The notes beneath the pieces are model-generated. The model made no database searches. It was given only the letters and a program-made list of their open reading frames with translations, and was not told the DNA's origin. This document shows positions 1 to 64,000 of a stretch of 64,000 bases of DNA, piece after piece. The DNA comes from Candidatus Thiothrix sulfatifontis (GTDB taxonomy: Bacteria; Pseudomonadota; Gammaproteobacteria; Thiotrichales; Thiotrichaceae), in assembly GCA_022828425.1 (NCBI GenBank), contig CP094685.1, positions 248,001-312,000 of the forward strand, in the 5' to 3' direction. Numbering within the stretch: position 1 is the stretch's first letter; each line of letters starts with the position of its first letter. Position numbers and translations under genes: made by a program.

Positions 1-626
1 AATGCGCCGGGTTCCATATAAAATTCCGTGGCAATAACCCCAGCGCCGCTGACCGCAAAAACGTAGTACAGCAAGCTGTGCAGCAGTAAAAACAGGGATG
101 CTTTTTGATAGGGGCGGTATGTCCAGACCAATGCGCCCACCAATGGCGAGATCATGTTTGCAAGCCCCAACAACCAAAACACAGCGGGGATAGCAGTAAC
201 TGGGGTATGTGCGGCGGGTGTCAGCGCAACGGTCTTGCCCATCGTGGTCACAAAAGTTACTTGAGCATGTTGGGTGAAGGCTTGGTGCAAGGTTTGCTGT
301 TGCTGATAAAACTCCGCCCGTTGTGCGAACGTCGCGGGGGAAAGTGGCGCATAACCGTTCAGCAATGGCTTGATCTGTAGCAGCTTCCCATCAACTTGCA
401 GGCCAAGCAAAGTCTCACCGGCGGCGAGTTTTCCAGAGGCCGGGGAATTGGCACTGATGGATTTGATCAGCAGCGTATCCGCAGCCGTGGCAGTCACCCG
501 AATACCCGTCCACTGTTGTTGGGTCAATAGGTAAGCAGAAATAATCTGGGTGACGGCAATGAATAGCAATATCGCCAGCAAAATATTGGCGGGAGCAATA
601 ACGGGTTTGGGGAATGACCAGTTCAA
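1..626 (-). CDS. Membrane sensor, probably N-terminal part of a histidine kinase (cut by window start)
   Basis: The minus-strand frame stays open from 626 to the window edge, giving about 208 residues of a larger protein. The start chosen is a TTG at 626-624, because an AAGG sits 8 nt upstream and no in-frame ATG is nearby. The fragment has a membrane segment at about residues 9-32, an extracytoplasmic stretch of about 110 residues, and two more hydrophobic segments at about 146-168 and 176-198. It begins 10 nt after the stop of the NarL-type regulator, so the two are probably one operon and a sensor-regulator pair. No kinase domain is inside the window, so kinase identity is inferred from context only. 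Confidence 0.55.
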   Translation of the reverse strand, partial: MNWSFPKPVIAPANILLAILLFIAVTQIISAYLLTQQQWTGIRVTATAADTLLIKSISANSPASGKLAAGETLLGLQVDGKLLQIKPLLNGYAPLSPATFAQRAEFYQQQQTLHQAFTQHAQVTFVTTMGKTVALTPAAHTPVTAIPAVFWLLGLANMISPLVGALVWTYRPYQKASLFLLLHSLLYYVFAVSGAGVIATEFYMEPGA

Positions 627-636
627 ATGGTCAACC

Positions 637-1317
637 TTAGAAATCCGTTCTGACCAGCCCCATGCGGCAAGCCTCCACTGCTGCCTCAGCACGGCTGGAT
701 ATATTGAGCTTCTGGTACACATCCCGGATATACCGCGCTACGGTATTGGTAGAAAGCCCCAATAATTCCGCCACATCACCCCGGCTAAGCCCCTTGGCAA
801 CTAATATCAACACTTCGCGTTCGCGGGGGCTTAGACTCGCTACTTCGCTGCGATTAACGCTCGAATGCTCGTTATCCGATGTGCCACGAACGTTCCCAGC
901 GGACGAGAAATATTGCAATATCCGCCGCGATACACTCGGTGACAGCGGTGGATCACCACTGAGAATACCGCGTAATTTCTGAATAAACACCAACTCAGAC
1001 GAATCTTTCAGCAAGTAGCCATGCGCCCCAGCTTGCACGGCGTGGAGAATGTGTTCCTCATCATCAAAAATGGTAGTGATTACAATGTAAGCATTAGGGT
1101 AATCCTGACGCACACTCGCCACCAAGTCGATACCGCTACCGTCCGGCAGATTAATGTCCAGCAACGCCACGTTTACGCTGACTTTGCCTAACAGTTGCCG
1201 CGCTTGTTGGCAGGTAGTCGCCACATTGAGGTGCACCTCTCCGAAAGCTTGTTGCAGGACGACACTCAACCATTCAGCGGTTTCAGGGACATCTTCCACA
1301 ATGAGCACGTGTTGCAT
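637..1317 (-). CDS. NarL/FixJ-family response regulator
   Basis: The 226-residue protein has an N-terminal receiver domain with acidic residues E8 and D9, phospho-acceptor D54 (in LLDINLPDG) and K104, then a linker and a LuxR-type helix-turn-helix at about residues 160-215 (SLSPREREVL, followed by LGLSTNTVARYI). Such proteins bind DNA as dimers when phosphorylated by a partner kinase. It lies 30 nt downstream of the CsgG-like gene and just upstream of the membrane sensor, all on the minus strand. The neighbouring secretion and curlin-like genes are plausible targets; that link is inference. Confidence 0.9.
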   Translation of the reverse strand: MQHVLIVEDVPETAEWLSVVLQQAFGEVHLNVATTCQQARQLLGKVSVNVALLDINLPDGSGIDLVASVRQDYPNAYIVITTIFDDEEHILHAVQAGAHGYLLKDSSELVFIQKLRGILSGDPPLSPSVSRRILQYFSSAGNVRGTSDNEHSSVNRSEVASLSPREREVLILVAKGLSRGDVAELLGLSTNTVARYIRDVYQKLNISSRAEAAVEACRMGLVRTDF

Positions 1318-1347
1318 GGTGACTTCCTTTGCTATAAGCGCTCAAGA

Positions 1348-2373
1348 TTAAGGCTTGCTGGGCGTAATAATTCGTTTTACCCGTATAATTCCCTGCGGAT
1401 CAACAGTATCACCGACTTTGAGCGCGTGCATCACTGCCGGGGCTGTGGGTGCTATCGTATCCCGTTTGGGGGTCAGTTTGGGGAGTTTCATGTTAATCAC
1501 TTTAACAGGTTCTGTTTGTGGCTGGCTATTAGCACCTTTTGCGCCGCTTTGCCCGGTTGTACCCGCCGTGCCCGCCGCTGGTTCTTTGACCCCCAGACAA
1601 TTGCTGTAAGGCACGCCAACCAACTTGCCCACCAACTCCACTGCGGCAAGGTCAACCAGATTGCGTACTGCTTGGGCTTTGCCTTCGCTGGCGTTGAGGC
1701 TTAGGTCGAAATATACACCAAATTTATTAATGCTGGCATCCATATCCAGTGAATCACCACGCTGGAAAATCGCGACCGAATTGCTGGAGGTAATGCCGGG
1801 AATGACGCTCATGTCTGAAGCACGTAACACATTCAAATCCAAGGCAACCACGTTCAGTGAAGTACTGTGAGCTGCACCGCCACCGCCTTTTTTACGGTAA
1901 AACACCCCGGTACTGGCATCCCCGGTGGTAACACCTTTGTCAAACTGGGTAATTGAGCCTTGAATATCAAACGCAGGCATTTCTTTGTACGCATCCGAAA
2001 AGTTGGCAGCTTTCATAAATGACACCAGATTGCCAGAATCTTTACCGTAAGCAATCAGCTTAATCGCTTTGCTTTTGGTAGTCATGCGTGAAATAGCGGA
2101 AATCAGCATATCACGAGTGCCGGTTTTAACTTCTTCGGTTTTATCGTCGAGGTCTTCCACCATCACCGGAATGCTTTTCACGCCTTTTGCCAGCATTAAA
2201 TCATCAACACAGCTTAAGGCATCAGAAAAATTAGTGACGGATTTATACGGTGCACCAGACGGGCCACGGCGGATTTTTTCAAATTCCCGTGCCAGTTTAT
2301 TATCTATACTGGCACAGCCACCCAATGTGGAAAGGGTAAAAGCTACTGCTAACATAATGACGGACTTTTTCAT
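1348..2373 (-). CDS. CsgG/HfaB-like outer-membrane secretion lipoprotein
   Basis: The 341-residue protein starts with a lipoprotein signal peptide (lipobox LGGC, Cys20). The middle and C-terminal parts resemble the CsgG family: an FDIQGSITQF strand, a Gly-rich loop, VVALDLNVLRASD, the segment KFGVYFDLSL, and a late hydrophobic helix VRNLVDLAAVELVGKLVG. CsgG and the Caulobacter relative HfaB form outer-membrane pores that export curlin-like fibre subunits. About 80 residues rich in Pro, Lys and Gln follow the core and look disordered. The curlin-like gene and a small secreted protein lie upstream on the same strand, which supports an export role. Family assignment is from pattern recognition without alignment. 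Confidence 0.68.
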   Translation of the reverse strand: MKKSVIMLAVAFTLSTLGGCASIDNKLAREFEKIRRGPSGAPYKSVTNFSDALSCVDDLMLAKGVKSIPVMVEDLDDKTEEVKTGTRDMLISAISRMTTKSKAIKLIAYGKDSGNLVSFMKAANFSDAYKEMPAFDIQGSITQFDKGVTTGDASTGVFYRKKGGGGAAHSTSLNVVALDLNVLRASDMSVIPGITSSNSVAIFQRGDSLDMDASINKFGVYFDLSLNASEGKAQAVRNLVDLAAVELVGKLVGVPYSNCLGVKEPAAGTAGTTGQSGAKGANSQPQTEPVKVINMKLPKLTPKRDTIAPTAPAVMHALKVGDTVDPQGIIRVKRIITPSKP

Positions 2374-2411
2374 GATTGTTGTCTCGCGTTTTTAATGACA
2401 GGTAAAAGGTT

Positions 2412-2726
2412 TTAACGGCAATTATTGGACTGAATCACATCACCGTCGATTAATACCACGATTTCATCCGGTGAATTTGCGCCATCATCGACCACCACAT
2501 TACCGATATTAATGTCACAACCGGCGGTATCAAACTGCGACACGGCGTAATAATCTTCACTTTCGTGATCCAATTCGGCTTCGTAAGCACGCATCCGTGC
2601 TTTCATTTGTGCCATTTTGGAATTCATGTCATTCATGAGTTTATCTTCACTACCGGCATCTTCCGCAAATGCCACATGGCTGCTGCAAGCCAACAAGCAC
2701 GCTACTAAAATGAGTTTTATCGACAT
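2412..2726 (-). CDS. Small secreted protein of unknown function
   Basis: The 104-residue protein begins at an ATG at 2726-2724 with GAGGA 8 nt upstream; a farther upstream start would place seven extra polar residues before the signal peptide. Residues 1-21 form a signal peptide ending VAFA. Next comes a charged helical stretch rich in Met, Lys and Glu, then a C-terminal part with two Cys residues, one in AGCDINIGN and one two residues from the end, possibly disulfide bonded. It is not recognised as a known family. It sits 38 nt upstream of the CsgG-like gene and probably belongs to the same export locus. Confidence 0.7.
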   Translation of the reverse strand: MSIKLILVACLLACSSHVAFAEDAGSEDKLMNDMNSKMAQMKARMRAYEAELDHESEDYYAVSQFDTAGCDINIGNVVVDDGANSPDEIVVLIDGDVIQSNNCR

Positions 2727-2903
2727 CTGGTTTTCCTCACTGATCAATCACATAAGTTAATCGTAAAGTGATTAGTGGTGATTAGTTAGTGTAAAGTTGA
2801 CAGGCGGATACTCGCTACAGATTAATGTCATTAACGGGTATGGATGCCGCCTGAGTGGTGTATGGCTTATGGACATGACAGTTCATAAATAGAAAAGCAG
2901 ACT

Positions 2904-2942
2904 AAAGCCCAATCTACAGCATTAACAGTAGACCGGGCTTTA
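2904..2942 (-). terminator. Possible terminator hairpin after the curlin-like gene
   Basis: Arms AAAGCCC and GGGCTTT enclose a 2x2 internal mismatch and a second 5-bp stem (TCTAC/GTAGA). On the minus strand the hairpin is followed within 10 nt by CTTTTC, a weak U-rich tail. It lies between the curlin-like gene and the small secreted protein gene, so it may limit read-through. Confidence 0.4.
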
Positions 2943-2960
2943 ATCCGTTAATCTTGAGCT

Positions 2961-2983
2961 ATTCCGGGTGCAACACCCGGAAT
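2961..2983. other. Perfect 10-bp hairpin downstream of the curlin-like gene
   Basis: ATTCCGGGTG, a three-base CAA loop and CACCCGGAAT form a perfect stem 34 nt after the stop of the curlin-like gene. No T-run follows on either strand, so this may be an mRNA 3'-end stabiliser rather than a classical terminator. Confidence 0.5.
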
Positions 2984-3016
2984 AATACGAAAGATCTGAT
3001 TCAGCTATTTAGCAAA

Positions 3017-3313
3017 TCAGTCGTCTTTCCGGCAATTACAATCTGAAGCAATATTGACAGACTGTGTATTATCATGACCTTCCTGTGTTACAGAAGCATC
3101 TTTTATTGAAACGCTTGAACCACTGATAGAAGCGATGTCAATAGATTGCATGTTATCATTGCCTTCTTGTTCAACAGCGAAATCTTCAATATCAACCGTA
3201 ATATCATCACTACCACCAAAACCGCCACCATTGCCGCCATTGCCAACGGCAAATACAGAAGCGCTCATTACCATAACCAAAGCAGCGAATGCAGAAATCA
3301 TTACGTTTTTCAT
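3017..3313 (-). CDS. Curlin-like (HfaA/CsgA-type) secreted repeat protein
   Basis: The 98-residue protein has a signal peptide (residues 1-22, ending SVFA) and a short Gly/Asn-rich segment. Two imperfect repeats follow, with cores VEQEGNDNMQSIDIAS and VTQEGHDNTQSVNIAS. The Gln-x-Gly-x-x-Asn pattern followed by a further Gln matches the curlin repeat of amyloid fibre subunits. Only two repeats are present, fewer than in CsgA, so a minor, nucleating or anchoring subunit like HfaA is more likely. The C-terminus has two Cys residues (DCNC) and charged residues. It is the first gene of the minus-strand locus that also encodes the CsgG-like pore. Confidence 0.62.
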   Translation of the reverse strand: MKNVMISAFAALVMVMSASVFAVGNGGNGGGFGGSDDITVDIEDFAVEQEGNDNMQSIDIASISGSSVSIKDASVTQEGHDNTQSVNIASDCNCRKDD

Positions 3314-3503
3314 GTGAGTTTCCTTAATTAACTATTAAATCCATAACTGAAGTTTTGTTGTTGTCCTTTTGTGTTCAGGACAGGGTAATAATAGTTAATT
3401 GAACGGCATTAATAATCTGAATCAATGACAAAACAGCCACTTCTATTGATAAGCAGAACTTACGGTCAATAAATCCAGTTGAACGGCACAGTTTACAACC
3501 GAC

Positions 3504-3896
3504 TCACCACCCCTGCTTAAACTTGTCGATCAGCCGCCGTTCCCGCTTATCCGGCTTATGCAACCTCACATTCACCCCGTGCAAACGCCGCTCTTCGATC
3601 ACCGCCTCGCGTTCTTCGCGGTGATGTTCAGATTCGGTATACAGCAAACGGGCTTCACTGGCGGGGCGGCGCTGTTCGTTCAAGCCTTGCACCGTAATCG
3701 TCCAGGTTTCAAAGCCCTTTTTGATGCGCAACTTGTCGCCTATACGCACCTGCCGAGAGGGTTTAACGCGCTCCTCATTCACCTGCACATGCCCGCCATC
3801 AATGGCTTCCACCGCCAGCGGGCGGGTTTTGAAAAACCGCGCTGCCCACAACCACTTATCAATGCGTTGGCTTACATTTTCTTCTTCAACGGCCAT
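3504..3896 (-). CDS. hslR: RNA-binding heat-shock protein 15 (S4 domain)
   Basis: The 130-residue protein has an S4 RNA-binding domain at about residues 10-60 ([15 protein letters not shown], then GGHVQVN) and the basic C-terminal tail usual for Hsp15. In Escherichia coli this protein binds free 50S subunits that carry a stalled nascent chain. Length and order match the family. The start overlaps the 3' end of the YcgN-like gene by 25 nt, so the two are probably cotranscribed. Confidence 0.9.
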
Positions 3897-4339
3897 GTAA
3901 CGACCCTATCCTCCCACTCTGTTTCGTTTACGTCAGCGGCGTAAGTAAACCGCCCGATCACCGATTGTTTCATGCGGTGAATGCTCTGTTTATCGCCCGA
4001 TACCAAATGATGCCAAGACGGTAAATTCTTACCCTCGTGCAACAAACGGTAAGCGCAACTCGGCGGCATCCAATACAGCTCATCCAAATTATCCGGGGTT
4101 AAATGCAAACATTCCGGCACCAGCGTTTCACGATTCGCGTAATCTTTACACTGGCAACTCGTGCCATCCAACAAATCACACGCCACATCGGTGTAATACA
4201 CCGTGCTGTCTTCCTCGTCTTCCAGCTTGATCAGGCAACATTTCGCGCAATGGTCGCAAATGCTTTCCCATTCCGCCTCATTCATCTCAGCAAGGCTCTT
4301 TTGTTTCCACCAAGGCGGCGTGCGGGCTTCACTTGTCAT
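3872..4339 (-). CDS. YcgN-family cysteine cluster protein (UPF0260)
   Basis: The 155-residue cytoplasmic protein carries the family cysteine cluster near the N-terminus ([14 protein letters not shown]) and further Cys residues in [14 protein letters not shown] and PECLHLTP, followed by [12 protein letters not shown]. The pattern suggests metal binding, probably zinc or an iron-sulfur centre; no reaction is established for the family. It lies in a tight run of three overlapping genes, 11 nt into the preceding lipoprotein gene and 25 nt into hslR. Confidence 0.88.
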
Positions 4340-4991
4340 TGTACGGTTTCGTCTCCAGCAATCCCTGTTTCATCGCGGCGTAATCGTGTTGATTAGTGTA
4401 ATAAAGAATCTCTTTACCGTCAGTATTCATCAAAATCGCCAAGCCTTTGCTGGGGTAAAACCAATAGTCGATCCCCGCCTGCAAGGATGCAGCGCGTTCC
4501 GCCGGTTCACCAAAGCGTGCCACCACAATTTCAGGCTCGTAATTGATGACTGGCATGTAAATCAAGCGCTGCACCCGCAAATCATTGGCAATTTTCACAT
4601 CCGCTTCCGCCATCGTGTATTTCCATTGCCCGCTTGCCATGCCTTCGCGTTTGGTATTGTTGGTTTGGAAACTGTCCAACTGCGCGGGCGTGGCTTGCAA
4701 TTCAGCAATGATTTTGGCTTCAAACAGCCCTATTCGCCGTGTACCAAAATAGGCTTCGAGGGTGCGCTTACCGCTTTCATGCGCAAATACCGCCATTTCC
4801 GGGAAGCTGTGCAAGCGTTCGATCACATCCTTTAGCGTGGCTTTGCCAATGTCCAAATGGAACACTTGTGGATTGCCTTCGGCACTAAGAGTGACTTGCC
4901 AAGGCAAATCTTCGGGGTGTTGGGGGGAAGAGTCGCAGCCGGTGATGCCAAGCGCAAAGGCCAGTAGGCTGACAGGTAAGGCGTATTTCAT
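4329..4991 (-). CDS. Conserved lipoprotein of unknown function
   Basis: The 220-residue protein has a lipoprotein signal peptide with lipobox ITGC (Cys19) and an AAAAGG ribosome site 7 nt before the ATG. The mature part is a soluble domain with FHLDIGKATLKDVIERL near its N-terminus and YWFYPSKGLAILMN near its C-terminus, which suggests an alpha/beta fold facing the periplasm. No known family is recognised. Its 3' end overlaps the YcgN-like gene by 11 nt, so it heads the operon that ends with hslR. Confidence 0.8.
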   Translation of the reverse strand: MKYALPVSLLAFALGITGCDSSPQHPEDLPWQVTLSAEGNPQVFHLDIGKATLKDVIERLHSFPEMAVFAHESGKRTLEAYFGTRRIGLFEAKIIAELQATPAQLDSFQTNNTKREGMASGQWKYTMAEADVKIANDLRVQRLIYMPVINYEPEIVVARFGEPAERAASLQAGIDYWFYPSKGLAILMNTDGKEILYYTNQHDYAAMKQGLLETKPYNDK

Positions 4992-5070
4992 GCAGAAACC
5001 TTTTAAAAAAAACGGTATGGCACATCATAGCGCAGATTTCCCCACAAGGCATTTGCGGCTATGACTTGTC

Positions 5071-5856
5071 TCAATCCAACCTAAAATTCACCTTCAAGGT
5101 AAGCGCCCAGCTTGCCTTGCGAATAGACGCCGGAAACGGCAAAGCCCCAGAAGTGCTATTCACCGCGTGCAGCGCTGCTTTATCCAGCCACTCATTGCCC
5201 GAACTTTGACTGACTCTCGCATTCGTCAAGGTGCCATTGGGTAACGCGGTGAATGCGATGGTCACCGTTCCTTCCACTTCGGCTCGCTCCGCTTGACGCG
5301 GGTATTGTTTGCGAGCAGCAATGAGACTTTGCAACTGTTGGCGATAAGCGGCTTCGGCAGCGGCATTGTCAACCTTGGGCGCAGGCGTCACCGGCGCTGG
5401 TGCAGGTTTAGGCAGTGGTTGAAGCGCAGGTCGGGCTTGAATGGCGGGCGCTGCGCGAACTAGAGCAGGTGCTTGAGGCCGCGCTACCACGGGTTTCATC
5501 GCAGGCGCTGCTGGCTCAGGTAGTGGTTCAGGTGTTAGCACTGATTTAGGCTTGATCTTAGCCGGTAATTTTTTCGCGGCAGGCTTTTTCTCCAAGGTGG
5601 ACTTGACCGTTGGCTTGGGTTTTTGCACAGGTTTAGGGGGCGGCGGCTCCGGTTTAACAAGCGGCGCAGGAACGACCGGCACACTGGGCGCAGGCGGTAG
5701 CGCAGGCTGAAATTGTGCCAATGACAACGGCACCACGGTCGGTTGCGCTTCAGGCAATCCCCGCTTGTCTTGCCACAATAACAGCGGCATTACCGCCAGC
5801 CATGCAACGATGTGCAACAGTGCCGAAATCCCGAATCCCACTAGCGCTGTTTTCAA
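5071..5856 (-). CDS. TonB-family energy transducer
   Basis: The 261-residue protein has one N-terminal membrane anchor (about residues 7-28), a long Pro-, Lys- and Ala-rich spacer (about 35-165) and a C-terminal TonB-type domain with PRQAERAEVEGTVTIAF and LPFPASIRKASW. Such proteins couple the inner-membrane proton gradient through ExbB/ExbD to outer-membrane receptors; neither exbBD nor a receptor is in this window. The start is a TTG at 5856, with AAGGA 7 nt upstream and a membrane anchor that needs these residues. It may form an operon with the small membrane protein gene that ends 17 nt upstream. Confidence 0.85.
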   Translation of the reverse strand: MKTALVGFGISALLHIVAWLAVMPLLLWQDKRGLPEAQPTVVPLSLAQFQPALPPAPSVPVVPAPLVKPEPPPPKPVQKPKPTVKSTLEKKPAAKKLPAKIKPKSVLTPEPLPEPAAPAMKPVVARPQAPALVRAAPAIQARPALQPLPKPAPAPVTPAPKVDNAAAEAAYRQQLQSLIAARKQYPRQAERAEVEGTVTIAFTALPNGTLTNARVSQSSGNEWLDKAALHAVNSTSGALPFPASIRKASWALTLKVNFRLD

Positions 5857-5873
5857 ACCTTCTTCCTTGTTGG

Positions 5874-6248
5874 CTAATCCCGACTAAAAATACCGTTAGA
5901 TGTAATCGCCACTTCATTCACCCAGCGCTCCGAGGTTTTCCCCACGCAAGCCTCCACCGTTTTGCCATCCGCAAGCTGCACTTCCACGCTGTAACCTCTG
6001 CCGGGTTCGTGATTCAGCGCAACAATCCGGGTTTCACCAGCACGTAACTGCGTCAGCAAGATTTTTTCCTGACTCAAATCATTGCCGTGCTCGATTTTGA
6101 GCAAGGGAATGGTTTCGCCGCGCATGTTTTCGATGGTCACAAACAGCGGACGACCGGGGTATTGCTGCGCGTACCAAAGTTGCATTGCGACGATTCCCAC
6201 CAGTAAACCGAGGCTACCCGCTATCCCAATGTGTTTGAAAGTGATCAT
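5874..6248 (-). CDS. Small membrane-anchored protein of unknown function
   Basis: The 124-residue protein has one hydrophobic N-terminal segment (about residues 8-26), likely an uncleaved anchor, and a soluble domain of about 95 residues with strand-rich segments (PLFVTIENMRGETIP, YSVEVQLADGKTV) and one Cys. No family is recognised. It precedes the TonB-like gene by 17 nt on the same strand, suggesting a shared transcript. Confidence 0.7.
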   Translation of the reverse strand: MITFKHIGIAGSLGLLVGIVAMQLWYAQQYPGRPLFVTIENMRGETIPLLKIEHGNDLSQEKILLTQLRAGETRIVALNHEPGRGYSVEVQLADGKTVEACVGKTSERWVNEVAITSNGIFSRD

Positions 6249-6406
6249 GTTGACTCGTGCCTGTACTAGACTAACGGTGCATCATTACCGACAAGTCTTC
6301 GCGTGACATTGAGATTGGTCAATTGTGTTTATTAACAAATACTAATATACTCAATGCGCTTAGAATACGTAAATTTAACCACCTACACTCAAAGAAGGAA
6401 CACACC

Positions 6407-6601
6407 ATGACACTTAGCAACGCCATCCAAGTTTTCGCTGGTACCATGATTTTAGTCGCACTGATTTTGGGCGCAACCGTTTCTGAAGCGGTTGGCTTTT
6501 GGCTGCTGGTTTTCATTGCAGTCAACCTGATTCAATCCGCTTTCACGGGTTTCTGCCCAGCGGCAATGGTTCTGAAGAACATGCCATTCATTAAAGCGTA
6601 A
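6407..6601 (+). CDS. DUF2892 small inner-membrane protein
   Basis: The 64-residue protein has two hydrophobic helices (about 4-26 and 29-47) and the family segment LIQSAFTGFCPAAMVLKN, whose Cys sits in the conserved position. The ATG at 6407 has AAGGA 7 nt upstream. DUF2892 proteins are often found alone or fused to rhodaneses and are seen in sulfur-metabolising bacteria; the function is not established. It is convergent with the histidine kinase gene that ends 3 nt downstream. Confidence 0.85.
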   Translation: MTLSNAIQVFAGTMILVALILGATVSEAVGFWLLVFIAVNLIQSAFTGFCPAAMVLKNMPFIKA

Positions 6602-6603
6602 GC

Positions 6604-8196
6604 TTAATTGACCGGCAGGGTGAACGAAAACGTTGCGCCCTGCTCCGGTTCGGATTCCACCCACAAGCGCCCACCGTGTGCCTCGATAATCGAACGGCAC
6701 AATGACAAACCGATTCCCATCCCCTGCGCCCCTTTCGTGGTAACAAACGCATCGAACACACGCTGCTTGAGTTCGGCATCCATCCCCAAGCCGGTGTCAG
6801 AAATATCGACTTGCACACACCCCGTCTGATTCAGAAAACTCCGCACCAAAATTTGGCGGCGGTGACTAGGCGTATCGTGCATCGCATCACGCCCATTTTG
6901 CACAATATTCAGAATAACCTGTTGAATTTGAATAATATCCAACGGAATATCCGGCACACTATCATCCAGTTCCAACAACAGCGGCACATCCAAGCGGCTT
7001 GTTCCGGCTTTGCTCAGGTGCAAGGCCTCGTGAATCACTTGTTCCACACACGCCATGACCTTGTGCGGGGGCTGTTTGCGTACCAAGGCTCGTATCCGCC
7101 GGATAATTTCTGAAGCACGCAACGCCTGTTGCTGAATCGCTTGCAGCGGTTCTTGCAAACGGGCACTGGCGCCGTCGGCTTGCAAAATGCGCTGGCACGC
7201 GCTGGCGTAATTGGCGACCGCTGCAAGGGGTTGATTGAGTTCATGCGCAATCCCCGATGCCATTTCCCCCAAAGTATTCAAGCGCACCATTTGGTCGAGG
7301 TCGGTCTGGTGCCGCAAAATTTCGTGCTGGGCTTGTTCGCGCAAGGTTTCCTCCTGATCCAACTGGTACGCCAGCCGCATCACGATCAGCACAATCACCA
7401 TCACCATTCCTGACGCCAGCAAGGATTCCACTTGCGTGTGTGTCAATGTGCGATGCTCCAGCAATACCGGCAACCAGCCCAACAGCGGCGGGAACAGCGC
7501 CATGAGAAACATCACCCGGCGCACCACCAAACCACCGGAGGCATCACTGGCCATAATGCGGAAAAAGCCTTTTTCCACTTTTGCCAGAATAATCCCCCAA
7601 CCCACCAAGGCAAACGCAGTCGCCGTGGGCAGCGCCATGCCCGCCACCCCCGTGAATACCTTGAACATGTCTTCTTGATGCGCGTAACCAAAAAATACCG
7701 CCACCAACAACATCACACTGAAAAATGCCGCCCATTGCGCCAGATTAATCAGCGACTGGCGCTCCAAGCTCAGAAAAAACAAACCCGTACACGTGAGAAT
7801 AAACGCCATGCCCGTTTGCGGCGAATCCTTCGCGTCAGACAAATTCAACCAAGTCAACGGGGCCAACCCCTGCCCCAACAAAGCGTCCGATGTATTGTGC
7901 CAATGGCTCAACAACATTAGCCCCCCTAACATCACCCCCGCTATGGCTAACAAGCGCCCACTCCAGCGCCGCCATGCGGTGGTTTTTTCGGGCTGCAATA
8001 AAAACAAGGCTGCCCCAGTAAAAATGAACGAAAACGCAGCCCCCGGTGTCATCAACGGCAAATTATCATTCACCCGGTACAAAGCAGGCATGTGGTTAAA
8101 CCACCCGATTAACACGACCACGCCCACCAACATCACGCTCCATGATGCCAAATGCGCCAAACGGTGTAAAAACTGCAAATGATGTGTTTTATTCAT
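6604..8196 (-). CDS. Membrane sensor histidine kinase without adjacent regulator
   Basis: The 530-residue protein has about eight hydrophobic segments in residues 18-275, a short coiled coil (about 278-305), a HisKA domain with phospho-acceptor H318 (ASGIAHELNQPLAAV) and a C-terminal HATPase domain with N box (NIVQNGRDAM), G1 (DTGLGMD) and G2 (GMGIGLSLCRSI). The HELNQPL form is typical of the HPK4 group. The membrane part may sense a lipid-soluble or membrane signal. No response regulator gene adjoins it. Its promoter region is shared with the divergent glcB gene. Confidence 0.88.
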   Translation of the reverse strand: MNKTHHLQFLHRLAHLASWSVMLVGVVVLIGWFNHMPALYRVNDNLPLMTPGAAFSFIFTGAALFLLQPEKTTAWRRWSGRLLAIAGVMLGGLMLLSHWHNTSDALLGQGLAPLTWLNLSDAKDSPQTGMAFILTCTGLFFLSLERQSLINLAQWAAFFSVMLLVAVFFGYAHQEDMFKVFTGVAGMALPTATAFALVGWGIILAKVEKGFFRIMASDASGGLVVRRVMFLMALFPPLLGWLPVLLEHRTLTHTQVESLLASGMVMVIVLIVMRLAYQLDQEETLREQAQHEILRHQTDLDQMVRLNTLGEMASGIAHELNQPLAAVANYASACQRILQADGASARLQEPLQAIQQQALRASEIIRRIRALVRKQPPHKVMACVEQVIHEALHLSKAGTSRLDVPLLLELDDSVPDIPLDIIQIQQVILNIVQNGRDAMHDTPSHRRQILVRSFLNQTGCVQVDISDTGLGMDAELKQRVFDAFVTTKGAQGMGIGLSLCRSIIEAHGGRLWVESEPEQGATFSFTLPVN

Positions 8197-8379
8197 GGGT
8201 TAAAAGTATATAAGAAATCGCTCCGTAGCGGTAAACGGCTGATGCTGCGCTTCATCTGCTGACCGCTGCTGCTGTTTTTAATTATGAGCATTGATAATTC
8301 TAATTTTCGCCATTGTCATCCTTGCGTTATAAATCAAAGATGTTGACAATTTTATTTATTTTTAAAGGGATCGTAACAA

Positions 8380-10557
8380 ATGGGCAATAGAATTCAGGTC
8401 AGCGGCTTGCAAGTGTCAACACTTCTGCATGATTTCATCATCCAACGCGCCCTACCGGGCACAGGCATCAAGGCAAGCGATTTTTGGGCTGGGCTGGCAG
8501 ACATCGTTACCTGTTTTGCTCCCCGCAACCGTGAACTGCTGGCAAAACGCGACGCCATCCAAGCCAAAATCGACGCTTGGCACATTGCCAACCCTGGTCA
8601 ATTTGATTTCAGCGCTTACAAAGCCTTTTTGCAAGAAATTGGCTACTTACTGCCCGAAGGTGAAGCCTTTAACGTCAGCACCGCGAACGTGGACGTAGAA
8701 ATCACCCACACCGCTGGGGCGCAATTGGTCGTTCCCGTCATGAATGCGCGTTTTGCGTTGAACGCTGCTAATGCGCGGTGGGGCAGTTTGTACGATGCGC
8801 TGTATGGCACGGATGCAATTCCGTCTACCGATGGCGCAGCAGCAGGCAGCACTTACAACCCGGTACGTGGTAAAAAAGTCATTGAATTTGCGCGTAATTT
8901 CTTGGACGAAGCCGCGCCACTCGCCCACCTGTCTCACCACCATGCCAGCCGCTACCGGGTGGATGAAAGCGGTATTTTAATGGTCGAAATGATCGGCGGC
9001 TCAATTGTGGCATTGCGCGATAATAACCAATTTGTCGGCTACCGTGGCACGTTGGATGCGCCGTCAGCAATCTTGTTACGTAATAACGGTTTGCACTTTG
9101 AAATCCAAATCGACCGTAACGGCATGATTGGCAAAGAAGATGCCGCAGGTGTGAACGACATTCTGATGGAAGCCGCGCTCACCACGATTATGGACTGCGA
9201 AGATTCCGTTGCCGCCGTCGATGATGTCGACAAAGTGCTGATTTACACCAACTGGCTCGGCCTGATGAAAGGCGACTTGCGCGAAACCGTCAGCAAAGGT
9301 GGCAAAACCTTTACCCGCACCTTAAACCCTGACCGTGAATACAGCAGCGCTCACGGTGGCACGGTGACATTGCCGGGGCGCAGCCTGTTATTCGTGCGCA
9401 ACGTTGGACATTTGATGACCAACCCGGCGATTTTAGATGCCGACGGTAATGAAATTCCTGAAGGCATTTTGGATGGCTACATGAGCGCCATGATCGCGAT
9501 TCACAACCTCAACGGCAGTGCAACCTTCAGCAATTCGCGCACCGGCTCGGTGTACATCGTGAAGCCAAAAATGCACGGCCCGGAAGAAGTTGCCTTCACC
9601 AATGACTTGTTCGACAGCATCGAAGACGCGCTGAAATTGCCCCGCTACACCTTGAAAGTCGGCATTATGGATGAAGAGCGCCGCACCACGGTGAATTTAA
9701 AAGAATGCATCCGTGCCGCCAAAGAACGCGTGGTGTTCATCAACACCGGCTTCTTGGATCGGACGGGCGATGAAATGCACACTTCGATGGAAGCAGGCCC
9801 GATGATTCGCAAGAACGACATGAAGTCATCCGCGTGGATTCAAGCTTACGAAAACTGGAACGTCGACATCGGTTTGGAATGCGGCTTGCCCGGTCATGCG
9901 CAAATCGGCAAGGGCATGTGGGCAATTCCCGATCAAATGGCAACCATGCTGGCAACCAAAATCGGGCATCCCATGGCGGGCGCAAACACGGCGTGGGTTC
10001 CATCGCCTACCGCTGCGGCGTTACACGCGCTGCATTACCACAAGGTCAATGTGTTTGCGCGTCAGGAAGCATTGAAAAGCCGCCCGCGTGCCAATATTGA
10101 TGACATCCTCACCATTCCGGTGGCGGCGAATCCGAATTGGAGCGCGGCAGAAATTCAGCAGGAATTGGACAATAATGCGCAGGGTATCCTCGGTTACGTG
10201 GTGCGCTGGATTAACCAAGGCGTTGGCTGTTCCAAAGTGCCGGACGTGAATGACGTGGGTTTGATGGAAGACCGTGCAACGTTGCGTATTTCCAGCCAGC
10301 ACATGGCAAACTGGTTACACCACGGCATTTGCACCGAGACACAAGTGCTGGAAGCGTTTAAGCGCATGGCGGCGAAAGTGGATGCACAGAATGCAAGCGA
10401 CCCGACTTATACCAACATGAGCGGTAACGTTGAGAAAAGCGTGGCATTCAAAGCGGCCTGTGATCTGGTGTTCAAAGGGCGCGAACAGCCGAATGGTTAT
10501 ACCGAACCGTTGCTGCATAAGTACCGTGCAGAAGCGAAAATAGCTCTGTTTTTCTAA
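8380..10557 (+). CDS. glcB: Malate synthase G
   Basis: The 725-residue protein matches malate synthase G in length and sequence (for example [40 protein letters not shown], and [10 protein letters not shown] near the end). It condenses acetyl-CoA and glyoxylate to malate in the glyoxylate bypass or in glycolate use; isocitrate lyase is not in the window. AAAGGGA lies 10 nt before the ATG. The gene is monocistronic, divergent from a sensor kinase, and ends in a clear bidirectional terminator. Confidence 0.97.
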
Positions 10558-10567
10558 CACTTATCAT

Positions 10568-10600
10568 AAAAAAAGCCGCTGATTAAAGCGGCTTTTTTTA
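10568..10600. terminator. Bidirectional intrinsic terminator
   Basis: A-rich left arm, stem AGCCGCT/AGCGGCT with a GATTA loop region and a T-rich right side. The A-run and T-run make it work on both strands, ending glcB on plus and the DUF1566 gene on minus. Confidence 0.9.
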
Positions 10601-10616
10601 TCCAAGCATCAGCCGC

Positions 10617-11312
10617 TTAATTATTGCGAACCAAGCGCAGGTAATTATAACTTTCGCCATGACCTTGCGCACGGTCGCCAGTCGCCAAGGAAAAACTCAC
10701 CGCTGCATGACCAACCGTAGCAGTATTGGAGGCCCAATAGCCACGCACTGAGCTGCCTTGCACTTCAGGGTCTGACGAAGTGCTGCCCAATGCGGCGTAA
10801 ATGAAAGGCCGTGCCGGACGGGTAGTATCAATCAAGCCCAGCAATTCAGCCGTGGTCGGCAGGCGCCAATTGGTGTAGCCGCACAAAGCCGCCGCATTCA
10901 CCGCGTTGGTATAAGCATCGGTCGTGCACTTGGTCAGAATAGTGCCGGATGCCTGACAAGGTGGCTTGGTCGTGTCGAGAATGTTGGCGGTTGCCGCCGT
11001 ACCAGCCGTTTTGCCCTCAACACCCCAACTGTAGCCATAATCCTTATCACGGAAACCGGGCAGTGCGCCGGGTGCCTCATCGGTTTTCAGTTCCCACATG
11101 AGATTGGTACTGTTATCAGTAACGCATGTCGTTACATCAGCCACTTTCACTTCCGTAAACGTTTTTGCCGCCGCAGTGGGCGGAGTAACCGGAGCCGCCG
11201 TATCGCCGATCACGGTATTTTGCGTGGTTCCGCCACCGCCACCGCCACCACTCAGCAGCACGACTAGCAAAGAAATCGCGGCAACAGGAACACTTTTACT
11301 GTAAATACTCAT
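10617..11312 (-). CDS. DUF1566-domain exported protein, lipobox Cys missing
   Basis: The 231-residue protein has an N-terminal hydrophobic segment followed by LLSGGGGGGG and a DUF1566 domain with NLMWELK, CGYTNWRLPTTAELLGLID and YLRLVRN. Members often start with a lipobox such as LSGC followed by Gly residues; here the expected Cys position is Gly, so lipid anchoring is unlikely unless the sequence is wrong. The start chosen is the ATG at 11312, with AAAGGG 8 nt upstream; the ATG two codons earlier is only 2 nt from that site. A second DUF1566 protein is encoded at 46105-46623. Function is unknown. Confidence 0.8.
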   Translation of the reverse strand: MSIYSKSVPVAAISLLVVLLSGGGGGGGTTQNTVIGDTAAPVTPPTAAAKTFTEVKVADVTTCVTDNSTNLMWELKTDEAPGALPGFRDKDYGYSWGVEGKTAGTAATANILDTTKPPCQASGTILTKCTTDAYTNAVNAAALCGYTNWRLPTTAELLGLIDTTRPARPFIYAALGSTSSDPEVQGSSVRGYWASNTATVGHAAVSFSLATGDRAQGHGESYNYLRLVRNN

Positions 11313-11411
11313 AGTCATAACCCTTTCTGTTTTATTTAAGTTATTAATTTATACCAGAAAGAAGTAATGCTGTAAGCCTTTGTACAATATTAGCGCTTAA
11401 ATGAAAAAGCT

Positions 11412-11440
11412 AACAAAAGGAAGCCTGCTAACAGCAGGCT
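11412..11440 (-). terminator. Terminator of tRNA-Phe
   Basis: AGCCTGCT and AGCAGGCT form a perfect 8-bp stem with a 3-nt loop. On the minus strand it is followed by TTCCTTTTG, about 25 nt after the tRNA 3' end. Confidence 0.7.
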
Positions 11441-11464
11441 AAGGGGGGTAAATCGACAATGGTG

Positions 11465-11540
11465 TGGTGGCCGGAGACGGAATCGAACCGCCGACACGGG
11501 GATTTTCAATCCCCTGCTCTACCAACTGAGCTATCCGGCC
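11465..11540 (-). tRNA. tRNA-Phe (GAA)
   Basis: The 76-nt minus-strand sequence folds into a full cloverleaf: acceptor GGCCGGA/TCCGGCC, D stem GCTC/GAGC, anticodon stem GGGGA/TCCCC with loop TTGAAAA (anticodon GAA), and T arm with loop TTCGATT. The CCA end is encoded. A consensus promoter lies upstream and a hairpin downstream, so it is transcribed alone. Confidence 0.97.
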
Positions 11541-11552
11541 ACAGAGGGCGCT

Positions 11553-11581
11553 ATTAAAGCGTTTTGAGTGGTTACTGTCAA
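11553..11581 (-). promoter_or_regulatory. Sigma-70 promoter of tRNA-Phe
   Basis: TTGACA at 11581-11576, a 17-nt spacer and TTTAAT at 11558-11553 lie 12 nt before the tRNA. The bases after the -10 box (AGCGCC) are GC-rich, as in stable-RNA promoters under stringent control. Confidence 0.8.
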
Positions 11582-11653
11582 GCACTAATATTGGAGATTT
11601 TTCTGCTACACTTCAACACACCCATTACCACCAACTCAAGCGTCTTCACACTC

Positions 11654-12793
11654 ATGGATTCACACGGTCTACTGTTATTCATTCTCTGGCTGGCGATCGC
11701 CGCTGGCATTGTATTTTTTGTACGCTGGTTGAGCGGCTTTCTGGGCAAATTCAAGCTGCCTAACGATACGCGCCTGCTGATCTTGATTGCGTTTACCGGC
11801 GTGCTGGTGATTGCTGCCCTCAATTTCCTTTGGAAACAAGGTCAGCGCGAACCCACACCCCCCGTTGAGGTTGCGGAAGTCGCAACAACCCCTCAACAAT
11901 CCAAACCCGAACTCAATCTGGAAACTTACGAGAGCACCACCTACCCTGAACTTTACGGCTTGCGCCAAGACATGCTCAAACAAATGGACGCATTGCACAT
12001 TTTTTTTGGCAAGGTCAGGGAATGGGCAGAACAAATGCCCGAACAACGCCGTTTCCTGCAAACCATCATTGACCTTCGCTGGTCACAACAACAGCAACTG
12101 CGTAAAGCTTATCAAGAAATTGATCGCAGCCGTCGCGAATTTTGGCTGCACTACCGCACCGGCGAAGACCGCCATGTACGCACCATGTTTGATGATGAAG
12201 CCCAGCGCCTGCGACAGCGTATTCAAGAAGCACTCGGCGACAGCCGCGAATTCCAGTTAGCCGAAGTCGAAGCGATTCGCGACCACCTACGCGATGCCGA
12301 AACCCTGCTCAAAGCGGTCAAACTCCCCAAACCCAAAAAGGGGCAACGTTTGAACACCGTTTTCCAACCGTACAGCGACCAACGCCGCCAAACCCTGCTA
12401 ACAACACTTAGCGAACGCCAAGAAACCAGCATTACCAGCAACCTTATCCAGCTTCAGCACGAAGAAACCCAAATCCGCACCAAATTGGCTTACATGGTGG
12501 AATACCAAAAAGTCAACACTGACCTGCTGGAAACCACTAATGACCTGATTTTAGAATGGAACAAAGCACTGATTTACAACCAATACGCGCAATACCGGCT
12601 CCTGTTTGCAGCAGAAGCCCTAGAAGCCAGTGTGCTACTGGGCCTCAGCACCGACAGCCGGGATTACACTTGGTTACTGAAACAATTGCGCGAATTAGCC
12701 CCGGACATACGGGCACAAGCGGAAGAAGAGCGCCGCGTCGCCGCGTACAGCTACAACCCGGAAGTTGACCATAGCAATCGCCAATCACGCTGA
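11654..12793 (+). CDS. Two-segment membrane protein with coiled-coil domain, function unknown
   Basis: The 379-residue protein has two membrane segments (about residues 4-24 and 36-58), a Pro/Ala/Glu-rich linker and a long helical domain rich in Gln, Arg and Glu (for example QLRKAYQEIDRSRREFW), likely coiled coil and cytoplasmic or periplasmic depending on topology. No family is recognised. The start at 11654 is chosen because the membrane segment follows directly; the ribosome site is weak. It is convergent with the flotillin gene, ending 10 nt away. Confidence 0.65.
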   Translation: MDSHGLLLFILWLAIAAGIVFFVRWLSGFLGKFKLPNDTRLLILIAFTGVLVIAALNFLWKQGQREPTPPVEVAEVATTPQQSKPELNLETYESTTYPELYGLRQDMLKQMDALHIFFGKVREWAEQMPEQRRFLQTIIDLRWSQQQQLRKAYQEIDRSRREFWLHYRTGEDRHVRTMFDDEAQRLRQRIQEALGDSREFQLAEVEAIRDHLRDAETLLKAVKLPKPKKGQRLNTVFQPYSDQRRQTLLTTLSERQETSITSNLIQLQHEETQIRTKLAYMVEYQKVNTDLLETTNDLILEWNKALIYNQYAQYRLLFAAEALEASVLLGLSTDSRDYTWLLKQLRELAPDIRAQAEEERRVAAYSYNPEVDHSNRQSR

Positions 12794-12802
12794 AGCGTTT
12801 GC

Positions 12803-14422
12803 TTAACGCTCATCACGGTAATAATCTTCATCATAGCCATCATCATCCGCCATGACGGGCTGTTCGCGCTCACGCGCGGGGGCTGGTGCGGGCTTCTTAT
12901 CTTCTGGCGGTTTATTAGCCTCATGCGCAAACAGCCCCGCGTGCAAACTGTGCGTCAGGTCATTGAGCGAGCCACCTTTTAAACCCACCTCACCCAGCAA
13001 GCTTTCAATCAATGGCACTTGCGCACGGTAACGCAAAGCGCTATCCACCACTTGCTCAGCCAAGTTGCCGCCGCCGCTGTGAGCAGTGCCGTTGCCTGCA
13101 TCGCCGCCATTGTTGCCGCCACCCGCACCACCGCGCCCGATGGCGTTGTTTAAGCCGTCGATATGCATGATTTTGATGCCTTCGATGTTTTCCATCGGGC
13201 GCACACTTTCGCGGATAATGTTTGGCAATTGGCGCACGATTTCCATTTTGACCTGCATCGCGATCTGGTCGTTAGAGAGCAGGTTAGAGGCTTCGTTCAA
13301 GGCTTTTTTGCCTGCCGCCTCCACTTGGTAACGCAATTGCGCAGCCATGGCTGCCATTTTTTCCACATCAGCATTCGCTTCAGCAATGATAACTTGGCGA
13401 CGCGCTTCTTTTTCCGCACTGATAATTTCCACGACACGCGAACGTTCAGCTTCGGCACGTTCGCGCGCGGTGCGGATTTCTTCGGAAATCTTCTCAAATT
13501 CCGCTTTGACCTTGTTGGTTTCAATCCACGCCTGCGAAACTTCGCGTTCTAGGGTGGCCTGCTGCATATTAACGGACTGTTGGGCGCGTTCGATCGAAAT
13601 CTCTTTGTCGATGTTGATCTCTTCGATTTTGCGCTGGGTTTCGGCTTCATTTTCGGCTTTTTGGCGCTTGCGTTCGTTTTGCGCCACCACTTCCTTGTAC
13701 TCCATCTCTTCTTTTTTGATGGTAGCCTCAAGGTTGCGCTGCTTAATCGCGACCGCCGTTTCTTGCTCAATATTATTGCGGCGCTTAGCGTTATCGGAGG
13801 TCACTTGCTCCAAAATACTCAAGCCTTTCGCGTCGAAAGCATTGTTGGGGTCGAAGTATTTTTTATCGGTCTGGTCGAGACCCGTGAGGGACACCGATAC
13901 CAGCTCCAAGCCGTTTTTGTGGAATTCGGCATTCACCGCTTCTTCTACGTTGTGTTCAAACGCGGCGCGTTTTTGGTGCAATTCGTCCAGCTCCATGCCT
14001 GAAGCCACCGAACGCAACGCCGCCACGCACGGGGCTTCAAACACTTCCCGAATCGCCTCCTGATCCAAGGTGCGCAAGCCCAAAGCACGGGCAGCCGTGC
14101 TGATGGCTTCCGGGCGTGCTTCCACCCGCAAGAAAAACTCGGCGGTTACATCCACCCGCAGTGGGTCTTTGGTGACTAGCGCCTGCTCCATTTCGCGGGT
14201 AATTTCGATTTTCAAGGTTTGCATATTGATCGGCATCACCTCGTGGATGACCGGCAATACAAAAGCACCACTGCCAAGAATAACCTTTTCCCCGCCCAAC
14301 CCCGTGCGCACAAATGCGGTGTCTTTTTTAGCACGTTTGTAAAAAGCTGAGAAAAAAGCTGCCCCCAAAATCGCCAGTACCAAAATACCAAACGAGAGGT
14401 AAACGTAAATAGTCCATTCCAT
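12803..14422 (-). CDS. Flotillin-like SPFH/band 7 membrane protein
   Basis: The 539-residue protein has one N-terminal membrane segment (about residues 4-27), an SPFH domain (about 35-240; VTKDPLRVDVTAEFFLRVE), a long helical region rich in Ala, Glu and Lys (about 240-400) and a Gly-rich then charged C-terminal tail. Flotillins oligomerise in ordered membrane patches and scaffold other proteins. The ATG at 14422 is preceded by GGGGTGG at 6 nt. The Gly-rich stretch RGGAGGGNNGG and the acidic tail are unusual additions. No NfeD-like partner is adjacent. Confidence 0.88.
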   Translation of the reverse strand: MEWTIYVYLSFGILVLAILGAAFFSAFYKRAKKDTAFVRTGLGGEKVILGSGAFVLPVIHEVMPINMQTLKIEITREMEQALVTKDPLRVDVTAEFFLRVEARPEAISTAARALGLRTLDQEAIREVFEAPCVAALRSVASGMELDELHQKRAAFEHNVEEAVNAEFHKNGLELVSVSLTGLDQTDKKYFDPNNAFDAKGLSILEQVTSDNAKRRNNIEQETAVAIKQRNLEATIKKEEMEYKEVVAQNERKRQKAENEAETQRKIEEINIDKEISIERAQQSVNMQQATLEREVSQAWIETNKVKAEFEKISEEIRTARERAEAERSRVVEIISAEKEARRQVIIAEANADVEKMAAMAAQLRYQVEAAGKKALNEASNLLSNDQIAMQVKMEIVRQLPNIIRESVRPMENIEGIKIMHIDGLNNAIGRGGAGGGNNGGDAGNGTAHSGGGNLAEQVVDSALRYRAQVPLIESLLGEVGLKGGSLNDLTHSLHAGLFAHEANKPPEDKKPAPAPAREREQPVMADDDGYDEDYYRDER

Positions 14423-14515
14423 GCGTTGCCACCCCAGAGTGATCGGTTGTGATGGGTTAAGTATACGCAATATCTTGAAATAACGCTGGAAACCCTTTTG
14501 CGGTCGATTAAGACC

Positions 14516-14779
14516 TTAATGCGGTTGCGCCAATGCCCCCAGTTCCGCAAGCGCTTGCGCCGAACCTTCGAGTTCAAATTGCGGCGGGAACGATTCACGC
14601 ACTGCCAACACCTTGAGTTTGCCCGCTTTTTCCAGCACACGAATCTGCGTTTCGACGGGATCAGGCTGTGCGGTTGTGCCAGTGACCGTCGCACGGATCA
14701 TGGCTTGTTCACTCCCCGCAGGTGGCGTGCAAGCACACAACGTTCCGAGGCAAAATGCCAATATTGCAAGCATTTTCAT
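14516..14779 (-). CDS. Small lipoprotein of unknown function
   Basis: The 87-residue protein has a lipoprotein-type signal peptide ending LCAC, with Cys near residue 17, and a mature part of about 70 residues that looks like one small alpha/beta domain (AMIRATVTGTTAQ, then RVLEKAGKLKVL). AAGGAA precedes the ATG at 14779. No family is recognised. It is flanked by the flotillin gene and a dispersed palindromic repeat. Confidence 0.65.
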   Translation of the reverse strand: MKMLAILAFCLGTLCACTPPAGSEQAMIRATVTGTTAQPDPVETQIRVLEKAGKLKVLAVRESFPPQFELEGSAQALAELGALAQPH

Positions 14780-14806
14780 AACGATTCCTTGTTGGGTTAG
14801 GGGTGA

Positions 14807-14834
14807 GTAGAGACGCAAAATCTTGCGTCTCTAC
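14807..14834. repeat. Dispersed palindrome, copy 1
   Basis: Arms GTAGAGACGCAA and TTGCGTCTCTAC are perfect 12-bp inverted repeats around a 4-nt loop (AATC). The same arms, with loop CATC, occur at 27991-28018. Both copies lie between genes. Confidence 0.9.
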
Positions 14835-14851
14835 GGTGGCGTTGTCAAACC

Positions 14852-17125
14852 TTATGCTTTGCGGGTCATGGCCTCCACGCCCGCGAACGCTGCCATGTTC
14901 ACAATTCCGCGCACCGTGGTGCTTTCGGTGAGGATATGCACCGGGTAATTGGTTCCCACCAACATTGGCCCCACGGGTAAGCCATCCGCCAACATCTTGG
15001 TCATATTGTAGGCGATATTTGCCGAATTTAGATCGGGGCATACCAACAAATTGGCTTCGCCCTCAAACGCTGCGCCTTTGAACATGCGATCGCGCACTTC
15101 TTGGGATAAGGCAGCGTCCGCGTGCATTTCGCCTTCCACCAGCAGATTAGGGTGCTTGTCGCGCAAGATTTCCAGCGTGCGGCGCAATTTCGCGGAATGC
15201 GCATTCATGCGGCTACCGAAGTTAGAATGCGACAGCAACGCGGCTTTCGGTTCAAATCCAAAGCCTGCCACCAATTCCGCCGCCAGCGCGGTGTTGTCGG
15301 CAAGCTGTTCTGCGGTCGGGTCTTCGCTGACGTGCGTATCGGTAAGGAAATACGTGCCTTGCTTCAAAATCAACATAGTAACCGCCGCCACGTCCGTCAA
15401 ACCGGGACGCGCCCCAATCAAGTCGCGCACGTAATGCAGGTGCGAAATGAAGTTACCTTCCACCCCACAAATCATCGCGTCGGCATCGCCACAACGCACC
15501 ATGACCGCTGCAATTTGCGTGGTACGGGCGGTCATGACGCGGCGGCTGTACATGGGTGTCACCCCTTTACGGCACATCGCAGCGTAATGTTCTGCCACAT
15601 GACGCTCGTAATCGGGGTTATTGCGCGGGTCAACCACGGTAATGTTTTCACCGATTTTCAGGCGCAAATCGTAGGCTTCAATATTGCGCTGAATCAGTTC
15701 CGGGTTGCCCAGCAAAATGGGCTTGCAGATACCATCATCCACCAATTGCTGCACCGCATTAATGACACGCTGCGATTCACCTTCGGCAAACACAATGCGT
15801 TGCGGGTTGCGCTTGGCTTTTTCAAACACCGGCTTCATGGTCATGCCGGAGCGGAACACGAAACTTTCCAGTTGGCGTTCATACGCCTCAAAATCGGTAA
15901 TCGGGCGGGTGGCAACCCCGCTTTCCATCGCTGCTCTGGCGACACGCGGCGGAATAATCGTCATCAAGCGCGGGTCGAACGGCTTGGGAATCAAGTAGTC
16001 GCGCCCGAAATGAAATTCCGCGCCACCATAAGCCGAAACCACCACGTCGGAGGCTTCGCGCATCGCCAAATCGCCGATGGCTTCGACCACCGCAATTTTC
16101 ATCGCTTCGTTGATTTCGGTTGCGCCCACATCCAACGCGCCCCGGAACAGGAACGGGAAGCACAGCACATTGTTCACCTGATTCGGGTAATCGCTGCGTC
16201 CGGTCGCCACAATCGCGTCGGAACGCACCTCGTAAATCAATTCGGGGCGAATTTCGGGTTCAGGGTTAGCGAGCGCGAGGATGAGGGGGTTTTCCGCCAT
16301 CACCTTCACATGGTGCTGCTTCAACACACGCGGTGCGGATAAACCGAGGAATACGTCTACCCCGTCCATGACATCATCCAGCGTGCGGGCGTCGGTGTCG
16401 ATGGCATAGGCTGAATTATACGGGTTCATTTCCTCAACCCGGCCTTTATAAATAATGCCAAAGCGGTCGTTAACGACAATATTTTCTTTTTTCAAGCCCA
16501 TTTCGACTAACAAGTTCATGCAAGCAATCGCCGCTGCGCCCGCACCGGAACAGACGAATTTCACATCTTCGAGGTTTTTACCCGCAACCCGCAAACCGTT
16601 GCGAATCGCCGCTGCGACGCAAATTGCGGTACCGTGCTGATCGTCGTGGAACACCGGAATCTTCATCATCGCTTTAAGGCGTTTTTCCACCTCAAAACAT
16701 TCTGGGGCTTTAATATCTTCGAGGTTAATGCCACCAAACGTCGGCTCAAGCAAGCTGATCGCATCCACCAAGCGGTCAACGTCAAGCGTATCCATTTCAA
16801 TGTCGAACGCATTTACGCCCGCAAACTTTTTGAACAATACCGCCTTGCCCTCCATCACGGGTTTGGAGGCGAGCGCACCAATCGCCCCCAAACCCAGCAC
16901 CGCCGTGCCGTTGGAAATCACCGCCACCAGATTGCCGCGCGAGGTATAATCAGCCACGCAGGTAGGGTCAGCCGCAATTGCAAGGCTTGCCGCCGCCACA
17001 CCGGGGGAATACGCCAGTGCCAAATCGCGCTGGTTCGCCATGTTTTTGGTGGGAGTGACTTCGAGTTTACCCGGTTGCGGGAAGCGGTGATAGTCGAGTG
17101 CGGCTTGGTCTAGTTCGTCTTTCAT
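14852..17125 (-). CDS. maeB: NADP-dependent malic enzyme with C-terminal phosphotransacetylase-like domain
   Basis: The 757-residue protein has an N-terminal malic enzyme part (about residues 1-430; [43 protein letters not shown]) and a C-terminal phosphate acetyltransferase-like part (about 430-757; [29 protein letters not shown]). It decarboxylates malate to pyruvate with NADP. The C-terminal domain in this family acts in regulation by acetyl-CoA rather than as an acetyltransferase. With glcB 5 kb away it fits C4/C2 carbon use in a mixotroph. The gene is monocistronic. Confidence 0.96.
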
Positions 17126-17307
17126 AGCGGTTTGTCGTCCTAAAGCTGTTATCGAAACACCGATATTACGCTGTTTTAGCGTTGTTCGTCAGCTTGCCCC
17201 AGCGTCACTGCGCCTTAGTAGTGCTGGATACATGCAGTAAATTAGCCTAGTGCCGCACTTGGGAATATAATCCCCGCTTGAACTCACACACAGCGGATAC
17301 TCCCCCC

Positions 17308-18663
17308 ATGAAACGCCCTGAACTGCTTGCCCCTGCGGGTACACTTAAATCCATGCGCCACGCCTTCGCCTACGGTGCGGATGCGGTCTACGCCGGACAA
17401 CCACGCTACTCACTGCGGGTGCGCAATAACGACTTCAAGAACGACATCCTTGAGGTCGGCATTGCGGAAGCGCACGCCCAAGGCAAGCAGTTCTTCGTCG
17501 CGGCGAACATTTCCCCGCACAACAGCAAGATCAAAACCTTCATGGAAGACCTTGCCCCCGTCATTGCGATGAACCCCGACGCGCTGATCATGGCAGACCC
17601 CGGCTTGATTATGTTGGTACGCGAAAAATGGCCGGACATGCCCATCCACCTTTCCGTGCAAGCCAACACCGTCAATTACGCCACGGTGAAATTCTGGCAA
17701 AACCTCGGCTTAACCCGCGTGATTTTGTCGCGAGAATTATCGCTGGATGAAATCGCCGAAATCCGCCAAGAATGCCCGGATATGGAGCTGGAAGTGTTCG
17801 TCCACGGCGCATTGTGCATCGCCTATTCCGGGCGTTGTTTGCTCTCCGGCTATTTCAACCACCGCGACCCCAATCAAGGCACTTGCACCAATGCCTGCCG
17901 CTGGGAATACAAAACCACCGAAGCGGTTGAAGCGGCGGAAGGCAAATTTGTCCCCAAAGAAGCGGTGTTGTCGATGGATTTGTTCAACCAAGCGCAAAGC
18001 ATGGGCAGTTGCGGCAATCAAGAACGCCATCCGCTGGCGGATAAGGTGTATTTCCTCGAAGAAACCAACCGCCCCGGCGAACTCATGCCCGTCATGGAAG
18101 ACGAACACGGCACGTACATTATGAATTCCAAAGATTTACGCGCCGTCGAACACGTCCAAAAACTCACCGAAATCGGCGTGGATTGCTTAAAAATCGAAGG
18201 ACGCACCAAATCGCATTACTACGTGGCGCGGACTGCACAGACGTATAAGCAAGCGATTGACGACGCAATGGCAGGGCGCAACTTCGACCCGAAATTGCTG
18301 GGCGTGTTGGAAAATCTCGCGAATCGTGGTTACACCGATGGCTTTTACGAACGCCACCATACCCACGAATACCAAAACTACATGCAGGGCGCGTCAATGG
18401 GACATCAGCAGCAATTCGTTGCCGAAGCCATGCGCGTTGACCGTGAAAATGGCTGGATTGAGCTGGATGTGAAAAACCGTTTCAGCGTCGGTGATCGGCT
18501 GGAACTGGTGTTGCCGGAAGGCAATCGCGAACTGGTGCTGGAACGCATGGAAAACATGGACGGTATTCCCGTCACCACCGCGCCGGGCAGTGGGCATAAA
18601 ATGCGCATTCCGCTGCCGGACGGGGTGGACGGCGATATGATTCTAGTCAGCCGGTTTTTATGA
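17308..18663 (+). CDS. trhP: U32-family tRNA hydroxylation protein TrhP (YegQ)
   Basis: The 451-residue protein matches the U32 peptidase-like family member YegQ: MKRPELLAPAGTLKSMRHAF at the start, EVFVHGALCIAYSGRCLLSGY, NQGTCTNACRWEY and DCLKIEGRTKSHYYVARTAQ. In Escherichia coli this protein is needed for 5-hydroxyuridine formation at the wobble base of some tRNAs. The conserved Cys residues around 170-200 and a later one suit an iron-sulfur cluster. The ATG at 17308 is preferred over an upstream TTG because it fits the family N-terminus. Its 3' end overlaps the convergent DUF3301 gene by 6 nt. Confidence 0.93.
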   Translation: MKRPELLAPAGTLKSMRHAFAYGADAVYAGQPRYSLRVRNNDFKNDILEVGIAEAHAQGKQFFVAANISPHNSKIKTFMEDLAPVIAMNPDALIMADPGLIMLVREKWPDMPIHLSVQANTVNYATVKFWQNLGLTRVILSRELSLDEIAEIRQECPDMELEVFVHGALCIAYSGRCLLSGYFNHRDPNQGTCTNACRWEYKTTEAVEAAEGKFVPKEAVLSMDLFNQAQSMGSCGNQERHPLADKVYFLEETNRPGELMPVMEDEHGTYIMNSKDLRAVEHVQKLTEIGVDCLKIEGRTKSHYYVARTAQTYKQAIDDAMAGRNFDPKLLGVLENLANRGYTDGFYERHHTHEYQNYMQGASMGHQQQFVAEAMRVDRENGWIELDVKNRFSVGDRLELVLPEGNRELVLERMENMDGIPVTTAPGSGHKMRIPLPDGVDGDMILVSRFL

Positions 18664-18987
18664 TTCGTGCTGCTCGATCGTTGTGCCCTCATCCTGATCT
18701 AACTGCACCTGTTCCAACACGCGCCCGCGCAAGATGGCGCGACCATGCCGCCGTTCCACCCCTTGCGCACTGAATTCAAACCCGTAAATGCGGCGCCACA
18801 CCAAATGCCCCTGGCGATTACGGGTAGGTTTCATGCTTTCCAAGGATACGGTTTGATCTAAAAGCTGCACCTCAATCTCCCGACACGCCCGCATCGCTGC
18901 CGTTATCGCACGTTCGCGGGCATTCATTGAATCGATCCAGAACCAAAGACCCAACCCTAACAACCCCAATAGCAGCAAATTTTCCAT
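18658..18987 (-). CDS. DUF3301 small membrane protein
   Basis: The 109-residue protein has an N-terminal membrane segment (about residues 3-20), then a cytoplasmic domain with RERAITAAMRACREIEVQLLDQTVSL and YGFEFSAQGVERRHG, which are DUF3301 features. AAGGA precedes the ATG at 18987. The function is unknown. It is convergent with trhP and divergent from proC. Confidence 0.82.
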   Translation of the reverse strand: MENLLLLGLLGLGLWFWIDSMNARERAITAAMRACREIEVQLLDQTVSLESMKPTRNRQGHLVWRRIYGFEFSAQGVERRHGRAILRGRVLEQVQLDQDEGTTIEQHES

Positions 18988-19061
18988 TTTTGTCCTTGAA
19001 AATAGTAGAATGCACCCATTATTACGGAAATCGGTTAACGGATACACAGTAAAGAGCTTTT

Positions 19062-19904
19062 ATGGACACACCTAAACTCGCCCAAAAACCTACCACCATC
19101 ACCTTCATCGGCGCAGGCAATATGGCACGTAGCCTCATCGTCGGCCTGTTGCAAGACCAAGCAAATGTCGTATTGCGCGTTGCTGACCCTGACGAACACC
19201 AACTCGATGCGATCCGCAAGCATTGGCCGGAAGTCACCACCAGCACCGACAATCTCGACGCCATGCAAGGCGCTGACGTGGTGGTACTCGCTGTCAAACC
19301 GCAAATCATGCGCCATGTGACCGAAAACCTTGCGAGCCATGCGCAACTCAGCCGCCCACTGTTTGTTTCCATCGCCGCCGGCATTCGTGAGGAAGCACTC
19401 AACCGCTGGTTAGGTGGCAATCAAGCCATTGTGCGCTGTATGCCCAACACCCCCGCCTTGGTGCAAGCCGGTGCAACGGGTTTGTACGCCAATCCGCACG
19501 TATCCGACCTGCAACGCAGCGCCGCTGAAAGCCTGTTACGTGCCGTCGGCATTACCGTCTGGTTCGATGACGAAACGCAACTGGATGCCGTCACTGCCAT
19601 TTCCGGCAGTGGCCCCGCCTACTTCTTTTTGGTCATGGAAGCCATGCAAGCCGCCGCCGAACAACTCGGTTTACGCCCCGAAGAAGCGCACTTGCTGATT
19701 GTGCAAACCGCTCTCGGTGCCGCAAAACTGGCACTGGAAAGCGATGATTTACCCGGTGAATTGCGCCAAAAAGTCACCTCCAAAGGTGGCACCACCGAAG
19801 CGGCACTGAACGTGCTAACATCCGGCGGCTTGCACGATTTGTTTGCGCAAGCCTTGCAAGCCGCCGCCAGCCGTTCACGCGAATTGGCAGCCGCCAACAG
19901 CTAA
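19062..19904 (+). CDS. proC: Pyrroline-5-carboxylate reductase
   Basis: The 280-residue protein has an N-terminal Rossmann motif (FIGAGNMARSLIVGLL) and the C-terminal family signature (AISGSGPAYFFLVMEAM, VTSKGGTTEAAL). It reduces pyrroline-5-carboxylate to proline with NAD(P)H. It is followed closely by yggT and a DUF167 gene, the usual proC-yggT-yggU order. The yggS and pilT genes that often precede proC are about 31 kb away in this window. Confidence 0.96.
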   Translation: MDTPKLAQKPTTITFIGAGNMARSLIVGLLQDQANVVLRVADPDEHQLDAIRKHWPEVTTSTDNLDAMQGADVVVLAVKPQIMRHVTENLASHAQLSRPLFVSIAAGIREEALNRWLGGNQAIVRCMPNTPALVQAGATGLYANPHVSDLQRSAAESLLRAVGITVWFDDETQLDAVTAISGSGPAYFFLVMEAMQAAAEQLGLRPEEAHLLIVQTALGAAKLALESDDLPGELRQKVTSKGGTTEAALNVLTSGGLHDLFAQALQAAASRSRELAAANS

Positions 19905-19931
19905 TCACTCATTAAACAAGGACAGTGACTC

Positions 19932-20471
19932 ATGGAAGCACTCCAGAATGTCAGCATTTTTTTGGTGCAAACCTTACTTTCGTTCTACATTGGCGCGGTA
20001 CTGATCCGCTTTTTGCTGGCATTGTCGCGGGCAAACTTCTACAACCCGCTGTCACAATTCTTGGTGAAAATAACCAATCCGGCACTGGTACCGCTGCGGC
20101 GCATGATTCCAGCCGTTGGCAAACTCGACACCGCCGCGATTGTGCTCGCTCTGGGCTTAACGTTATTGAAGTTTTTCCTGCTGGATTTGCTGGGCTTGCA
20201 CTTGGGTAACATTGTCATTGTTTCGATTGCTGACCTCCTGCACACAGTGGTTAATATCTACATTTTTGCGCTGGTCATTCAAGCCGTGCTTAGCTGGGTT
20301 GGTAATAGTCACGGCAATCCGCTGGCAGATCTTTTGAACAGCCTGACCGAGCCATTGTTGCGCCCCATTCGCCAGTTTGTGCCCGTCATCGGCATGGTCG
20401 ACTTGGCACCGATGGCAGCAATCTTGCTGTTGTACATTGTTTTGATTGTGCTGCAATCGTTCGGATTGTGA
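19932..20471 (+). CDS. yggT: YggT-family membrane protein
   Basis: The 179-residue protein has two YggT repeats, each with paired membrane helices, and family features NPLSQFLVKITNPALVPLRRMIP and NSLTEPLLRPIRQFVP. It lies 28 nt after proC and 4 nt before the DUF167 gene. A role in osmotic or membrane homeostasis has been proposed for the family; no reaction is known. Confidence 0.93.
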   Translation: MEALQNVSIFLVQTLLSFYIGAVLIRFLLALSRANFYNPLSQFLVKITNPALVPLRRMIPAVGKLDTAAIVLALGLTLLKFFLLDLLGLHLGNIVIVSIADLLHTVVNIYIFALVIQAVLSWVGNSHGNPLADLLNSLTEPLLRPIRQFVPVIGMVDLAPMAAILLLYIVLIVLQSFGL

Positions 20472-20474
20472 ATC

Positions 20475-20765
20475 ATGACTGCGTTTTACCGCTGGGAAGC
20501 AGACACGTTACACCTGTTTGTGCGGGTGCAGCCAAAGGCGAGTCGGGATGAGTTTGCGGAAGTGCAGGAAGACCGCATTCGCATAAGAATTACTGCCCCG
20601 CCAGTGGATGGCAAAGCCAATGCATATTTGCTGAAATTCGTGGCAAAAGCCTGTGGCGTTGCCAAATCCAATGTGCAGATAAAGAATGGCGAAACCGGCA
20701 GGAACAAACACTTGTGTATTGAATCCCCGGTTTGCTTACCGGCAGGCATCGAGAGGGCAGGCTGA
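20475..20765 (+). CDS. yggU: DUF167/YggU-family protein
   Basis: The 96-residue protein has the DUF167 core (VRVQPKASRDEF, RITAPPVDGKANAYLLKFVAK, NVQIKNGETGRNKHL). It is the last gene of proC-yggT-yggU. The stop codon lies inside a 13-bp hairpin that probably ends the operon. The biochemical function is unknown. Confidence 0.93.
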   Translation: MTAFYRWEADTLHLFVRVQPKASRDEFAEVQEDRIRIRITAPPVDGKANAYLLKFVAKACGVAKSNVQIKNGETGRNKHLCIESPVCLPAGIERAG

Positions 20766-20784
20766 TACAGCATCAGCCTGCCCT
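20754..20784. terminator. Strong hairpin between convergent yggU and RRM genes
   Basis: Perfect 13-bp arms AGGGCAGGCTGAT and ATCAGCCTGCCCT with a 5-nt loop. It includes the yggU stop codon. No T-run follows on either strand, so it may act as a weak terminator or 3'-end stabiliser for both transcripts. Confidence 0.6.
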
Positions 20785-20800
20785 GCATGACCGTTAGGAA

Positions 20801-21337
20801 TTAACGGTAGCCGCCGCCATTGCCGCCGCGATCACCACCACGACTACCGCCGCCGTTGCCACCACGATCACCACCACGACCACCACGGTCGCCGCCGCCG
20901 AAGCCGCCACGATCACCGCCGCCACCGAAGCCGCCACGATCACCACCGCCGCCGAAACCACCGCGATCGCCGCCACCACCGAAGCCGCCACGATCACCGC
21001 CGCCGCTGCCGCCACCGAAGCCACCGCGACCACCGCCGCTGCCGCCACCGAAGCCACCACGACTGCCGCCGCCGCCACCTTCACGTGGACGGTCTTCGCG
21101 TGGTTTTGCTTCGTTAACTTTGATGTTACGGCCTTGAACGGCTTGCTCGTTCAGACCTTGAATAGCTGCATTGCCTTCAGCACCGTCTGGCATGTCAACA
21201 AAACCGAAGCCCTTGGATTGCCCCGTCATTTTGTCTTTGATCATGCTGACGCTGGTTACTTCGCCGTAAGCGGCGAACAGGTCACGCAAATCGTTTTCGG
21301 TAATTTTATAGGGCAGGTTGCCAACGTAAATATTCAC
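20801..21337 (-). CDS. RRM RNA-binding protein with Gly-rich tail
   Basis: The 178-residue protein has one RNA recognition motif (residues 1-80; RNP2 NIYVGNLP, RNP1 KGFGFVDM) and a C-terminal tail of about 90 residues made of RGG- and GGDRGGFG-type repeats. Similar single-RRM Gly-rich proteins in cyanobacteria and gammaproteobacteria are often cold-induced and bind RNA. The tail DNA is a tandem array of GGT/GGC-rich units, which opens long meaningless frames on the other strands. Confidence 0.93.
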   Translation of the reverse strand: MNIYVGNLPYKITENDLRDLFAAYGEVTSVSMIKDKMTGQSKGFGFVDMPDGAEGNAAIQGLNEQAVQGRNIKVNEAKPREDRPREGGGGGSRGGFGGGSGGGRGGFGGGSGGGDRGGFGGGGDRGGFGGGGDRGGFGGGGDRGGFGGGDRGGRGGDRGGNGGGSRGGDRGGNGGGYR

Positions 21338-21577
21338 TGTATGTCATCTCATAAAAGCGTGTGCTGCTCGGGAATTTACGTTATAGATAATCAGTCACAC
21401 CAAATTACCTGATAACGATCGACCACTGTGGTTCGATAGGTTATGCACTGTGAAACCTGCAAGTAAAAACGTGGCATCGGATTGGCAAGGCTCACGGAAC
21501 TTTCAAGTATCAGGCAAGTTATTCAGAGTCTACCCCAGTTTTTCGCCGCTGGTAACAAAAATCGGATGATTGCTAGG

Positions 21578-23176
21578 TTAATTTTTGACCTCACCTAAAG
21601 CCCCTGAAAGATAAGCTTTTAAGAAGGCGTCAAAATCCATTTTTTCACCCACTTCAAGCAGTTGCTGACGCGCTAACGAAGTTTCGGCGAGTTGCTGGAA
21701 TTCACGGTTCAAAGCAGGTTCCAGCGAACGTTGCAGGAAATACTCACGGTGTTCTAAGGATTTACGCTGCGCAAACTCAAAGAAACTCTCCTGATTTGCC
21801 TGCATTTCTTCCAGCATCCGTGCCGAGGGCGTGGTATCGGGGTTGTAAACAAGCTGGATTTTGCTATCCAAACTGTCGGTGTAGCAGGTTTCGGCGTGTA
21901 CCGTGTTCAGCATTTCTGCCACCGGGCGCATGGCTTGCAGCAAATCTCTGGCTTGATCCCGCAATAATACGTTTTTACCGAGGCAGTTCAACTGCACCGC
22001 TGGGTCGCGTCCGCGATGCGCCGTCAACATCTGATTTTGGTTAATGGCTTGAAATTCATCCGCCGACACCCGTGGACTTTCCTGTAACAAACAAAAATGC
22101 ATAAAGACTTCGAGGAAAAAAAGCTGACGGCGCGTTAAACCGGCGGGGTGAAACGCATTCACGTCAATCGAGCGCAATTCTACATACGCAATGCCACGCC
22201 GATCCAAGGCATCGGTCGGCTTCTCAAAGCCTTGCAGCGGCTGTTTGGGGCGTACCGTGCTGTAATATTCGTTCTCGATTTGCAGAATATTGGCGTTTAA
22301 TTGGCGGTATTGCCCCGCCACTTTCACCCCGATATTGGCGTATTCCGGGCACGGCGTATTGATCGCTTGCCGCAAACTGCGCACGTAACTGTCAAGGTCG
22401 TTGTAACACACCTTCACCCCGGTTTTGTTTTCCTTGCTATTGGTGTAACCAATATTGCCCATGCGCAGCGACGTACCGAAGGGCTCGTATAACGTGTGTT
22501 GGTTGAACTCTTCCATGCCCTCCGGCGCTTTTCTGCCGCCGAGAAAACTTTTGCAGATCGCCGGAGACGTGCCGAACAGGTAAATAATCAACCAACCGTA
22601 ACGCTGTAAATTACGCACCAATCCCATGTATTGCGCATCGCGGAACGCCCGCAACTCGCCTGCATCCCCCTGCGCCTGCTGCCAAGGCTGCCAAAAAGCC
22701 TCGTCGATGGAATAGTTGAAATGGATTCCGGCAATCACTTGCATCGCTTTGCCATAGCGCCAGGCCAAGCCTTCGCGGTAAATGTGTTTCATGCGCCCTG
22801 CGTTGGAGCTGCCGTATTCCGCAATCCGAATATCACTGTCGCCGCTCAAGATGCACGGCATACTGGTTGTCCACAGCAATTCATCCTTGAGTTGCTGGTA
22901 CACAAAGGTTTCAATATTGAGCAGAAAATCGAATGCTGGTGCCGCGCGTTCCTGTGGTGGCGTAATCAACTCCAGTAGCGATTCGGCGTAATCGGTGGTA
23001 ATCCACGGGTGCAGCAAGGCAGAACCCAAGGCGGTGGGATGATCCCGTTGCGATAAGCGGCTATCAAGCCCGACCCGCAAACTTTCTTTTTCCAACCCCG
23101 TGCGGGCATTGCGTAGGTAAGCGTGTAAGTGGTGGGTATCAATCTCACGTAAGCGTTGTTCCAACAAGTGGTACAC
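21578..23176 (-). CDS. gshA: Glutamate-cysteine ligase
   Basis: The protein of about 532 residues matches proteobacterial GshA (EKESLRV near the start, then GSDIRIAEYGSS, RRGIAYVELRSIDVNAF, LNTVHAETCY). It makes gamma-glutamylcysteine, the first step of glutathione synthesis. The start is uncertain: a GTG at 23176 has GGGAG 6 nt upstream, while a TTG at 23194 would add six residues with a poorer site. It is divergent from the M48 protease gene. Confidence 0.95.
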   Translation of the reverse strand: MYHLLEQRLREIDTHHLHAYLRNARTGLEKESLRVGLDSRLSQRDHPTALGSALLHPWITTDYAESLLELITPPQERAAPAFDFLLNIETFVYQQLKDELLWTTSMPCILSGDSDIRIAEYGSSNAGRMKHIYREGLAWRYGKAMQVIAGIHFNYSIDEAFWQPWQQAQGDAGELRAFRDAQYMGLVRNLQRYGWLIIYLFGTSPAICKSFLGGRKAPEGMEEFNQHTLYEPFGTSLRMGNIGYTNSKENKTGVKVCYNDLDSYVRSLRQAINTPCPEYANIGVKVAGQYRQLNANILQIENEYYSTVRPKQPLQGFEKPTDALDRRGIAYVELRSIDVNAFHPAGLTRRQLFFLEVFMHFCLLQESPRVSADEFQAINQNQMLTAHRGRDPAVQLNCLGKNVLLRDQARDLLQAMRPVAEMLNTVHAETCYTDSLDSKIQLVYNPDTTPSARMLEEMQANQESFFEFAQRKSLEHREYFLQRSLEPALNREFQQLAETSLARQQLLEVGEKMDFDAFLKAYLSGALGEVKN

Positions 23177-23303
23177 AGCGGTCTCCCGATTCAAACCAAA
23201 CCCCGATTACAGCATAGAATCGTGAGAATACAAATCAAAGGGAAAACATACTTTCGCTTGCATTCCGATTATAGTTAAGCTTCCCAACACACAAGCCAAT
23301 CCG

Positions 23304-24728
23304 ATGATGAAATACCTGATACACGCCAGCTTGATTGCCATTAGCTTGACCCCCACAGCGGCCAGCCATGCTGGGCTGGATTTGGATGTTCCTCGCATCA
23401 ATATTCCCGACTTGGGGAATCCCGCCAATAACGCGCTCAGTAGCACCCAAGAATCCTTACTCGCCATCAAGCTCATTCGCGAATTGCGCGGCAATGAGCC
23501 AGTGGTGGAAGACCCCGAACTCAGTGGCTGGCTACGGGCGCTGGGCAACCGCTTAGCCAGCCATGCGCCCGGCGGCAGCAATTACTATTTCTTGATTGTT
23601 AAAAATCCAGCAATCAACGCTTACGCCATGCCCGGCGGGGTTATCGTTATTTATTCCGGCCTGATCTTGAATACGCGGTCGGAAAGTGAATTGGCGTCAG
23701 TGATAGCGCATGAAATCGCGCACGTTTCCCAACGCCATATCGCCCGCATGTTAGCGGAACGCAAAGACAATCCGCTGATGACCGGCTTGGGCGTGTTAGC
23801 AGGCGCTGCCGTTGCCAGCAAAAGCCCAGAAGCGGCGCAAGCCATTATCAGTGGCACGATTGCCACGCAATTGCACAACCAACTGAGCTTCAGCCGTCAA
23901 ATGGAAACCGAAGCGGATCGCACCGGCTTGCGTATTCTGGCGGACGCAGCGTTTAACCCACAAGCCATGCCCTTGTTCATGGAAAAGCTGGATCGGCGCA
24001 CCTCCGACTTGCACGGCGATATTACCCAATATTTGCGCACCCACCCGCTGAGTATCGACCGCCTGAGTGATACCCGCGCTCAAGCCAACCAAATGGGCAA
24101 AGGCAGCGTGCAGGAAGACAGCGCTTACGCTTATGCCCGCGAAAAACTTCGCGTGCTCACGGCGCCGAATTCACCCGCGATCACCGATAGCAACGCCCAA
24201 CTCACGCAATACGCGCAAGCCCTTAGCCAATTGCAGCGCGGCAACCCCACTGCCACGCTGCAAACCCTCGGCACGCAAGCAACGCAACTGCCGGTGGCGC
24301 TCGCCATCGCCGCAGCCTTGAATGCCACCCGCCGCCATGCCGATACCGAAGCCTTGCTTACTCCCCTCGCTAACGCCTATCCCGGTCAGGAAGACATCCT
24401 TAGTCTATTGGCAGAAGCCTTGCTTGCGAACCAAAAAGCCGCGCAAGCTTGGCAACTGCTGAGCCGCACCCAACTCACCGAACAAACCAGCCTAGAATTC
24501 CTCGAAATTCGCCAACGGGTTGCCGAACAAGCCGGACAAGCGGCTGAAGCTTACCGTTCCGCTGCTGAACGCAGCATCCGCATGGGTGAATACAAACACG
24601 CCAGTGCCATCCTCGAACAAGCCGCCCGACTGCCCGGCAACCCCGCACACACCACCGCTCGTTTCCAAGCCATGGCGCGCGAAATCAAGCAAATGGAAAC
24701 CAAAGAAAAGCAACTGGATAAATTCTGA
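23304..24728 (+). CDS. Periplasmic M48-family metalloprotease with TPR region (BepA-like)
   Basis: The 474-residue protein has a signal peptide (about 1-20), an M48 peptidase domain with the zinc motif HEIAH (H136, H140) followed by SQRH, and a third-ligand region METEADRTGLRI. A C-terminal helical part (about 280-470) looks like tetratricopeptide repeats. BepA in Escherichia coli degrades or helps assemble LptD and other outer-membrane beta-barrel proteins. Its length and domain order fit BepA. Confidence 0.9.
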   Translation: MMKYLIHASLIAISLTPTAASHAGLDLDVPRINIPDLGNPANNALSSTQESLLAIKLIRELRGNEPVVEDPELSGWLRALGNRLASHAPGGSNYYFLIVKNPAINAYAMPGGVIVIYSGLILNTRSESELASVIAHEIAHVSQRHIARMLAERKDNPLMTGLGVLAGAAVASKSPEAAQAIISGTIATQLHNQLSFSRQMETEADRTGLRILADAAFNPQAMPLFMEKLDRRTSDLHGDITQYLRTHPLSIDRLSDTRAQANQMGKGSVQEDSAYAYAREKLRVLTAPNSPAITDSNAQLTQYAQALSQLQRGNPTATLQTLGTQATQLPVALAIAAALNATRRHADTEALLTPLANAYPGQEDILSLLAEALLANQKAAQAWQLLSRTQLTEQTSLEFLEIRQRVAEQAGQAAEAYRSAAERSIRMGEYKHASAILEQAARLPGNPAHTTARFQAMAREIKQMETKEKQLDKF

Positions 24729-24831
24729 ATACCCGAAAATAAGCATATAATTATATTCTTATTTAAGCCACTGGTTTTATTAAAGTTTTTTTGCGTGTTT
24801 CCCTACAATCAGTTAAGCTCCCACTCCGAAT

Positions 24832-24872
24832 GTTGATATTTCTCAATATTTGGAGAGGTGTGTTATATCAAC
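24832..24872. promoter_or_regulatory. Inverted repeat upstream of soxX
   Basis: Perfect arms GTTGATAT (24832-24839) and ATATCAAC (24865-24872) are separated by 25 nt, about 60 nt before the soxX start. It may be a split operator of a sox repressor or a leader hairpin. No ECF-type GGAATA box was seen here. Confidence 0.35.
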
Positions 24873-24933
24873 AATCTCGCAAGTGCAGAGAAACACGTTT
24901 CATCGAAATAAGTCGTTTAGAAAGGAGATAGTT

Positions 24934-25344
24934 ATGCGGAAACTTTTTCGCACATTGGCATTGTCAGTAACGGTTTCCGTGCTGGCATTGACCGCAGGCT
25001 TACCGTCTGCTTATGCAGCAGAGGCTAAACAAGCCGATGCCGCCAAAGCAGACGCAAAACCGGCTGAAGTCAAAAAAGAAATGACCGGCGAAGAGATTGC
25101 GTTTGACCGTGCATTAGGCAACTGCTTGGCTTGCCATATGATTCCGGGCGGTGAATTAGCAGGCAATATTGGGCCGCCGTTGATTGGCATGGCAGCGCGT
25201 TACCCAGACAAAGCAAAACTCAAAGCTCAAATCTATGATGCGCGGGTCGCAAACCCCGACACCATTATGATCCCGTTTGGCCCGATGGGGGTGCTGAGCG
25301 ACGAGCAACTGGATAAAGTTGTTGAATACATCTCAGGGCTGTAA
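24934..25344 (+). CDS. soxX: SoxX, monohaem c-type cytochrome of thiosulfate oxidation
   Basis: The 136-residue precursor has a signal peptide (about 1-28, ending AYAA), an Ala/Lys-rich linker and a cytochrome c domain with the CLACH haem motif (C64, C67, H68) and a Met-containing segment TIMIPFGPMG near the axial ligand. SoxX pairs with SoxA in the periplasm to attach thiosulfate oxidatively to SoxY. AAAGGAG precedes the ATG at 24934. It is first in soxX-soxY-soxZ-soxA. Confidence 0.92.
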   Translation: MRKLFRTLALSVTVSVLALTAGLPSAYAAEAKQADAAKADAKPAEVKKEMTGEEIAFDRALGNCLACHMIPGGELAGNIGPPLIGMAARYPDKAKLKAQIYDARVANPDTIMIPFGPMGVLSDEQLDKVVEYISGL

Positions 25345-25379
25345 TACCTGGATTGATCGGATTTTGGAGAGAGGAACCT

Positions 25380-25832
25380 ATGAAACGTAGAACATTTTTG
25401 CAAGGCACCTTAGCCGCCAGTGCCGCCGGTCTTGCGGTTAGTGCCGGTTTGCTGACACCGCGCATGGTTATGGCAGAAGGCGGCGCATTTGATGCTAAAA
25501 CCATGGAAGATGCCCTGAAAACCATGGCATTGACCCCGGAAGATTCCGCTGACATTAAAATCAAAGCCCCTGAAATTGCTGAAAACGGTGCAGTGGTTCC
25601 GGTGACTGTCACTTCTGGCGTAGCAGGCACGACTGAAATCAGCATTCTGGTCGATGGCAACCCTACCCCATTGGCAGCAACGTTCATCATGGGCGAAGGC
25701 ACACAACCCGAAGCGTCTACCCGTATCAAAATGGGTAAAACCGCTAACGTGGTCGCGATTGCTAAAGCCGGTGACAAATCGTACACCGCCAAGCAAGAAG
25801 TTAAAGTCACCATCGGCGGCTGCGGCGGCTAA
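25380..25832 (+). CDS. soxY: SoxY sulfur carrier, copy 1
   Basis: The 150-residue precursor has a Tat signal (MKRRTFLQGTLAASAAGLAV) and the SoxY fold ending in the carrier sequence GGCGG, whose Cys carries sulfur intermediates. It forms a complex with SoxZ. It lies 35 nt after soxX and 18 nt before soxZ. It differs from copy 2 by one residue in the signal peptide (Gly versus Ser after LQ). Confidence 0.95.
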   Translation: MKRRTFLQGTLAASAAGLAVSAGLLTPRMVMAEGGAFDAKTMEDALKTMALTPEDSADIKIKAPEIAENGAVVPVTVTSGVAGTTEISILVDGNPTPLAATFIMGEGTQPEASTRIKMGKTANVVAIAKAGDKSYTAKQEVKVTIGGCGG

Positions 25833-25933
25833 TTTAAAGGAGAACAGATTATGTCTAGCATTAAACTGAAAGCGGCGGTGAAAGACGGCACTGTCGAAGT
25901 CAAAGCACTGATGACCCACCCGATGGAAACCGG
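25431..25933 (+). repeat. 503-bp identical block, soxYZ copy 1
   Basis: By eye, 25431-25933 is identical to 27236-27738 at constant offset 1805 and without indels. It covers most of soxY, the intergenic gap and the start of soxZ. Mismatches resume immediately on both sides (25388, 25404, 25427, 25430; then 25934 onward). Confidence 0.9.
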
Positions 25934-26159
25934 GCAGCGTAAAGACAAAAAAACCGGCGAACTGGTGCCCGCGCATTTCATTAAGGAAATCGTTGTCACT
26001 GCCGGTGACAAAACTATCCTGACTGCCAACTGGGGTGGCTCTGTTTCCAAAAATCCTTACCTCGCGTTCAACTACGCAGGCAAGGCAGGCGACAAAGTGA
26101 AACTCGCTTGGACTGACAACAAAGGCGAGAAAGACTCTGCCGAAGCCGACGTTGCTTAA
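25851..26159 (+). CDS. soxZ: SoxZ, partner of SoxY, copy 1
   Basis: The 102-residue protein has no signal peptide, as usual for SoxZ, which is exported with SoxY. Family features are KALMTHPMETGQRKD, PAHFI and GGSVSKNPYL. AAAGGAG precedes the ATG. It differs from copy 2 at four residues (IKEIVV versus IQDIIV, and TANWGG versus TAKWGG) and by many silent changes in its 3' two thirds. Confidence 0.95.
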   Translation: MSSIKLKAAVKDGTVEVKALMTHPMETGQRKDKKTGELVPAHFIKEIVVTAGDKTILTANWGGSVSKNPYLAFNYAGKAGDKVKLAWTDNKGEKDSAEADVA

Positions 26160-26171
26160 TTGGAGGTTTTC

Positions 26172-27029
26172 ATGAAAAAACTATTGACTGCATTAGCGGT
26201 TGCCCTGTCTTTGTCGGTCGCGGCATTTAGCCCGGTACAAGCAGGCCCTGCCGAAGATTTGACTGCATTCCAAGATTATTTTAAGAAAGCATTCAAAGAT
26301 GTACCCGTTGATGACTTCAAAAACGGTGCTTACGCGTTGGATGCTGACTTGAAAGCGCAATGGGAGGAAATGGAATCCTCATTCCCGCCTTACGAGCCGG
26401 ATATTGACGCGGGCAAAACCATCTGGGAAACCCCGTTCAAAAATGGTAAGACGTATGCGGATTGCATGGGTGATATTAAATCCATCCGTACCAAATACCC
26501 TTATTACGATGCGGAAAAAGACACCATTGTCACGGCTGAAGGCGCATTGAACGCCTGCAAAACCGACGGTGATGGCGAAGGTTTCGTCGACAAAGAAGGC
26601 AAACCGTTGCTGAATAAAGGCAAAATCGCACAATTGATGGCTTACGTGGCAATGGAAAACCGTGGCAGTAAAATCAATGTTGCTACCCCAGAAGGCAAGG
26701 CTGTGGATTGGTATGAAAAAGGCAAAAACTACTACTACGCCAAGCGTGGTCAGTTAAATATGTCTTGTGCAGACTGCCACAATAACAATGCCGGTAAAAT
26801 GATCCGAGCAGACATGATTAGCCCTGCACTGGGTCATGTCACCCATTGGCCGACCTACCGTTCAGCGGATGGCGAAATCACCACGTTGCACAATCGCTTC
26901 ATGGGTTGCAACACCATGGTGCGGGCAAACAATGACAAAGCTCAAGCTGACAGCTACAAAGCCTTGGAATACTTCCTGACTTACATGTCTAATGGTCAAG
27001 AATGGAACGGCCCCGGCTCACGTAAGTAA
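26172..27029 (+). CDS. soxA: SoxA, haem and active-site subunit of the SoxAX complex
   Basis: The 285-residue precursor has a signal peptide (about 1-24). The C-terminal domain has one haem motif CADCH (C199, C202, H203) and the active-site segment RFMGCNTMVRA (C246). The N-terminal domain has Cys98 and Cys129 in place of a second haem site, so this is the monohaem type. It forms the thiosulfate-SoxY conjugating enzyme with SoxX. GGAGG lies 6 nt before the ATG at 26172. A strong terminator follows, so the operon soxXYZA ends here. Confidence 0.93.
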   Translation: MKKLLTALAVALSLSVAAFSPVQAGPAEDLTAFQDYFKKAFKDVPVDDFKNGAYALDADLKAQWEEMESSFPPYEPDIDAGKTIWETPFKNGKTYADCMGDIKSIRTKYPYYDAEKDTIVTAEGALNACKTDGDGEGFVDKEGKPLLNKGKIAQLMAYVAMENRGSKINVATPEGKAVDWYEKGKNYYYAKRGQLNMSCADCHNNNAGKMIRADMISPALGHVTHWPTYRSADGEITTLHNRFMGCNTMVRANNDKAQADSYKALEYFLTYMSNGQEWNGPGSRK

Positions 27030-27062
27030 GCACGCCTTACGTTCGATCTGACAATCGACTTG

Positions 27063-27087
27063 AACCCGGCCTCTCGCCGGGTTTTTT
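27063..27087 (+). terminator. Intrinsic terminator after soxA
   Basis: AACCCGGC and GCCGGGTT with a CTCTC loop are followed by a run of T. It separates soxXYZA from the second soxYZ copy. Confidence 0.92.
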
Positions 27088-27109
27088 GTGCGATTTGCTT
27101 AAAAAAGAC

Positions 27110-27136
27110 GGAATATTTTTAGCACTGTACGCATCA
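27110..27136 (+). promoter_or_regulatory. Candidate ECF-sigma promoter of second soxYZ
   Basis: GGAATA (27110-27115), a 15-nt spacer and GCATCA (27131-27136) lie 48 nt before soxY copy 2. The same GGAATA-N15-GCATCA occurs before the ECF sigma gene (31468-31442), and GGAATA-N15-CGTCAC before soxB. The sequence before the box, AAAAAAGAC, is also nearly the same as at soxB. Confidence 0.65.
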
Positions 27137-27184
27137 TTACCTGTGAATGCTCATACTCACAACACATCTCTGGAGAGAGGAATT

Positions 27185-27637
27185 ATGAAACGCAGAACAT
27201 TTTTGCAAAGCACCTTAGCCGCCAGTGCCGCTGGCCTTGCGGTTAGTGCCGGTTTGCTGACACCGCGCATGGTTATGGCAGAAGGCGGCGCATTTGATGC
27301 TAAAACCATGGAAGATGCCCTGAAAACCATGGCATTGACCCCGGAAGATTCCGCTGACATTAAAATCAAAGCCCCTGAAATTGCTGAAAACGGTGCAGTG
27401 GTTCCGGTGACTGTCACTTCTGGCGTAGCAGGCACGACTGAAATCAGCATTCTGGTCGATGGCAACCCTACCCCATTGGCAGCAACGTTCATCATGGGCG
27501 AAGGCACACAACCCGAAGCGTCTACCCGTATCAAAATGGGTAAAACCGCTAACGTGGTCGCGATTGCTAAAGCCGGTGACAAATCGTACACCGCCAAGCA
27601 AGAAGTTAAAGTCACCATCGGCGGCTGCGGCGGCTAA
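27185..27637 (+). CDS. soxY: SoxY sulfur carrier, copy 2
   Basis: The 150-residue precursor is the same as copy 1 except for Ser in place of Gly in the Tat signal (LQSTLAAS); the mature protein and the GGCGG carrier end are unchanged. It has its own upstream region, 98 nt after the soxA terminator, with a candidate ECF promoter and GAGAGG before the ATG. Its product can be expected to work as copy 1 does; the difference is regulation. See the conversion tract at 27236-27738. Confidence 0.95.
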   Translation: MKRRTFLQSTLAASAAGLAVSAGLLTPRMVMAEGGAFDAKTMEDALKTMALTPEDSADIKIKAPEIAENGAVVPVTVTSGVAGTTEISILVDGNPTPLAATFIMGEGTQPEASTRIKMGKTANVVAIAKAGDKSYTAKQEVKVTIGGCGG

Positions 27638-27738
27638 TTTAAAGGAGAACAGATTATGTCTAGCATTAAACTGAAAGCGGCGGTGAAAGACGGCACTGTC
27701 GAAGTCAAAGCACTGATGACCCACCCGATGGAAACCGG
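27236..27738 (+). repeat. 503-bp identical block, soxYZ copy 2
   Basis: This block matches 25431-25933 base for base by eye. Flanking parts of the same two genes differ at many silent sites, so the identical block is younger than the duplication, as expected after gene conversion. Confidence 0.9.
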
Positions 27739-27964
27739 ACAGCGCAAGGATAAGAAAACCGGCGAACTCGTTCCGGCACATTTCATTCAGGACATCATCG
27801 TCACGGCAGGTGACAAGACTATCCTGACCGCCAAATGGGGCGGCTCAGTTTCCAAAAACCCTTACCTTGCGTTCAACTACGCAGGCAAGGCAGGCGACAA
27901 AGTGAAACTCGCTTGGACCGACAACAAAGGCGAGAAAGACTCTGCCGAAGCCGACGTCGCGTAA
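27656..27964 (+). CDS. soxZ: SoxZ, partner of SoxY, copy 2
   Basis: The 102-residue protein carries the same SoxZ features as copy 1. The first 83 bases of the gene are identical to copy 1. From 27739 onward many codons differ, mostly silently, with four amino-acid changes (Lys to Gln, Glu to Asp, Val to Ile, Asn to Lys). The substitutions are conservative and suggest two working copies. A dispersed palindrome follows the gene and may serve as its 3' end. Confidence 0.95.
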   Translation: MSSIKLKAAVKDGTVEVKALMTHPMETGQRKDKKTGELVPAHFIQDIIVTAGDKTILTAKWGGSVSKNPYLAFNYAGKAGDKVKLAWTDNKGEKDSAEADVA

Positions 27965-27988
27965 CGCACACCGCTGTTACTCGCCGCC

Positions 27989-28020
27989 ACGTAGAGACGC
28001 AACATCTTGCGTCTCTACGT
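27989..28020. repeat. Dispersed palindrome, copy 2
   Basis: Perfect 14-bp arms ACGTAGAGACGCAA and TTGCGTCTCTACGT flank a CATC loop. The inner 12 bp of each arm match the copy at 14807-14834. It sits 24 nt after soxZ copy 2. Confidence 0.9.
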
Positions 28021-28135
28021 AACACTGACCAGCCCCACACCTCGCATTCTGCTGATGTGGCTCTACCCCGCCACCGACCCCACAAAAATAAGATTTAATT
28101 TAAGACGATTTTATCAACCGTAGGAGGAGAACCCC

Positions 28136-28645
28136 ATGCTAAAACCGATCCTGTTCAGCATGTTCATCGCAGCCAGTCTGCTAACACACACCGCCTTTGC
28201 CGAAGAACCCAAGTTCGACCCCGGTGTTCTCGCCCCCAAAATCGCTGACAACTACTATGCCGGTGCCGAAAAAGTGGTTGTTCATGTCACCACGGAGGGT
28301 GACGAGAAAAAATACCTCGGAATGCTGGGCAATGTCAGCAATTACATGAAAGCTTTGGAGCAAACCGGCAAGAAAACCGATGCCGTCATTGTGATGAATG
28401 GCGACGGCTTAGGCTTGCTGACGACTGCTAAGCAAGTGGAAATGAATGCCGATGCCAAATTGCCTGCCAAAATCGCGGAATTAAAGGAGCAAGGCGTGAA
28501 ATTCCAAGTGTGCTACAACACCTTGACCGGGCGCAAAATCAAGTTTGCTGATTTGTATGACGCGAAACCGGAAGACGTGATTCCCTCTGGCGTGGCAGAA
28601 GCAGGCCGCTTGCAAGCACAAGGCTACCAATTACTGAAACCGTAA
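28136..28645 (+). CDS. Exported DsrE-family protein
   Basis: The 169-residue protein has a signal peptide (about 1-22, ending AFA) and one DsrE-like domain (about 45-150): KVVVHVTTEGDEKKYLGML, AVIVMNGDGLGLL and KFQVCYNTL with conserved C126. DsrE-like proteins carry or transfer sulfane sulfur on this Cys or bind small ligands. Export puts it in the periplasm with the Sox proteins. AGGAGGAGA before the ATG is a very strong ribosome site. The KFxxCxNTL motif recurs in the anti-sigma factor at 30173-30868. Confidence 0.85.
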   Translation: MLKPILFSMFIAASLLTHTAFAEEPKFDPGVLAPKIADNYYAGAEKVVVHVTTEGDEKKYLGMLGNVSNYMKALEQTGKKTDAVIVMNGDGLGLLTTAKQVEMNADAKLPAKIAELKEQGVKFQVCYNTLTGRKIKFADLYDAKPEDVIPSGVAEAGRLQAQGYQLLKP

Positions 28646-28719
28646 ACATAACAACGCTGGCGTGAGGCTGGGCTTGCTCCCGCTTCACGTTGACGTTCGC
28701 GAGGAAGGGGGTAACACCG

Positions 28720-29442
28720 ATGGTGAATTGGATCATCACTTGCTGCAAAGATTTGTGGTTTCGCGACCGCAACGAAGTCAGCCCGTACATTAACGACACT
28801 GCGGTGCGCATTCGCGCGGGGCTATTGCTCGCGATTCCGATTTACATGGCGTTTACGCTGTTCGACGCCATTTTCGGCTCGGATTGGGTTATCACCGGCG
28901 AGGTGATTACCGACACGCTCGAAACCGATTTTGACGGGCGCATTATTTACAATGTGGAAGCCGTCAAGCGCACCTTTGATTACAGCACGCAAACGCTGGT
29001 ATTGCTTTACGCCTTATTTGAAATGATTTCGGGGATGTTTGTCAGCACGTCGCGGCTTTCCCCCACCATTTTGCTGAGCAGCTTTTTGGCTAAAAATCTG
29101 CGCCCGGTATGGAAACCGTTGTTGCCGAAACGTTTTGCTTGGTCGATTGGGGCAAGCTTCATCGTCACCTGTTTGATTTTCTTTAACCCCGAAATTTTGG
29201 CGAGCTGGGTCAACGCAGTGGCGGGCAGCGAATTATTGCCCGAAACGTATAACTACATGCCATCGTGGATTCCACTCGTCATGGTGTGGGTGTGCTTCGG
29301 GTTTATGTGGATGGAAACCGTGATAGGGTTTTGTGCAGGCTGCAAAATGCATTCTTTGCTGGTGTGGATGGGCGTATTGCAAGAAGAGTGCGAAGCTTGC
29401 AACAATCTGGATTGGGGTGAGGCTACCAATAAAAAGCTTTAG
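28720..29442 (+). CDS. DUF4395 membrane protein with paired Cys motifs
   Basis: The 240-residue protein has about four hydrophobic segments (about 33-52, 92-110, 142-160 and 182-203) and a C-terminal tail with CAGC (205-208), the following KMHSLLVWMG, and CEAC (224-227). The GFCAGCKMH segment is the DUF4395 signature. Paired Cys near the membrane suggest redox or sulfur chemistry, which the sox context supports; no function is known. GAGGAAGGGGG precedes the ATG at 28720. It is likely cotranscribed with the DsrE-like gene 74 nt upstream. Confidence 0.8.
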   Translation: MVNWIITCCKDLWFRDRNEVSPYINDTAVRIRAGLLLAIPIYMAFTLFDAIFGSDWVITGEVITDTLETDFDGRIIYNVEAVKRTFDYSTQTLVLLYALFEMISGMFVSTSRLSPTILLSSFLAKNLRPVWKPLLPKRFAWSIGASFIVTCLIFFNPEILASWVNAVAGSELLPETYNYMPSWIPLVMVWVCFGFMWMETVIGFCAGCKMHSLLVWMGVLQEECEACNNLDWGEATNKKL

Positions 29443-29499
29443 TAAAAATCCTACTTGAGACTATAATTATCTGAAAAATGTAGTCTCATTAGGTGCATC

Positions 29500-29754
29500 A
29501 TGCAAATCTCTATCCGTGAACTAAAAGTAAACCCCTCCCATTACATCCGGCAAGCACAGGCGGGGCATACCGTATGGCTGACTTCCCACAAACAAGTGGT
29601 GGCACGTCTCGTCGCGGTCGCGGCTCCTGCTTCTCAAACCTTGCTGGGCAATATTCCCAATGTGCATTGGCTGGGTAAAAAACCCAATCTGAATCGACCA
29701 CGCCCCACATTACGCGGCAAATCCCTTGCCGATACTGTGTTGGAAATGCGCTAA
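29500..29754 (+). CDS. Phd/YefM-type antitoxin
   Basis: The 84-residue protein starts MQISIRELKVNPSHYIRQAQAG, followed by VVARLVAV, the DNA-binding N-terminal half of prevent-host-death antitoxins. The C-terminal half is Arg/Pro-rich and would wrap the toxin. The stop codon overlaps the ATG of the PIN-domain gene by one base, as in a toxin-antitoxin operon. Such antitoxins neutralise the toxin and repress their own promoter. Confidence 0.9.
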   Translation: MQISIRELKVNPSHYIRQAQAGHTVWLTSHKQVVARLVAVAAPASQTLLGNIPNVHWLGKKPNLNRPRPTLRGKSLADTVLEMR

Positions 29755-30176
29755 TGCTGCTCTATCTGGACACTTCAGCCCTCGTGAAGCTGTATGTGCA
29801 GGAAGCCTATTCTGATGTGGTTAATCAACTTCAACAGCAAGCGGACGTTATCGCCTCGCACCAGATTGCGTTTGTTGAATTTCATGCGGCATTGGCACGC
29901 CGTCACCGTGAAAATGATGTGGACGCGCCCACCTTTGAAGCATTGAAACAGGCATTCGCGGAGGATTGGGTCGATTATTTACAGGTCGAAACTGACCTGA
30001 GCTTACTGCAAAGTGCCGCAGAATTAGCGGAAGCTTTTTCCCTACGTGCCTATGACAGCGTGCATCTCGCAGCAGCACGGCATTTGCAGCAACAAACGCC
30101 ATTACCGCTATTGTTTGCTTGTTTCGACAAACGCCTGAACTTAGCCGCCAAAATGCTGGGAATGCAGTCTATTTAA
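29754..30176 (+). CDS. PIN-domain ribonuclease toxin (VapC-like)
   Basis: The 140-residue protein has the PIN-domain pattern: YLDTSALVKLYV with the first catalytic Asp, a central Glu in FVEFHAALARR, and RAYDSVHLAAA with later acidic residues and CFDKRLN. VapC toxins cut tRNA or rRNA when the antitoxin is lost. It follows the Phd-type antitoxin gene with a one-base overlap and ends 4 nt into the convergent anti-sigma gene. Confidence 0.92.
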   Translation: MLLYLDTSALVKLYVQEAYSDVVNQLQQQADVIASHQIAFVEFHAALARRHRENDVDAPTFEALKQAFAEDWVDYLQVETDLSLLQSAAELAEAFSLRAYDSVHLAAARHLQQQTPLPLLFACFDKRLNLAAKMLGMQSI

Positions 30177-30868
30177 ATCGCAATATAACGCCACCCATCG
30201 CGCATGTGGTTTACCACAAATTCCACGGCGGATGGGGCAACTTCGGTGTCATCGACCAGTTCGACGAATTCGTTACGTTGTTTGAAGGAATATAGCGTAT
30301 TGCTGCACGCCACAAATTTCAAATGCGGGTATTGCTCGCTCATCTGCAAAATACGCCCTTCGTGCTGAGTTGTGCCAAGGCGTAATAAATCAATGCCTTC
30401 CGCACTGGTCACAACGTACACACTGCCGTCTTTAGACGCGACTTGCTGTGCTAAATTTTCAGCTTTCACCAAGGCTTTTTCCAATTTGGCAGGCTCGTGC
30501 GAATCAAGAAACACAATGAAACGGTCGTCGTGTGCCGCTGCATTTTCCAGCGTCAAACCTTCGGCTTGCCACCATTTCGGCACGTAGTAACTGCTGCCTG
30601 CACCGGCGAGAAAGACTAGGCCGAACACCAATAAGTACATCGCTGCTTGTTGCCATACCTGCGGGCGACGTACCGGCTGACGAGTCAAAGCGGGTAAGGG
30701 GTAAGCCGATTTAACCAGATGTTTGATGCGCTGGATTTCACACAATTCTTTTTGCAGCCCAATATCCGTTTCCACCTGAGCCAACACTTGGCGGGTTTGT
30801 TCAGCATCCAATTGCCCGTCTGCGAGGGCGTGCAGGCGGTCGTGGATGGTTAGCTGGTCGGGATTCAT
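30173..30868 (-). CDS. Membrane anti-sigma factor with C-terminal DsrE-like domain
   Basis: The 231-residue protein has a cytoplasmic N-terminal helical part (1-60; HDRLHALADGQLDAEQTRQV), which resembles anti-sigma domains, one membrane segment (about 73-93) and a C-terminal domain of about 120 residues outside the membrane. That domain has FIVFLDSHEPAKLEKAL, VYVVTSAEGIDLL and KFVACSNTL with C188, matching the DsrE-like protein at 28136 (KFQVCYNTL). No HxxxCxxC zinc motif is present. Its start overlaps the ECF sigma gene by 4 nt, as in sigma/anti-sigma pairs. A periplasmic sulfur-sensing role is inference. Confidence 0.75.
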   Translation of the reverse strand: MNPDQLTIHDRLHALADGQLDAEQTRQVLAQVETDIGLQKELCEIQRIKHLVKSAYPLPALTRQPVRRPQVWQQAAMYLLVFGLVFLAGAGSSYYVPKWWQAEGLTLENAAAHDDRFIVFLDSHEPAKLEKALVKAENLAQQVASKDGSVYVVTSAEGIDLLRLGTTQHEGRILQMSEQYPHLKFVACSNTLYSFKQRNEFVELVDDTEVAPSAVEFVVNHMRDGWRYIAI

Positions 30869-31404
30869 TTCACTCTCCGTAAATAGTGAACGTTGTCAGT
30901 TTGACGGATACCTTGCAGGCGTTTTTTCATGGTTTCGCGGGCGCGGCTGAGGCGGCTCATCACCGTCCCCACCGGAATATCGAGGATCGCGGCAACTTGT
31001 TCGTAGCTGCACCCTTCCAAATCCACCAGCGTCATCACTTGGCATTGGCTCACGGGCAGCGATTCCACCGCCGTGCGCACTTGCGTGACCAATTGATCAT
31101 CGGCAAAGTGTTTTTCAGGGCAATCCGTACAGGTTAGCTCCATGTCGTCGATGTCCAGCGTCGGCTTTTGGGTACGCAAATGCTCCATCCAGCAGTTGTG
31201 GAGGATTTTGTACAGCCACGCGCCTAAACGCGCTTCATCTTTCAGTTGTTCTTGTTTTTCTAGGGCTTTTGCAAGGGTGTCTTGCACCAGATCGTCGGCT
31301 AACGCGCTATCGCCACACCATGCCACTGCCATGCGATGCAGCTTGGCGCGGTGTTCCGACAACTGCTGGTCGAGACGGTTAAAACGAAAATACTGACTAA
31401 ACAT
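30865..31404 (-). CDS. ECF-type RNA polymerase sigma factor
   Basis: The 179-residue protein has region 2 (about 20-85; WCGDSALADDLVQDTLAKAL, LGAWLYKILHNCWMEHLR) and region 4 (about 110-165; LPVSQCQVMTLVDLEGCSYEQVA, IPVGTVMSRLSRARETM). It lacks region 1 and most of region 3, as in ECF sigma factors. It overlaps the downstream anti-sigma gene by 4 nt and is divergent from soxB. A GGAATA-N15-GCATCA box before it suggests self-activation; the same kind of box stands before soxB and the second soxYZ. Confidence 0.93.
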   Translation of the reverse strand: MFSQYFRFNRLDQQLSEHRAKLHRMAVAWCGDSALADDLVQDTLAKALEKQEQLKDEARLGAWLYKILHNCWMEHLRTQKPTLDIDDMELTCTDCPEKHFADDQLVTQVRTAVESLPVSQCQVMTLVDLEGCSYEQVAAILDIPVGTVMSRLSRARETMKKRLQGIRQTDNVHYLRRVK

Positions 31405-31441
31405 ACGGTTTATAAGTTTCTCTTAGCGGTTCTATTGCACA

Positions 31442-31468
31442 TGATGCAGAAAATTGACGAAATATTCC
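31442..31468 (-). promoter_or_regulatory. Candidate ECF promoter of sigma/anti-sigma operon
   Basis: On the minus strand, GGAATA (31468-31463), a 15-nt spacer and GCATCA (31447-31442) precede the sigma start by 37 nt. It matches the box before the second soxYZ exactly in both hexamers and spacing. It lies back to back with the soxB box, forming an inverted repeat. Confidence 0.65.
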
Positions 31469-31477
31469 AAAAAAGAT

Positions 31478-31504
31478 GGAATATTTTCACCTGCACCCCG
31501 TCAC
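31478..31504 (+). promoter_or_regulatory. Candidate ECF promoter of soxB
   Basis: GGAATA (31478-31483), a 15-nt spacer and CGTCAC (31499-31504) lie 46 nt before the soxB GTG. GGAA plus CGTC at this distance is the general layout of ECF promoters. AAAAAAGAT precedes the box, compared with AAAAAAGAC at the second soxYZ. Confidence 0.65.
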
Positions 31505-31550
31505 TACCCCTGTAGCTAGAATAACTTCAGCCCGTTTGAGGAGAGAAAAC

Positions 31551-33296
31551 GTGAGTTTAACCCGTCGTGAATTTATGCAAATGTTGGCTGCTGCCAGCGT
31601 TGCCGGTTTCAGCCTGAATAACGCTTTTGCAGCAGATGCCAGCAAAGAAGGCGACAAAACCGCTGTCAAAGCCCCCAGTAACCCGTATGAACTGCCTGCT
31701 TTTGGCAATGTGTCCTTGATGCATTACACCGACTGCCACGCGCAATTATTACCGATTTACTTCCGCGAGCCGGACGTAAATCTGGGTATCGGTAGCATGA
31801 AAGGCGCAGTGCCGCACTTGGTCGGCGAACACTTCCTGAAAAAGTACGGCATCGGAGCCGGTACGATGGATGCGCACGCTTTCACCTACATTGATTACGT
31901 TGAAGCCGCGAAAAAATACGGCAAAGTCGGCGGGTTTGCCCACCTGAAAACCTTGGTTGACCAAGTGCGTGCGCAACGCCCCGGTTCATTGCTGCTGGAC
32001 GGCGGTGATACTTGGCAAGGTTCGTGGACAGCCCTGAAAACCAATGCGCAAGACATGGTGGATGCACAGCTTGCCTTGGGCGTAGACGTCATGACGCCAC
32101 ACTGGGAAATGACCTTCGGCGCGGATCGCGTTAAAGAAATCGTCGAGAAAGATTTCGCGGGCAAAATTGATTTCGTCGCGCAAAACGTCTTCAGCAACGA
32201 CTTTGATGAGCGCGTATTTGAACCGTTTGTCATCAAGGAAATCAACGGCGTACCCGTGGCGATTATTGGTCAAGCATTCCCGTATGTGCCGGTTGCCAAC
32301 CCCAAACACATGGTCGCAGACTGGAGCTTTGGTATCCGTGACGACGACATGCAGCAAGCGGTTGACGATGCGCGTAGCAAAGGCGCAAAAGTCGTCATTA
32401 TGCTGTCGCACAACGGCATGGACGTTGACCTGAAAATGGCCAGCAAAGTCACCGGCATTGACGCCATCATGGGCGGTCATACCCACGATGGCGTATTCCA
32501 GCCGGTTGTCGTAGAAAATGCAGGCGGTAAAACGCTGGTCACGAATGCGGGTTCCAACGGCAAGTTCCTCGGCGTACTCGATCTGGACGTGAAAGACGGA
32601 AAAGTCGCGGATTTCCGTTACAAATTGCTGCCAGTGTTCTCCAACTTGTTGGAAGCCAACAAGGACATGCAAACCCTGATCGACAAAATCCGTGAACCGT
32701 ACAAGAAAGAATTGGCAGAAGAACTCGCGGTGTGCGACGACGTATTGTACCGCCGGGGCAATTTCAACGGCACTTTCGACCAGTTGATCTGCGACGCGCT
32801 GATGGAAGGCTTGGATGCACCGATGGCGTTTTCACCTGGTTTCCGTTGGGGCACAAGCGTACTGCCGGGTCAGCCGATCACGTTTGAACACGTTGCCGAC
32901 CAAACCGCGATCACCTACGGCACGGTCACGCGCAACGAAATGACTGGCGAAACCGTTAAAAGCATCCTCGAAGACGTGGCTGACAACCTCTTCAATGCTG
33001 ACCCTTACTACCAGCAAGGCGGCGACATGGTACGCGTGGGTGGTTTGAAATTCACCTTTGACCCGACCGCTAAAATGGGCGAACGGGTATCCGATATGGT
33101 GTTGGATGGCAAACCGTTGGATGCGAAGAAAACCTACCCCGTGGCAGGTTGGGCCAGCGTGCAAGAAGAAGTGCCTAAGAACAAACAGATTTGGGAAGTG
33201 GTCGCCGATTACCTGCGTGACAAAAAGACCATTGGCAAGATCGAACTGAATACGCCGAAACTCAAAAACGTGGACGGCAACGAAGGCTTAGCCTAA
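31551..33296 (+). CDS. soxB: SoxB, thiosulfohydrolase of the Sox pathway
   Basis: The 581-residue precursor has a Tat-type signal (TRREFMQMLAAASVAGFSL) and a metallophosphoesterase-like fold with metal-ligand motifs TDCHAQLLP, GGDTWQGS, MLSHNGMD and GGHTHDG, then the 5'-nucleotidase-like C-terminal domain (FRWGTSVLPG). SoxB hydrolyses sulfate from SoxY-bound thiosulfonate using manganese. The start is a GTG at 31551 with GAGGAGA 7 nt upstream; earlier in-frame codons lack a ribosome site and would spoil the signal peptide. It is divergent from the ECF sigma gene and ends at a terminator. Confidence 0.96.
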   Translation: MSLTRREFMQMLAAASVAGFSLNNAFAADASKEGDKTAVKAPSNPYELPAFGNVSLMHYTDCHAQLLPIYFREPDVNLGIGSMKGAVPHLVGEHFLKKYGIGAGTMDAHAFTYIDYVEAAKKYGKVGGFAHLKTLVDQVRAQRPGSLLLDGGDTWQGSWTALKTNAQDMVDAQLALGVDVMTPHWEMTFGADRVKEIVEKDFAGKIDFVAQNVFSNDFDERVFEPFVIKEINGVPVAIIGQAFPYVPVANPKHMVADWSFGIRDDDMQQAVDDARSKGAKVVIMLSHNGMDVDLKMASKVTGIDAIMGGHTHDGVFQPVVVENAGGKTLVTNAGSNGKFLGVLDLDVKDGKVADFRYKLLPVFSNLLEANKDMQTLIDKIREPYKKELAEELAVCDDVLYRRGNFNGTFDQLICDALMEGLDAPMAFSPGFRWGTSVLPGQPITFEHVADQTAITYGTVTRNEMTGETVKSILEDVADNLFNADPYYQQGGDMVRVGGLKFTFDPTAKMGERVSDMVLDGKPLDAKKTYPVAGWASVQEEVPKNKQIWEVVADYLRDKKTIGKIELNTPKLKNVDGNEGLA

Positions 33297-33308
33297 CGCC
33301 ATTTTTAG

Positions 33309-33337
33309 CCCCTCGCCCCTTGCGGGTGAGGGGTTTT
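33309..33337 (+). terminator. Terminator after soxB
   Basis: CCCCTCGCCC and GGGTGAGGGG pair with one G-T wobble around a 5-nt loop, followed by TTTT. It lies 12 nt after the soxB stop and touches the end of the convergent lipoprotein gene. Confidence 0.85.
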
Positions 33338-33635
33338 ACTGACACTGCCCCGGCACAAACCCCTGCACCTGCGGATCAGCACACGCCTTGCAATCATTGA
33401 CGTAAGTTGCCTGAAGCGTCGAAGGACACGGCGCATTCACACAACGGGTCAGCGGGTCGCGCAACTGAGCGCACACTGGCGCAAACACTTCGTAACAAAT
33501 TTCCGGGCGCGGCTCACGGCATTGCTGCAACGCCGCCGTATTCACCACGCCCTCGGCAGCATTGGAACGGCTACAACCCGATAAGGCTGTCACGAACAAT
33601 ATGCCCGCTAACAGTAGCATTACCAAACTTTTCAT
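33336..33635 (-). CDS. Small Cys-rich lipoprotein, Kazal-like pattern
   Basis: The 99-residue protein has a lipoprotein signal (lipobox LSGC, Cys21) and a mature domain with eight Cys. The spacing in ICYEVFAPVCAQ and TYVNDCKACADP resembles Kazal-type protease inhibitor domains, with an insert of about 15 residues between the halves. No confident family is assigned. It is convergent with soxB. Confidence 0.65.
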   Translation of the reverse strand: MKSLVMLLLAGILFVTALSGCSRSNAAEGVVNTAALQQCREPRPEICYEVFAPVCAQLRDPLTRCVNAPCPSTLQATYVNDCKACADPQVQGFVPGQCQ

Positions 33636-33734
33636 AAAAACCTCGCCTTAGATTGTTTTGGGCAGTACGCAACCACTTGCGACACACGACGGTAATCCGT
33701 ACTCTTATCCCATTCTTTGTCTGGAGCCTGCCGC

Positions 33735-34394
33735 ATGAATCTGGAACACGCCCGCTTTAATATGATCGAACAGCAAATACGCCCGTGGGACGTACTGAAT
33801 CAGACCATTTTGGACACGTTTGGTTTCATTCAACGTGAATTATTTGTGCCTAAAGTTCACCAAGCTCTGGCGTTTGCGGATGTGGAAATTCCCCTAGGTC
33901 ATGGCGAACACATGATGTTCCCTCGCGTCGAAGCGCGTATGTTGCAGGCACTTAAAATTTCACCCACGGACACTTGCCTAGAAATTGGCACAGGCAGCGG
34001 GTTTGTTACCGCCTGTCTTGCGCATCTTAGCAAACACGTCGACAGTGTGGATATTCATGCTGAGTTTACCCGACAAGCGGAAGAACGTTTGTTTAACCTC
34101 AAACTGCGTAACCATACGTTACACACCGCTGATGCTTTGCGTGAAGTGTCAGGTACTGGGCAATACGATGTGATTGCGGTGACAGGCTCTATTGATCATT
34201 ACTTACCGCACTTTGAAACCCAACTGGCACCGGGTGGGCGGCTCTTCGTGGTGGTGGGGCACGGGGCGGCGATGCAGGCGATGCTCATCACCCGCGAAGC
34301 CGACGATGAATTTACCCGCACCAATCTGTTTGAAACCCACTTAAAAGCTTTGGTAGGCGCGAATAGCGATGCTGAGCGAACATTCATTTTTTAA
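33735..34394 (+). CDS. Protein-L-isoaspartate methyltransferase-family protein
   Basis: The 219-residue protein has the PCMT-type fold: ARFNMIEQQIRPWDVLN at the start, the SAM-binding motif CLEIGTGSGFVTACLAHL, and APGGRLFVVVG. This subgroup, found beside a rhodanese and tolC in many gammaproteobacteria, lacks clear proof of isoaspartate repair activity. The ATG at 33735 has GGAG about 9 nt upstream. It lies 2 nt before the rhodanese gene, in one operon with it and probably the TolC-family gene. Confidence 0.88.
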   Translation: MNLEHARFNMIEQQIRPWDVLNQTILDTFGFIQRELFVPKVHQALAFADVEIPLGHGEHMMFPRVEARMLQALKISPTDTCLEIGTGSGFVTACLAHLSKHVDSVDIHAEFTRQAEERLFNLKLRNHTLHTADALREVSGTGQYDVIAVTGSIDHYLPHFETQLAPGGRLFVVVGHGAAMQAMLITREADDEFTRTNLFETHLKALVGANSDAERTFIF

Positions 34395-34396
34395 TC

Positions 34397-34711
34397 ATGC
34401 GCCACTGGACACCTAGCGAACTGGCAGCGCACTTGAAGACACCTTCCCAACTGCATATATTGGATGTTAGGGAAGCATGGGAATACGATATTGCGCACTT
34501 TGAGCCATCAACCTTGATTCCCTTAGGGCAATTAGCGGATAAAATGGTACATCTGGATAAAACGCATGAGTGGTTAGTCGTATGCCATCACGGTGTCCGC
34601 AGCGTCCACGCGTGCTATTATTTGGAACGTAATGGCTTTCAAGTGATCAATCTAAGCGGCGGAATTGACCGTTGGGCGCAAGAGATTGACCACAATATGT
34701 CACTCTACTAA
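34397..34711 (+). CDS. Rhodanese-domain protein
   Basis: The 104-residue single-domain protein has the rhodanese features LDVREAWEYDIAH and the active-site loop CHHGVRS with catalytic Cys, then GGIDRWAQEID. It can bind sulfane sulfur as a persulfide; the donor is unknown. No signal peptide is present, so it is cytoplasmic. It follows the PCMT-like gene by 2 nt and precedes the TolC-family gene, a common gammaproteobacterial order. Confidence 0.93.
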   Translation: MRHWTPSELAAHLKTPSQLHILDVREAWEYDIAHFEPSTLIPLGQLADKMVHLDKTHEWLVVCHHGVRSVHACYYLERNGFQVINLSGGIDRWAQEIDHNMSLY

Positions 34712-34793
34712 CACGGATTAAGGCTATAATTCGCGTTTGATTAAAACATGCTTAAACCTCATGTGGCTAACTACATACTTGGAATCGTTTTTT

Positions 34794-36245
34794 ATGAAAC
34801 AACACACACTGGCATTCTTGATAGCAGCCTCCCTGACGCTGGTCACGCAACAGGCACAAGCAGAGAACCTGCTTCAGGTTTACCAACAAGCCAAAGGGTA
34901 TGACGCCCAATTCAAAGCGCTGGAAAGCGATTATCTGGCCATTTTGGAGCGCAAGCCGCAAGCACTCGCTGCACTCAAGCCGCAGGTAGGTGTGTCGGCT
35001 GCCGCGACTCAAAGCCGTCAGCGCACCACGCGCGATGCCTCTTTATTGGATTCGGATGACGTGGGCGGCAGTACCAGCAGTAGCTACAGCCTGAACGTGA
35101 GCAAGTCACTGTACAACAAAGCCCTGAACGCTCAAGTGGAGCAAGCCGATTCGGTGATTGCGCAAGCCAGTGCCGGTTTGGAAGCTGAACGCGAAGGCTT
35201 GATTTTGCGCGTCGCAGAAGCCTACTTTAATTTCCTGTTAGCGCAAGACAATCTCGAATTCGCCCGCACCGAAAAAGATGCCATCAGCCGCCAATTGGAA
35301 CAAACCCGCGCGTATTTCGACGCAGGCCGTTCCGCTATTACCGATGTCAAAGAAGCGGAATCACGCTACGATTTAGCGGTTGCCCAAGAAATCAATGCGG
35401 TTAATCAATTGGATTTAGGGCGCGAACAATTGCGGGTGCTCACTGGCGGTTTCTACCAAACGTTGAATGCTCCAGCGGCTAATCTACCACTGACCGTACC
35501 GGCTCCCACCGATATTGAGCAATGGGTAAAAACTGCCAAAGCCAACAACAAACGGCTAATTGCCAGCCAATTCGCGATTCAGTCAGCAAAAACAGTGATT
35601 GATATTCAACGCGCAGCCAAGAAACCAGTCGTGGATTTGGTTGCCAAGCAAACGGGAAGCGATACTCAAAGCAGTGCTGAAATAGACCCACAAAACTACG
35701 GCGCCAGTGTGGGTGTGCAAGTGAGTATGCCGCTGTACACAGGTGGCAGTACCGATTCCAAAATCCGCGAAGCGCAACACGATTTTCGTCAGGCGCAACA
35801 GCGTTTTGAATTCGAGAATCGCACCACCGAACAACAAGCCCGGAATGCATTTTTGACCGTGCAATCCAGCATCAGTCAAGTGAAAGCCAATCAACGCGCC
35901 CTGGCTTCGGCAGAAACAGCGGCTGAAGCGACCCAAGCCGGTTTTGAAGTCGGCACCCGTACAGCCGTAGACGTGCTGACGTCATTGCGCAATGTGTTCA
36001 GTGCACGTCGCGATTATTCACAAACGCGTTACACGTATTTGCTGAACACGCTGAAACTGCGCCAAGCAGCGGGCACTTTGACCGACAAAGACATTGCCAA
36101 CATGAATACCTTCATGACCTCGACACCCAAGCAATTGGCCGCAGACTTGCAGCCCAATGCCCCCGCTGCGAATCTTGAAGACAATGGCAGTTTTGAAAGC
36201 TATAGCGCCACCCCAACCGCCGCAGCGCAAGCCGACAAGCCTTAA
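34794..36245 (+). CDS. tolC: TolC-family outer-membrane channel
   Basis: The 483-residue precursor has a signal peptide (about 1-23, ending AQAE) and the TolC repeats: ENLLQVYQQAKGYDAQFKA near the start, then LEAEREGLILRVAEAYFNFL, SMPLYTGGSTDSKIREA and RTAVDVLTSLRNVFSARRDY. TolC trimers form the outer-membrane exit of type I secretion and efflux systems. The ATG at 34794 is chosen because the signal peptide follows; about 27 earlier in-frame residues lack signal-peptide character. The C-terminal 45 residues are low complexity. No inner-membrane partner is adjacent. Confidence 0.92.
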   Translation: MKQHTLAFLIAASLTLVTQQAQAENLLQVYQQAKGYDAQFKALESDYLAILERKPQALAALKPQVGVSAAATQSRQRTTRDASLLDSDDVGGSTSSSYSLNVSKSLYNKALNAQVEQADSVIAQASAGLEAEREGLILRVAEAYFNFLLAQDNLEFARTEKDAISRQLEQTRAYFDAGRSAITDVKEAESRYDLAVAQEINAVNQLDLGREQLRVLTGGFYQTLNAPAANLPLTVPAPTDIEQWVKTAKANNKRLIASQFAIQSAKTVIDIQRAAKKPVVDLVAKQTGSDTQSSAEIDPQNYGASVGVQVSMPLYTGGSTDSKIREAQHDFRQAQQRFEFENRTTEQQARNAFLTVQSSISQVKANQRALASAETAAEATQAGFEVGTRTAVDVLTSLRNVFSARRDYSQTRYTYLLNTLKLRQAAGTLTDKDIANMNTFMTSTPKQLAADLQPNAPAANLEDNGSFESYSATPTAAAQADKP

Positions 36246-36646
36246 CGCCGGTAAGCGTATTTCCAGCGCCTCCCGGATACTGCTTCCAGTGCATTCAGCA
36301 CCGCAGCATCCGGGACGGCCTCGGCCTCATGAATATTGCCAATAATCACCCACTCGCGCACTTGCACCGGCGGTTTGCGAATCAATTGAAAATCCACCAG
36401 TGCTGCACTGCACGGTAATTGGATGTAGCAAAATGGCTTATCAGCCTGCGGCATTGTTTCAATATCCGGCGAACACCCCAGAAAACACACCAACGTCAAA
36501 AACGCCTCACCCACCGCAAAACGCCCTGCTTCCAGAGGTTCACCGAGCAATCCCAGTGTTTGTAAGCACGGCTCTAATGGTGCCATGACTGGCGCATCCG
36601 CCGTCGCGACGGGGAATAACACCAATTGGTGGGCGGAATACTGCAT
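36242..36646 (-). CDS. Hypothetical protein
   Basis: The 134-residue protein has no signal peptide or membrane segment and is not recognised. It has three Cys in the middle (TLVCFLGCSPDIE, then FCYIQLPC) and a region with EWVIIGNIHEAEAVPDAAVL. Its end overlaps the TolC-family stop by 4 nt on the opposite strand. It is divergent from the carbon-uptake operon, but a functional link is not shown. Confidence 0.6.
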   Translation of the reverse strand: MQYSAHQLVLFPVATADAPVMAPLEPCLQTLGLLGEPLEAGRFAVGEAFLTLVCFLGCSPDIETMPQADKPFCYIQLPCSAALVDFQLIRKPPVQVREWVIIGNIHEAEAVPDAAVLNALEAVSGRRWKYAYRR

Positions 36647-36773
36647 TTATTTACCTCAAAATTCAGTGAAAGCGGGCGGGCTAAGGGCTTGCCACCTACC
36701 CACGGGTACGAAACTTAGGTATCATCGCTTGCCTATATTCTCCTGACCACCCCTTTTTTAAGGCGCATTGGAT

Positions 36774-38252
36774 ATGATGGATCACCCGCTCATCCTGCTT
36801 TTGCTTCTGCCTGCGTTAGGGGCATTTATCTTGGCATTCTTACCCAGTGGGCGACCGGATTTGATCCGCAATACAGCCATTGGCGTGGCAGCCATGACGC
36901 TGATGTATGCCGCGAGCCTTGCCCAACAGCTCGACTTTAGCAACCCCGCGATTCAATTAGCGACCAGCGTGGTCTGGAACCCGGAGCTGGGTACCTCGTT
37001 TTCCTTGGGTGTGGACGGGCTGGCATTTCCGATGGTGTTACTTACCACCGTGCTGGTACTGATGGCGTTATTGGCCTCGCACATGATCACGCACCATGTC
37101 AAAGGCTACTACTTGCTGATGCTCTTGCTGGAAGCCGCCACCATGGGCGTGTTTATGGCGCAAGATTGGGGCTTGTTCTACGTTTTCTGGGAGCTGGTGC
37201 TGATTCCGCTGTTTTTCCTAATTGACCGTTGGGGCGGCAAAAATCGGCAAACGGCGGCGCTGAATTTCGTGTTGTATACCATGGGTGGCTCGATTTTCAT
37301 GCTGTTGGCACTGCTGGTGCTGTTTGATGCGACCCCTACGCATTCGTTTACGTTTGCAGCAATGGCAGAAGGCGCCAAGCAATTGAGTACGGCCGAACAA
37401 GTGCTGATTTTCAGCGGCTTACTGATTGGTTTCGGGGTAAAAATGCCCCTGTTCCCGTTGCACGGTTGGCTGCCGTTAGCACACGTCGAAGCGCCCAGCC
37501 CCGTGAGTATTCTGCTTTCCGGTATCCTGCTAAAAATGGGTTCGTATGGCTTACTACGCGCCATTGATATTTTACCCGCCGCCGCGCAAGCGATGCAGGG
37601 CTTATTGTTTACCTTGGGTGTGATTGGCTTGTTGTACGGCGGCTTATTGGCATGGCGGCAAAGCGATATGAAAAAAATGATCGCGTATTCTTCTGTCAGT
37701 CACATGGGGGTGGTGCTGATTGGGATTTCCACCCTAAACGTGATCGGCATGACCGGCGCGGTTTACCAAATGGTGGCACACGGGCTGGTAGCAGGTGCAA
37801 CGTTTATGCTGATTGGCTTGCTGTATGAACGTACCCATACCCGTGACATCAACGATTACGGCTCATTGATTAGAATCACGCCGCGCTTTGCGTTTCTGAT
37901 TATTTTGGCTTTTGTCGGGGGCGTGGGCTTGCCGAGTACGGCGGGTTTCGTGGCGGAATTGCACGTTTTGATCGGCGGCTTTGAGGCGTGGGGGTGGCGC
38001 ATTGTATTGCTGTCGCTGGGTGTGTTGATCACCGCCACTTACAGCATTCGCACGGTCAAACAGCTTTACACTGGCCCGATGCGGCTGGACATGCAGCAAG
38101 TCGAAGACATGCGCCCGCTGGAAATGGTCGCCGCCGGAAGCTTGATTGCTGGTACCTTATTGCTGGGCTTTTACCCTGCCCCCTTGCTCGACATGCTCGA
38201 CGTGTCGGTGCAACACTTGGCAAGCCGCTTCGCAATACTGTTAGGACAATAA
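36774..38252 (+). CDS. NuoM-like proton-channel subunit of carbon-uptake operon
   Basis: The 492-residue protein is almost entirely membrane helices, of the NuoM/MrpD antiporter-like type. The key Glu (E140 in VFWELVLIP) and Lys (K223 in GFGVKMPLFPLHGW) of the proton path are present. It lies 3 nt before the DabA-like gene, so it belongs with it and not with a complex I operon, of which no other subunit is here. Start ATG at 36774 with AAGG 10 nt upstream; a TTG at 36768 and an ATG at 36777 are alternatives. Confidence 0.85.
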   Translation: MMDHPLILLLLLPALGAFILAFLPSGRPDLIRNTAIGVAAMTLMYAASLAQQLDFSNPAIQLATSVVWNPELGTSFSLGVDGLAFPMVLLTTVLVLMALLASHMITHHVKGYYLLMLLLEAATMGVFMAQDWGLFYVFWELVLIPLFFLIDRWGGKNRQTAALNFVLYTMGGSIFMLLALLVLFDATPTHSFTFAAMAEGAKQLSTAEQVLIFSGLLIGFGVKMPLFPLHGWLPLAHVEAPSPVSILLSGILLKMGSYGLLRAIDILPAAAQAMQGLLFTLGVIGLLYGGLLAWRQSDMKKMIAYSSVSHMGVVLIGISTLNVIGMTGAVYQMVAHGLVAGATFMLIGLLYERTHTRDINDYGSLIRITPRFAFLIILAFVGGVGLPSTAGFVAELHVLIGGFEAWGWRIVLLSLGVLITATYSIRTVKQLYTGPMRLDMQQVEDMRPLEMVAAGSLIAGTLLLGFYPAPLLDMLDVSVQHLASRFAILLGQ

Positions 38253-38255
38253 CAC

Positions 38256-41200
38256 ATGACTCATCACAGTCAGTCACACGCCGCACAGCGTGACTATTTG
38301 CGTGAAGCCATTGCCGGTCTGAATGCGGTGCTGCCGATTCAAGCGCCGCTGCAAGATTTTGTGCATTTTAATCCGCTGGAAAATTACGAATACCTGCCAT
38401 TCGCCGAGGCGCTACGCACCGCTCACGCCCACAGTGGCTCACTGGGCTATTTGCCCAATGGCGAATACCGCCGGTTTTTCCGCGAAGGGCGCATCAATCG
38501 CCACGATATTTTCAGCGTACTCGCCACCGAAGCCGATAAAGTGGCTGACCGCGACATTTACCTCACTGCGCTGGCGAATAATATTAAGCCGATTACCTTC
38601 CAGCAAATGCGCTGGCAAGTAGAAGAAAATCACGCACTGGAACGTTTTCAAGCCGATGTTGCCTTTGAGCAGCGCGAAAAATTACTCGAAGCCGCCGGAC
38701 AAGACGAAGCGACTGCCATCCGTGCCTTGTGGGAAACTTGCCTGCAAAAGCTGGAACTGCACTACGATTTGCCGCACCCCGAAGCCTTGCTCAACCTGCG
38801 CCTCAGCGACATTAACGGCATCTGGGATCAAATCAAGCAACAAGGGCAAATCGGCGCCAGCATCCCCGATGCAGAAAGTTTCATCCACGCTGAAAGCCGC
38901 CACCTGCTACACGATTTGCTGGATCAAGTCGGCGAAACCCTCACCTTGCGCGGCTTACTGAGCAAACTTACCGCTGTTGATGTGATGGATTCGCTGCTGC
39001 CGCTGCTGGATCGCCATCTGGCAAGCTGGCTCGACCAAGGCATTGCTGCGTTCCGCTCCCGTTCCCTGAGCGCAGCCGAAGGGCAAACTGGCTTCTACCG
39101 TTATTGGCGCGAAGCCACCCTCAACGATCCCACCCTCACCCTCGCAGGCATGGACGATTGGGACGATTACCTGCGTTCCCTGCATCACGACCCGCTGGAA
39201 ACCATCTGTCAAGAAATGATGCGCCTTGGCATCGACAAAGCCCATTGGGGCGGCTACTTGCGGGTATTGGCGCTGGAATTGCCGGGCTGGTCTGGCATGT
39301 TCAACTGGCGGGCGAAAAATCCCGGCTATTACGGCTTAACCACGCCGGTGAGCATGGAAGATTACCTCGCGGTGCGTTTGGTGCTGGAACACATCTTCTG
39401 CCGCCACGTTGCCCGCGACAACTGGCAAATCGACGCCAGCACCACCGGCATTCGCGGTTATTTCCACCAGCATCAGGATGAGTTTTTTGTTCGCTACCAC
39501 GCCTACAACACCACCTTGCCGGAATTCCTGCAACAACTCGCCCAGCAATTCTTAAGCAGTCAGGAAGACATTCAACCTGCTGACTGGCATCAACTCGCGC
39601 ACCAAATCCTAACTTGGAACCTTGCGCCGGAAACCGTGATCCCCGTCGGCACGGACATTTACCGCAAGGCTTGGCGCTTATTCCACCTTGCCCAACACTT
39701 GGGCATGGCAGCACCCCAAGTCGCGCAATTGGAAACCCCGCGCATCAAACGCCTGCTGGCGATTCTGGAAGAACTCGACGACCCCAACACCAGCGGCTAT
39801 TTATGGCTACGAGCGTATGAACACCATTATCAGGAAGAAATTTTCAGCGCCTTGCTGAACAAACACGCGGAAGAACCCCCGCCTAACCTCTCTTCCCCGC
39901 CCAATGCGCAACTGATCTTCTGCATGGATGACCGCGAAGAAAGCGTGCGCCGCCATCTGGAAGAACTCGCCCCCGACCTCGAAACCTTCGGCGCGGCGGG
40001 CGTATTCGGCTTGCCCAATAACTGGCGCGGGCTGGATGCACCCCGCCCGTTAAAATTGGCACAACCCGTGGTCACAGCGGTTCACGAACTCCGCGAAGTT
40101 CCCGCCACGAATGCCCAACGGCGCTTACCCGCCCACCAACGCCGCCAACGCTGGCTCCATTGGTTGCACAAGTTGAAAAATCACCGGATGCGCCACAGCG
40201 TCATCGGCACGACCTTGGCATTACCGTTACTCGCCCCGTTTGCTTTGCTGGAAATGGTGGGGCGCAGCCTCATGCCCGCCACCTACCAACGCTTCATCAG
40301 CAAGGTACAACGCCAAACCAGTGTGCCACTCAACACCCGCGTGGCTTACACCGCGCAAGACGCATTGGAATGCCCCAGCAAAGACCACAACCAGCAAGGC
40401 TTCAGCGCGGCAGAAAAAGTCACCAAAGTCGCCACTTTCCTCAAACTCACCGGCTTTACCAGCGGCTTTGCGTCCTTGGTAGTGCTCATGGCACACCGTT
40501 CGCGCCATTTGAACAACCCGCACATTCTCGGCTACGGTTGCGGCGCGTGCAGCGGGCGCTTCGGCGGCCCCAATGCCCGCGCCTTTACCAGCATGTGCAA
40601 TGAACCGGAAGTGCGGGCGCAATTGGTCGCGCAACACGGCATTCACATTCCTGACGGCTGCTGGTTCATCGCCAGTGAACACGATACCACCAGCGATGCC
40701 ATCGACTGGTTTGACACCGATTTGATTCCCGTCAGCCATCGAAGCGTGTTTGCGCACGTGCAGCAAGCCACCGAGCAAGCCGTGCGCTTATCCGCGCAGG
40801 AACGTTGCCGCAAATTTGCCTCCGCCAGCCCGCACTTGACCCCGCGTCAAGCCAAGCGGCACGTAGAAGGTCGCGCCGCTTCCCCCGATCAAGTACGGGC
40901 AGAATTAGGGCATCAAGGTTGTGCGGTCGCCTTCATTGGGCGGCGCGAATTGAGCAAAGGGATTTTCTGGGATCGGCGCTCCTTCCTGATTTCGTATGAC
41001 CCACACAATGACCCCGATGGCAAAATGTTAGAAGCGCAATTGCAAGGCAATGGCGTGGTCGGGGTCGGGATTCAGATGGACTACTACTTTTCGCGGATGC
41101 AAAACGGCTACTTCGGTTCCGGCAGCAAAGCCACCCACAACCTTACTGGCTTGTTTGGGGTCATGGAAGGCGGCGCGAGCGATTTACGCACCGGGCTGGC

Positions 41201-41516
41201 GCAACAGATGGTGGAATTGCACGAGCCGATGCGCTTACTCGCGATTGCCGAAGCCGAGATTGATACCTTGGTGGCGATTTACCAGCGCCATGATTACTTG
41301 CGGCGCTTGCTGGACAATGGCTGGGTATTGCTGGCAGCAAAACCGCCGGAGCGTAACGAAATCCATGTGTTCCAACCGGGCAAGGGCTTTGTGCAATGGC
41401 AAGGCGAAATTCATCAATTGCCAAGGGTACAGCATTCACAAGAATGGTACGCGGGGCAACGCGGGTATTTGCCGCCCGCTGCGGTGCGCAATACAGCGGA
41501 GGTGACACATGGCTAA
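38256..41516 (+). CDS. dabA: DabA/DUF2309 inorganic carbon transporter subunit
   Basis: The 1086-residue protein is a long DUF2309 member. The DabA zinc site, by family pattern, is C556 and D558 (FCMDDREES), H747 (MAHRSRHLNNPH) and C762 (GYGCGACSGRFGG); the His-x14-Cys spacing fits. DabA is a carbonic-anhydrase-like subunit that turns CO2 into bicarbonate vectorially, driven by the ion gradient through DabB. The gene has AGGA upstream and overlaps the NuoL-like gene by 8 nt. It is the centre of a five-gene operon. Confidence 0.92.
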   Translation: MTHHSQSHAAQRDYLREAIAGLNAVLPIQAPLQDFVHFNPLENYEYLPFAEALRTAHAHSGSLGYLPNGEYRRFFREGRINRHDIFSVLATEADKVADRDIYLTALANNIKPITFQQMRWQVEENHALERFQADVAFEQREKLLEAAGQDEATAIRALWETCLQKLELHYDLPHPEALLNLRLSDINGIWDQIKQQGQIGASIPDAESFIHAESRHLLHDLLDQVGETLTLRGLLSKLTAVDVMDSLLPLLDRHLASWLDQGIAAFRSRSLSAAEGQTGFYRYWREATLNDPTLTLAGMDDWDDYLRSLHHDPLETICQEMMRLGIDKAHWGGYLRVLALELPGWSGMFNWRAKNPGYYGLTTPVSMEDYLAVRLVLEHIFCRHVARDNWQIDASTTGIRGYFHQHQDEFFVRYHAYNTTLPEFLQQLAQQFLSSQEDIQPADWHQLAHQILTWNLAPETVIPVGTDIYRKAWRLFHLAQHLGMAAPQVAQLETPRIKRLLAILEELDDPNTSGYLWLRAYEHHYQEEIFSALLNKHAEEPPPNLSSPPNAQLIFCMDDREESVRRHLEELAPDLETFGAAGVFGLPNNWRGLDAPRPLKLAQPVVTAVHELREVPATNAQRRLPAHQRRQRWLHWLHKLKNHRMRHSVIGTTLALPLLAPFALLEMVGRSLMPATYQRFISKVQRQTSVPLNTRVAYTAQDALECPSKDHNQQGFSAAEKVTKVATFLKLTGFTSGFASLVVLMAHRSRHLNNPHILGYGCGACSGRFGGPNARAFTSMCNEPEVRAQLVAQHGIHIPDGCWFIASEHDTTSDAIDWFDTDLIPVSHRSVFAHVQQATEQAVRLSAQERCRKFASASPHLTPRQAKRHVEGRAASPDQVRAELGHQGCAVAFIGRRELSKGIFWDRRSFLISYDPHNDPDGKMLEAQLQGNGVVGVGIQMDYYFSRMQNGYFGSGSKATHNLTGLFGVMEGGASDLRTGLAQQMVELHEPMRLLAIAEAEIDTLVAIYQRHDYLRRLLDNGWVLLAAKPPERNEIHVFQPGKGFVQWQGEIHQLPRVQHSQEWYAGQRGYLPPAAVRNTAEVTHG

Positions 41517-43068
41517 TGGCTGGTTATTACTGATTCCCGGTTTGCCCTTATTAGCCGCTGTGTTGGTGGCGCTGAATCGGATGTTTCGTTGGAATCGTTG
41601 CGAAGCGGGCGAATGCCTCAGTTCGCAGTTAGTGCTGGGCGCAGGCTTGCTGAGTCTGGTCTTGGTGTTGTGGGCGGATGGGCAATATTTATTGCACGGT
41701 AGCCAGCACGTCATGGTATCGCCTTGGTTACACAGTGGTGTCTACAACGCCAGCATCAGTTTCATGCTGGATGGTTTGAGCTTGAGCATGTCGACCTTGG
41801 TGGCAGTGATTACGCTGTTGGTGACACGCTTTTCGGTAAATTATTTGCACCGAGACTGCGGGTTTCAGCGCTTTTTCATGGTGCTGGCACTGTTCACCGC
41901 TGCGATGCAATTGATTGCCTTGTCGGGCAGCGCGGTGTTGGCATTTGTCGGCTGGGAATTGGCGGGTGCGAGTTCTTACCTGTTGATTGCATATAATTGG
42001 CAAAGCAAAACCGCAACCACCAATGCGACGCGGGCATTTATCACCAATCGGCTGGGGGATGCGGGCTTTTTGCTGGGCATGTTCATGGCGTTTTCGTTGT
42101 TCCGCAGCACCGAATGGAACGTGATGTTGGTGCCGCAAGCCGAGCAGTCGAGCTTGCTGATTGGCGTCGCGGCGTTTGGCTTGATGGGCGCGGCCTTGGT
42201 GAAATCGGCGCAGTTCCCGTTTTCGGCGTGGATTACCCGTGCGCTGGAAGGGCCTACGCCATCCAGTACGGTGTTTTACGGGTCATTGATGGTTCATGCA
42301 GGCATTTTCTTATTGCTGCGGATTCACCCGCTATTGGAACAAGCCCCGGCATTGCAATATTTGCTGCTGGGGATAGGTGTTCTCACGGTGTTGTATGGCT
42401 GGCTGGGTGGCTTGGCACAAACCGATATTAAAACCTCGCTGTTGTTTTCCACCTTGGCACAAACCGGCTTGATGTTGATCGCGATTGCGCTGGGCTGGTA
42501 TACCTTGGCGCTGGTGCATCTGGTGTTGCACGCGGTGTGGCGGGCGTATCAATTTTTGCATTCGCCCTCGTTTGCGCTGCATACCCAATGGCAGGCGGCG
42601 CCTGCGGTTCCGGCATGGCTGGGGAAACGGCGCTGGTTGCACAATGCTGCCTTGCAACGTTTCTGGCTCGACCCGCTGGCGGATTGGTTGCTGGTAAAAC
42701 CCACCGTTGCGCTCTCACAAGAGGTGCAGATATTCGATGGGGAAATCCTCGATAAGCTGAGTGGCGCACCGGGGCATTACAGCAGCATTGCCACCCTTGC
42801 GGATATGCAAGCGCTGCAACAAGGGCGCTTGCGCGTGGAAAGCACCATTGGCACCGGCTCCGGTATCTTGGGCAAGCTAATGCAGTGGATCGCCGAACGC
42901 TTGGAATGGTTTGAACACCGCTTATTGCTACAACAAGGCGGCGGCAAAGCCAAAGCTGTTTTGGACACATTAGGGCGTTATTTGGACAGAATCGAACGCC
43001 TGCTTACCCAACCACGCTATCTGGTGTTGCTGATTTTGGCGACACTGGTTGTTATTTTTCAGGGGTAG
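41509..43068 (+). CDS. dabB: DabB/NuoL-like membrane subunit
   Basis: The 519-residue protein has about 13-14 membrane helices of the NuoL/MrpA type, with E150 (FVGWELAGASSYLLI) and K232 (GAALVKSAQFPFSAW, then LEGPTPSS). It is shorter than complex I NuoL, as in DabB, and its C-terminal part is less hydrophobic. DabB conducts the cation that powers DabA. GGAGG precedes the ATG, and the gene starts inside the end of dabA. Confidence 0.88.
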   Translation: MANGWLLLIPGLPLLAAVLVALNRMFRWNRCEAGECLSSQLVLGAGLLSLVLVLWADGQYLLHGSQHVMVSPWLHSGVYNASISFMLDGLSLSMSTLVAVITLLVTRFSVNYLHRDCGFQRFFMVLALFTAAMQLIALSGSAVLAFVGWELAGASSYLLIAYNWQSKTATTNATRAFITNRLGDAGFLLGMFMAFSLFRSTEWNVMLVPQAEQSSLLIGVAAFGLMGAALVKSAQFPFSAWITRALEGPTPSSTVFYGSLMVHAGIFLLLRIHPLLEQAPALQYLLLGIGVLTVLYGWLGGLAQTDIKTSLLFSTLAQTGLMLIAIALGWYTLALVHLVLHAVWRAYQFLHSPSFALHTQWQAAPAVPAWLGKRRWLHNAALQRFWLDPLADWLLVKPTVALSQEVQIFDGEILDKLSGAPGHYSSIATLADMQALQQGRLRVESTIGTGSGILGKLMQWIAERLEWFEHRLLLQQGGGKAKAVLDTLGRYLDRIERLLTQPRYLVLLILATLVVIFQG

Positions 43069-43073
43069 CACCG

Positions 43074-44609
43074 ATGATATTTTCGGAAATTCCAGCAACA
43101 TCACCGTTATTGACCGTGTTGCAATTGTTCCCGCTACTGACCGGGCTGGTGCTAATCAAAATACGCGGCAATGCGGCGGTGGCCTTGGCGGGCATTATGG
43201 CGCTGGCGCAAATGTTGCTGGCAATAAGCTTGTACATCAAGTTTGATGTGCATCAAGCAGCGGGGGTAATGCAGTTTGCCGAACGCTTCCAGATACTCGG
43301 CGCGTTTCATTACCACGCAGCGGTGGATGGTATCGGGGTCATGTTTGTGTTGCTGACCAGCTTGATCAGCTTATTGAGTGTGGCGTTTGTTCTGGTGCGG
43401 CGCTTGCACGAAAGCTCGATACTGGCGGTGATGATGATGATTCAGGCGGTCATCATCAGCCAGTTTGTGACGGTGGATTTGCTGTGGTTTACCTGCATGT
43501 CATTTCTTGAAGTGATTATGGTGGGGTATTTGACCAAACGCTGGCCGACATTCCACGACATTCAACCGACCTTGGCGCGTTACCTGCAATTCATGGTAGT
43601 GGGCTTATTGCTGCTGGTGTTTGGCACGCTGGTGTTGGGCTGGAATTACGCGGATGCGAATGCCGGACGCTGGAGTTTCAGCCTGTATGAGCTGGCAACC
43701 CTCGGCTTTGGGGCGCACGATATGGTGGGAACCTTGGTGTTTTTCGCCCTGTTTTATGCAATGGCGGTACGGATTCCGTTATTCCCGTTTCACGGCTGGT
43801 TGCCTGCGTTTATGTTGCACGGCAATGTGGCGGTCGCACCGATTTACTTGCTGGGCTTGAAAGTGGGGGTCTACGGGCTGTTGCGCTTTGTATTCCCGAT
43901 TGTGCCTCATGCGGTGTGGGAATGGCACATGGTGGCTACCGTATTCGCGGCAACTGGAGTGTTTTACGCCGCATTTTTGGCAATGCGCCAGCAAACCTTG
44001 CGTGAATTATTGGCGTTTGCGGTCATTAGCCATACCGGGATTTTGACAATTGGTTTATTTAGTTTGCATCGCATGGCGTTTGAAGGCGCTGTCTTGCTGG
44101 CGATGAATTTTGGATTGGCGATCACTGGCTTGCTGCTGATGACCGGCATGGTGTGGCAACGGACTCGCACCACGCGCTTGAGCAAGCTCGGCGGCATGAT
44201 GGATTACATCCCGATTGTGGGCTTGGCATTTCTGGTGGCAGGCTTGGCGATTGTGGGAATGCCGGGGACACCGGGGTTTGATGCGGTGCATTTCGTGCTG
44301 GAAGGTTCGATTAAGCGCTTCGGTGCATTGGTCACTGTTGCCGCAGCCTTGGGTAACTTGGTGGCGGCGGGCTTTTTGTTACGCGCTTTCCAACAGGCGT
44401 TTTTAGCCAATCCGGGGGTGGATACCAGCCGCTGGGATACGCAACCGACTTACCACGCGGAAACACTGATGGCGGGCATTGTGATTGTAGTGACCGTCAG
44501 CGCCGGGTTTTATTCCGCGCCGTGGATTGCCTTGATTGATCAGCCCATTCAAGGGTTGGCGGGGCTGTTTGCAGAATACACGGGCGACGTGCCGGGGGGA
44601 GAGCATTGA
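43074..44609 (+). CDS. Divergent NuoM-like subunit of carbon-uptake operon
   Basis: The 511-residue membrane protein resembles NuoM/MrpD (RIPLFPFHGWLPAFM, LLAFAVISHTGILTIG). At the position of the channel Lys it has R233 (MAVRIPLFPFHGW), and at the canonical Glu position it has a Met (LLWFTCMSFLEV), with a Glu three residues later (E146). This may weaken or change ion passage. It starts 5 nt after dabB with AGGGG upstream and leads directly into the next subunit gene. Confidence 0.85.
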   Translation: MIFSEIPATSPLLTVLQLFPLLTGLVLIKIRGNAAVALAGIMALAQMLLAISLYIKFDVHQAAGVMQFAERFQILGAFHYHAAVDGIGVMFVLLTSLISLLSVAFVLVRRLHESSILAVMMMIQAVIISQFVTVDLLWFTCMSFLEVIMVGYLTKRWPTFHDIQPTLARYLQFMVVGLLLLVFGTLVLGWNYADANAGRWSFSLYELATLGFGAHDMVGTLVFFALFYAMAVRIPLFPFHGWLPAFMLHGNVAVAPIYLLGLKVGVYGLLRFVFPIVPHAVWEWHMVATVFAATGVFYAAFLAMRQQTLRELLAFAVISHTGILTIGLFSLHRMAFEGAVLLAMNFGLAITGLLLMTGMVWQRTRTTRLSKLGGMMDYIPIVGLAFLVAGLAIVGMPGTPGFDAVHFVLEGSIKRFGALVTVAAALGNLVAAGFLLRAFQQAFLANPGVDTSRWDTQPTYHAETLMAGIVIVVTVSAGFYSAPWIALIDQPIQGLAGLFAEYTGDVPGGEH

Positions 44610-46102
44610 TGGATAGCTTAACAAGCATGGATTTTCCTTGGCTTAGCTTATTACTGCTGATGTTACCGTTGGGCGCGAGCTTGACCGCCTTCATGCCGGG
44701 GAAAGAAGCGCGGTTGGCAGCGTTGACCACGGCGGTACTGACATTGGGGGTGGCACTCATTATCGTGGCGGGGTTTGCCCCGCAGCAGGCGGGGTTCCAA
44801 TTTGTGGAAAAAACCCCTTGGATGCCGAGTTTGGGGATTCATTACCTGCTGGGAGTGGATGGGTTATCGGTCTTGTTCCTGCCGTTCACCGCGCTGTTGT
44901 TCATTGGGGTGATATTGGCGTCTTGGAACGCGATTCGTACCATGACGCGCCTGTATTTCGCGCTATTGCTGGTGTTGGAATGCACCATGATGGGCATTTT
45001 TACTTCGCTGGATACGATTTTGTTTTTCCTGTTCTGGGAAATGACCTTACTGCCGCTGTTTTTCCTGATCAGTTTGTGGGGCAGTGGTGCGAATCGGCGT
45101 TACGCGGGGGTGAAATACAGCTTGTTTATGTTGGCGGGTGGCTTGCCAATTCTGCTGGGGTTTGTGGTGCTGGCGATGAATAATTCCACGGGGATGAGTT
45201 TTGCCTACACCGATTTATTGCAAGGTAGCCGTGAATACGGGGTGCAGGTGACGGTGTTTTTCCTGTTGCTGGTGGGGTTTGGGGTGAAAATTCCGCTGTT
45301 CCCGCTGCATACCTGGTTGCCGGTGGTCGCGCAAGAAGGGCCTGCGACCACCGTGGCCTTGCTGACGGGTTTGAAAGTCGGGGCGTATGGGTTATTGCGC
45401 TTTGGCTTGCCGCTGGTGCCGGATGCCGCGTTGGAATTCCGCTGGATTCTGGTGGGGCTGGGAATGATCGGTGTGCTGTATGGCGCAGTGGCAGCGTTGA
45501 GCCAAACCAGTTTGCGGCGCATGTTGGCGTTTTCATCCTTAAGCCATGTCGGGCTGGTGGTGTTGGGGATTGCTGCGTTTAGCCCGCAAGGAATGCAAGG
45601 CGCAATCTTCCAGTTGCTGAACTTTACGCTGATTGCGGGTGGCTTGTTTTTGATTACCGGCTTTTTGCATCAACGTACCGGCTCGACGGAATTATTGAGT
45701 TTGGGCGGGGTAGCGAAATCCATGCCCTTGCTGGCATCGCTGTTCTTCTTCCTCGGTTTAGCGGGAATCGGAATGCCCGCCACCAGCGGCTTCCCGGCGG
45801 AATTTTTGCTGATTGTGAGTATTTTGGAAGTACACACCGGCGCAGGTTTGGTGGTGTTGTTTGTGGTGATTTTGGGGGCGGCGTATTTCCTGAACTTCTA
45901 CCGCAAAGCCTTTCTGGGTGAAGCGCGTCACGCCATTATCCGTGACGCGCCTGACTTGAAGCCGCGAGAACTGGGTGTCCTGCTGCTGATAGTTATACTG
46001 GTGCTGGTGTTCGGCCTCTACCCACAGGGGATGTTGGATATGACCGAAACCAGCAGCCAGTATTGGGTGAGCTTGATGCTGCCAACGGATACGTCACCGT
46101 AA
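44609..46102 (+). CDS. NuoM-like proton-channel subunit, second
   Basis: The 497-residue membrane protein is a canonical NuoM-type subunit with E144 (LFWEMTLLP) and K227 (GFGVKIPLFPLHTW), LGVDGLSVLFLP near the N-terminus and MLAFSSLSHVGLVVLG in the middle. The ATG at 44609 shares one base with the preceding stop (TGATG) and has GGGGGAG at about 7 nt; a TTG three bases earlier is less likely. It closes the operon of four antiporter-like subunits plus DabA. Confidence 0.88.
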   Translation: MDSLTSMDFPWLSLLLLMLPLGASLTAFMPGKEARLAALTTAVLTLGVALIIVAGFAPQQAGFQFVEKTPWMPSLGIHYLLGVDGLSVLFLPFTALLFIGVILASWNAIRTMTRLYFALLLVLECTMMGIFTSLDTILFFLFWEMTLLPLFFLISLWGSGANRRYAGVKYSLFMLAGGLPILLGFVVLAMNNSTGMSFAYTDLLQGSREYGVQVTVFFLLLVGFGVKIPLFPLHTWLPVVAQEGPATTVALLTGLKVGAYGLLRFGLPLVPDAALEFRWILVGLGMIGVLYGAVAALSQTSLRRMLAFSSLSHVGLVVLGIAAFSPQGMQGAIFQLLNFTLIAGGLFLITGFLHQRTGSTELLSLGGVAKSMPLLASLFFFLGLAGIGMPATSGFPAEFLLIVSILEVHTGAGLVVLFVVILGAAYFLNFYRKAFLGEARHAIIRDAPDLKPRELGVLLLIVILVLVFGLYPQGMLDMTETSSQYWVSLMLPTDTSP

Positions 46103-46104
46103 CG

Positions 46105-46623
46105 TTAGCGTAAATTACGCACCAAGCGAATGTACATACCCGCGCCTTTGAGATGTTCATAGGCGCGACCTTTAGTGAAATCCATGCTCCACGCAAGTGG
46201 GTCGGCCTGATTCATCGACCACAGCCCAACGGCGGGCATGTGTGGAAATACGTCCAAATTAGCAGCGGGTTCGACACAACGCTGTTCCACAATGCTGTTG
46301 AGTTCATCCAACGTCGGTAAACGCCAGCCCGTGTAACCGGCGAAATTATCACTGCTAACCAATTGCGCGAGATTAGCGGCTTTATCCCATTCCATGCGTA
46401 ACGCCGACCCCACGCACCGCTCTCCGGTTTGTCCTTCCAAGCATTTTTTCCACATCAAGCCGGTGTTAGTATCAATTAAAGTGCCATTGCCTTGATCATT
46501 GAAGCGTTGCACCGGGGTAGAAGCGGGAATATTTCCCTGACAATTTTGCTGAGCCATCGCCCAATTAGCACAAGAAAGCAGCAAGCTGCTGCCCAACACA
46601 AGGGTGAGCCTTTTTATCGTCAT
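46105..46623 (-). CDS. DUF1566-domain exported protein
   Basis: The 172-residue protein has a signal peptide (about 1-24) with a possible lipobox LLSC before residue 20, though a later cut after AMA is also likely. The DUF1566 domain shows TGLMWKKCLEG, YTGWRLPTLDELNSIV and MYIRLVRN. The domain belongs to the C-type-lectin-like group; its ligand is unknown. It is convergent with the carbon-uptake operon, ending 2 nt away. The related protein at 10617-11312 shares WRLPT and LRLVRN. Confidence 0.82.
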   Translation of the reverse strand: MTIKRLTLVLGSSLLLSCANWAMAQQNCQGNIPASTPVQRFNDQGNGTLIDTNTGLMWKKCLEGQTGERCVGSALRMEWDKAANLAQLVSSDNFAGYTGWRLPTLDELNSIVEQRCVEPAANLDVFPHMPAVGLWSMNQADPLAWSMDFTKGRAYEHLKGAGMYIRLVRNLR

Positions 46624-46860
46624 ATTATTATTTATCCAGCAAGTCATTTGTAAAATTTATTGATATACGTCAAAACAGTTTAATAAACAAACTAATAGTC
46701 GTATATTTGATCAAAATGGTTCAACTTTAATAAGCTAAAATTATCATTTTTTTAATTGCCAACATAAGTATCATCTGTTAGATACTGCCTAGTATTGCCC
46801 CTCAGTCAGGGAAACATTAGTCTAGGCTTAACTTTCAGCAAGAAAACCACCGGCATGACC

Positions 46861-46892
46861 CTCAAAGTATCATTTCAAATGATACCTTTGAG
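46861..46892. promoter_or_regulatory. Palindrome in bioD leader
   Basis: Left part CTCAAAGTATCATTT and right part AAATGATACCTTTGAG pair almost fully, with one unpaired C, around a central C. It ends 18 nt before the bioD ATG. It does not match the BirA operator. It may be a repressor site or a leader hairpin over the ribosome site. Confidence 0.5.
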
Positions 46893-46909
46893 TCAGCAAA
46901 GGAAACCGC

Positions 46910-47569
46910 ATGGGGATAATTATTCCAACATTCGCACAATGGCTGACGGCATCTGGCGTGAATACGGCTAGGGGTATTTTCATGACCGGCACGGATACCG
47001 GCGTGGGTAAAACCTGGGTCGGCATCCAACTGATTACGTGCTTGCGGGCTTTAGGGCGTGAAGTGATGGTACGCAAACCCGTGGAATCGGGTTGGACTGA
47101 CGGCATTCAGCAAACGGATGCTTGGCAATTGGCACAGGCAGCGGGGCAAGCCTTTGACTCACGCATTTGCCCCTACCACTTTAGCGCCGCGCTTGCCCCG
47201 CCACGCGCCGCACAACTTGCCGGGGAAAGCGTGTCACTGCAACAACTGGTAGCCGCTTGCCCCACGCATTGGGAACCCCACCAGTTTTTGCATGTGGAAG
47301 GCGCAGGCGGCTTTTATTCACCGATTGCCGACGATGGCCTCAATGCCGATCTTGCCCAAAGGCTGGGCTTACCCGTGGTTATCGTTGCCGAAGACCGTTT
47401 GGGTTGCATCAACCATGTGTTACTCACGGCCGCAGCGGTGCAACAACGCGGCCTCACCTTGGCAGGCGTTATTCTCAATGCCCGCACGCCCCGTGTGAAC
47501 GGCATGGATAATGCTCAAGATATGTGCCAGTATTTGGACGTACCAATCGTCGCTTTCCCGTGTGCTTAA
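46910..47569 (+). CDS. bioD: Dethiobiotin synthase
   Basis: The 219-residue protein has the P-loop GTDTGVGKT (residues 26-34), KPVESGWTDG, HVEGAGGFYSPI and GVILNAR of BioD. It closes the ureido ring of dethiobiotin with ATP and CO2, the step before biotin synthase. The ATG at 46910 with AAGGA 6 nt upstream gives about 22 extra residues before the usual start region; a later ATG just before the P-loop is an alternative. No other bio gene is in the window. Confidence 0.93.
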   Translation: MGIIIPTFAQWLTASGVNTARGIFMTGTDTGVGKTWVGIQLITCLRALGREVMVRKPVESGWTDGIQQTDAWQLAQAAGQAFDSRICPYHFSAALAPPRAAQLAGESVSLQQLVAACPTHWEPHQFLHVEGAGGFYSPIADDGLNADLAQRLGLPVVIVAEDRLGCINHVLLTAAAVQQRGLTLAGVILNARTPRVNGMDNAQDMCQYLDVPIVAFPCA

Positions 47570-48696
47570 GCCATTTCCGGCAAATCATAATGCGTAGCGC
47601 TGTCTTCTGCGTGTTCCGCACCGAAATTGATTTGCCACTCCAAATCATTGCGGGAACCGGCGTACTCCAAGGCCACGGTTTTGCTGATGTGGCTGCCGGT
47701 GTAAAGCTGGTACAAGGCTTGGTCAAAGGTTTGCATTCCATCCACCGACCCTTTGGCAATAATCTCTTTCAACTCGCCAAATTGTCCGGTACGAATCAGC
47801 TCAGCGACATACGGGGTATTCACCAACACCTCTGCCGCCAGATGCAAGCCATCTTTTTCATCAGGAATCAGCCGTTGCGCCACAATCCCGCGCAAATTCA
47901 AGGATAAATCCATCAATACCCGGCCTTTATTTTCACTGGGAAACAAATACAGCATTCGCTCCAGCGCCTGAATCACGTTAGTCGCGTGCAAGGTCGACAA
48001 CACCAAATGCCCGGTATCCGCAAAACCCAACACCGCATCCATGGTTTCGGTATCGCGCACCTCCCCCACCATGATCATATCCGGGGCTTCCCGCATGGCT
48101 TCACGCATCGCATTGGCGTAACTCAAGGTGTCAAAACCGACCTCACGCTGCCCAATAATGGATTTGCCGTGGCGGAAAGTGTATTCAATCGGGTCTTCAA
48201 TCGTCAAAATATGCCCAAAATGGTGCTCATTGCGGTGCTGAATCAAGGATGCCATCGACGTCGACTTCCCCGACCCCGTAGACCCCACGAACAGCAGCAT
48301 CCCCTCTTTTTGCATCACCAGTTTTTTCAGCACTTCCGGCAATTTCAACTCATCCGGCGAGCGAATGTCGGAACGAATATGGCGAATCACCATCGACACT
48401 TCCCCGCGCTGAAAATAAAAATTCATGCGGAAACGCCCAATGCCTTTCAGCGAAAATCCCTTATTTAATTCACGATCGGCAAAGAAAGCTTCAATTTCGG
48501 TTGCCGTCAGGATCTCTTCGGCTAATTGGCGAATATTGCCCGGCTTCATCGACTCCCGGCTAATGCGCTTGAGCTGCCCCCGCACTTTAATCGTGGCGTG
48601 CGCCCCCGTGGTCAAATACAAATCCGACGCGCTTTGTTTCACCATCACATTCAGTAATGGTGTGATGCGCATCTCAGCTTCACTTAAAATGGTCAT
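47566..48696 (-). CDS. PilU-like retraction ATPase, third paralogue
   Basis: The 376-residue protein has Walker A GSTGSGKST, an Asp box TIEDPIEYTFRH, Walker B MIMVGEVRD and the His box HLVLSTLHATNV of the PilT/PilU group. It resembles PilU more than PilT because the C-terminal AIRNLIRE-type motif is replaced (NTPYVAELIRTGQ). It overlaps the pilU gene before it by 4 nt (ATGA). Its tail overlaps bioD by 4 nt. Retraction ATPases depolymerise type IV pili; three in a row is unusual. Confidence 0.9.
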   Translation of the reverse strand: MTILSEAEMRITPLLNVMVKQSASDLYLTTGAHATIKVRGQLKRISRESMKPGNIRQLAEEILTATEIEAFFADRELNKGFSLKGIGRFRMNFYFQRGEVSMVIRHIRSDIRSPDELKLPEVLKKLVMQKEGMLLFVGSTGSGKSTSMASLIQHRNEHHFGHILTIEDPIEYTFRHGKSIIGQREVGFDTLSYANAMREAMREAPDMIMVGEVRDTETMDAVLGFADTGHLVLSTLHATNVIQALERMLYLFPSENKGRVLMDLSLNLRGIVAQRLIPDEKDGLHLAAEVLVNTPYVAELIRTGQFGELKEIIAKGSVDGMQTFDQALYQLYTGSHISKTVALEYAGSRNDLEWQINFGAEHAEDSATHYDLPEMA

Positions 48697-49850
48697 AGGG
48701 TGGTCTTCTCCAGCGGCTCAATCGCCAATTCATCCAAGCCCTTAAAGAAGTCGTTATCTTGCGCAAACCGGCTTTCCAACTTGAGGCGTAAGCGCAAGTC
48801 ATTCTGCGAATCGGCATGACGCAACGCTTCATGCACGGTGATTTGCCGCGCTTCAATCAAATCAAATAGCGCTTGGTCGAAGGTGCGCATCCCGTGTTCG
48901 CGCGATTTCGAGGTCAGAATCTTCATGCCCGGCACATCGCCTTTCAGGATTAAATCCGCCATTAATGGCGTATTAATCACCACTTCCACCGCTGGCAAAC
49001 GCCCTTCCCCTTTGGCTTTACGCACCAAGCGCTGTGATACCACCGCCTTCAGGTTGAGGGATAAATCCATCAATAACTGGTTGCGGCGTTCTTCGGGGAA
49101 AAAGTTGATAATACGGTCGATCGCTTGGTTGGAACTGTTGGCGTGCAAGGTCGACAAGCACAAATGCCCGGTTTCCGCGTAGGCAATCGCGTAATCCATC
49201 GCCTCACGATCCCGAATTTCGCCTAACAAAATCACATCAGGAGCTTGGCGCAAGGTATTTTTCATCGCAATTTCATAACTGCTGGTATCGACCCCCACTT
49301 CGCGCTGCGTAATCAAGCACCCCTTGTGCTGATGCACAAACTCAATCGGGTCTTCAATCGTGACGATATGCCCTTTGGAATTGGTATTGCGAAAATCAAC
49401 CATCGACGCCAATGTGGTCGATTTACCCGAACCCGTCGCCCCCACCATAATCACCAAACCGCGTTTGGTCATGGCAATCTCGCGCAATACCGGCGGCAAC
49501 CCCAACTCCTTCAACCCCGGAATATGGTTAGGAATATGGCGTAACACCATCCCCGCACAACCGCGTTGCGTGAACGCATTCACCCGGAATCGCGCCTTGC
49601 CCGGCAGACTAATGGAAAAGTTGCATTCCATGTCCTCCTCGAACTGTTTGAGCTGGCGGTCATTCATAATCGCCCGCACCAACATCCGCGCCGTTTGCTC
49701 ATTCAATGGCTGATTGGTTAGCGGCACCATTTCGCTGGCAATTTTGGCAGAAGGTGTGGCCTCCGCCGTAACGTACAAGTCGGAAGCCTTTTTTTCCAAC
49801 ATGGTAGCCAATAATTTATGCACATAGCTAATGGCAGCATCGCGATCCAT
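48693..49850 (-). CDS. pilU: PilU-type twitching ATPase
   Basis: The 385-residue protein has Walker A GATGSGKST, TIEDPIEFVHQHK, VILLGEIRD and HLCLSTLHANS, and ends in the charged tail typical of PilU (LRLRLKLESRFAQDNDFF). PilU assists PilT in forceful pilus retraction. It follows pilT by 13 nt and overlaps the third ATPase gene by 4 nt, so the three are one operon. Confidence 0.92.
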   Translation of the reverse strand: MDRDAAISYVHKLLATMLEKKASDLYVTAEATPSAKIASEMVPLTNQPLNEQTARMLVRAIMNDRQLKQFEEDMECNFSISLPGKARFRVNAFTQRGCAGMVLRHIPNHIPGLKELGLPPVLREIAMTKRGLVIMVGATGSGKSTTLASMVDFRNTNSKGHIVTIEDPIEFVHQHKGCLITQREVGVDTSSYEIAMKNTLRQAPDVILLGEIRDREAMDYAIAYAETGHLCLSTLHANSSNQAIDRIINFFPEERRNQLLMDLSLNLKAVVSQRLVRKAKGEGRLPAVEVVINTPLMADLILKGDVPGMKILTSKSREHGMRTFDQALFDLIEARQITVHEALRHADSQNDLRLRLKLESRFAQDNDFFKGLDELAIEPLEKTTL

Positions 49851-49863
49851 AGTTCAGCCCTCG

Positions 49864-50898
49864 TTAAATAGAATCCGGGTTATCGGCTTTGCGCCGCGCC
49901 GCTTCACGATCCACCAAACCTTTCATCACCAAATTTTTCAATGATTGATCAAGGGTTTGCATCCCGTCATTTTGCCCGGTTTGCATCGCGGAACGCATTT
50001 GCGCAATCTTATTTTCGCGGATTAAATTGCGCACCGCCCGTGTACCAATCAGAATTTCATGCGCCGCCACCCGCCCGCCGCCTTTTTTCTTCAGCAGGGT
50101 TTGCGAAATCACCGCCTGCAAGGATTCGGAAAGCATGGAACGCACCATCTCCTTTTCGGCAGCGGGGAACACGTCCACAATACGGTCAATGGTTTTGGGT
50201 GCGGATGTCGTATGCAACGTGCCGAACACCAAATGCCCGGTTTCCGCTGCGGTCAGTGCCAAGCGAATGGTTTCCAAGTCACGCATTTCCCCGACCAGAA
50301 TGGTATCCGGGTCTTCACGCAACGCGGAACGGAGGGCGGCTTCAAAGCCTTTGGTATCGCGGTGCACTTCACGTTGGTTGACCAAACTTTTTTTGCTTTC
50401 GTGCACGAATTCGATTGGGTCTTCAATGGTCAAAATATGCCCGTAATCGGTATCATTTTTGTAATCGACCATTGCCGCAAGCGTGGTGGATTTGCCCGAA
50501 CCAGTCGGCCCTGTTACCAACACCAAGCCGCGTGGGTTTTCCGAAATTTTCCGAAAAATACCCGGCGCACCCAACTGGTCGAGCGTTAATACTTTGCTGG
50601 GGATGGTACGGAACACCGCACCTGCGCCACGGTTTTGGTTAAAGGCATTCACACGAAACCGCGCCACACCGGGAATTTCAAACGAGAAATCGCATTCCCA
50701 ATGTTCTTCGTAGTTTTTACGTTGGTGATCATTCATGATGTCGTACACCAGCGCGTGTACTTGTTTATGGTCGAGTACTGGCAAGTTGATCTTGCGCATT
50801 TCGCCATCGACACGGATCATGGGGGGCATCCCGCCCGACAAGTGCAAGTCGGATGCATTGTTTTTGACGCTGAACGCCAATAGTTGGGTAATGTCCAT
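49864..50898 (-). CDS. pilT: PilT twitching motility ATPase
   Basis: The 344-residue protein has the usual PilT length and motifs: SDLHLSGGMPPMIRVDG, Walker A GPTGSGKST, TIEDPIEFVHESK, ILVGEMRD, HLVFGTLHTTSA and the signature AVRNLIRENKIAQM that is needed for retraction. It powers depolymerisation of type IV pili and gliding or twitching motility. It is first in pilT-pilU-pilU-like and divergent from yggS, a conserved neighbourhood. Confidence 0.95.
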   Translation of the reverse strand: MDITQLLAFSVKNNASDLHLSGGMPPMIRVDGEMRKINLPVLDHKQVHALVYDIMNDHQRKNYEEHWECDFSFEIPGVARFRVNAFNQNRGAGAVFRTIPSKVLTLDQLGAPGIFRKISENPRGLVLVTGPTGSGKSTTLAAMVDYKNDTDYGHILTIEDPIEFVHESKKSLVNQREVHRDTKGFEAALRSALREDPDTILVGEMRDLETIRLALTAAETGHLVFGTLHTTSAPKTIDRIVDVFPAAEKEMVRSMLSESLQAVISQTLLKKKGGGRVAAHEILIGTRAVRNLIRENKIAQMRSAMQTGQNDGMQTLDQSLKNLVMKGLVDREAARRKADNPDSI

Positions 50899-50959
50899 TG
50901 TTGTTATAATTCACATTGTGGGTTTAGTTCAGTGATTAATGAGGAAAGTAACACATACC

Positions 50960-51649
50960 ATGACAATCCGTGACAATATCCAGACAATCGGCGAACGCAT
51001 TCACGCTGCCGAACAACGCTTTGGGCGTAAACCGGGCAGCGTACAATTATTGGCAGTGAGCAAGAAACACTCCAGCGCCAGTATTCGCGAAGCCATTGAC
51101 GCGGGGCAAACCCGTTTCGGTGAAAATTACGTGCAAGAAATGGTCGAAAAAGCTGCCGAACTTGCCAATGACAACCGCAATATCGAATGGCATTTCATCG
51201 GCCCGATTCAATCCAACAAAACCCGCTTGATCGCCAGTACTGCCCGCTGGGTGCATTCGGTCGACAGTCTCAAAATTGCCCAGCGCTTGAGTGAGCAAAA
51301 AAAGCCAGCGGATGCGCCTGCGATTAATATTTGCCTGCAAGTGAATATCAGCAATGAGATCAGCAAATCGGGGGTACAACCGGCGGAATTGGCGGCCTTG
51401 GCAAGCCAGATTGCTGCTTTACCGGGGATTCGCTGGCGGGGTTTAATGGCAATTCCTGCGCCAGAACACGATTTTACCCAGCAACGCGCCGTGTTTGCGC
51501 AAGTGCGGGCGTTACAGGAAGATTTGGTGGCGCAAGGTTTCGCGTTGGATACGCTATCCATGGGCATGACCGATGACATGGAAGCCGCGATTGCCGAAGG
51601 TGCAACCATCGTGCGCATTGGCACAGCGATTTTCGGCTCGCGGGCTTAA
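50960..51649 (+). CDS. yggS: YggS-family pyridoxal phosphate homeostasis protein
   Basis: The 229-residue protein binds pyridoxal phosphate in a TIM barrel: LLAVSKKHSSASIREA contains the cofactor Lys, with GENYVQEM, WHFIGPIQSNK and SMGMTDDMEAAI. Members maintain the cellular vitamin B6 pool. The ATG at 50960 follows GGAAAG at 11 nt; an ATG at 50939 is possible but fits the family start less well. It is divergent from pilT, while its usual neighbour proC lies 31 kb away. Confidence 0.93.
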   Translation: MTIRDNIQTIGERIHAAEQRFGRKPGSVQLLAVSKKHSSASIREAIDAGQTRFGENYVQEMVEKAAELANDNRNIEWHFIGPIQSNKTRLIASTARWVHSVDSLKIAQRLSEQKKPADAPAINICLQVNISNEISKSGVQPAELAALASQIAALPGIRWRGLMAIPAPEHDFTQQRAVFAQVRALQEDLVAQGFALDTLSMGMTDDMEAAIAEGATIVRIGTAIFGSRA

Positions 51650-51655
51650 CGATTG

Positions 51656-52177
51656 CTATTGCAGGGCTGAATACCGCAACACGCTGAATTTTACCGGCTC
51701 GGTGTTTTGGATAATGTCACCTGCCGCATTGCTTAATACGGCAAATACGTTGTGTTCGCCGCGTTCGACTTCGGTCAATGCAAAAGACAGTGCGGTGCCG
51801 GAGCCGACTTGTTTTGAGTCCAAATAGAGTGCCACCCCATCGCCGGGTTTCAATGCCGGTTTCAGGGATACGCTCACCGTCACATTTCCCTCGTTAGCGC
51901 GGATGGCTTCATCGGCAGTGGGCGAGGTAATCGCGAAATCGGTATACGCTTCTTCCTCTTCTACAGGCGCAGCGTCGGGCTTGGCAGCGGGTGCAGGTGC
52001 GGGGCTATCCGCCACGGTCAACATCGGCAAATCGACGGGCTTGGCAGCGCTTTGTTTCGGTGGATTGTCGCCGTACACCGTGTTACCGGCAGCATCCACC
52101 CAACGGTAAATTTCCGCCTGCACCGATACGCTCACAAGACCGAATATTAACAATAGCGATAGTAACCTGACACGCAT
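51656..52177 (-). CDS. DUF4124-domain exported protein
   Basis: The 173-residue protein has a signal peptide (about 1-21) and the DUF4124 start EIYRWVDAAGNTVYGDNPP, then an Ala/Pro/Asp-rich linker and a second beta-rich domain (AIRANEGNVTVSVSL, VERGEHNVFAVLSN) like an Ig-type fold. It is probably periplasmic; no function is known. It is convergent with yggS and marks the last core gene before the accessory insert. Confidence 0.85.
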   Translation of the reverse strand: MRVRLLSLLLIFGLVSVSVQAEIYRWVDAAGNTVYGDNPPKQSAAKPVDLPMLTVADSPAPAPAAKPDAAPVEEEEAYTDFAITSPTADEAIRANEGNVTVSVSLKPALKPGDGVALYLDSKQVGSGTALSFALTEVERGEHNVFAVLSNAAGDIIQNTEPVKFSVLRYSALQ

Positions 52178-52222
52178 ACATAGCCACGATAGTTGGTTGA
52201 TACGCTCATGATTCTACTGAAA

Positions 52223-55078
52223 TTAATCGGTGATAGGGCAAGTGGGAGGATGGACGGTTGTTTCATGCTTAGCAATGGCTTGTTGCAAGTCTAATAGCGC
52301 TTGATCGCGGCGGTGGTAGCCGGTTGCGTTGATCAGCTTGGCGGCGGCTTCGATGTGCGCTTGAAGAGAAATCCCCCCTAGCCCCCCTTTGCAAAAGGGG
52401 GATTGAGGGGGATTTTCTTCCTCCGCCACCAACAACCGCGCCATCTCCAAATGATAATCCGTCAAATGCAGCCGCATCCCGCTGCCGTCGGCGATGTCGA
52501 ACACTTCCTGCAAGTCCTGTCGGGCGCGGGCGAAGGCGCGGGTGTGGCGGTGCAGCGCAGCGCGGGCGAGCAGACCGAATGGTAAATACTGCTGTTGTCC
52601 TGCTGCACGCAAACCAGCGACAGCCTGCTCCAGCCAGTGAAGACCCTCACCCCCATCCCCTCTCCCGGAGGTAGAGGGGAGTAAGCGTTGTTGCAGATGG
52701 GCGCGTCCGAGGGTGAGTTGATCCAGTGCAATCGTCAGCAAAGGAGCACTACCATTTTGGGCTATATTCAACGCATATTCCGCCCGCTCCAGCACCTCCG
52801 GCGTGCTACCCTGCGCCAGCAGCAGGTCGCAGTAGCGGAAACCTTGCAGCGAATACATGCGCGGGTACGAAGGCTGGTCTTCCTGCTGGAGTTGCTCCGC
52901 TTCCCGGAACAGGGCAAGGGCGGCGGCGGTGTCCCCTGCCTGATGCAGGGCATCGGCGTGGGTGATGCGGCATCCCATACGCCAGAACATATTCCCGGAC
53001 TGGTCGGCGTAGCGGCTGCTGCGTGCACCGCTTTCCACCGCTTGTGCCACATCGCCGAGGGTGAGTTGCAGTTCGCTGAGGTTGCTGGCTGCTTGTGCTG
53101 CACCTTTCCAGTCTTCTTGTTTTTCCGCCATTGCAATATCTACCTGCATCCGCTCCAATGCCTCACGCAGCCTCCCCAATGCGCGTAAGCAGAAACCTGC
53201 CCAGTTCAGCACTCCGGCTTGCCAGATTTCCTGCAAACCCGCTGCGGGGGTGTGCCACGGGGTCGTGAAGAAATGCGCTACGGTGGCGAGGTCATCGCTG
53301 AAAGCACCGAGTTTTGCCGTCAGGTAATGCTCACCTTCGCGTTTGATACGAGGCCAGTAAACCTCATCCAACGCCTGCTGATGCAACCCCGCCGCACACC
53401 CATGTGCCACCGCACTGAACAGCGGCTGCATTTCTTCCAGCGTTTCGGGCAACTCCTTCTCCGGCAGGGCTTTGTAGTATTCGTACAGCCGTTCATGCGC
53501 CTGCTGCCATGCTTGCGGTTGCTGGGTTTGCAGTTGCCCGCCGAAGTATTCGCGGATCAGCGGGTGGCAGTCGAGGTCGCCGCCACCGTCATGCTGCGAC
53601 AACAGGTGGTGTTCTTCGCGCAAACTGGCGATGGCTTCCAGCCATTCGTCTTCATCAATGCCTGCGGTCAGGTGCGGAATCTGCGCATCCCACAGCATTT
53701 GCAGCACGTCTTGCCTGATGGGGTGGTCGAACAGCCCCAACAAGTGCAACAACGCCAGTTCCGGCTCGCCCGCAAACCATTCCGCATAAGCCTGCATCAC
53801 CTTGAAGGCGTGGCGGCTGTCGCGGTTGCCCGTCGCTTTGACCAGTGCCGTGAGCGTATCGCGCTTGCGTACATCGCCCTGATGCCGCAGCCGCAACACA
53901 TTCCCCAGCAAACTCAACGCCAGCGCATGACCGCCGTATTCACCCACCGCCTTGCCCAGTTCCGCCGCGTTGCCCTTCACCCCCAGCGATTGCAGCAACT
54001 GGATGCCATCCGCCGCTGTCAGGTTTTGCAAGTCGTGGCGGATGACGGTAGGCGTGTCGCGGTCACTGAGTTCATGCAGCGCAATCCGCGTGGTGATAAT
54101 GCACAAACCGCACGGATGGCGGGCAAGCTGGCGCAGCAACTGGCGGATGGCTTTGTCCTTGAGTTCGCCGCGCATCGCCGCGCCGCCGTGTTGCAGCGGC
54201 TCTAACCCATCCAGCACCAGCACATAGCGTTTGCCGCGCAGCAATTCGGCGAGGTGGTCGCCCTTATCCTCCTCCGACGCAAACCGCTCGCGGCTCGAAC
54301 CCAGCTTGGCAAACGCATGGCTGAAAAACGGCGTGGCGGAAGTCTGCTTGTCTTCAGATGACCCTTGCGAATAGAACGACCACGCGATTAGCACCGGGAT
54401 GTCGGCGGTGTGGTCAAGCCAGTGGCGCAGCAGTTTGGTTTTGCCTGTGCCGCCGGGGGCGATGAATTGGAGGATGCGGGTGGTGGTGTTTGCCCATGCG
54501 TTGGTGAGAAGTTGCAGTTCGGCGGAGCGTCCGAAGAAGCCGCCTTTGACGGTGGGGAGGCGGTCGGAGTGGATGGTGGTTGGCGCGTGTCCATTCGCCG
54601 CTGGCAAGGAACGGATTTCCCCCAACGGCGGCGCAATGTATTCAGCTTGCCCCGTCAGCACGCGGTACAACTTGTCATAATCACTGGGCAGGCAGTACGT
54701 CGAATAAGGTTTCAGTGTTAGCGGTACATGCTCCAGACTGCCATGCGTCGGAATTAGCGGGATGAACTTAGTATTGCGGAAATAGTGGTCGTACAGCGTT
54801 TGTGAAATAACCACGCCTTCAAATGTCACACCGCGCCCACCGTCAGTTTCCTGCCCACGGTAACGCCGCAAATAAGTTTCGGTGCAAACCAACAACACAA
54901 AATCTGCCGCTTCGATCTGGTTTTCCATCCAACGCTGCCAACCTTCGGGTGGAAAACCGTTCACATACAGGTCAATCAGACAATCCAGCCCTTCCTTACG
55001 CAAACGGTCGGATATGCCGCGCACAAACTCGCGGTGCGCGTCAGAATCGTGGCTGTAACTGATGAAAACCTTGGTCAT
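52223..55078 (-). CDS. SEFIR-STAND NTPase with TPR region, defence-like
   Basis: The 951-residue protein starts with a SEFIR/TIR-type domain (1-140; VFISYSHDSDAH, then VTFEGVVISQTLY). A STAND-type NTPase follows (about 178-420; FFGRSAELQLL, Walker A APGGTGKTK at 207-215, Walker B YVLVLDGLEPLQ at 285-296). The C-terminal half is helical, likely tetratricopeptide repeats as a sensor. This layout is common in bacterial antiphage or cell-suicide proteins. Two in-frame insertions of dispersed repeats lie in the TPR part. The gene follows the DUF6155 gene by 12 nt. Confidence 0.8.
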   Translation of the reverse strand: MTKVFISYSHDSDAHREFVRGISDRLRKEGLDCLIDLYVNGFPPEGWQRWMENQIEAADFVLLVCTETYLRRYRGQETDGGRGVTFEGVVISQTLYDHYFRNTKFIPLIPTHGSLEHVPLTLKPYSTYCLPSDYDKLYRVLTGQAEYIAPPLGEIRSLPAANGHAPTTIHSDRLPTVKGGFFGRSAELQLLTNAWANTTTRILQFIAPGGTGKTKLLRHWLDHTADIPVLIAWSFYSQGSSEDKQTSATPFFSHAFAKLGSSRERFASEEDKGDHLAELLRGKRYVLVLDGLEPLQHGGAAMRGELKDKAIRQLLRQLARHPCGLCIITTRIALHELSDRDTPTVIRHDLQNLTAADGIQLLQSLGVKGNAAELGKAVGEYGGHALALSLLGNVLRLRHQGDVRKRDTLTALVKATGNRDSRHAFKVMQAYAEWFAGEPELALLHLLGLFDHPIRQDVLQMLWDAQIPHLTAGIDEDEWLEAIASLREEHHLLSQHDGGGDLDCHPLIREYFGGQLQTQQPQAWQQAHERLYEYYKALPEKELPETLEEMQPLFSAVAHGCAAGLHQQALDEVYWPRIKREGEHYLTAKLGAFSDDLATVAHFFTTPWHTPAAGLQEIWQAGVLNWAGFCLRALGRLREALERMQVDIAMAEKQEDWKGAAQAASNLSELQLTLGDVAQAVESGARSSRYADQSGNMFWRMGCRITHADALHQAGDTAAALALFREAEQLQQEDQPSYPRMYSLQGFRYCDLLLAQGSTPEVLERAEYALNIAQNGSAPLLTIALDQLTLGRAHLQQRLLPSTSGRGDGGEGLHWLEQAVAGLRAAGQQQYLPFGLLARAALHRHTRAFARARQDLQEVFDIADGSGMRLHLTDYHLEMARLLVAEEENPPQSPFCKGGLGGISLQAHIEAAAKLINATGYHRRDQALLDLQQAIAKHETTVHPPTCPITD
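52369..52415. repeat. Dispersed repeat captured in frame (NPPQSPFCKGG type)
   Basis: C-rich then G-rich halves form a hairpin (AATCCCCC and GGGGGATT, with GCCCCCCTTTGC in between). Inside the SEFIR gene it reads as ENPPQSPFCKGGLGGIS, a peptide known from palindromic repeats that invade coding regions in many bacteria. It lies between two helices of the TPR region. Confidence 0.75.
52642..52684. repeat. Second dispersed repeat captured in frame (LPSTSGRGDGGEG type)
   Basis: The stretch CCTCACCCCCATCCCCTCTC followed by CGGAGGTAGAGGGGAG has the form of a well-known dispersed palindrome of proteobacteria and cyanobacteria. It reads in the SEFIR gene as LLPSTSGRGDGGEGL. It is 227 nt from the first captured repeat. 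Confidence 0.7.
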
Positions 55079-55090
55079 GTGAGCAAGCCC

Positions 55091-55615
55091 TCAGGGATAA
55101 AAATCGTCATAGCTATCCCGCAATGAATCCCGATGCCCATAGCCTTCAGTGGCATTCCTGACGATGCTATACGCCCGATCCCGAAAATCCTCCAGCAGAT
55201 TGTGTGTTTGGATGAGCTGCAAGGCTTGAGTAAACATGTTTTCCGGGCGAGTATAATATTCCTCGCCATCCGGGCCATATTCCGAACAGAACCCTGACGT
55301 GCTTTCCACATACGTCAACATCATGTCAGCAATCAGCGCGGGTTCATTGGTTAGCTTTTTGAAGTCATTGAAAGCGTTACGGGCAACCGAGAACCGGGCT
55401 TTGGGGAATCCTCTCTCAGTACCACCAAATTCCTTGATGATTATGTCCTTGTATTTTTGGGCTATTTCGCTGATGTCCGCATGTTGCGCCTGATAGAGCT
55501 CCTTAACTGGCGAAAAGGTTTTGTACAGTTCGGCGATGTCAGCAATGAGTTGTTCTTTGCTTTTCTGGGCAAGATGCTTTTTTAAATCGGTCAGTGTGAA
55601 GGTTTGCTTGGTCAT
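55091..55615 (-). CDS. DUF6155-family protein
   Basis: The 174-residue protein begins FTLTDLKKHLAQKSKEQLI and continues with helical segments (ALIADMMLTYVESTSGFCSEYG), features I associate with DUF6155; the match is from memory. It has no signal peptide or membrane segment. It sits 12 nt upstream of the SEFIR-STAND gene on the same strand, so it may be part of the same defence-like unit, perhaps as a regulator or partner. Confidence 0.68.
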   Translation of the reverse strand: MTKQTFTLTDLKKHLAQKSKEQLIADIAELYKTFSPVKELYQAQHADISEIAQKYKDIIIKEFGGTERGFPKARFSVARNAFNDFKKLTNEPALIADMMLTYVESTSGFCSEYGPDGEEYYTRPENMFTQALQLIQTHNLLEDFRDRAYSIVRNATEGYGHRDSLRDSYDDFYP

Positions 55616-55738
55616 GTTTTCCTCGGCAATGGGTCAGTTCAGACCGTCATTCCGGCTTGTTGCTTGAGTTCGGTCAGTATTGACAATAATATTCCTAAGC
55701 TCAAGACTTTAGCGAGGTACAAACGGGAGAGACAAGCC

Positions 55739-55972
55739 ATGACAACATTGAATATCTCTTTACCCGAAGACATGAAAACGTGGATCAACCAACGGATTGT
55801 GAGTGGCGATTACAGCAACGCGAGTGAATACATCCAAAACCTCATCAGCCGGGATTACCTGCAACAGCGTTTGGCAGAACCGCCCCCCGATGAATTTGCA
55901 AACATGAGCGAAGCAGAAGTCATACAAATGGTGCGTGAAGAAATTCAAGCCTATCGCAAAGGCAAAACCTGA
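55739..55972 (+). CDS. ParD-like antitoxin without adjacent toxin
   Basis: The 77-residue protein has a ribbon-helix-helix start (LNISLPEDMKTWINQRIVSG) and YSNASEYIQNLI, as in ParD/CC2985-type antitoxins, with a C-terminal part that would bind a ParE toxin. GGGAGAG precedes the ATG at 55739. No ParE-like gene follows; the next gene is an AAA ATPase. It may be an orphan left from a larger module, or may pair with the ATPase; neither is shown. Confidence 0.8.
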   Translation: MTTLNISLPEDMKTWINQRIVSGDYSNASEYIQNLISRDYLQQRLAEPPPDEFANMSEAEVIQMVREEIQAYRKGKT

Positions 55973-55984
55973 ATGCTATGGTAA

Positions 55985-56065
55985 GAAACCTGTAAGTGAT
56001 AATTTTGACCTTATGTTCTAAACTACACTTTAGACAAAAGCCACTTTTCACCAAAAACAGGTTTC
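55985..56065. repeat. Nested inverted repeats before the AAA ATPase gene
   Basis: GAAACCTGT (55985-55993) and ACAGGTTTC (56057-56065) are 9-bp inverted arms. Inside them TCTAAA (56017-56022) and TTTAGA (56029-56034) form a second pair. They fill the gap between the ParD-like gene and the ATPase gene and could be an operator or an element end. Confidence 0.4.
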
Positions 56066-56072
56066 ACAGACG

Positions 56073-57263
56073 ATGATTTCCCCCATCCTCCGTCAGACAT
56101 CCGCCTTAATCCTCGCCCGACGGCAACCCGAATACCGCCGTTTCCTGCACACTCGCATCGACTTCGGCGAACAACTGATCGGTATCAAGGGCGCACGCGG
56201 TTGTGGCAAGACCACCGTGCTGTTGCAACACGCGCAAACCTGCGGCTTGGAAGCCTCCCGTATCCTGTACATTGCCTGCGACCACCCAGCGATGGTGGAT
56301 GTGGATTTGTATGCCCTAGCGCAAACCTTTTACCAAGAAGGCGGGCAACTGCTGCTGATCGACGAAATCCACAAGCGCAAGGGCTTTGCCATTCACCTCA
56401 AGGCGATCCGCGATACCTTTGATTTGCAGGTGATCTTTTCCGGTTCATCGGCGTTGCGGCTGGAACACGAACTGGCGGATTTGTCGCGGCGGGCGGTGGT
56501 ACATGAGCTGCCGGTACTGTCATTGCGCGAATTCATGGAAATCGAAACCGGGCAACGTTTTGCGGCTTATGCCCTGCCCGACATCCTCGCCAATCACGCC
56601 AACCTTGCAGCAAACGTCATGCAAACCGTGCGCCCGATTGAACAGTTCAAGAAATACCTGCGTTACGGTGCTTACCCGTTCTACCGCGAATCGCTGGACA
56701 ATTACACCAGCAAGCTGCTGGAAGTGATTAACCTGACGATTGATTCCGACCTTGCCAGCCTCTACAGCATCGACCCCGGCAAACTGGATAAGCTGAAAAA
56801 GCTGCTCTACATGCTGTGCAGCACTGATCCGGTGGAATTGAACATCTCCAAACTGAGCGCGGGGGTCGGAACATCATGGCCGACGCTTTCGCGCTATCTC
56901 GACAGCATGAGCGCGGGCAGTTTGGTGCATATCGTGCGCGGTGGCAGCGGAATGCGTACCGTCAACAAGCCGGACAAGCTGCTGCTGGATAACACCAACC
57001 TGTTTTACGCGCTGTGCGCCAGCCCCAATGTCGGCTCGCTGCGCGAAAGTTTTTTTGTCTCACAACTGAGTTACCAGCATCAGGTGCATTACCACGACAA
57101 GGGCGATTTTGTGGTGGATGAACGTTGGGTATTTGAAATCGGAGGTGCTGGCAAAACCCTCAAACAGCTTGCCCAGCACCCGGATGGTTATGCGGTGGTC
57201 GATGATGTGGTCATCGGGGATGGCAGGCGGATTCCGCTGTGGTTGTTTGGGATGTTGTATTGA
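56073..57263 (+). CDS. AAA ATPase (AAA_14/DUF4143-like)
   Basis: The 396-residue protein has Walker A GARGCGKTTVLL (about 40-51), Walker B QLLLIDEIHKRKG and a sensor-1-like segment VIFSGSSALRLEHEL, then a winged-helix and a C-terminal restriction-fold-like part (FVVDERWVFEIGG). Such single ATPases are common in bacteria and archaea and are often mobile; their role is unknown. Its last 204 bases overlap the 3' end of glnE on the opposite strand, so it entered at the end of glnE. Confidence 0.88.
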   Translation: MISPILRQTSALILARRQPEYRRFLHTRIDFGEQLIGIKGARGCGKTTVLLQHAQTCGLEASRILYIACDHPAMVDVDLYALAQTFYQEGGQLLLIDEIHKRKGFAIHLKAIRDTFDLQVIFSGSSALRLEHELADLSRRAVVHELPVLSLREFMEIETGQRFAAYALPDILANHANLAANVMQTVRPIEQFKKYLRYGAYPFYRESLDNYTSKLLEVINLTIDSDLASLYSIDPGKLDKLKKLLYMLCSTDPVELNISKLSAGVGTSWPTLSRYLDSMSAGSLVHIVRGGSGMRTVNKPDKLLLDNTNLFYALCASPNVGSLRESFFVSQLSYQHQVHYHDKGDFVVDERWVFEIGGAGKTLKQLAQHPDGYAVVDDVVIGDGRRIPLWLFGMLY

Positions 57264-59942
57264 GCCTCCACCAACCCCACCCAAGCCCCCCTGCACCGCC
57301 TCGCGCTCACGCACCAATCGCCCCGCCTCCACCACGGCTTCCTGCTCCTGCAACGCCAATGCGTGGATACGATCACGCAATGTCCGATAAACATCCGCCA
57401 ACATCCCCGCCGTATCCGCTGGCAAAATCCCCGCCCCCTGCAACGCTTCCAATTGCCGGATATTGTCGCTCCAGCGCACCAATTCCGGGTGTTCGTGCGC
57501 ATGAGCCAAAATCAGAAACTGCACAACAAATTCAATATCCGTCACCCCACCAGGGTCTTTTTTCAGGTTAAAAATACTGGCATCCTTGCTCGCCATGCTT
57601 TCCCACATTTTCTGGCGCATCGCAATCACCTGCTTGCGCAACTCTGCCCTATCACGCGGCTGACACAAAATCTCATGACGTACTTGCTCAAATTGCGCCC
57701 GTAAACGCTCCGTTCCCGTAATCACCCGCGCTCGTAACAAGGCCTGATGTTCCCACACCCACGCCTTTTCCTGCTGGTAGGTGCGGAACGCATTCAAACT
57801 GCTAACCAGCAAACCCGAAGCCCCACTGGGGCGCAAGCGCGTATCGGTTTCGTACAAGCGTCCCGCAGGCGTAAACGTCGTCAGCGTGTGAATAATTTTT
57901 TGGGCGAAACGCGCAAAGAACACTGCATTTTCCAACACTTTAGGGTTGCTGAGCGTAGTCGAAGCAGTTTGCTGCGCCGTACCGTGACTGTCGTGCAAAA
58001 AAATAATGTCGAGATCCGAACCGTAACCCAGTTCCAGCCCGCCAAGTTTGCCGTAAGCAATAATCGCAAACCCCGCTTGCTGCGTTTCCCCCGCTTCATT
58101 CTTGTAACACGGCACGCCCGTTTGTGCCGTCATCGTCGCCCACACATGCCGCTGGGTTTCTTCCAGCACCGCCTCGGCAATCCAGGTCAACTGATCCGAC
58201 ACCTTCATCAGCGGCAATACGCCGGTAATATCCGCCGCTGCCACCCGCAACACTTGCGCTTGCTTGAATTGGCGCAACCGTTCCATCACCTGTTCGGTGT
58301 CGCCCTGATCAATGCGTTCCAATTCCAGCCGCAACGCCGCGCCCAATTGTTCACGATCCAACGGCGCATACAACTGGCGCGAATCCAGCAATTGATCCAG
58401 TAAAATCGGGTGATCGGTCAACTGGCTGGTAATCCACAAACTGTCACTGACCAAGCGCACGAATTGCTCCAACGCATTCGGGTGATCCGCCAGCATCGCA
58501 ATGTAGCCGGAACGCGGCGCAATCTTTTGCACAATCCGCAAACAGCGTTCCAACGCCTGTTCAGGGTCAGCCAAGGCATTACACGCATCCAGCAACGCAG
58601 GCAGCAAGCGGTTCAAACGGCTGCGCCCCGTATCAGTCAAGGTGTTGTACAAACGGCTGTGCAACAGTGCCTGAATCGCGGGATGTTCAGGCATCGGTTG
58701 ACTTTCCTGCGTTTCGAGCGCAAACACGCGCTGGAAAATCTGCGAAACCGCCCGCTGATGACGATTCAATTCCGCCTCAAAATTCACCCAATCCGCAAAC
58801 CCCATCGAGCTGGCAAGGCAGGCTTGGCGTTCCGGCGCGGTTGGCAGCGAATGGGTCTGTTCGTCATTCCACATTTGCAGGCGGTTTTCCGTGCGGCGCA
58901 GGAAATGGTACGCCGATTGTAATACCGCAAACTCTTCCGCCGTCAGCAATTGTTGCGCCTGCAATGCATCCAGCGTCGGCAGCAAACTACGCCCCCGCAA
59001 TTCGGGAATCCGCCCGCCGCGCATCAATTGAAACACTTGCGCCGTAAATTCGATTTCGCGAATACCGCCCGTGCCGAGCTTCACATCAAGGTATTTGCCC
59101 CGCCGTTCGGTTTCGCGGTTGATCATCGCCTTCATATCGCGTAATTGCTCAATCGCGCCGTAATCGAGGTAGCGCCGGAACACGAACGGGCGCAACCGTG
59201 CCATCAATTCCGCGCCGTTGGTTTTGTCGCCCGCCATCACCCGCGCCTTGATCAGGGCGTAACGTTCCCATTCGCGCCCGTGGGTTTCGTAATAATGCTC
59301 CATCGCATCGAACGACAGCGCAAGTGCGCCGACTTCACCAAACGGGCGTAAGCGCATATCGACGCGGTACACAATGCCCTCCGCCGTGGTTTGCCCCAAT
59401 AACCCAATCAGGCGTTGCCCGACACGGGTGAAAAACGTTTGGTTGTCGAGGTCGCGCTTGCCGTCAGTTGCGCCTGCTTCGGGAAAGGCAAAAATCATGT
59501 CGATGTCGGAAGAAAAGTTGAGTTCCTGCCCACCGAGTTTCCCCATGCCGATAATCACCATCTGCTGGGGTTCACCGCTACGGCTGCGCGGAATGCCGTG
59601 TTTGGCGGTGAGTTCGGCGTAACACCAGCGATAAGCTGCGTCCACCAAACCGTCGGCGAGGTCGGAAGTGGTTTGCAACGTTTCAGCGAGTTCAGCCATG
59701 CCCAGCAAATCGCGGTAGGCAATACGTACCATTTCGCGGTTGCGGATGATGCGCACCGTGCGCAATACGCTGTCGTAATCGGGCAGTGCAACCACTTCCG
59801 CCGCGATGTTTTGCACCAATTCACCCTCGGCATACGGCTGGCTGGCATCCACGTAAGCTTGCCATTCGGGGTGGCGAGCAAATTGGTGTTGCAGATAAGG
59901 GCTATTGGTTAAAATGGCATCATTTACTGGTACTGGCGGCAT
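57060..59942 (-). CDS. glnE: Glutamine synthetase adenylyltransferase/deadenylase, extended C-terminus
   Basis: The 960-residue protein has two nucleotidyltransferase domains (MGKLGGQELNFSSDIDMIF in the first half, YGKLGGLELGYGSDLDIIF in the second) and helical regions between them. It adds or removes AMP on glutamine synthetase in response to PII proteins. The ATG at 59942 fits the family start. Family homology stops near VREREAVQ; the following 80 or so residues (GGLGGVGGGSIQ and onward) are mostly the antisense of the AAA ATPase gene. The native stop has been lost. Confidence 0.93.
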   Translation of the reverse strand: MPPVPVNDAILTNSPYLQHQFARHPEWQAYVDASQPYAEGELVQNIAAEVVALPDYDSVLRTVRIIRNREMVRIAYRDLLGMAELAETLQTTSDLADGLVDAAYRWCYAELTAKHGIPRSRSGEPQQMVIIGMGKLGGQELNFSSDIDMIFAFPEAGATDGKRDLDNQTFFTRVGQRLIGLLGQTTAEGIVYRVDMRLRPFGEVGALALSFDAMEHYYETHGREWERYALIKARVMAGDKTNGAELMARLRPFVFRRYLDYGAIEQLRDMKAMINRETERRGKYLDVKLGTGGIREIEFTAQVFQLMRGGRIPELRGRSLLPTLDALQAQQLLTAEEFAVLQSAYHFLRRTENRLQMWNDEQTHSLPTAPERQACLASSMGFADWVNFEAELNRHQRAVSQIFQRVFALETQESQPMPEHPAIQALLHSRLYNTLTDTGRSRLNRLLPALLDACNALADPEQALERCLRIVQKIAPRSGYIAMLADHPNALEQFVRLVSDSLWITSQLTDHPILLDQLLDSRQLYAPLDREQLGAALRLELERIDQGDTEQVMERLRQFKQAQVLRVAAADITGVLPLMKVSDQLTWIAEAVLEETQRHVWATMTAQTGVPCYKNEAGETQQAGFAIIAYGKLGGLELGYGSDLDIIFLHDSHGTAQQTASTTLSNPKVLENAVFFARFAQKIIHTLTTFTPAGRLYETDTRLRPSGASGLLVSSLNAFRTYQQEKAWVWEHQALLRARVITGTERLRAQFEQVRHEILCQPRDRAELRKQVIAMRQKMWESMASKDASIFNLKKDPGGVTDIEFVVQFLILAHAHEHPELVRWSDNIRQLEALQGAGILPADTAGMLADVYRTLRDRIHALALQEQEAVVEAGRLVREREAVQGGLGGVGGGSIQHPKQPQRNPPAIPDDHIIDHRITIRVLGKLFEGFASTSDFKYPTFIHHKIALVVVMHLMLVTQL

Positions 59943-60119
59943 TGTTGTTCTCACATGGCTGCGTATCTCCGCATTATACGCCCCAGAATAGTGCACGGGA
60001 AATGCCCAACTTAATGCTTGCTGACGGATTGCATCAATACCTAGCAATGCGGTAAGATTAATCTGTAATCAAAAAAATTAATCAAATGGCAGCGTTTCAG
60101 TAGCGGGGGCTTGAGGAAC

Positions 60120-60668
60120 ATGCATAAATATAGAATCGCATTGGTTGCGCACGACAATCTAAAAGCGGCACTTATTCAATGGTCGAAAGCCAATTATCCT
60201 ATCCTTGCCGAATGCGCGTTATTTGCCACCGGCACAACCGGGCGTTTATTGGCGGAACAAACCGGCTTGGATGTCACCTGCTTACTCAGTGGGCCGCTCG
60301 GTGGTGATCAACAAATCGGCGCACGTATTTCGGAAGGCTCGATTGATATTTTAATTTTCTTTTGGGATCCCATGACCCCAGTTCCACACGACGCGGATGT
60401 CAAAGCTTTGCTGCGCATTGCCACACTGTTGAATATTCCGATGGCAAATAATCAAAGCACGGCAGATTGTGTATTGGCGATGTTACGCCAGAGCAAAGCC
60501 GAAACTCAGCCTTGGATTGTAAATTTCAACGCGCAGCCGCCGGTTAATTACGCGGGCAAACCCAAACAATTACCCAACCGAGGTCATTCGTTACCGCTGG
60601 CAGCACGTAACAAATACCAGATCTCCCCGATTATGTCGGTCAATGCAGCACCACAACCCAACGTTTAG
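60120..60668 (+). CDS. mgsA: Methylglyoxal synthase
   Basis: The 182-residue protein starts with [19 protein letters not shown] and has [49 protein letters not shown] and [11 protein letters not shown], all MgsA features. It turns dihydroxyacetone phosphate into methylglyoxal and phosphate when phosphate is short. It is about 30 residues longer than the common form, with a basic, Pro-rich C-terminus. It is divergent from glnE and convergent with the hybrid kinase gene. Confidence 0.93.
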
Positions 60669-60675
60669 TGACATT

Positions 60676-62298
60676 TCAGCGGGCGGTTGCCCGCTCCAGC
60701 ACAGCCAGTAACACCGGCAACTCGAAAGGTTTGCTGAGGAAATCATCCATACCGGCTTGCAAGCAACGTTCGCGGTCGCTCGCCAGCACATTCGCCGTCA
60801 GCGCAATAATCGGCGTGTGCGTGCCGGTCATTTGCTCATGGGCACGAATCAGCAAGGTGGCTTCGACGCCATCCATTACCGGCATTTGCATATCCATGAG
60901 AATCACATCCGGGCGCTGCTGTTGCCAGCTTTCCAGCGCTTCACGCCCGTTTACCACTACCGTCACCTGATGCCCGACTTTATTGAGCAATAAGCGCGTA
61001 AACATGCCATTGATTTCATTGTCTTCCGCCAACAAAATCGTCAGCGGGCGTTGCACCATGCCCAAGGCATTGGTGACAGGCGCTGCCGGTGTTTGCGTGA
61101 CTTCGGTTGGCAGCAATAAGGTGAAATGAAAGGTACTGCCCTGCGCAAGTTGGCTCTCAACCTGCAATTGCCCGCCCATCATCGCGACCAATTGTGCGGA
61201 AATGGTCAGCCCTAAGCCCGTGCCGCCATAACGCCGTGAAATTCGGCTATCCGCTTGCTGAAAGGGCTGGAAAATAAGCTCAAGCTGTTCCGCCGCAATC
61301 CCAATACCAGTATCGCGCACGCTAAACCTTACCCGCGCATAGCCCGCTGGAGGGTTTGGTTCGGCGCTGATTGCAATCGCAATATTGCCGTCACTGTTGG
61401 TAAATTTGAGCGCATTGCCGACCAAATTGATCAGCACTTGCCGTAAGCGCCCAGCATCGCCTTGCAAGGTTTCCGGCACATCAGCCGCAATGCGCCAATC
61501 AAAGGCGATAGCCTTATGACGCGCCGCCATTGCCAGTGGCACTAATGCCGTTTCCAGCAACGCCCGCACATTGAATGGCGCATTGTTTAAACGGGTCGCC
61601 CCGGATTCGATCCGCGAAAAATCCAAAATCTCATTGATAATATCCAGCAACGCGCCCGAAGATGCCCGAATCAACTCCACGTATTCGCGTTGCGCAGGCG
61701 CAAGTTCGCTGTATCCCAGCAAATCGGTCAGCCCCATCACACTGTTCATCGGGGTACGGATTTCATGGCTGATCATCGCCAGAAATTCGTTTTTTGCCTG
61801 ATTCGCGCGTTCGGCTTCCTGACGGGCGGCCTCCAAATTGGCGTGTTGCACACACGCCAGACACGCGGTTTCCAAACGCATTAGTACGGGCGTTAATGCC
61901 TGCAATTGCGCCACTGATAAGGGCGGGTCACGCCGCAATACCAGCAAACCGCTTTGACCGATGGGCAATAGGTGGCAATAACTGCCGTCGGTTTCCACAC
62001 TATCCAACGGCTGGGTCAATAACCAAGCGTTATCCGCAATCGGTTGAATCACCGCCGCCAGCGTAGCGGACTTATCCACCAATGGAATTTTCAGCTTGGG
62101 GTAACTGTAACAAGGTTCAATGCCTGCAATCGTGTCAAATGGCTCACAGCGCCGTAGCCACAAATAACCGCTGCGGCAATTCAACAGTTTCAAGGCAGGC
62201 GGCAGAAACTGGTGCAACATCGTGCGCAAATCCAGACTTTGCCCGACAAGTAACGCCAGTGCGTATTGCACCGATACCAGTTCTAATGTCGTACTCAT
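60676..62298 (-). CDS. Hybrid sensor histidine kinase with receiver domain
   Basis: The 540-residue protein has a GAF-like N-terminal part (1-150; GYLWLRR, GQSGLLVLRR), a short coiled coil, a HisKA domain with H178 (AMISHEIRTPMNSVMGL), HATPase motifs (NLVGNALKFT, DTGIGIA, GGTGLGLTISAQL) and a C-terminal receiver with D469 (VILMDMQMPVMDG). It has no membrane segment and is cytoplasmic. Its start overlaps the FIST gene by 4 nt, so the FIST protein probably controls it, as NosP does for NahK. Confidence 0.93.
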   Translation of the reverse strand: MSTTLELVSVQYALALLVGQSLDLRTMLHQFLPPALKLLNCRSGYLWLRRCEPFDTIAGIEPCYSYPKLKIPLVDKSATLAAVIQPIADNAWLLTQPLDSVETDGSYCHLLPIGQSGLLVLRRDPPLSVAQLQALTPVLMRLETACLACVQHANLEAARQEAERANQAKNEFLAMISHEIRTPMNSVMGLTDLLGYSELAPAQREYVELIRASSGALLDIINEILDFSRIESGATRLNNAPFNVRALLETALVPLAMAARHKAIAFDWRIAADVPETLQGDAGRLRQVLINLVGNALKFTNSDGNIAIAISAEPNPPAGYARVRFSVRDTGIGIAAEQLELIFQPFQQADSRISRRYGGTGLGLTISAQLVAMMGGQLQVESQLAQGSTFHFTLLLPTEVTQTPAAPVTNALGMVQRPLTILLAEDNEINGMFTRLLLNKVGHQVTVVVNGREALESWQQQRPDVILMDMQMPVMDGVEATLLIRAHEQMTGTHTPIIALTANVLASDRERCLQAGMDDFLSKPFELPVLLAVLERATAR

Positions 62299-63434
62299 GC
62301 GTCAGCAACAATCCCCAATACCGTGGTTTTATTAAAAAACTCCAGACACGCATTGCCTGCATCCGCAATTTCACCCAGCGACAAGACGCCCAACAGCGGC
62401 AAATCAGCGGGTAAATGGGCGCGGATAGTATCGAGTTCTTCCTGAAAACGGTGGTCGAGAAACAAGGCGCGGCTCACGCAATCAAACAGCAACGCCATGC
62501 ATGGCGCAGGCTGGGCGCGTAATGCCGTTAAGGTGCAATCACGAGCCGCCAGCAATAAATGTTCCGCATCGCCTTTGAGGATGTACAACATGTGATGCGC
62601 AGGCACTTCGCCAATGCACGTAATTGCATTATCGCGGCAAAATAACGGATCACGCACCACCACATCCTTGGTCAAACGCACCAACCCAAACGGGTAAGCC
62701 TTGCTCAATTCAAAGAACGGCGTGTCCGCAAACGAACGCCCGCTATCCGCTTCCACCACGCGGCGATAAACCTCAAACGCGGGTTGATAGTCCAACGATA
62801 ACACGGTGTTATGCTGTGAGCCGGTCACGAAAAAAGGCTCTGCAAAGCTATGCCAGCCGTGTTCAATGCCAATGCTAACAGGAAGATTCAACGCGGTCAG
62901 TTGGGCGCAATCGCCAACCAAACCTTGATTGCTGAATAAACATGCTTGCTGCTGAAAACTGAGCGAACCAGCACCACCGCCGATATACGTGCATTCATCG
63001 CCGAATTCACCGTAAAGGCTTTCCAGTAAAGCTGAAATCCGCGTGCTCAACCCATCAACCAACACCACCAACGTTTGCGGCGGGTTAACCGTAGCGGTTA
63101 AGGCAGCGAGGGCGGAACGGTAATCCGCGCTAGGGTCTGAGAGTTTAGCGACGTATTCGACCGTCACCGCAAACGGCAAGCCACACACCACATAACCCTG
63201 TTCCAAGCGGCGCGAATCGACCACAATCTGTGGGAAAATGCCGCCAAAAACTGGCACGGGCAAAGCTTGCAAGCCAACATCCACCAATGCTGGAGTCAAG
63301 CCATTGCGCTCACACGCCAGCAATAACAGGCTTTGCGCACCGGCTGCGATTGCGGCTTGTGCGTGACGGAATAAATTTTCGCTCTCACACGCCTCATCCA
63401 CTAACAGGATAAGCGCAGTGTTTTGTTGCCGCAT
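62295..63434 (-). CDS. FIST-domain sensory protein (NosP-like)
   Basis: The 379-residue cytoplasmic protein has a FIST N domain (about 30-200; LVVLVDGLSTRISALLESLYG, YIGGGAGSLSF) and a FIST C domain (about 210-370; EVPAHHMLYILKGDAEHLL, LPLLGVLSLGEIAD). In several gammaproteobacteria such proteins bind haem and nitric oxide (NosP) and inhibit an adjacent hybrid kinase. Gene order and the 4-nt overlap with the hybrid kinase fit that model; haem binding is not shown. Confidence 0.88.
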   Translation of the reverse strand: MRQQNTALILLVDEACESENLFRHAQAAIAAGAQSLLLLACERNGLTPALVDVGLQALPVPVFGGIFPQIVVDSRRLEQGYVVCGLPFAVTVEYVAKLSDPSADYRSALAALTATVNPPQTLVVLVDGLSTRISALLESLYGEFGDECTYIGGGAGSLSFQQQACLFSNQGLVGDCAQLTALNLPVSIGIEHGWHSFAEPFFVTGSQHNTVLSLDYQPAFEVYRRVVEADSGRSFADTPFFELSKAYPFGLVRLTKDVVVRDPLFCRDNAITCIGEVPAHHMLYILKGDAEHLLLAARDCTLTALRAQPAPCMALLFDCVSRALFLDHRFQEELDTIRAHLPADLPLLGVLSLGEIADAGNACLEFFNKTTVLGIVADA

Positions 63435-63549
63435 TCGATCAAAATTCCATATAAAAATTGCGCACCATTCACAATAAGCCCTTGCGAATCAGCATAGCTC
63501 ACTCATTCACAAAGCAACAGGTTGGTACACAAAAAGTAGGGCGTTCAAC

Positions 63550-63584
63550 GCGTAGATAAAACACTGCCCGCTTTATGCGGGCAG
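63550..63584 (-). terminator. Terminator of the 40-residue protein gene
   Basis: CTGCCCGC and GCGGGCAG with a 5-nt loop form a perfect 8-bp stem at 63564-63584. On the minus strand TGTTTTATC follows. It ends the gene at 63640-63762. Confidence 0.7.
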
Positions 63585-63639
63585 GTGTAGTTAATGGGGT
63601 GTGTTGATTTTTGAAACAGTCTACGCCAGAGAAATCGCT

Positions 63640-63762
63640 TTACAACTGCTTTTCAATTTCGCGGGGCAAATTTTCGCGCCGTGCGCCTTGTTGCAAGCAA
63701 CGGGTCGTATAACAAGCTGCGAGTACGATGACTGCAAAAATAATCAAACCAACGATACTCAT
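63640..63762 (-). CDS. Very small membrane protein, 40 residues
   Basis: The protein starts MSIVGLIIFAVIVLAACY and has one membrane segment (about 3-19), then a basic Cys-containing tail (TTRCLQQGARRE). GGAGGTG lies 5 nt before the ATG at 63762, a strong ribosome site, and a terminator follows, so it is likely real although short. No family is recognised. It is monocistronic and upstream of the FIST gene on the same strand. Confidence 0.6.
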   Translation of the reverse strand: MSIVGLIIFAVIVLAACYTTRCLQQGARRENLPREIEKQL

Positions 63763-64000
63763 ATTGCACCTCCATAAGGCCCAAAGAATGAAAACTGTTG
63801 TGGTATTGAAACAACAATGTAGCAATAATAACTCATTGAAGTTTAAAGAGAAAACACCGCAAGTCGTCCAATATAATACCTGTATCACGGTAGTTTCTTA
63901 AACACTATTTTTTTATGACAACGCGGGTTTGCCCTAGCCCTTGAAATTTACACACCGCACCCACACGCTATAGCCTACCTAAAAGCATTTGGAGCGCATT

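Follow-up and report, generated by a model that had tools for sequence, protein, structure and literature searches.

A DabA operon with one NuoL-like and three NuoM-like genes in Candidatus Thiothrix sulfatifontis: a candidate multi-subunit vectorial carbonic anhydrase

In the sulfur-oxidising bacterium Candidatus Thiothrix sulfatifontis, the gene for the carbon-uptake protein DabA lies among four antiporter-like genes, which raises the question of whether the five products could work as one larger complex with several ion channels per CO2 hydrated. The locus is found in the window, i.e. the whole stretch of 64,000 nt that was analysed (contig CP094685.1, positions 248,001 to 312,000). What is described of DAB2 and of MpsAB is that two proteins suffice in each (PMC13144422, PMC6689103), and this favours a simpler alternative: DabA and DabB would act alone as in DAB2, and the other three proteins, here M1 to M3, would make up an antiporter or leak of their own, cotranscribed and handling the protons from CO2 hydration. 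The genes are as follows (window coordinates):

36774..38252, + strand: M1, NuoM-like subunit (PF00361; in-frame ATG at 36774, with a TTG start possible at 36768, ORF 36768-38252)
38256..41516, + strand: DabA, beta-carbonic-anhydrase-like subunit, derived Thiotrichaceae paralog "A" (PF10070, tree)
41509..43068, + strand: DabB, NuoL-like TM1-11 (PF00361 and PF00662, model, hydropathy)
43074..44609, + strand: M2, degenerate NuoM-like subunit (PF00361, residue alignment)
44606..46102, + strand: M3, NuoM-like subunit (PF00361, residue alignment)

Successive junctions are a 3 nt gap, an 8 nt overlap, a 5 nt gap and a 4 nt overlap. DabA matches PF10070 (E = 3.1e-203), PF00361 is found in M1, DabB, M2 and M3, and PF00662, the NuoL N-terminus, in DabB only. 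ORFs, spacing and Pfam families thus agree with the original prediction of one NuoL-like and three NuoM-like subunits around DabA. The NCBIfam NuoM model TIGR01972 (cut-off 263.8 bits) is passed by M1 (485.8 bits) and M3 (458.5 bits), with M2 just under it at 258.1 bits; DabB is best fitted by NuoL models, the match being limited to the first ~355 residues, with scores below the cut-offs. Promoter and terminator scans of the operon returned nothing beyond shuffled sequence. No match to complex I families was seen in the 8 flanking ORFs scanned (three smaller ORFs, 33336-34711, lie outside the scan), in line with the earlier claim that no other complex I gene is present at the locus. The same 8 ORFs gave no match to Mrp families either, and none of the NCBIfam matches listed for the five proteins is to an Mrp model above cut-off, both of which speak against a separate antiporter.

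Elsewhere in the host genome, which has nine PF00361 genes including the four of this operon, the tree joins a trio located at 1.74 Mb to NuoL, NuoM and NuoN of E. coli; a pair at 2.65 Mb is assigned to MrpA/D solely by gene size and order. The operon differs from respiratory complex I, represented here by that trio, in that its 8 flanking ORFs hold no quinone or NADH module.

Related systems differ from the window operon in different ways. The cyanobacterial NDH-1MS with CupA is driven by ferredoxin oxidation and its hydrating subunit is unrelated to DabA. As presented in PMC13144422, it couples CO2 hydration to an antiporter-like membrane arm, as is proposed for our operon. DAB1 and the Staphylococcus aureus MpsAB are likewise inorganic-carbon systems combining PF10070 with PF00361, but the descriptions consulted give them one antiporter-like subunit only, with a third, small membrane protein in DAB1 (hneap_0907-0909; PMC13144422). 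In 2M-type complex I (Chadwick 2018, as cited in PMC6606698) an extra NuoM copy is thought to raise the number of protons per turnover; that complex, a homolog of complex I, differs in being a redox enzyme with a lengthened NuoL (PMC6606698). The closest precedent is a 2017 account of "Clade C" ybcC-nuoL operons, where DabA (YbcC) is upstream of a NuoL homolog, with NuoM (COG1008) and often SulP (COG0659) nearby, and where more membrane subunits were proposed to mean more ions moved (PMC5700660). Within the open-licence PMC literature searched, it was the only description of NuoM beside DabA that we found. Since that paper describes both the layout and the several-ions idea, neither is new here, and the statement that described DAB systems consist of DabA plus one DabB does not take account of the third protein of DAB1 or of the NuoM beside DabA and NuoL in PMC5700660. 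What is added below to the passages of that paper concerning these operons is the division into three NuoM-like groups, the degeneracy of M2, the truncation of DabB, the residue contrasts and the split operons.

The five-gene layout is widespread and the window is not unique. Among 174 mapped loci, which include the window and count some contigs twice without deduplication, 91 have the order M1-DabA-DabB-M2-M3, 11 have a second DabA-DabB pair and 36 the order DabB-DabA; the other 36 show incomplete sets, unusual orders, complex I or none of these. Median junction gaps in 92 operons are 0, -8, 9 and -4 nt, taking longest-ORF starts. Scanning with the M2 alignment gave at least 559 confirmed stretches, the best 80 of which come from Gamma-, Beta- and Alphaproteobacteria, Magnetococcales and one "Aquificaceae" MAG, suspected of being mis-binned. 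Of 398 genomes sampled evenly across the phylum, 69 have DabA, at 73 places, 65 of which were taken as neighbourhoods (left out were the window's own, six split-DabA fragments in G060, G106 and G126, and one below the cut-off in G243): NuoM-like partners are present at 30, DabA and DabB form a pair at 32 (the locus L210, discussed below, included), and at three DabA is alone by the models used. Matches were also found in 123 plasmid records, and in seven of the eight examined (Nitrobacter, Haloarcula, Halobaculum, Mycolicibacterium, Nocardia, Thiodictyon and Staphylococcus) DabB precedes DabA with no annotated NuoM; the eighth, from Sphingobium, has DabA and no DabB in a stretch cut at the start of the record. 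Of 106 distinct operons, 26 have a member of one ~592 aa neighbour family no more than 5 kb away, and the one member checked is a SulP.

The split operons are informative. In one genome (G019) M1-DabB-M2-M3 are contiguous and the sole DabA is on another contig; in two others (G193 and G197, the latter with M1 cut by the contig end) the order is M1-M3-DabB-M2 with DabA elsewhere, and a further contig (L074) carries M1-DabB-M2-M3 with no DabA on that contig, to which the search was confined. The association of M1, DabB, M2 and M3 outlasts rearrangement. Conserved membership and order, together with the linkage of four genes where dabA is on another contig, support the view of the five genes as a single functional unit, and the tie of M1 to M3 with dabB even in that situation argues against their being a separate antiporter.

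A quick tree places M1, M2, M3 and the DabB of multi-subunit operons each in a single clade (SH-aLRT 99-100). M1, M2 and M3, which are separate old clades, all fall on the NuoM side, where a long stem leads to M2, next to M3, and the window DabB groups with stand-alone DabBs, beside NuoL. The possibility that M1 to M3 are stray copies of the host's own NuoM was ruled out, each being in its own clade. The NuoM clade that holds them leaves outside a single MrpD-like row; by this, and by the lack of an Mrp match above cut-off among those listed for the five proteins or of any in the 8 flanking ORFs, the operon is set apart from Mrp antiporters. The same placement bears on a version of the complex coupled to Na+ in place of H+. 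Mrp relatives carry out Na+/H+ or K+/H+ exchange (PMC7419157) and MpsAB was proposed to be a Na+/bicarbonate cotransporter (PMC6689103), but DAB2 is described as fully active without Na+ (PMC13144422), and with M1 to M3 on the NuoM side of the tree we regard Na+ coupling as improbable.

Which subunits could conduct was judged at the positions of E. coli NuoM E144 (TM5 Glu), K234 (TM7 Lys), K265 (TM8 Lys) and E407 (TM12 Glu). All four residues are found in 95 of 96 M1 proteins, and in M3 they are kept in 107, 107, 107 and 106 of 107, respectively, the window's M1 and M3 both being complete; both exceptions come from one locus (L144), where M1 is without all four and M3 without the TM12 Glu. M2 retains K265 alone of the four (116/116), has Arg at K234 (116/116) and no acid at either 144 or 407 (116/116), the window M2 having F144, R233 and V405 in place of E144, K234 and E407. 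M2 is therefore probably a non-conducting cap or scaffold. The resemblance of M1 and M3 to ordinary NuoM is what one would also see in a separate antiporter.

DabB and DabA were compared with DAB2 (DabA2-DabB2) of Halothiobacillus neapolitanus (PDB 9rd0), which shares the DabA family, the Cys-Asp-Arg-His-Cys site and a NuoL-like DabB, but is without the three further antiporter-like subunits of the window; gene order is another difference, DabA preceding DabB in the window. The sites concerned, and one junction considered further on, are:

39921..39935, + strand: DabA C556-x-D558-x-R560, matching DabA2 C351/D353/R355
40494..40541, + strand: DabA H747 and C762, matching DabA2 H524/C539
40251..40253, + strand: DabA E666, inside the helix predicted for the finger (649-672); close to, and not surely equal to, DabA2 E444
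41956..41958, + strand: DabB E150, aligned to NuoL E144 (TM5 Glu) and to Ile151 in DAB2
38215..38246, unstranded: junction where relative L048 carries a further dabA'-dabB' pair (~4.8 kb), from alignment

The DabB2 of DAB2 has 15 TM helices, with TM12-13 holding the DabA finger. The AF2 model of the window DabB has 11 TM helices, shorter helices and one last hydrophobic helix, with TM12-14 missing, and hydropathy agrees in giving 11 TM helices and one terminal hydrophobic helix. The C-terminal stretch after TM11 weakly resembles that of the NuoL family, and from residue 380 onward the model has low confidence, at pLDDT 42-79. In a fold search the model lies on NuoL over ~350-375 columns, and DAB2 is absent from the 50 matches listed. 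Given the missing TM12-14, DabB is probably a half-channel and coupling piece only; without the region that DAB2 uses, it is also ill suited to the alternative in which DabA and DabB act alone. NuoL E144, R175, D178, K229, K305 and H338 are each conserved in 117-118 of 118 multi-subunit DabBs; H334 is kept in 106 of 118. At two further positions these DabBs are substituted: NuoL H254 (DabB2 H260) is Tyr in 117 of 118 and NuoL K342 (DabB2 K347) is Arg in all 118, the window DabB having both changes. As alanine mutants at H260 and K347 are reported to be impaired in DAB2 (PMC13144422), conduction through DabB may be poor or absent. Four equal channels are ruled out by the residue losses in M2 and the truncation of DabB after TM11: of the several ion channels first proposed, residues support M1 and M3 only, and a count of four is too high.

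Set against stand-alone DabBs (n = 37, with L210 counted as stand-alone throughout), the multi-subunit DabBs differ consistently. The TM5 Glu is present in 117 of 118 multi-subunit vs. 1 of 37 stand-alone proteins (16 of 17 vs. 1 of 12 once the sequences are clustered to below 60% identity); the last 165 aa hold 0-1 hydrophobic segments in 119 of 119 multi-subunit DabBs and 3-4 in 36 of 37 stand-alone ones; the Tyr and Arg at H254 and K342 are each found in a single stand-alone protein. L210 is the sole stand-alone exception in every contrast. Its locus holds DabA, DabB and its own third gene for a NuoM-like, degraded PF00361 protein, and in the tree a long branch attaches it to the multi-subunit clade, which leaves it only weakly independent. 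The contrast is somewhat weakened by the lower diversity of the multi-subunit DabBs (mean core identity 0.58 vs. 0.47), and many independent events were ruled out for the TM5 Glu: all contrasts fall on one split of the DabB tree and count as about one event. In DAB2, restoring Glu at Ile151 is reported to halve growth yield (PMC13144422), and by analogy a stand-alone DabB would work better without the interface Glu. Retention of this Glu where neighbours exist fits sideways coupling, to which the residue contrasts point suggestively and not as statistical proof.

DabA has its zinc site in order. The C/D/H/C site noted earlier as intact aligns with DabA2 at C556, D558, H747 and C762, R560 included, and these residues are kept in 98-99 of 99 multi-subunit DabAs. 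A Foldseek search with the DabA model returned a weak beta-carbonic-anhydrase match only (CsoSCA, E = 0.013), DAB2 being absent from the 50 matches listed. The finger is another matter: E444 is reported as essential in DAB2 (PMC13144422). phmmer pairs E666 with it, and a multiple alignment sets E666 nine columns off. Because whole-length alignment assigned the finger Glu of stand-alone proteins to a different column, a plain tally of E444 losses was rejected and the finger was scored as any acid in an 18-column core. On this score an acid is present in 36 of 37 stand-alone DabAs, L210 again being the exception, and in 1 of 83 multi-subunit DabAs outside the genus; within the genus it is found in 16 of 16 copies of paralog A and in none of 10 of A'. 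The window DabA is thus an exception to the missing finger acid of its class. The acid itself would suit DabA and DabB acting alone, but its absence from most relatives does not, and on the whole we consider that M1 to M3 are unlikely to be a separate antiporter.

Ten of 15 same-genus relatives have M1-A'-B'-A-B-M2-M3 and five have one DabA-DabB pair, as in the window. Against L048, the window aligns to 38215 and resumes at 38246 (94% identity onward), skipping A'B', which we read as a probable loss of A'B' in the window's line. In the DabA tree, a single clade, on a long stem with support of 100, unites the window's A, the second DabA of L072 and the orphan DabAs from G019 and from G022; its members carry a Glu in the finger, replaced by Asp in one copy from the genus. 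A' belongs to another clade, and the fork joining A and A' to other Thiotrichaceae DabAs lacks resolution. With its long stem and finger Glu, the paralog carried by the window is the least typical of the class.

Taken together, these observations make it somewhat probable, in our judgement, that the operon encodes a PMF-driven multi-subunit vectorial carbonic anhydrase whose complex-I-like arm has two complete channels. In complex I, the TM5 Glu of one subunit faces a TM12 residue of the next. By analogy, the E150 side of DabB would face M1 or M3, which have the TM12 Glu, and M2, with neither TM5 nor TM12 Glu, would be the end cap. DabA would hydrate CO2 to bicarbonate at its zinc site, and DabB would dock it to the membrane and, through its TM5 Glu, connect laterally with M1 and M3 in the manner of complex I. 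Proton flow inward through about two channels, in place of the single DabB/finger path of DAB2, would then drive CO2 hydration and stop the reverse. Gene content and linkage, the residue patterns, the phylogeny and the truncation of DabB are observed directly; we infer complex formation, subunit order, inward direction, H+ as the ion and the two-channel stoichiometry.

The opposite direction was weighed as well: an exergonic DabA reaction, e.g. bicarbonate dehydration, could pump ions out, as the complete pump-like residues of M1 and M3 would allow and in the spirit of the 2017 proposal of exergonic chemistry driving ion export (PMC5700660). The DAB2 study concludes from structure, spectroscopy and complementation that CO2 hydration is PMF-driven, though purified DAB2 showed none (PMC13144422), and our host has three RuBisCO large-subunit matches and two BMC shell proteins above cut-off, a setting where bicarbonate accumulation is wanted; it also has one beta-CA match and this one DabA gene. 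A reverse complex is therefore very improbable.

For the favoured PMF-driven complex, the parts differ so consistently from those of the two-protein machine that the ion gradient is probably used differently. More tentatively, and with somewhat less than even confidence, these operons may form a widespread DAB class of their own, whose proton route has moved from DabB and the DabA finger into the side arm, so that at least two protons would pass per CO2 and bicarbonate could rise far above what DAB2 achieves. The limiting gradient is 10^(n × PMF/59 mV), which at 150 mV gives ~340-fold for n = 1 and 117,000-fold for n = 2 by arithmetic. If this holds, CO2 hydration would be a non-redox chemistry coupled to a multi-channel complex-I-type arm, to our knowledge the first, and the operon would offer a small test system for the debated matter of how TM5 Glu/TM7 Lys pairs pass coupling between neighbouring antiporter-like subunits. 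It would also be relevant to the engineering of CO2-concentrating mechanisms, for which, as far as we know, only two-gene DABs have been used so far.

Three genes make up the DAB of locus L210, and this gene set is a third layout of DAB.

L210 (genome G352), 110-5719: DabA, DabB and a degraded PF00361 protein.

DabB is short here (440 aa) with its TM5 Glu retained, and the degraded PF00361 protein measures 433 aa. Larger sets were also mapped, and in some of them the extra dabA'-dabB' pair is itself interrupted.

L040-L043, L045, L046, L048, L049, L051 and L054: seven-gene clusters, two DabA and two DabB genes flanked by the NuoM-like subunits M1 and M2.
L045, 10033-14189, and L054, 5719-10555: a NACHT-HEAT protein plus a short protein, encoded between dabA' and dabB'.
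L041, 8352-9125: shorter, fused ORF in the dabA'-dabB' interval.

The NACHT-HEAT assignment was made by Pfam in L045, and the short protein we take, by its appearance, to be DUF559-like. The L041 ORF looks like a remnant.

Loss of key residues, unlinked DabA, a cluster with no DabA match nearby and neighbours with weak carbonic-anhydrase matches were observed at the following loci.

L144, approximately 3605-12900: Thiobacillus MAG operon, M1 and M3 with key residues lost.
L169, 8455-12428, and L185, 2900-6906: unlinked DabA adjoining a CheW-receiver (CheV-like) gene (two genomes, one family).
L288 (genome G001), 7125-12891: a further gene cluster encoding NuoN-, NuoL- and M-like proteins.
L092, 13036-14160: protein beside a five-gene operon, weak CsoSCA_cat match (E 9.8e-7).
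L120, 12657-13772: protein beside a five-gene operon, weak LCIB_C_CA match (E 3e-4, under cut-off).

All four key residues are gone from M1 of the Thiobacillus operon and its M3 has lost the TM12 Glu; the DabB TM5 Glu is retained. The CheW-receiver domains rest on Pfam in L169 of the two loci, and no DabA match occurs within the 20 kb stretch around the L288 cluster. Of 106 loci, 8 have a member of the L092 neighbour's family and 6 a member of the L120 neighbour's.

Other genes were noted in the window.

47566-50898, minus strand: three T2SSE-family ATPases side by side, presumably PilT/PilU-like.
31476-33296: protein with a 5'-nucleotidase C-terminal domain (Pfam).

The latter we assume to be SoxB-like, in keeping with a sulfur-oxidising host.
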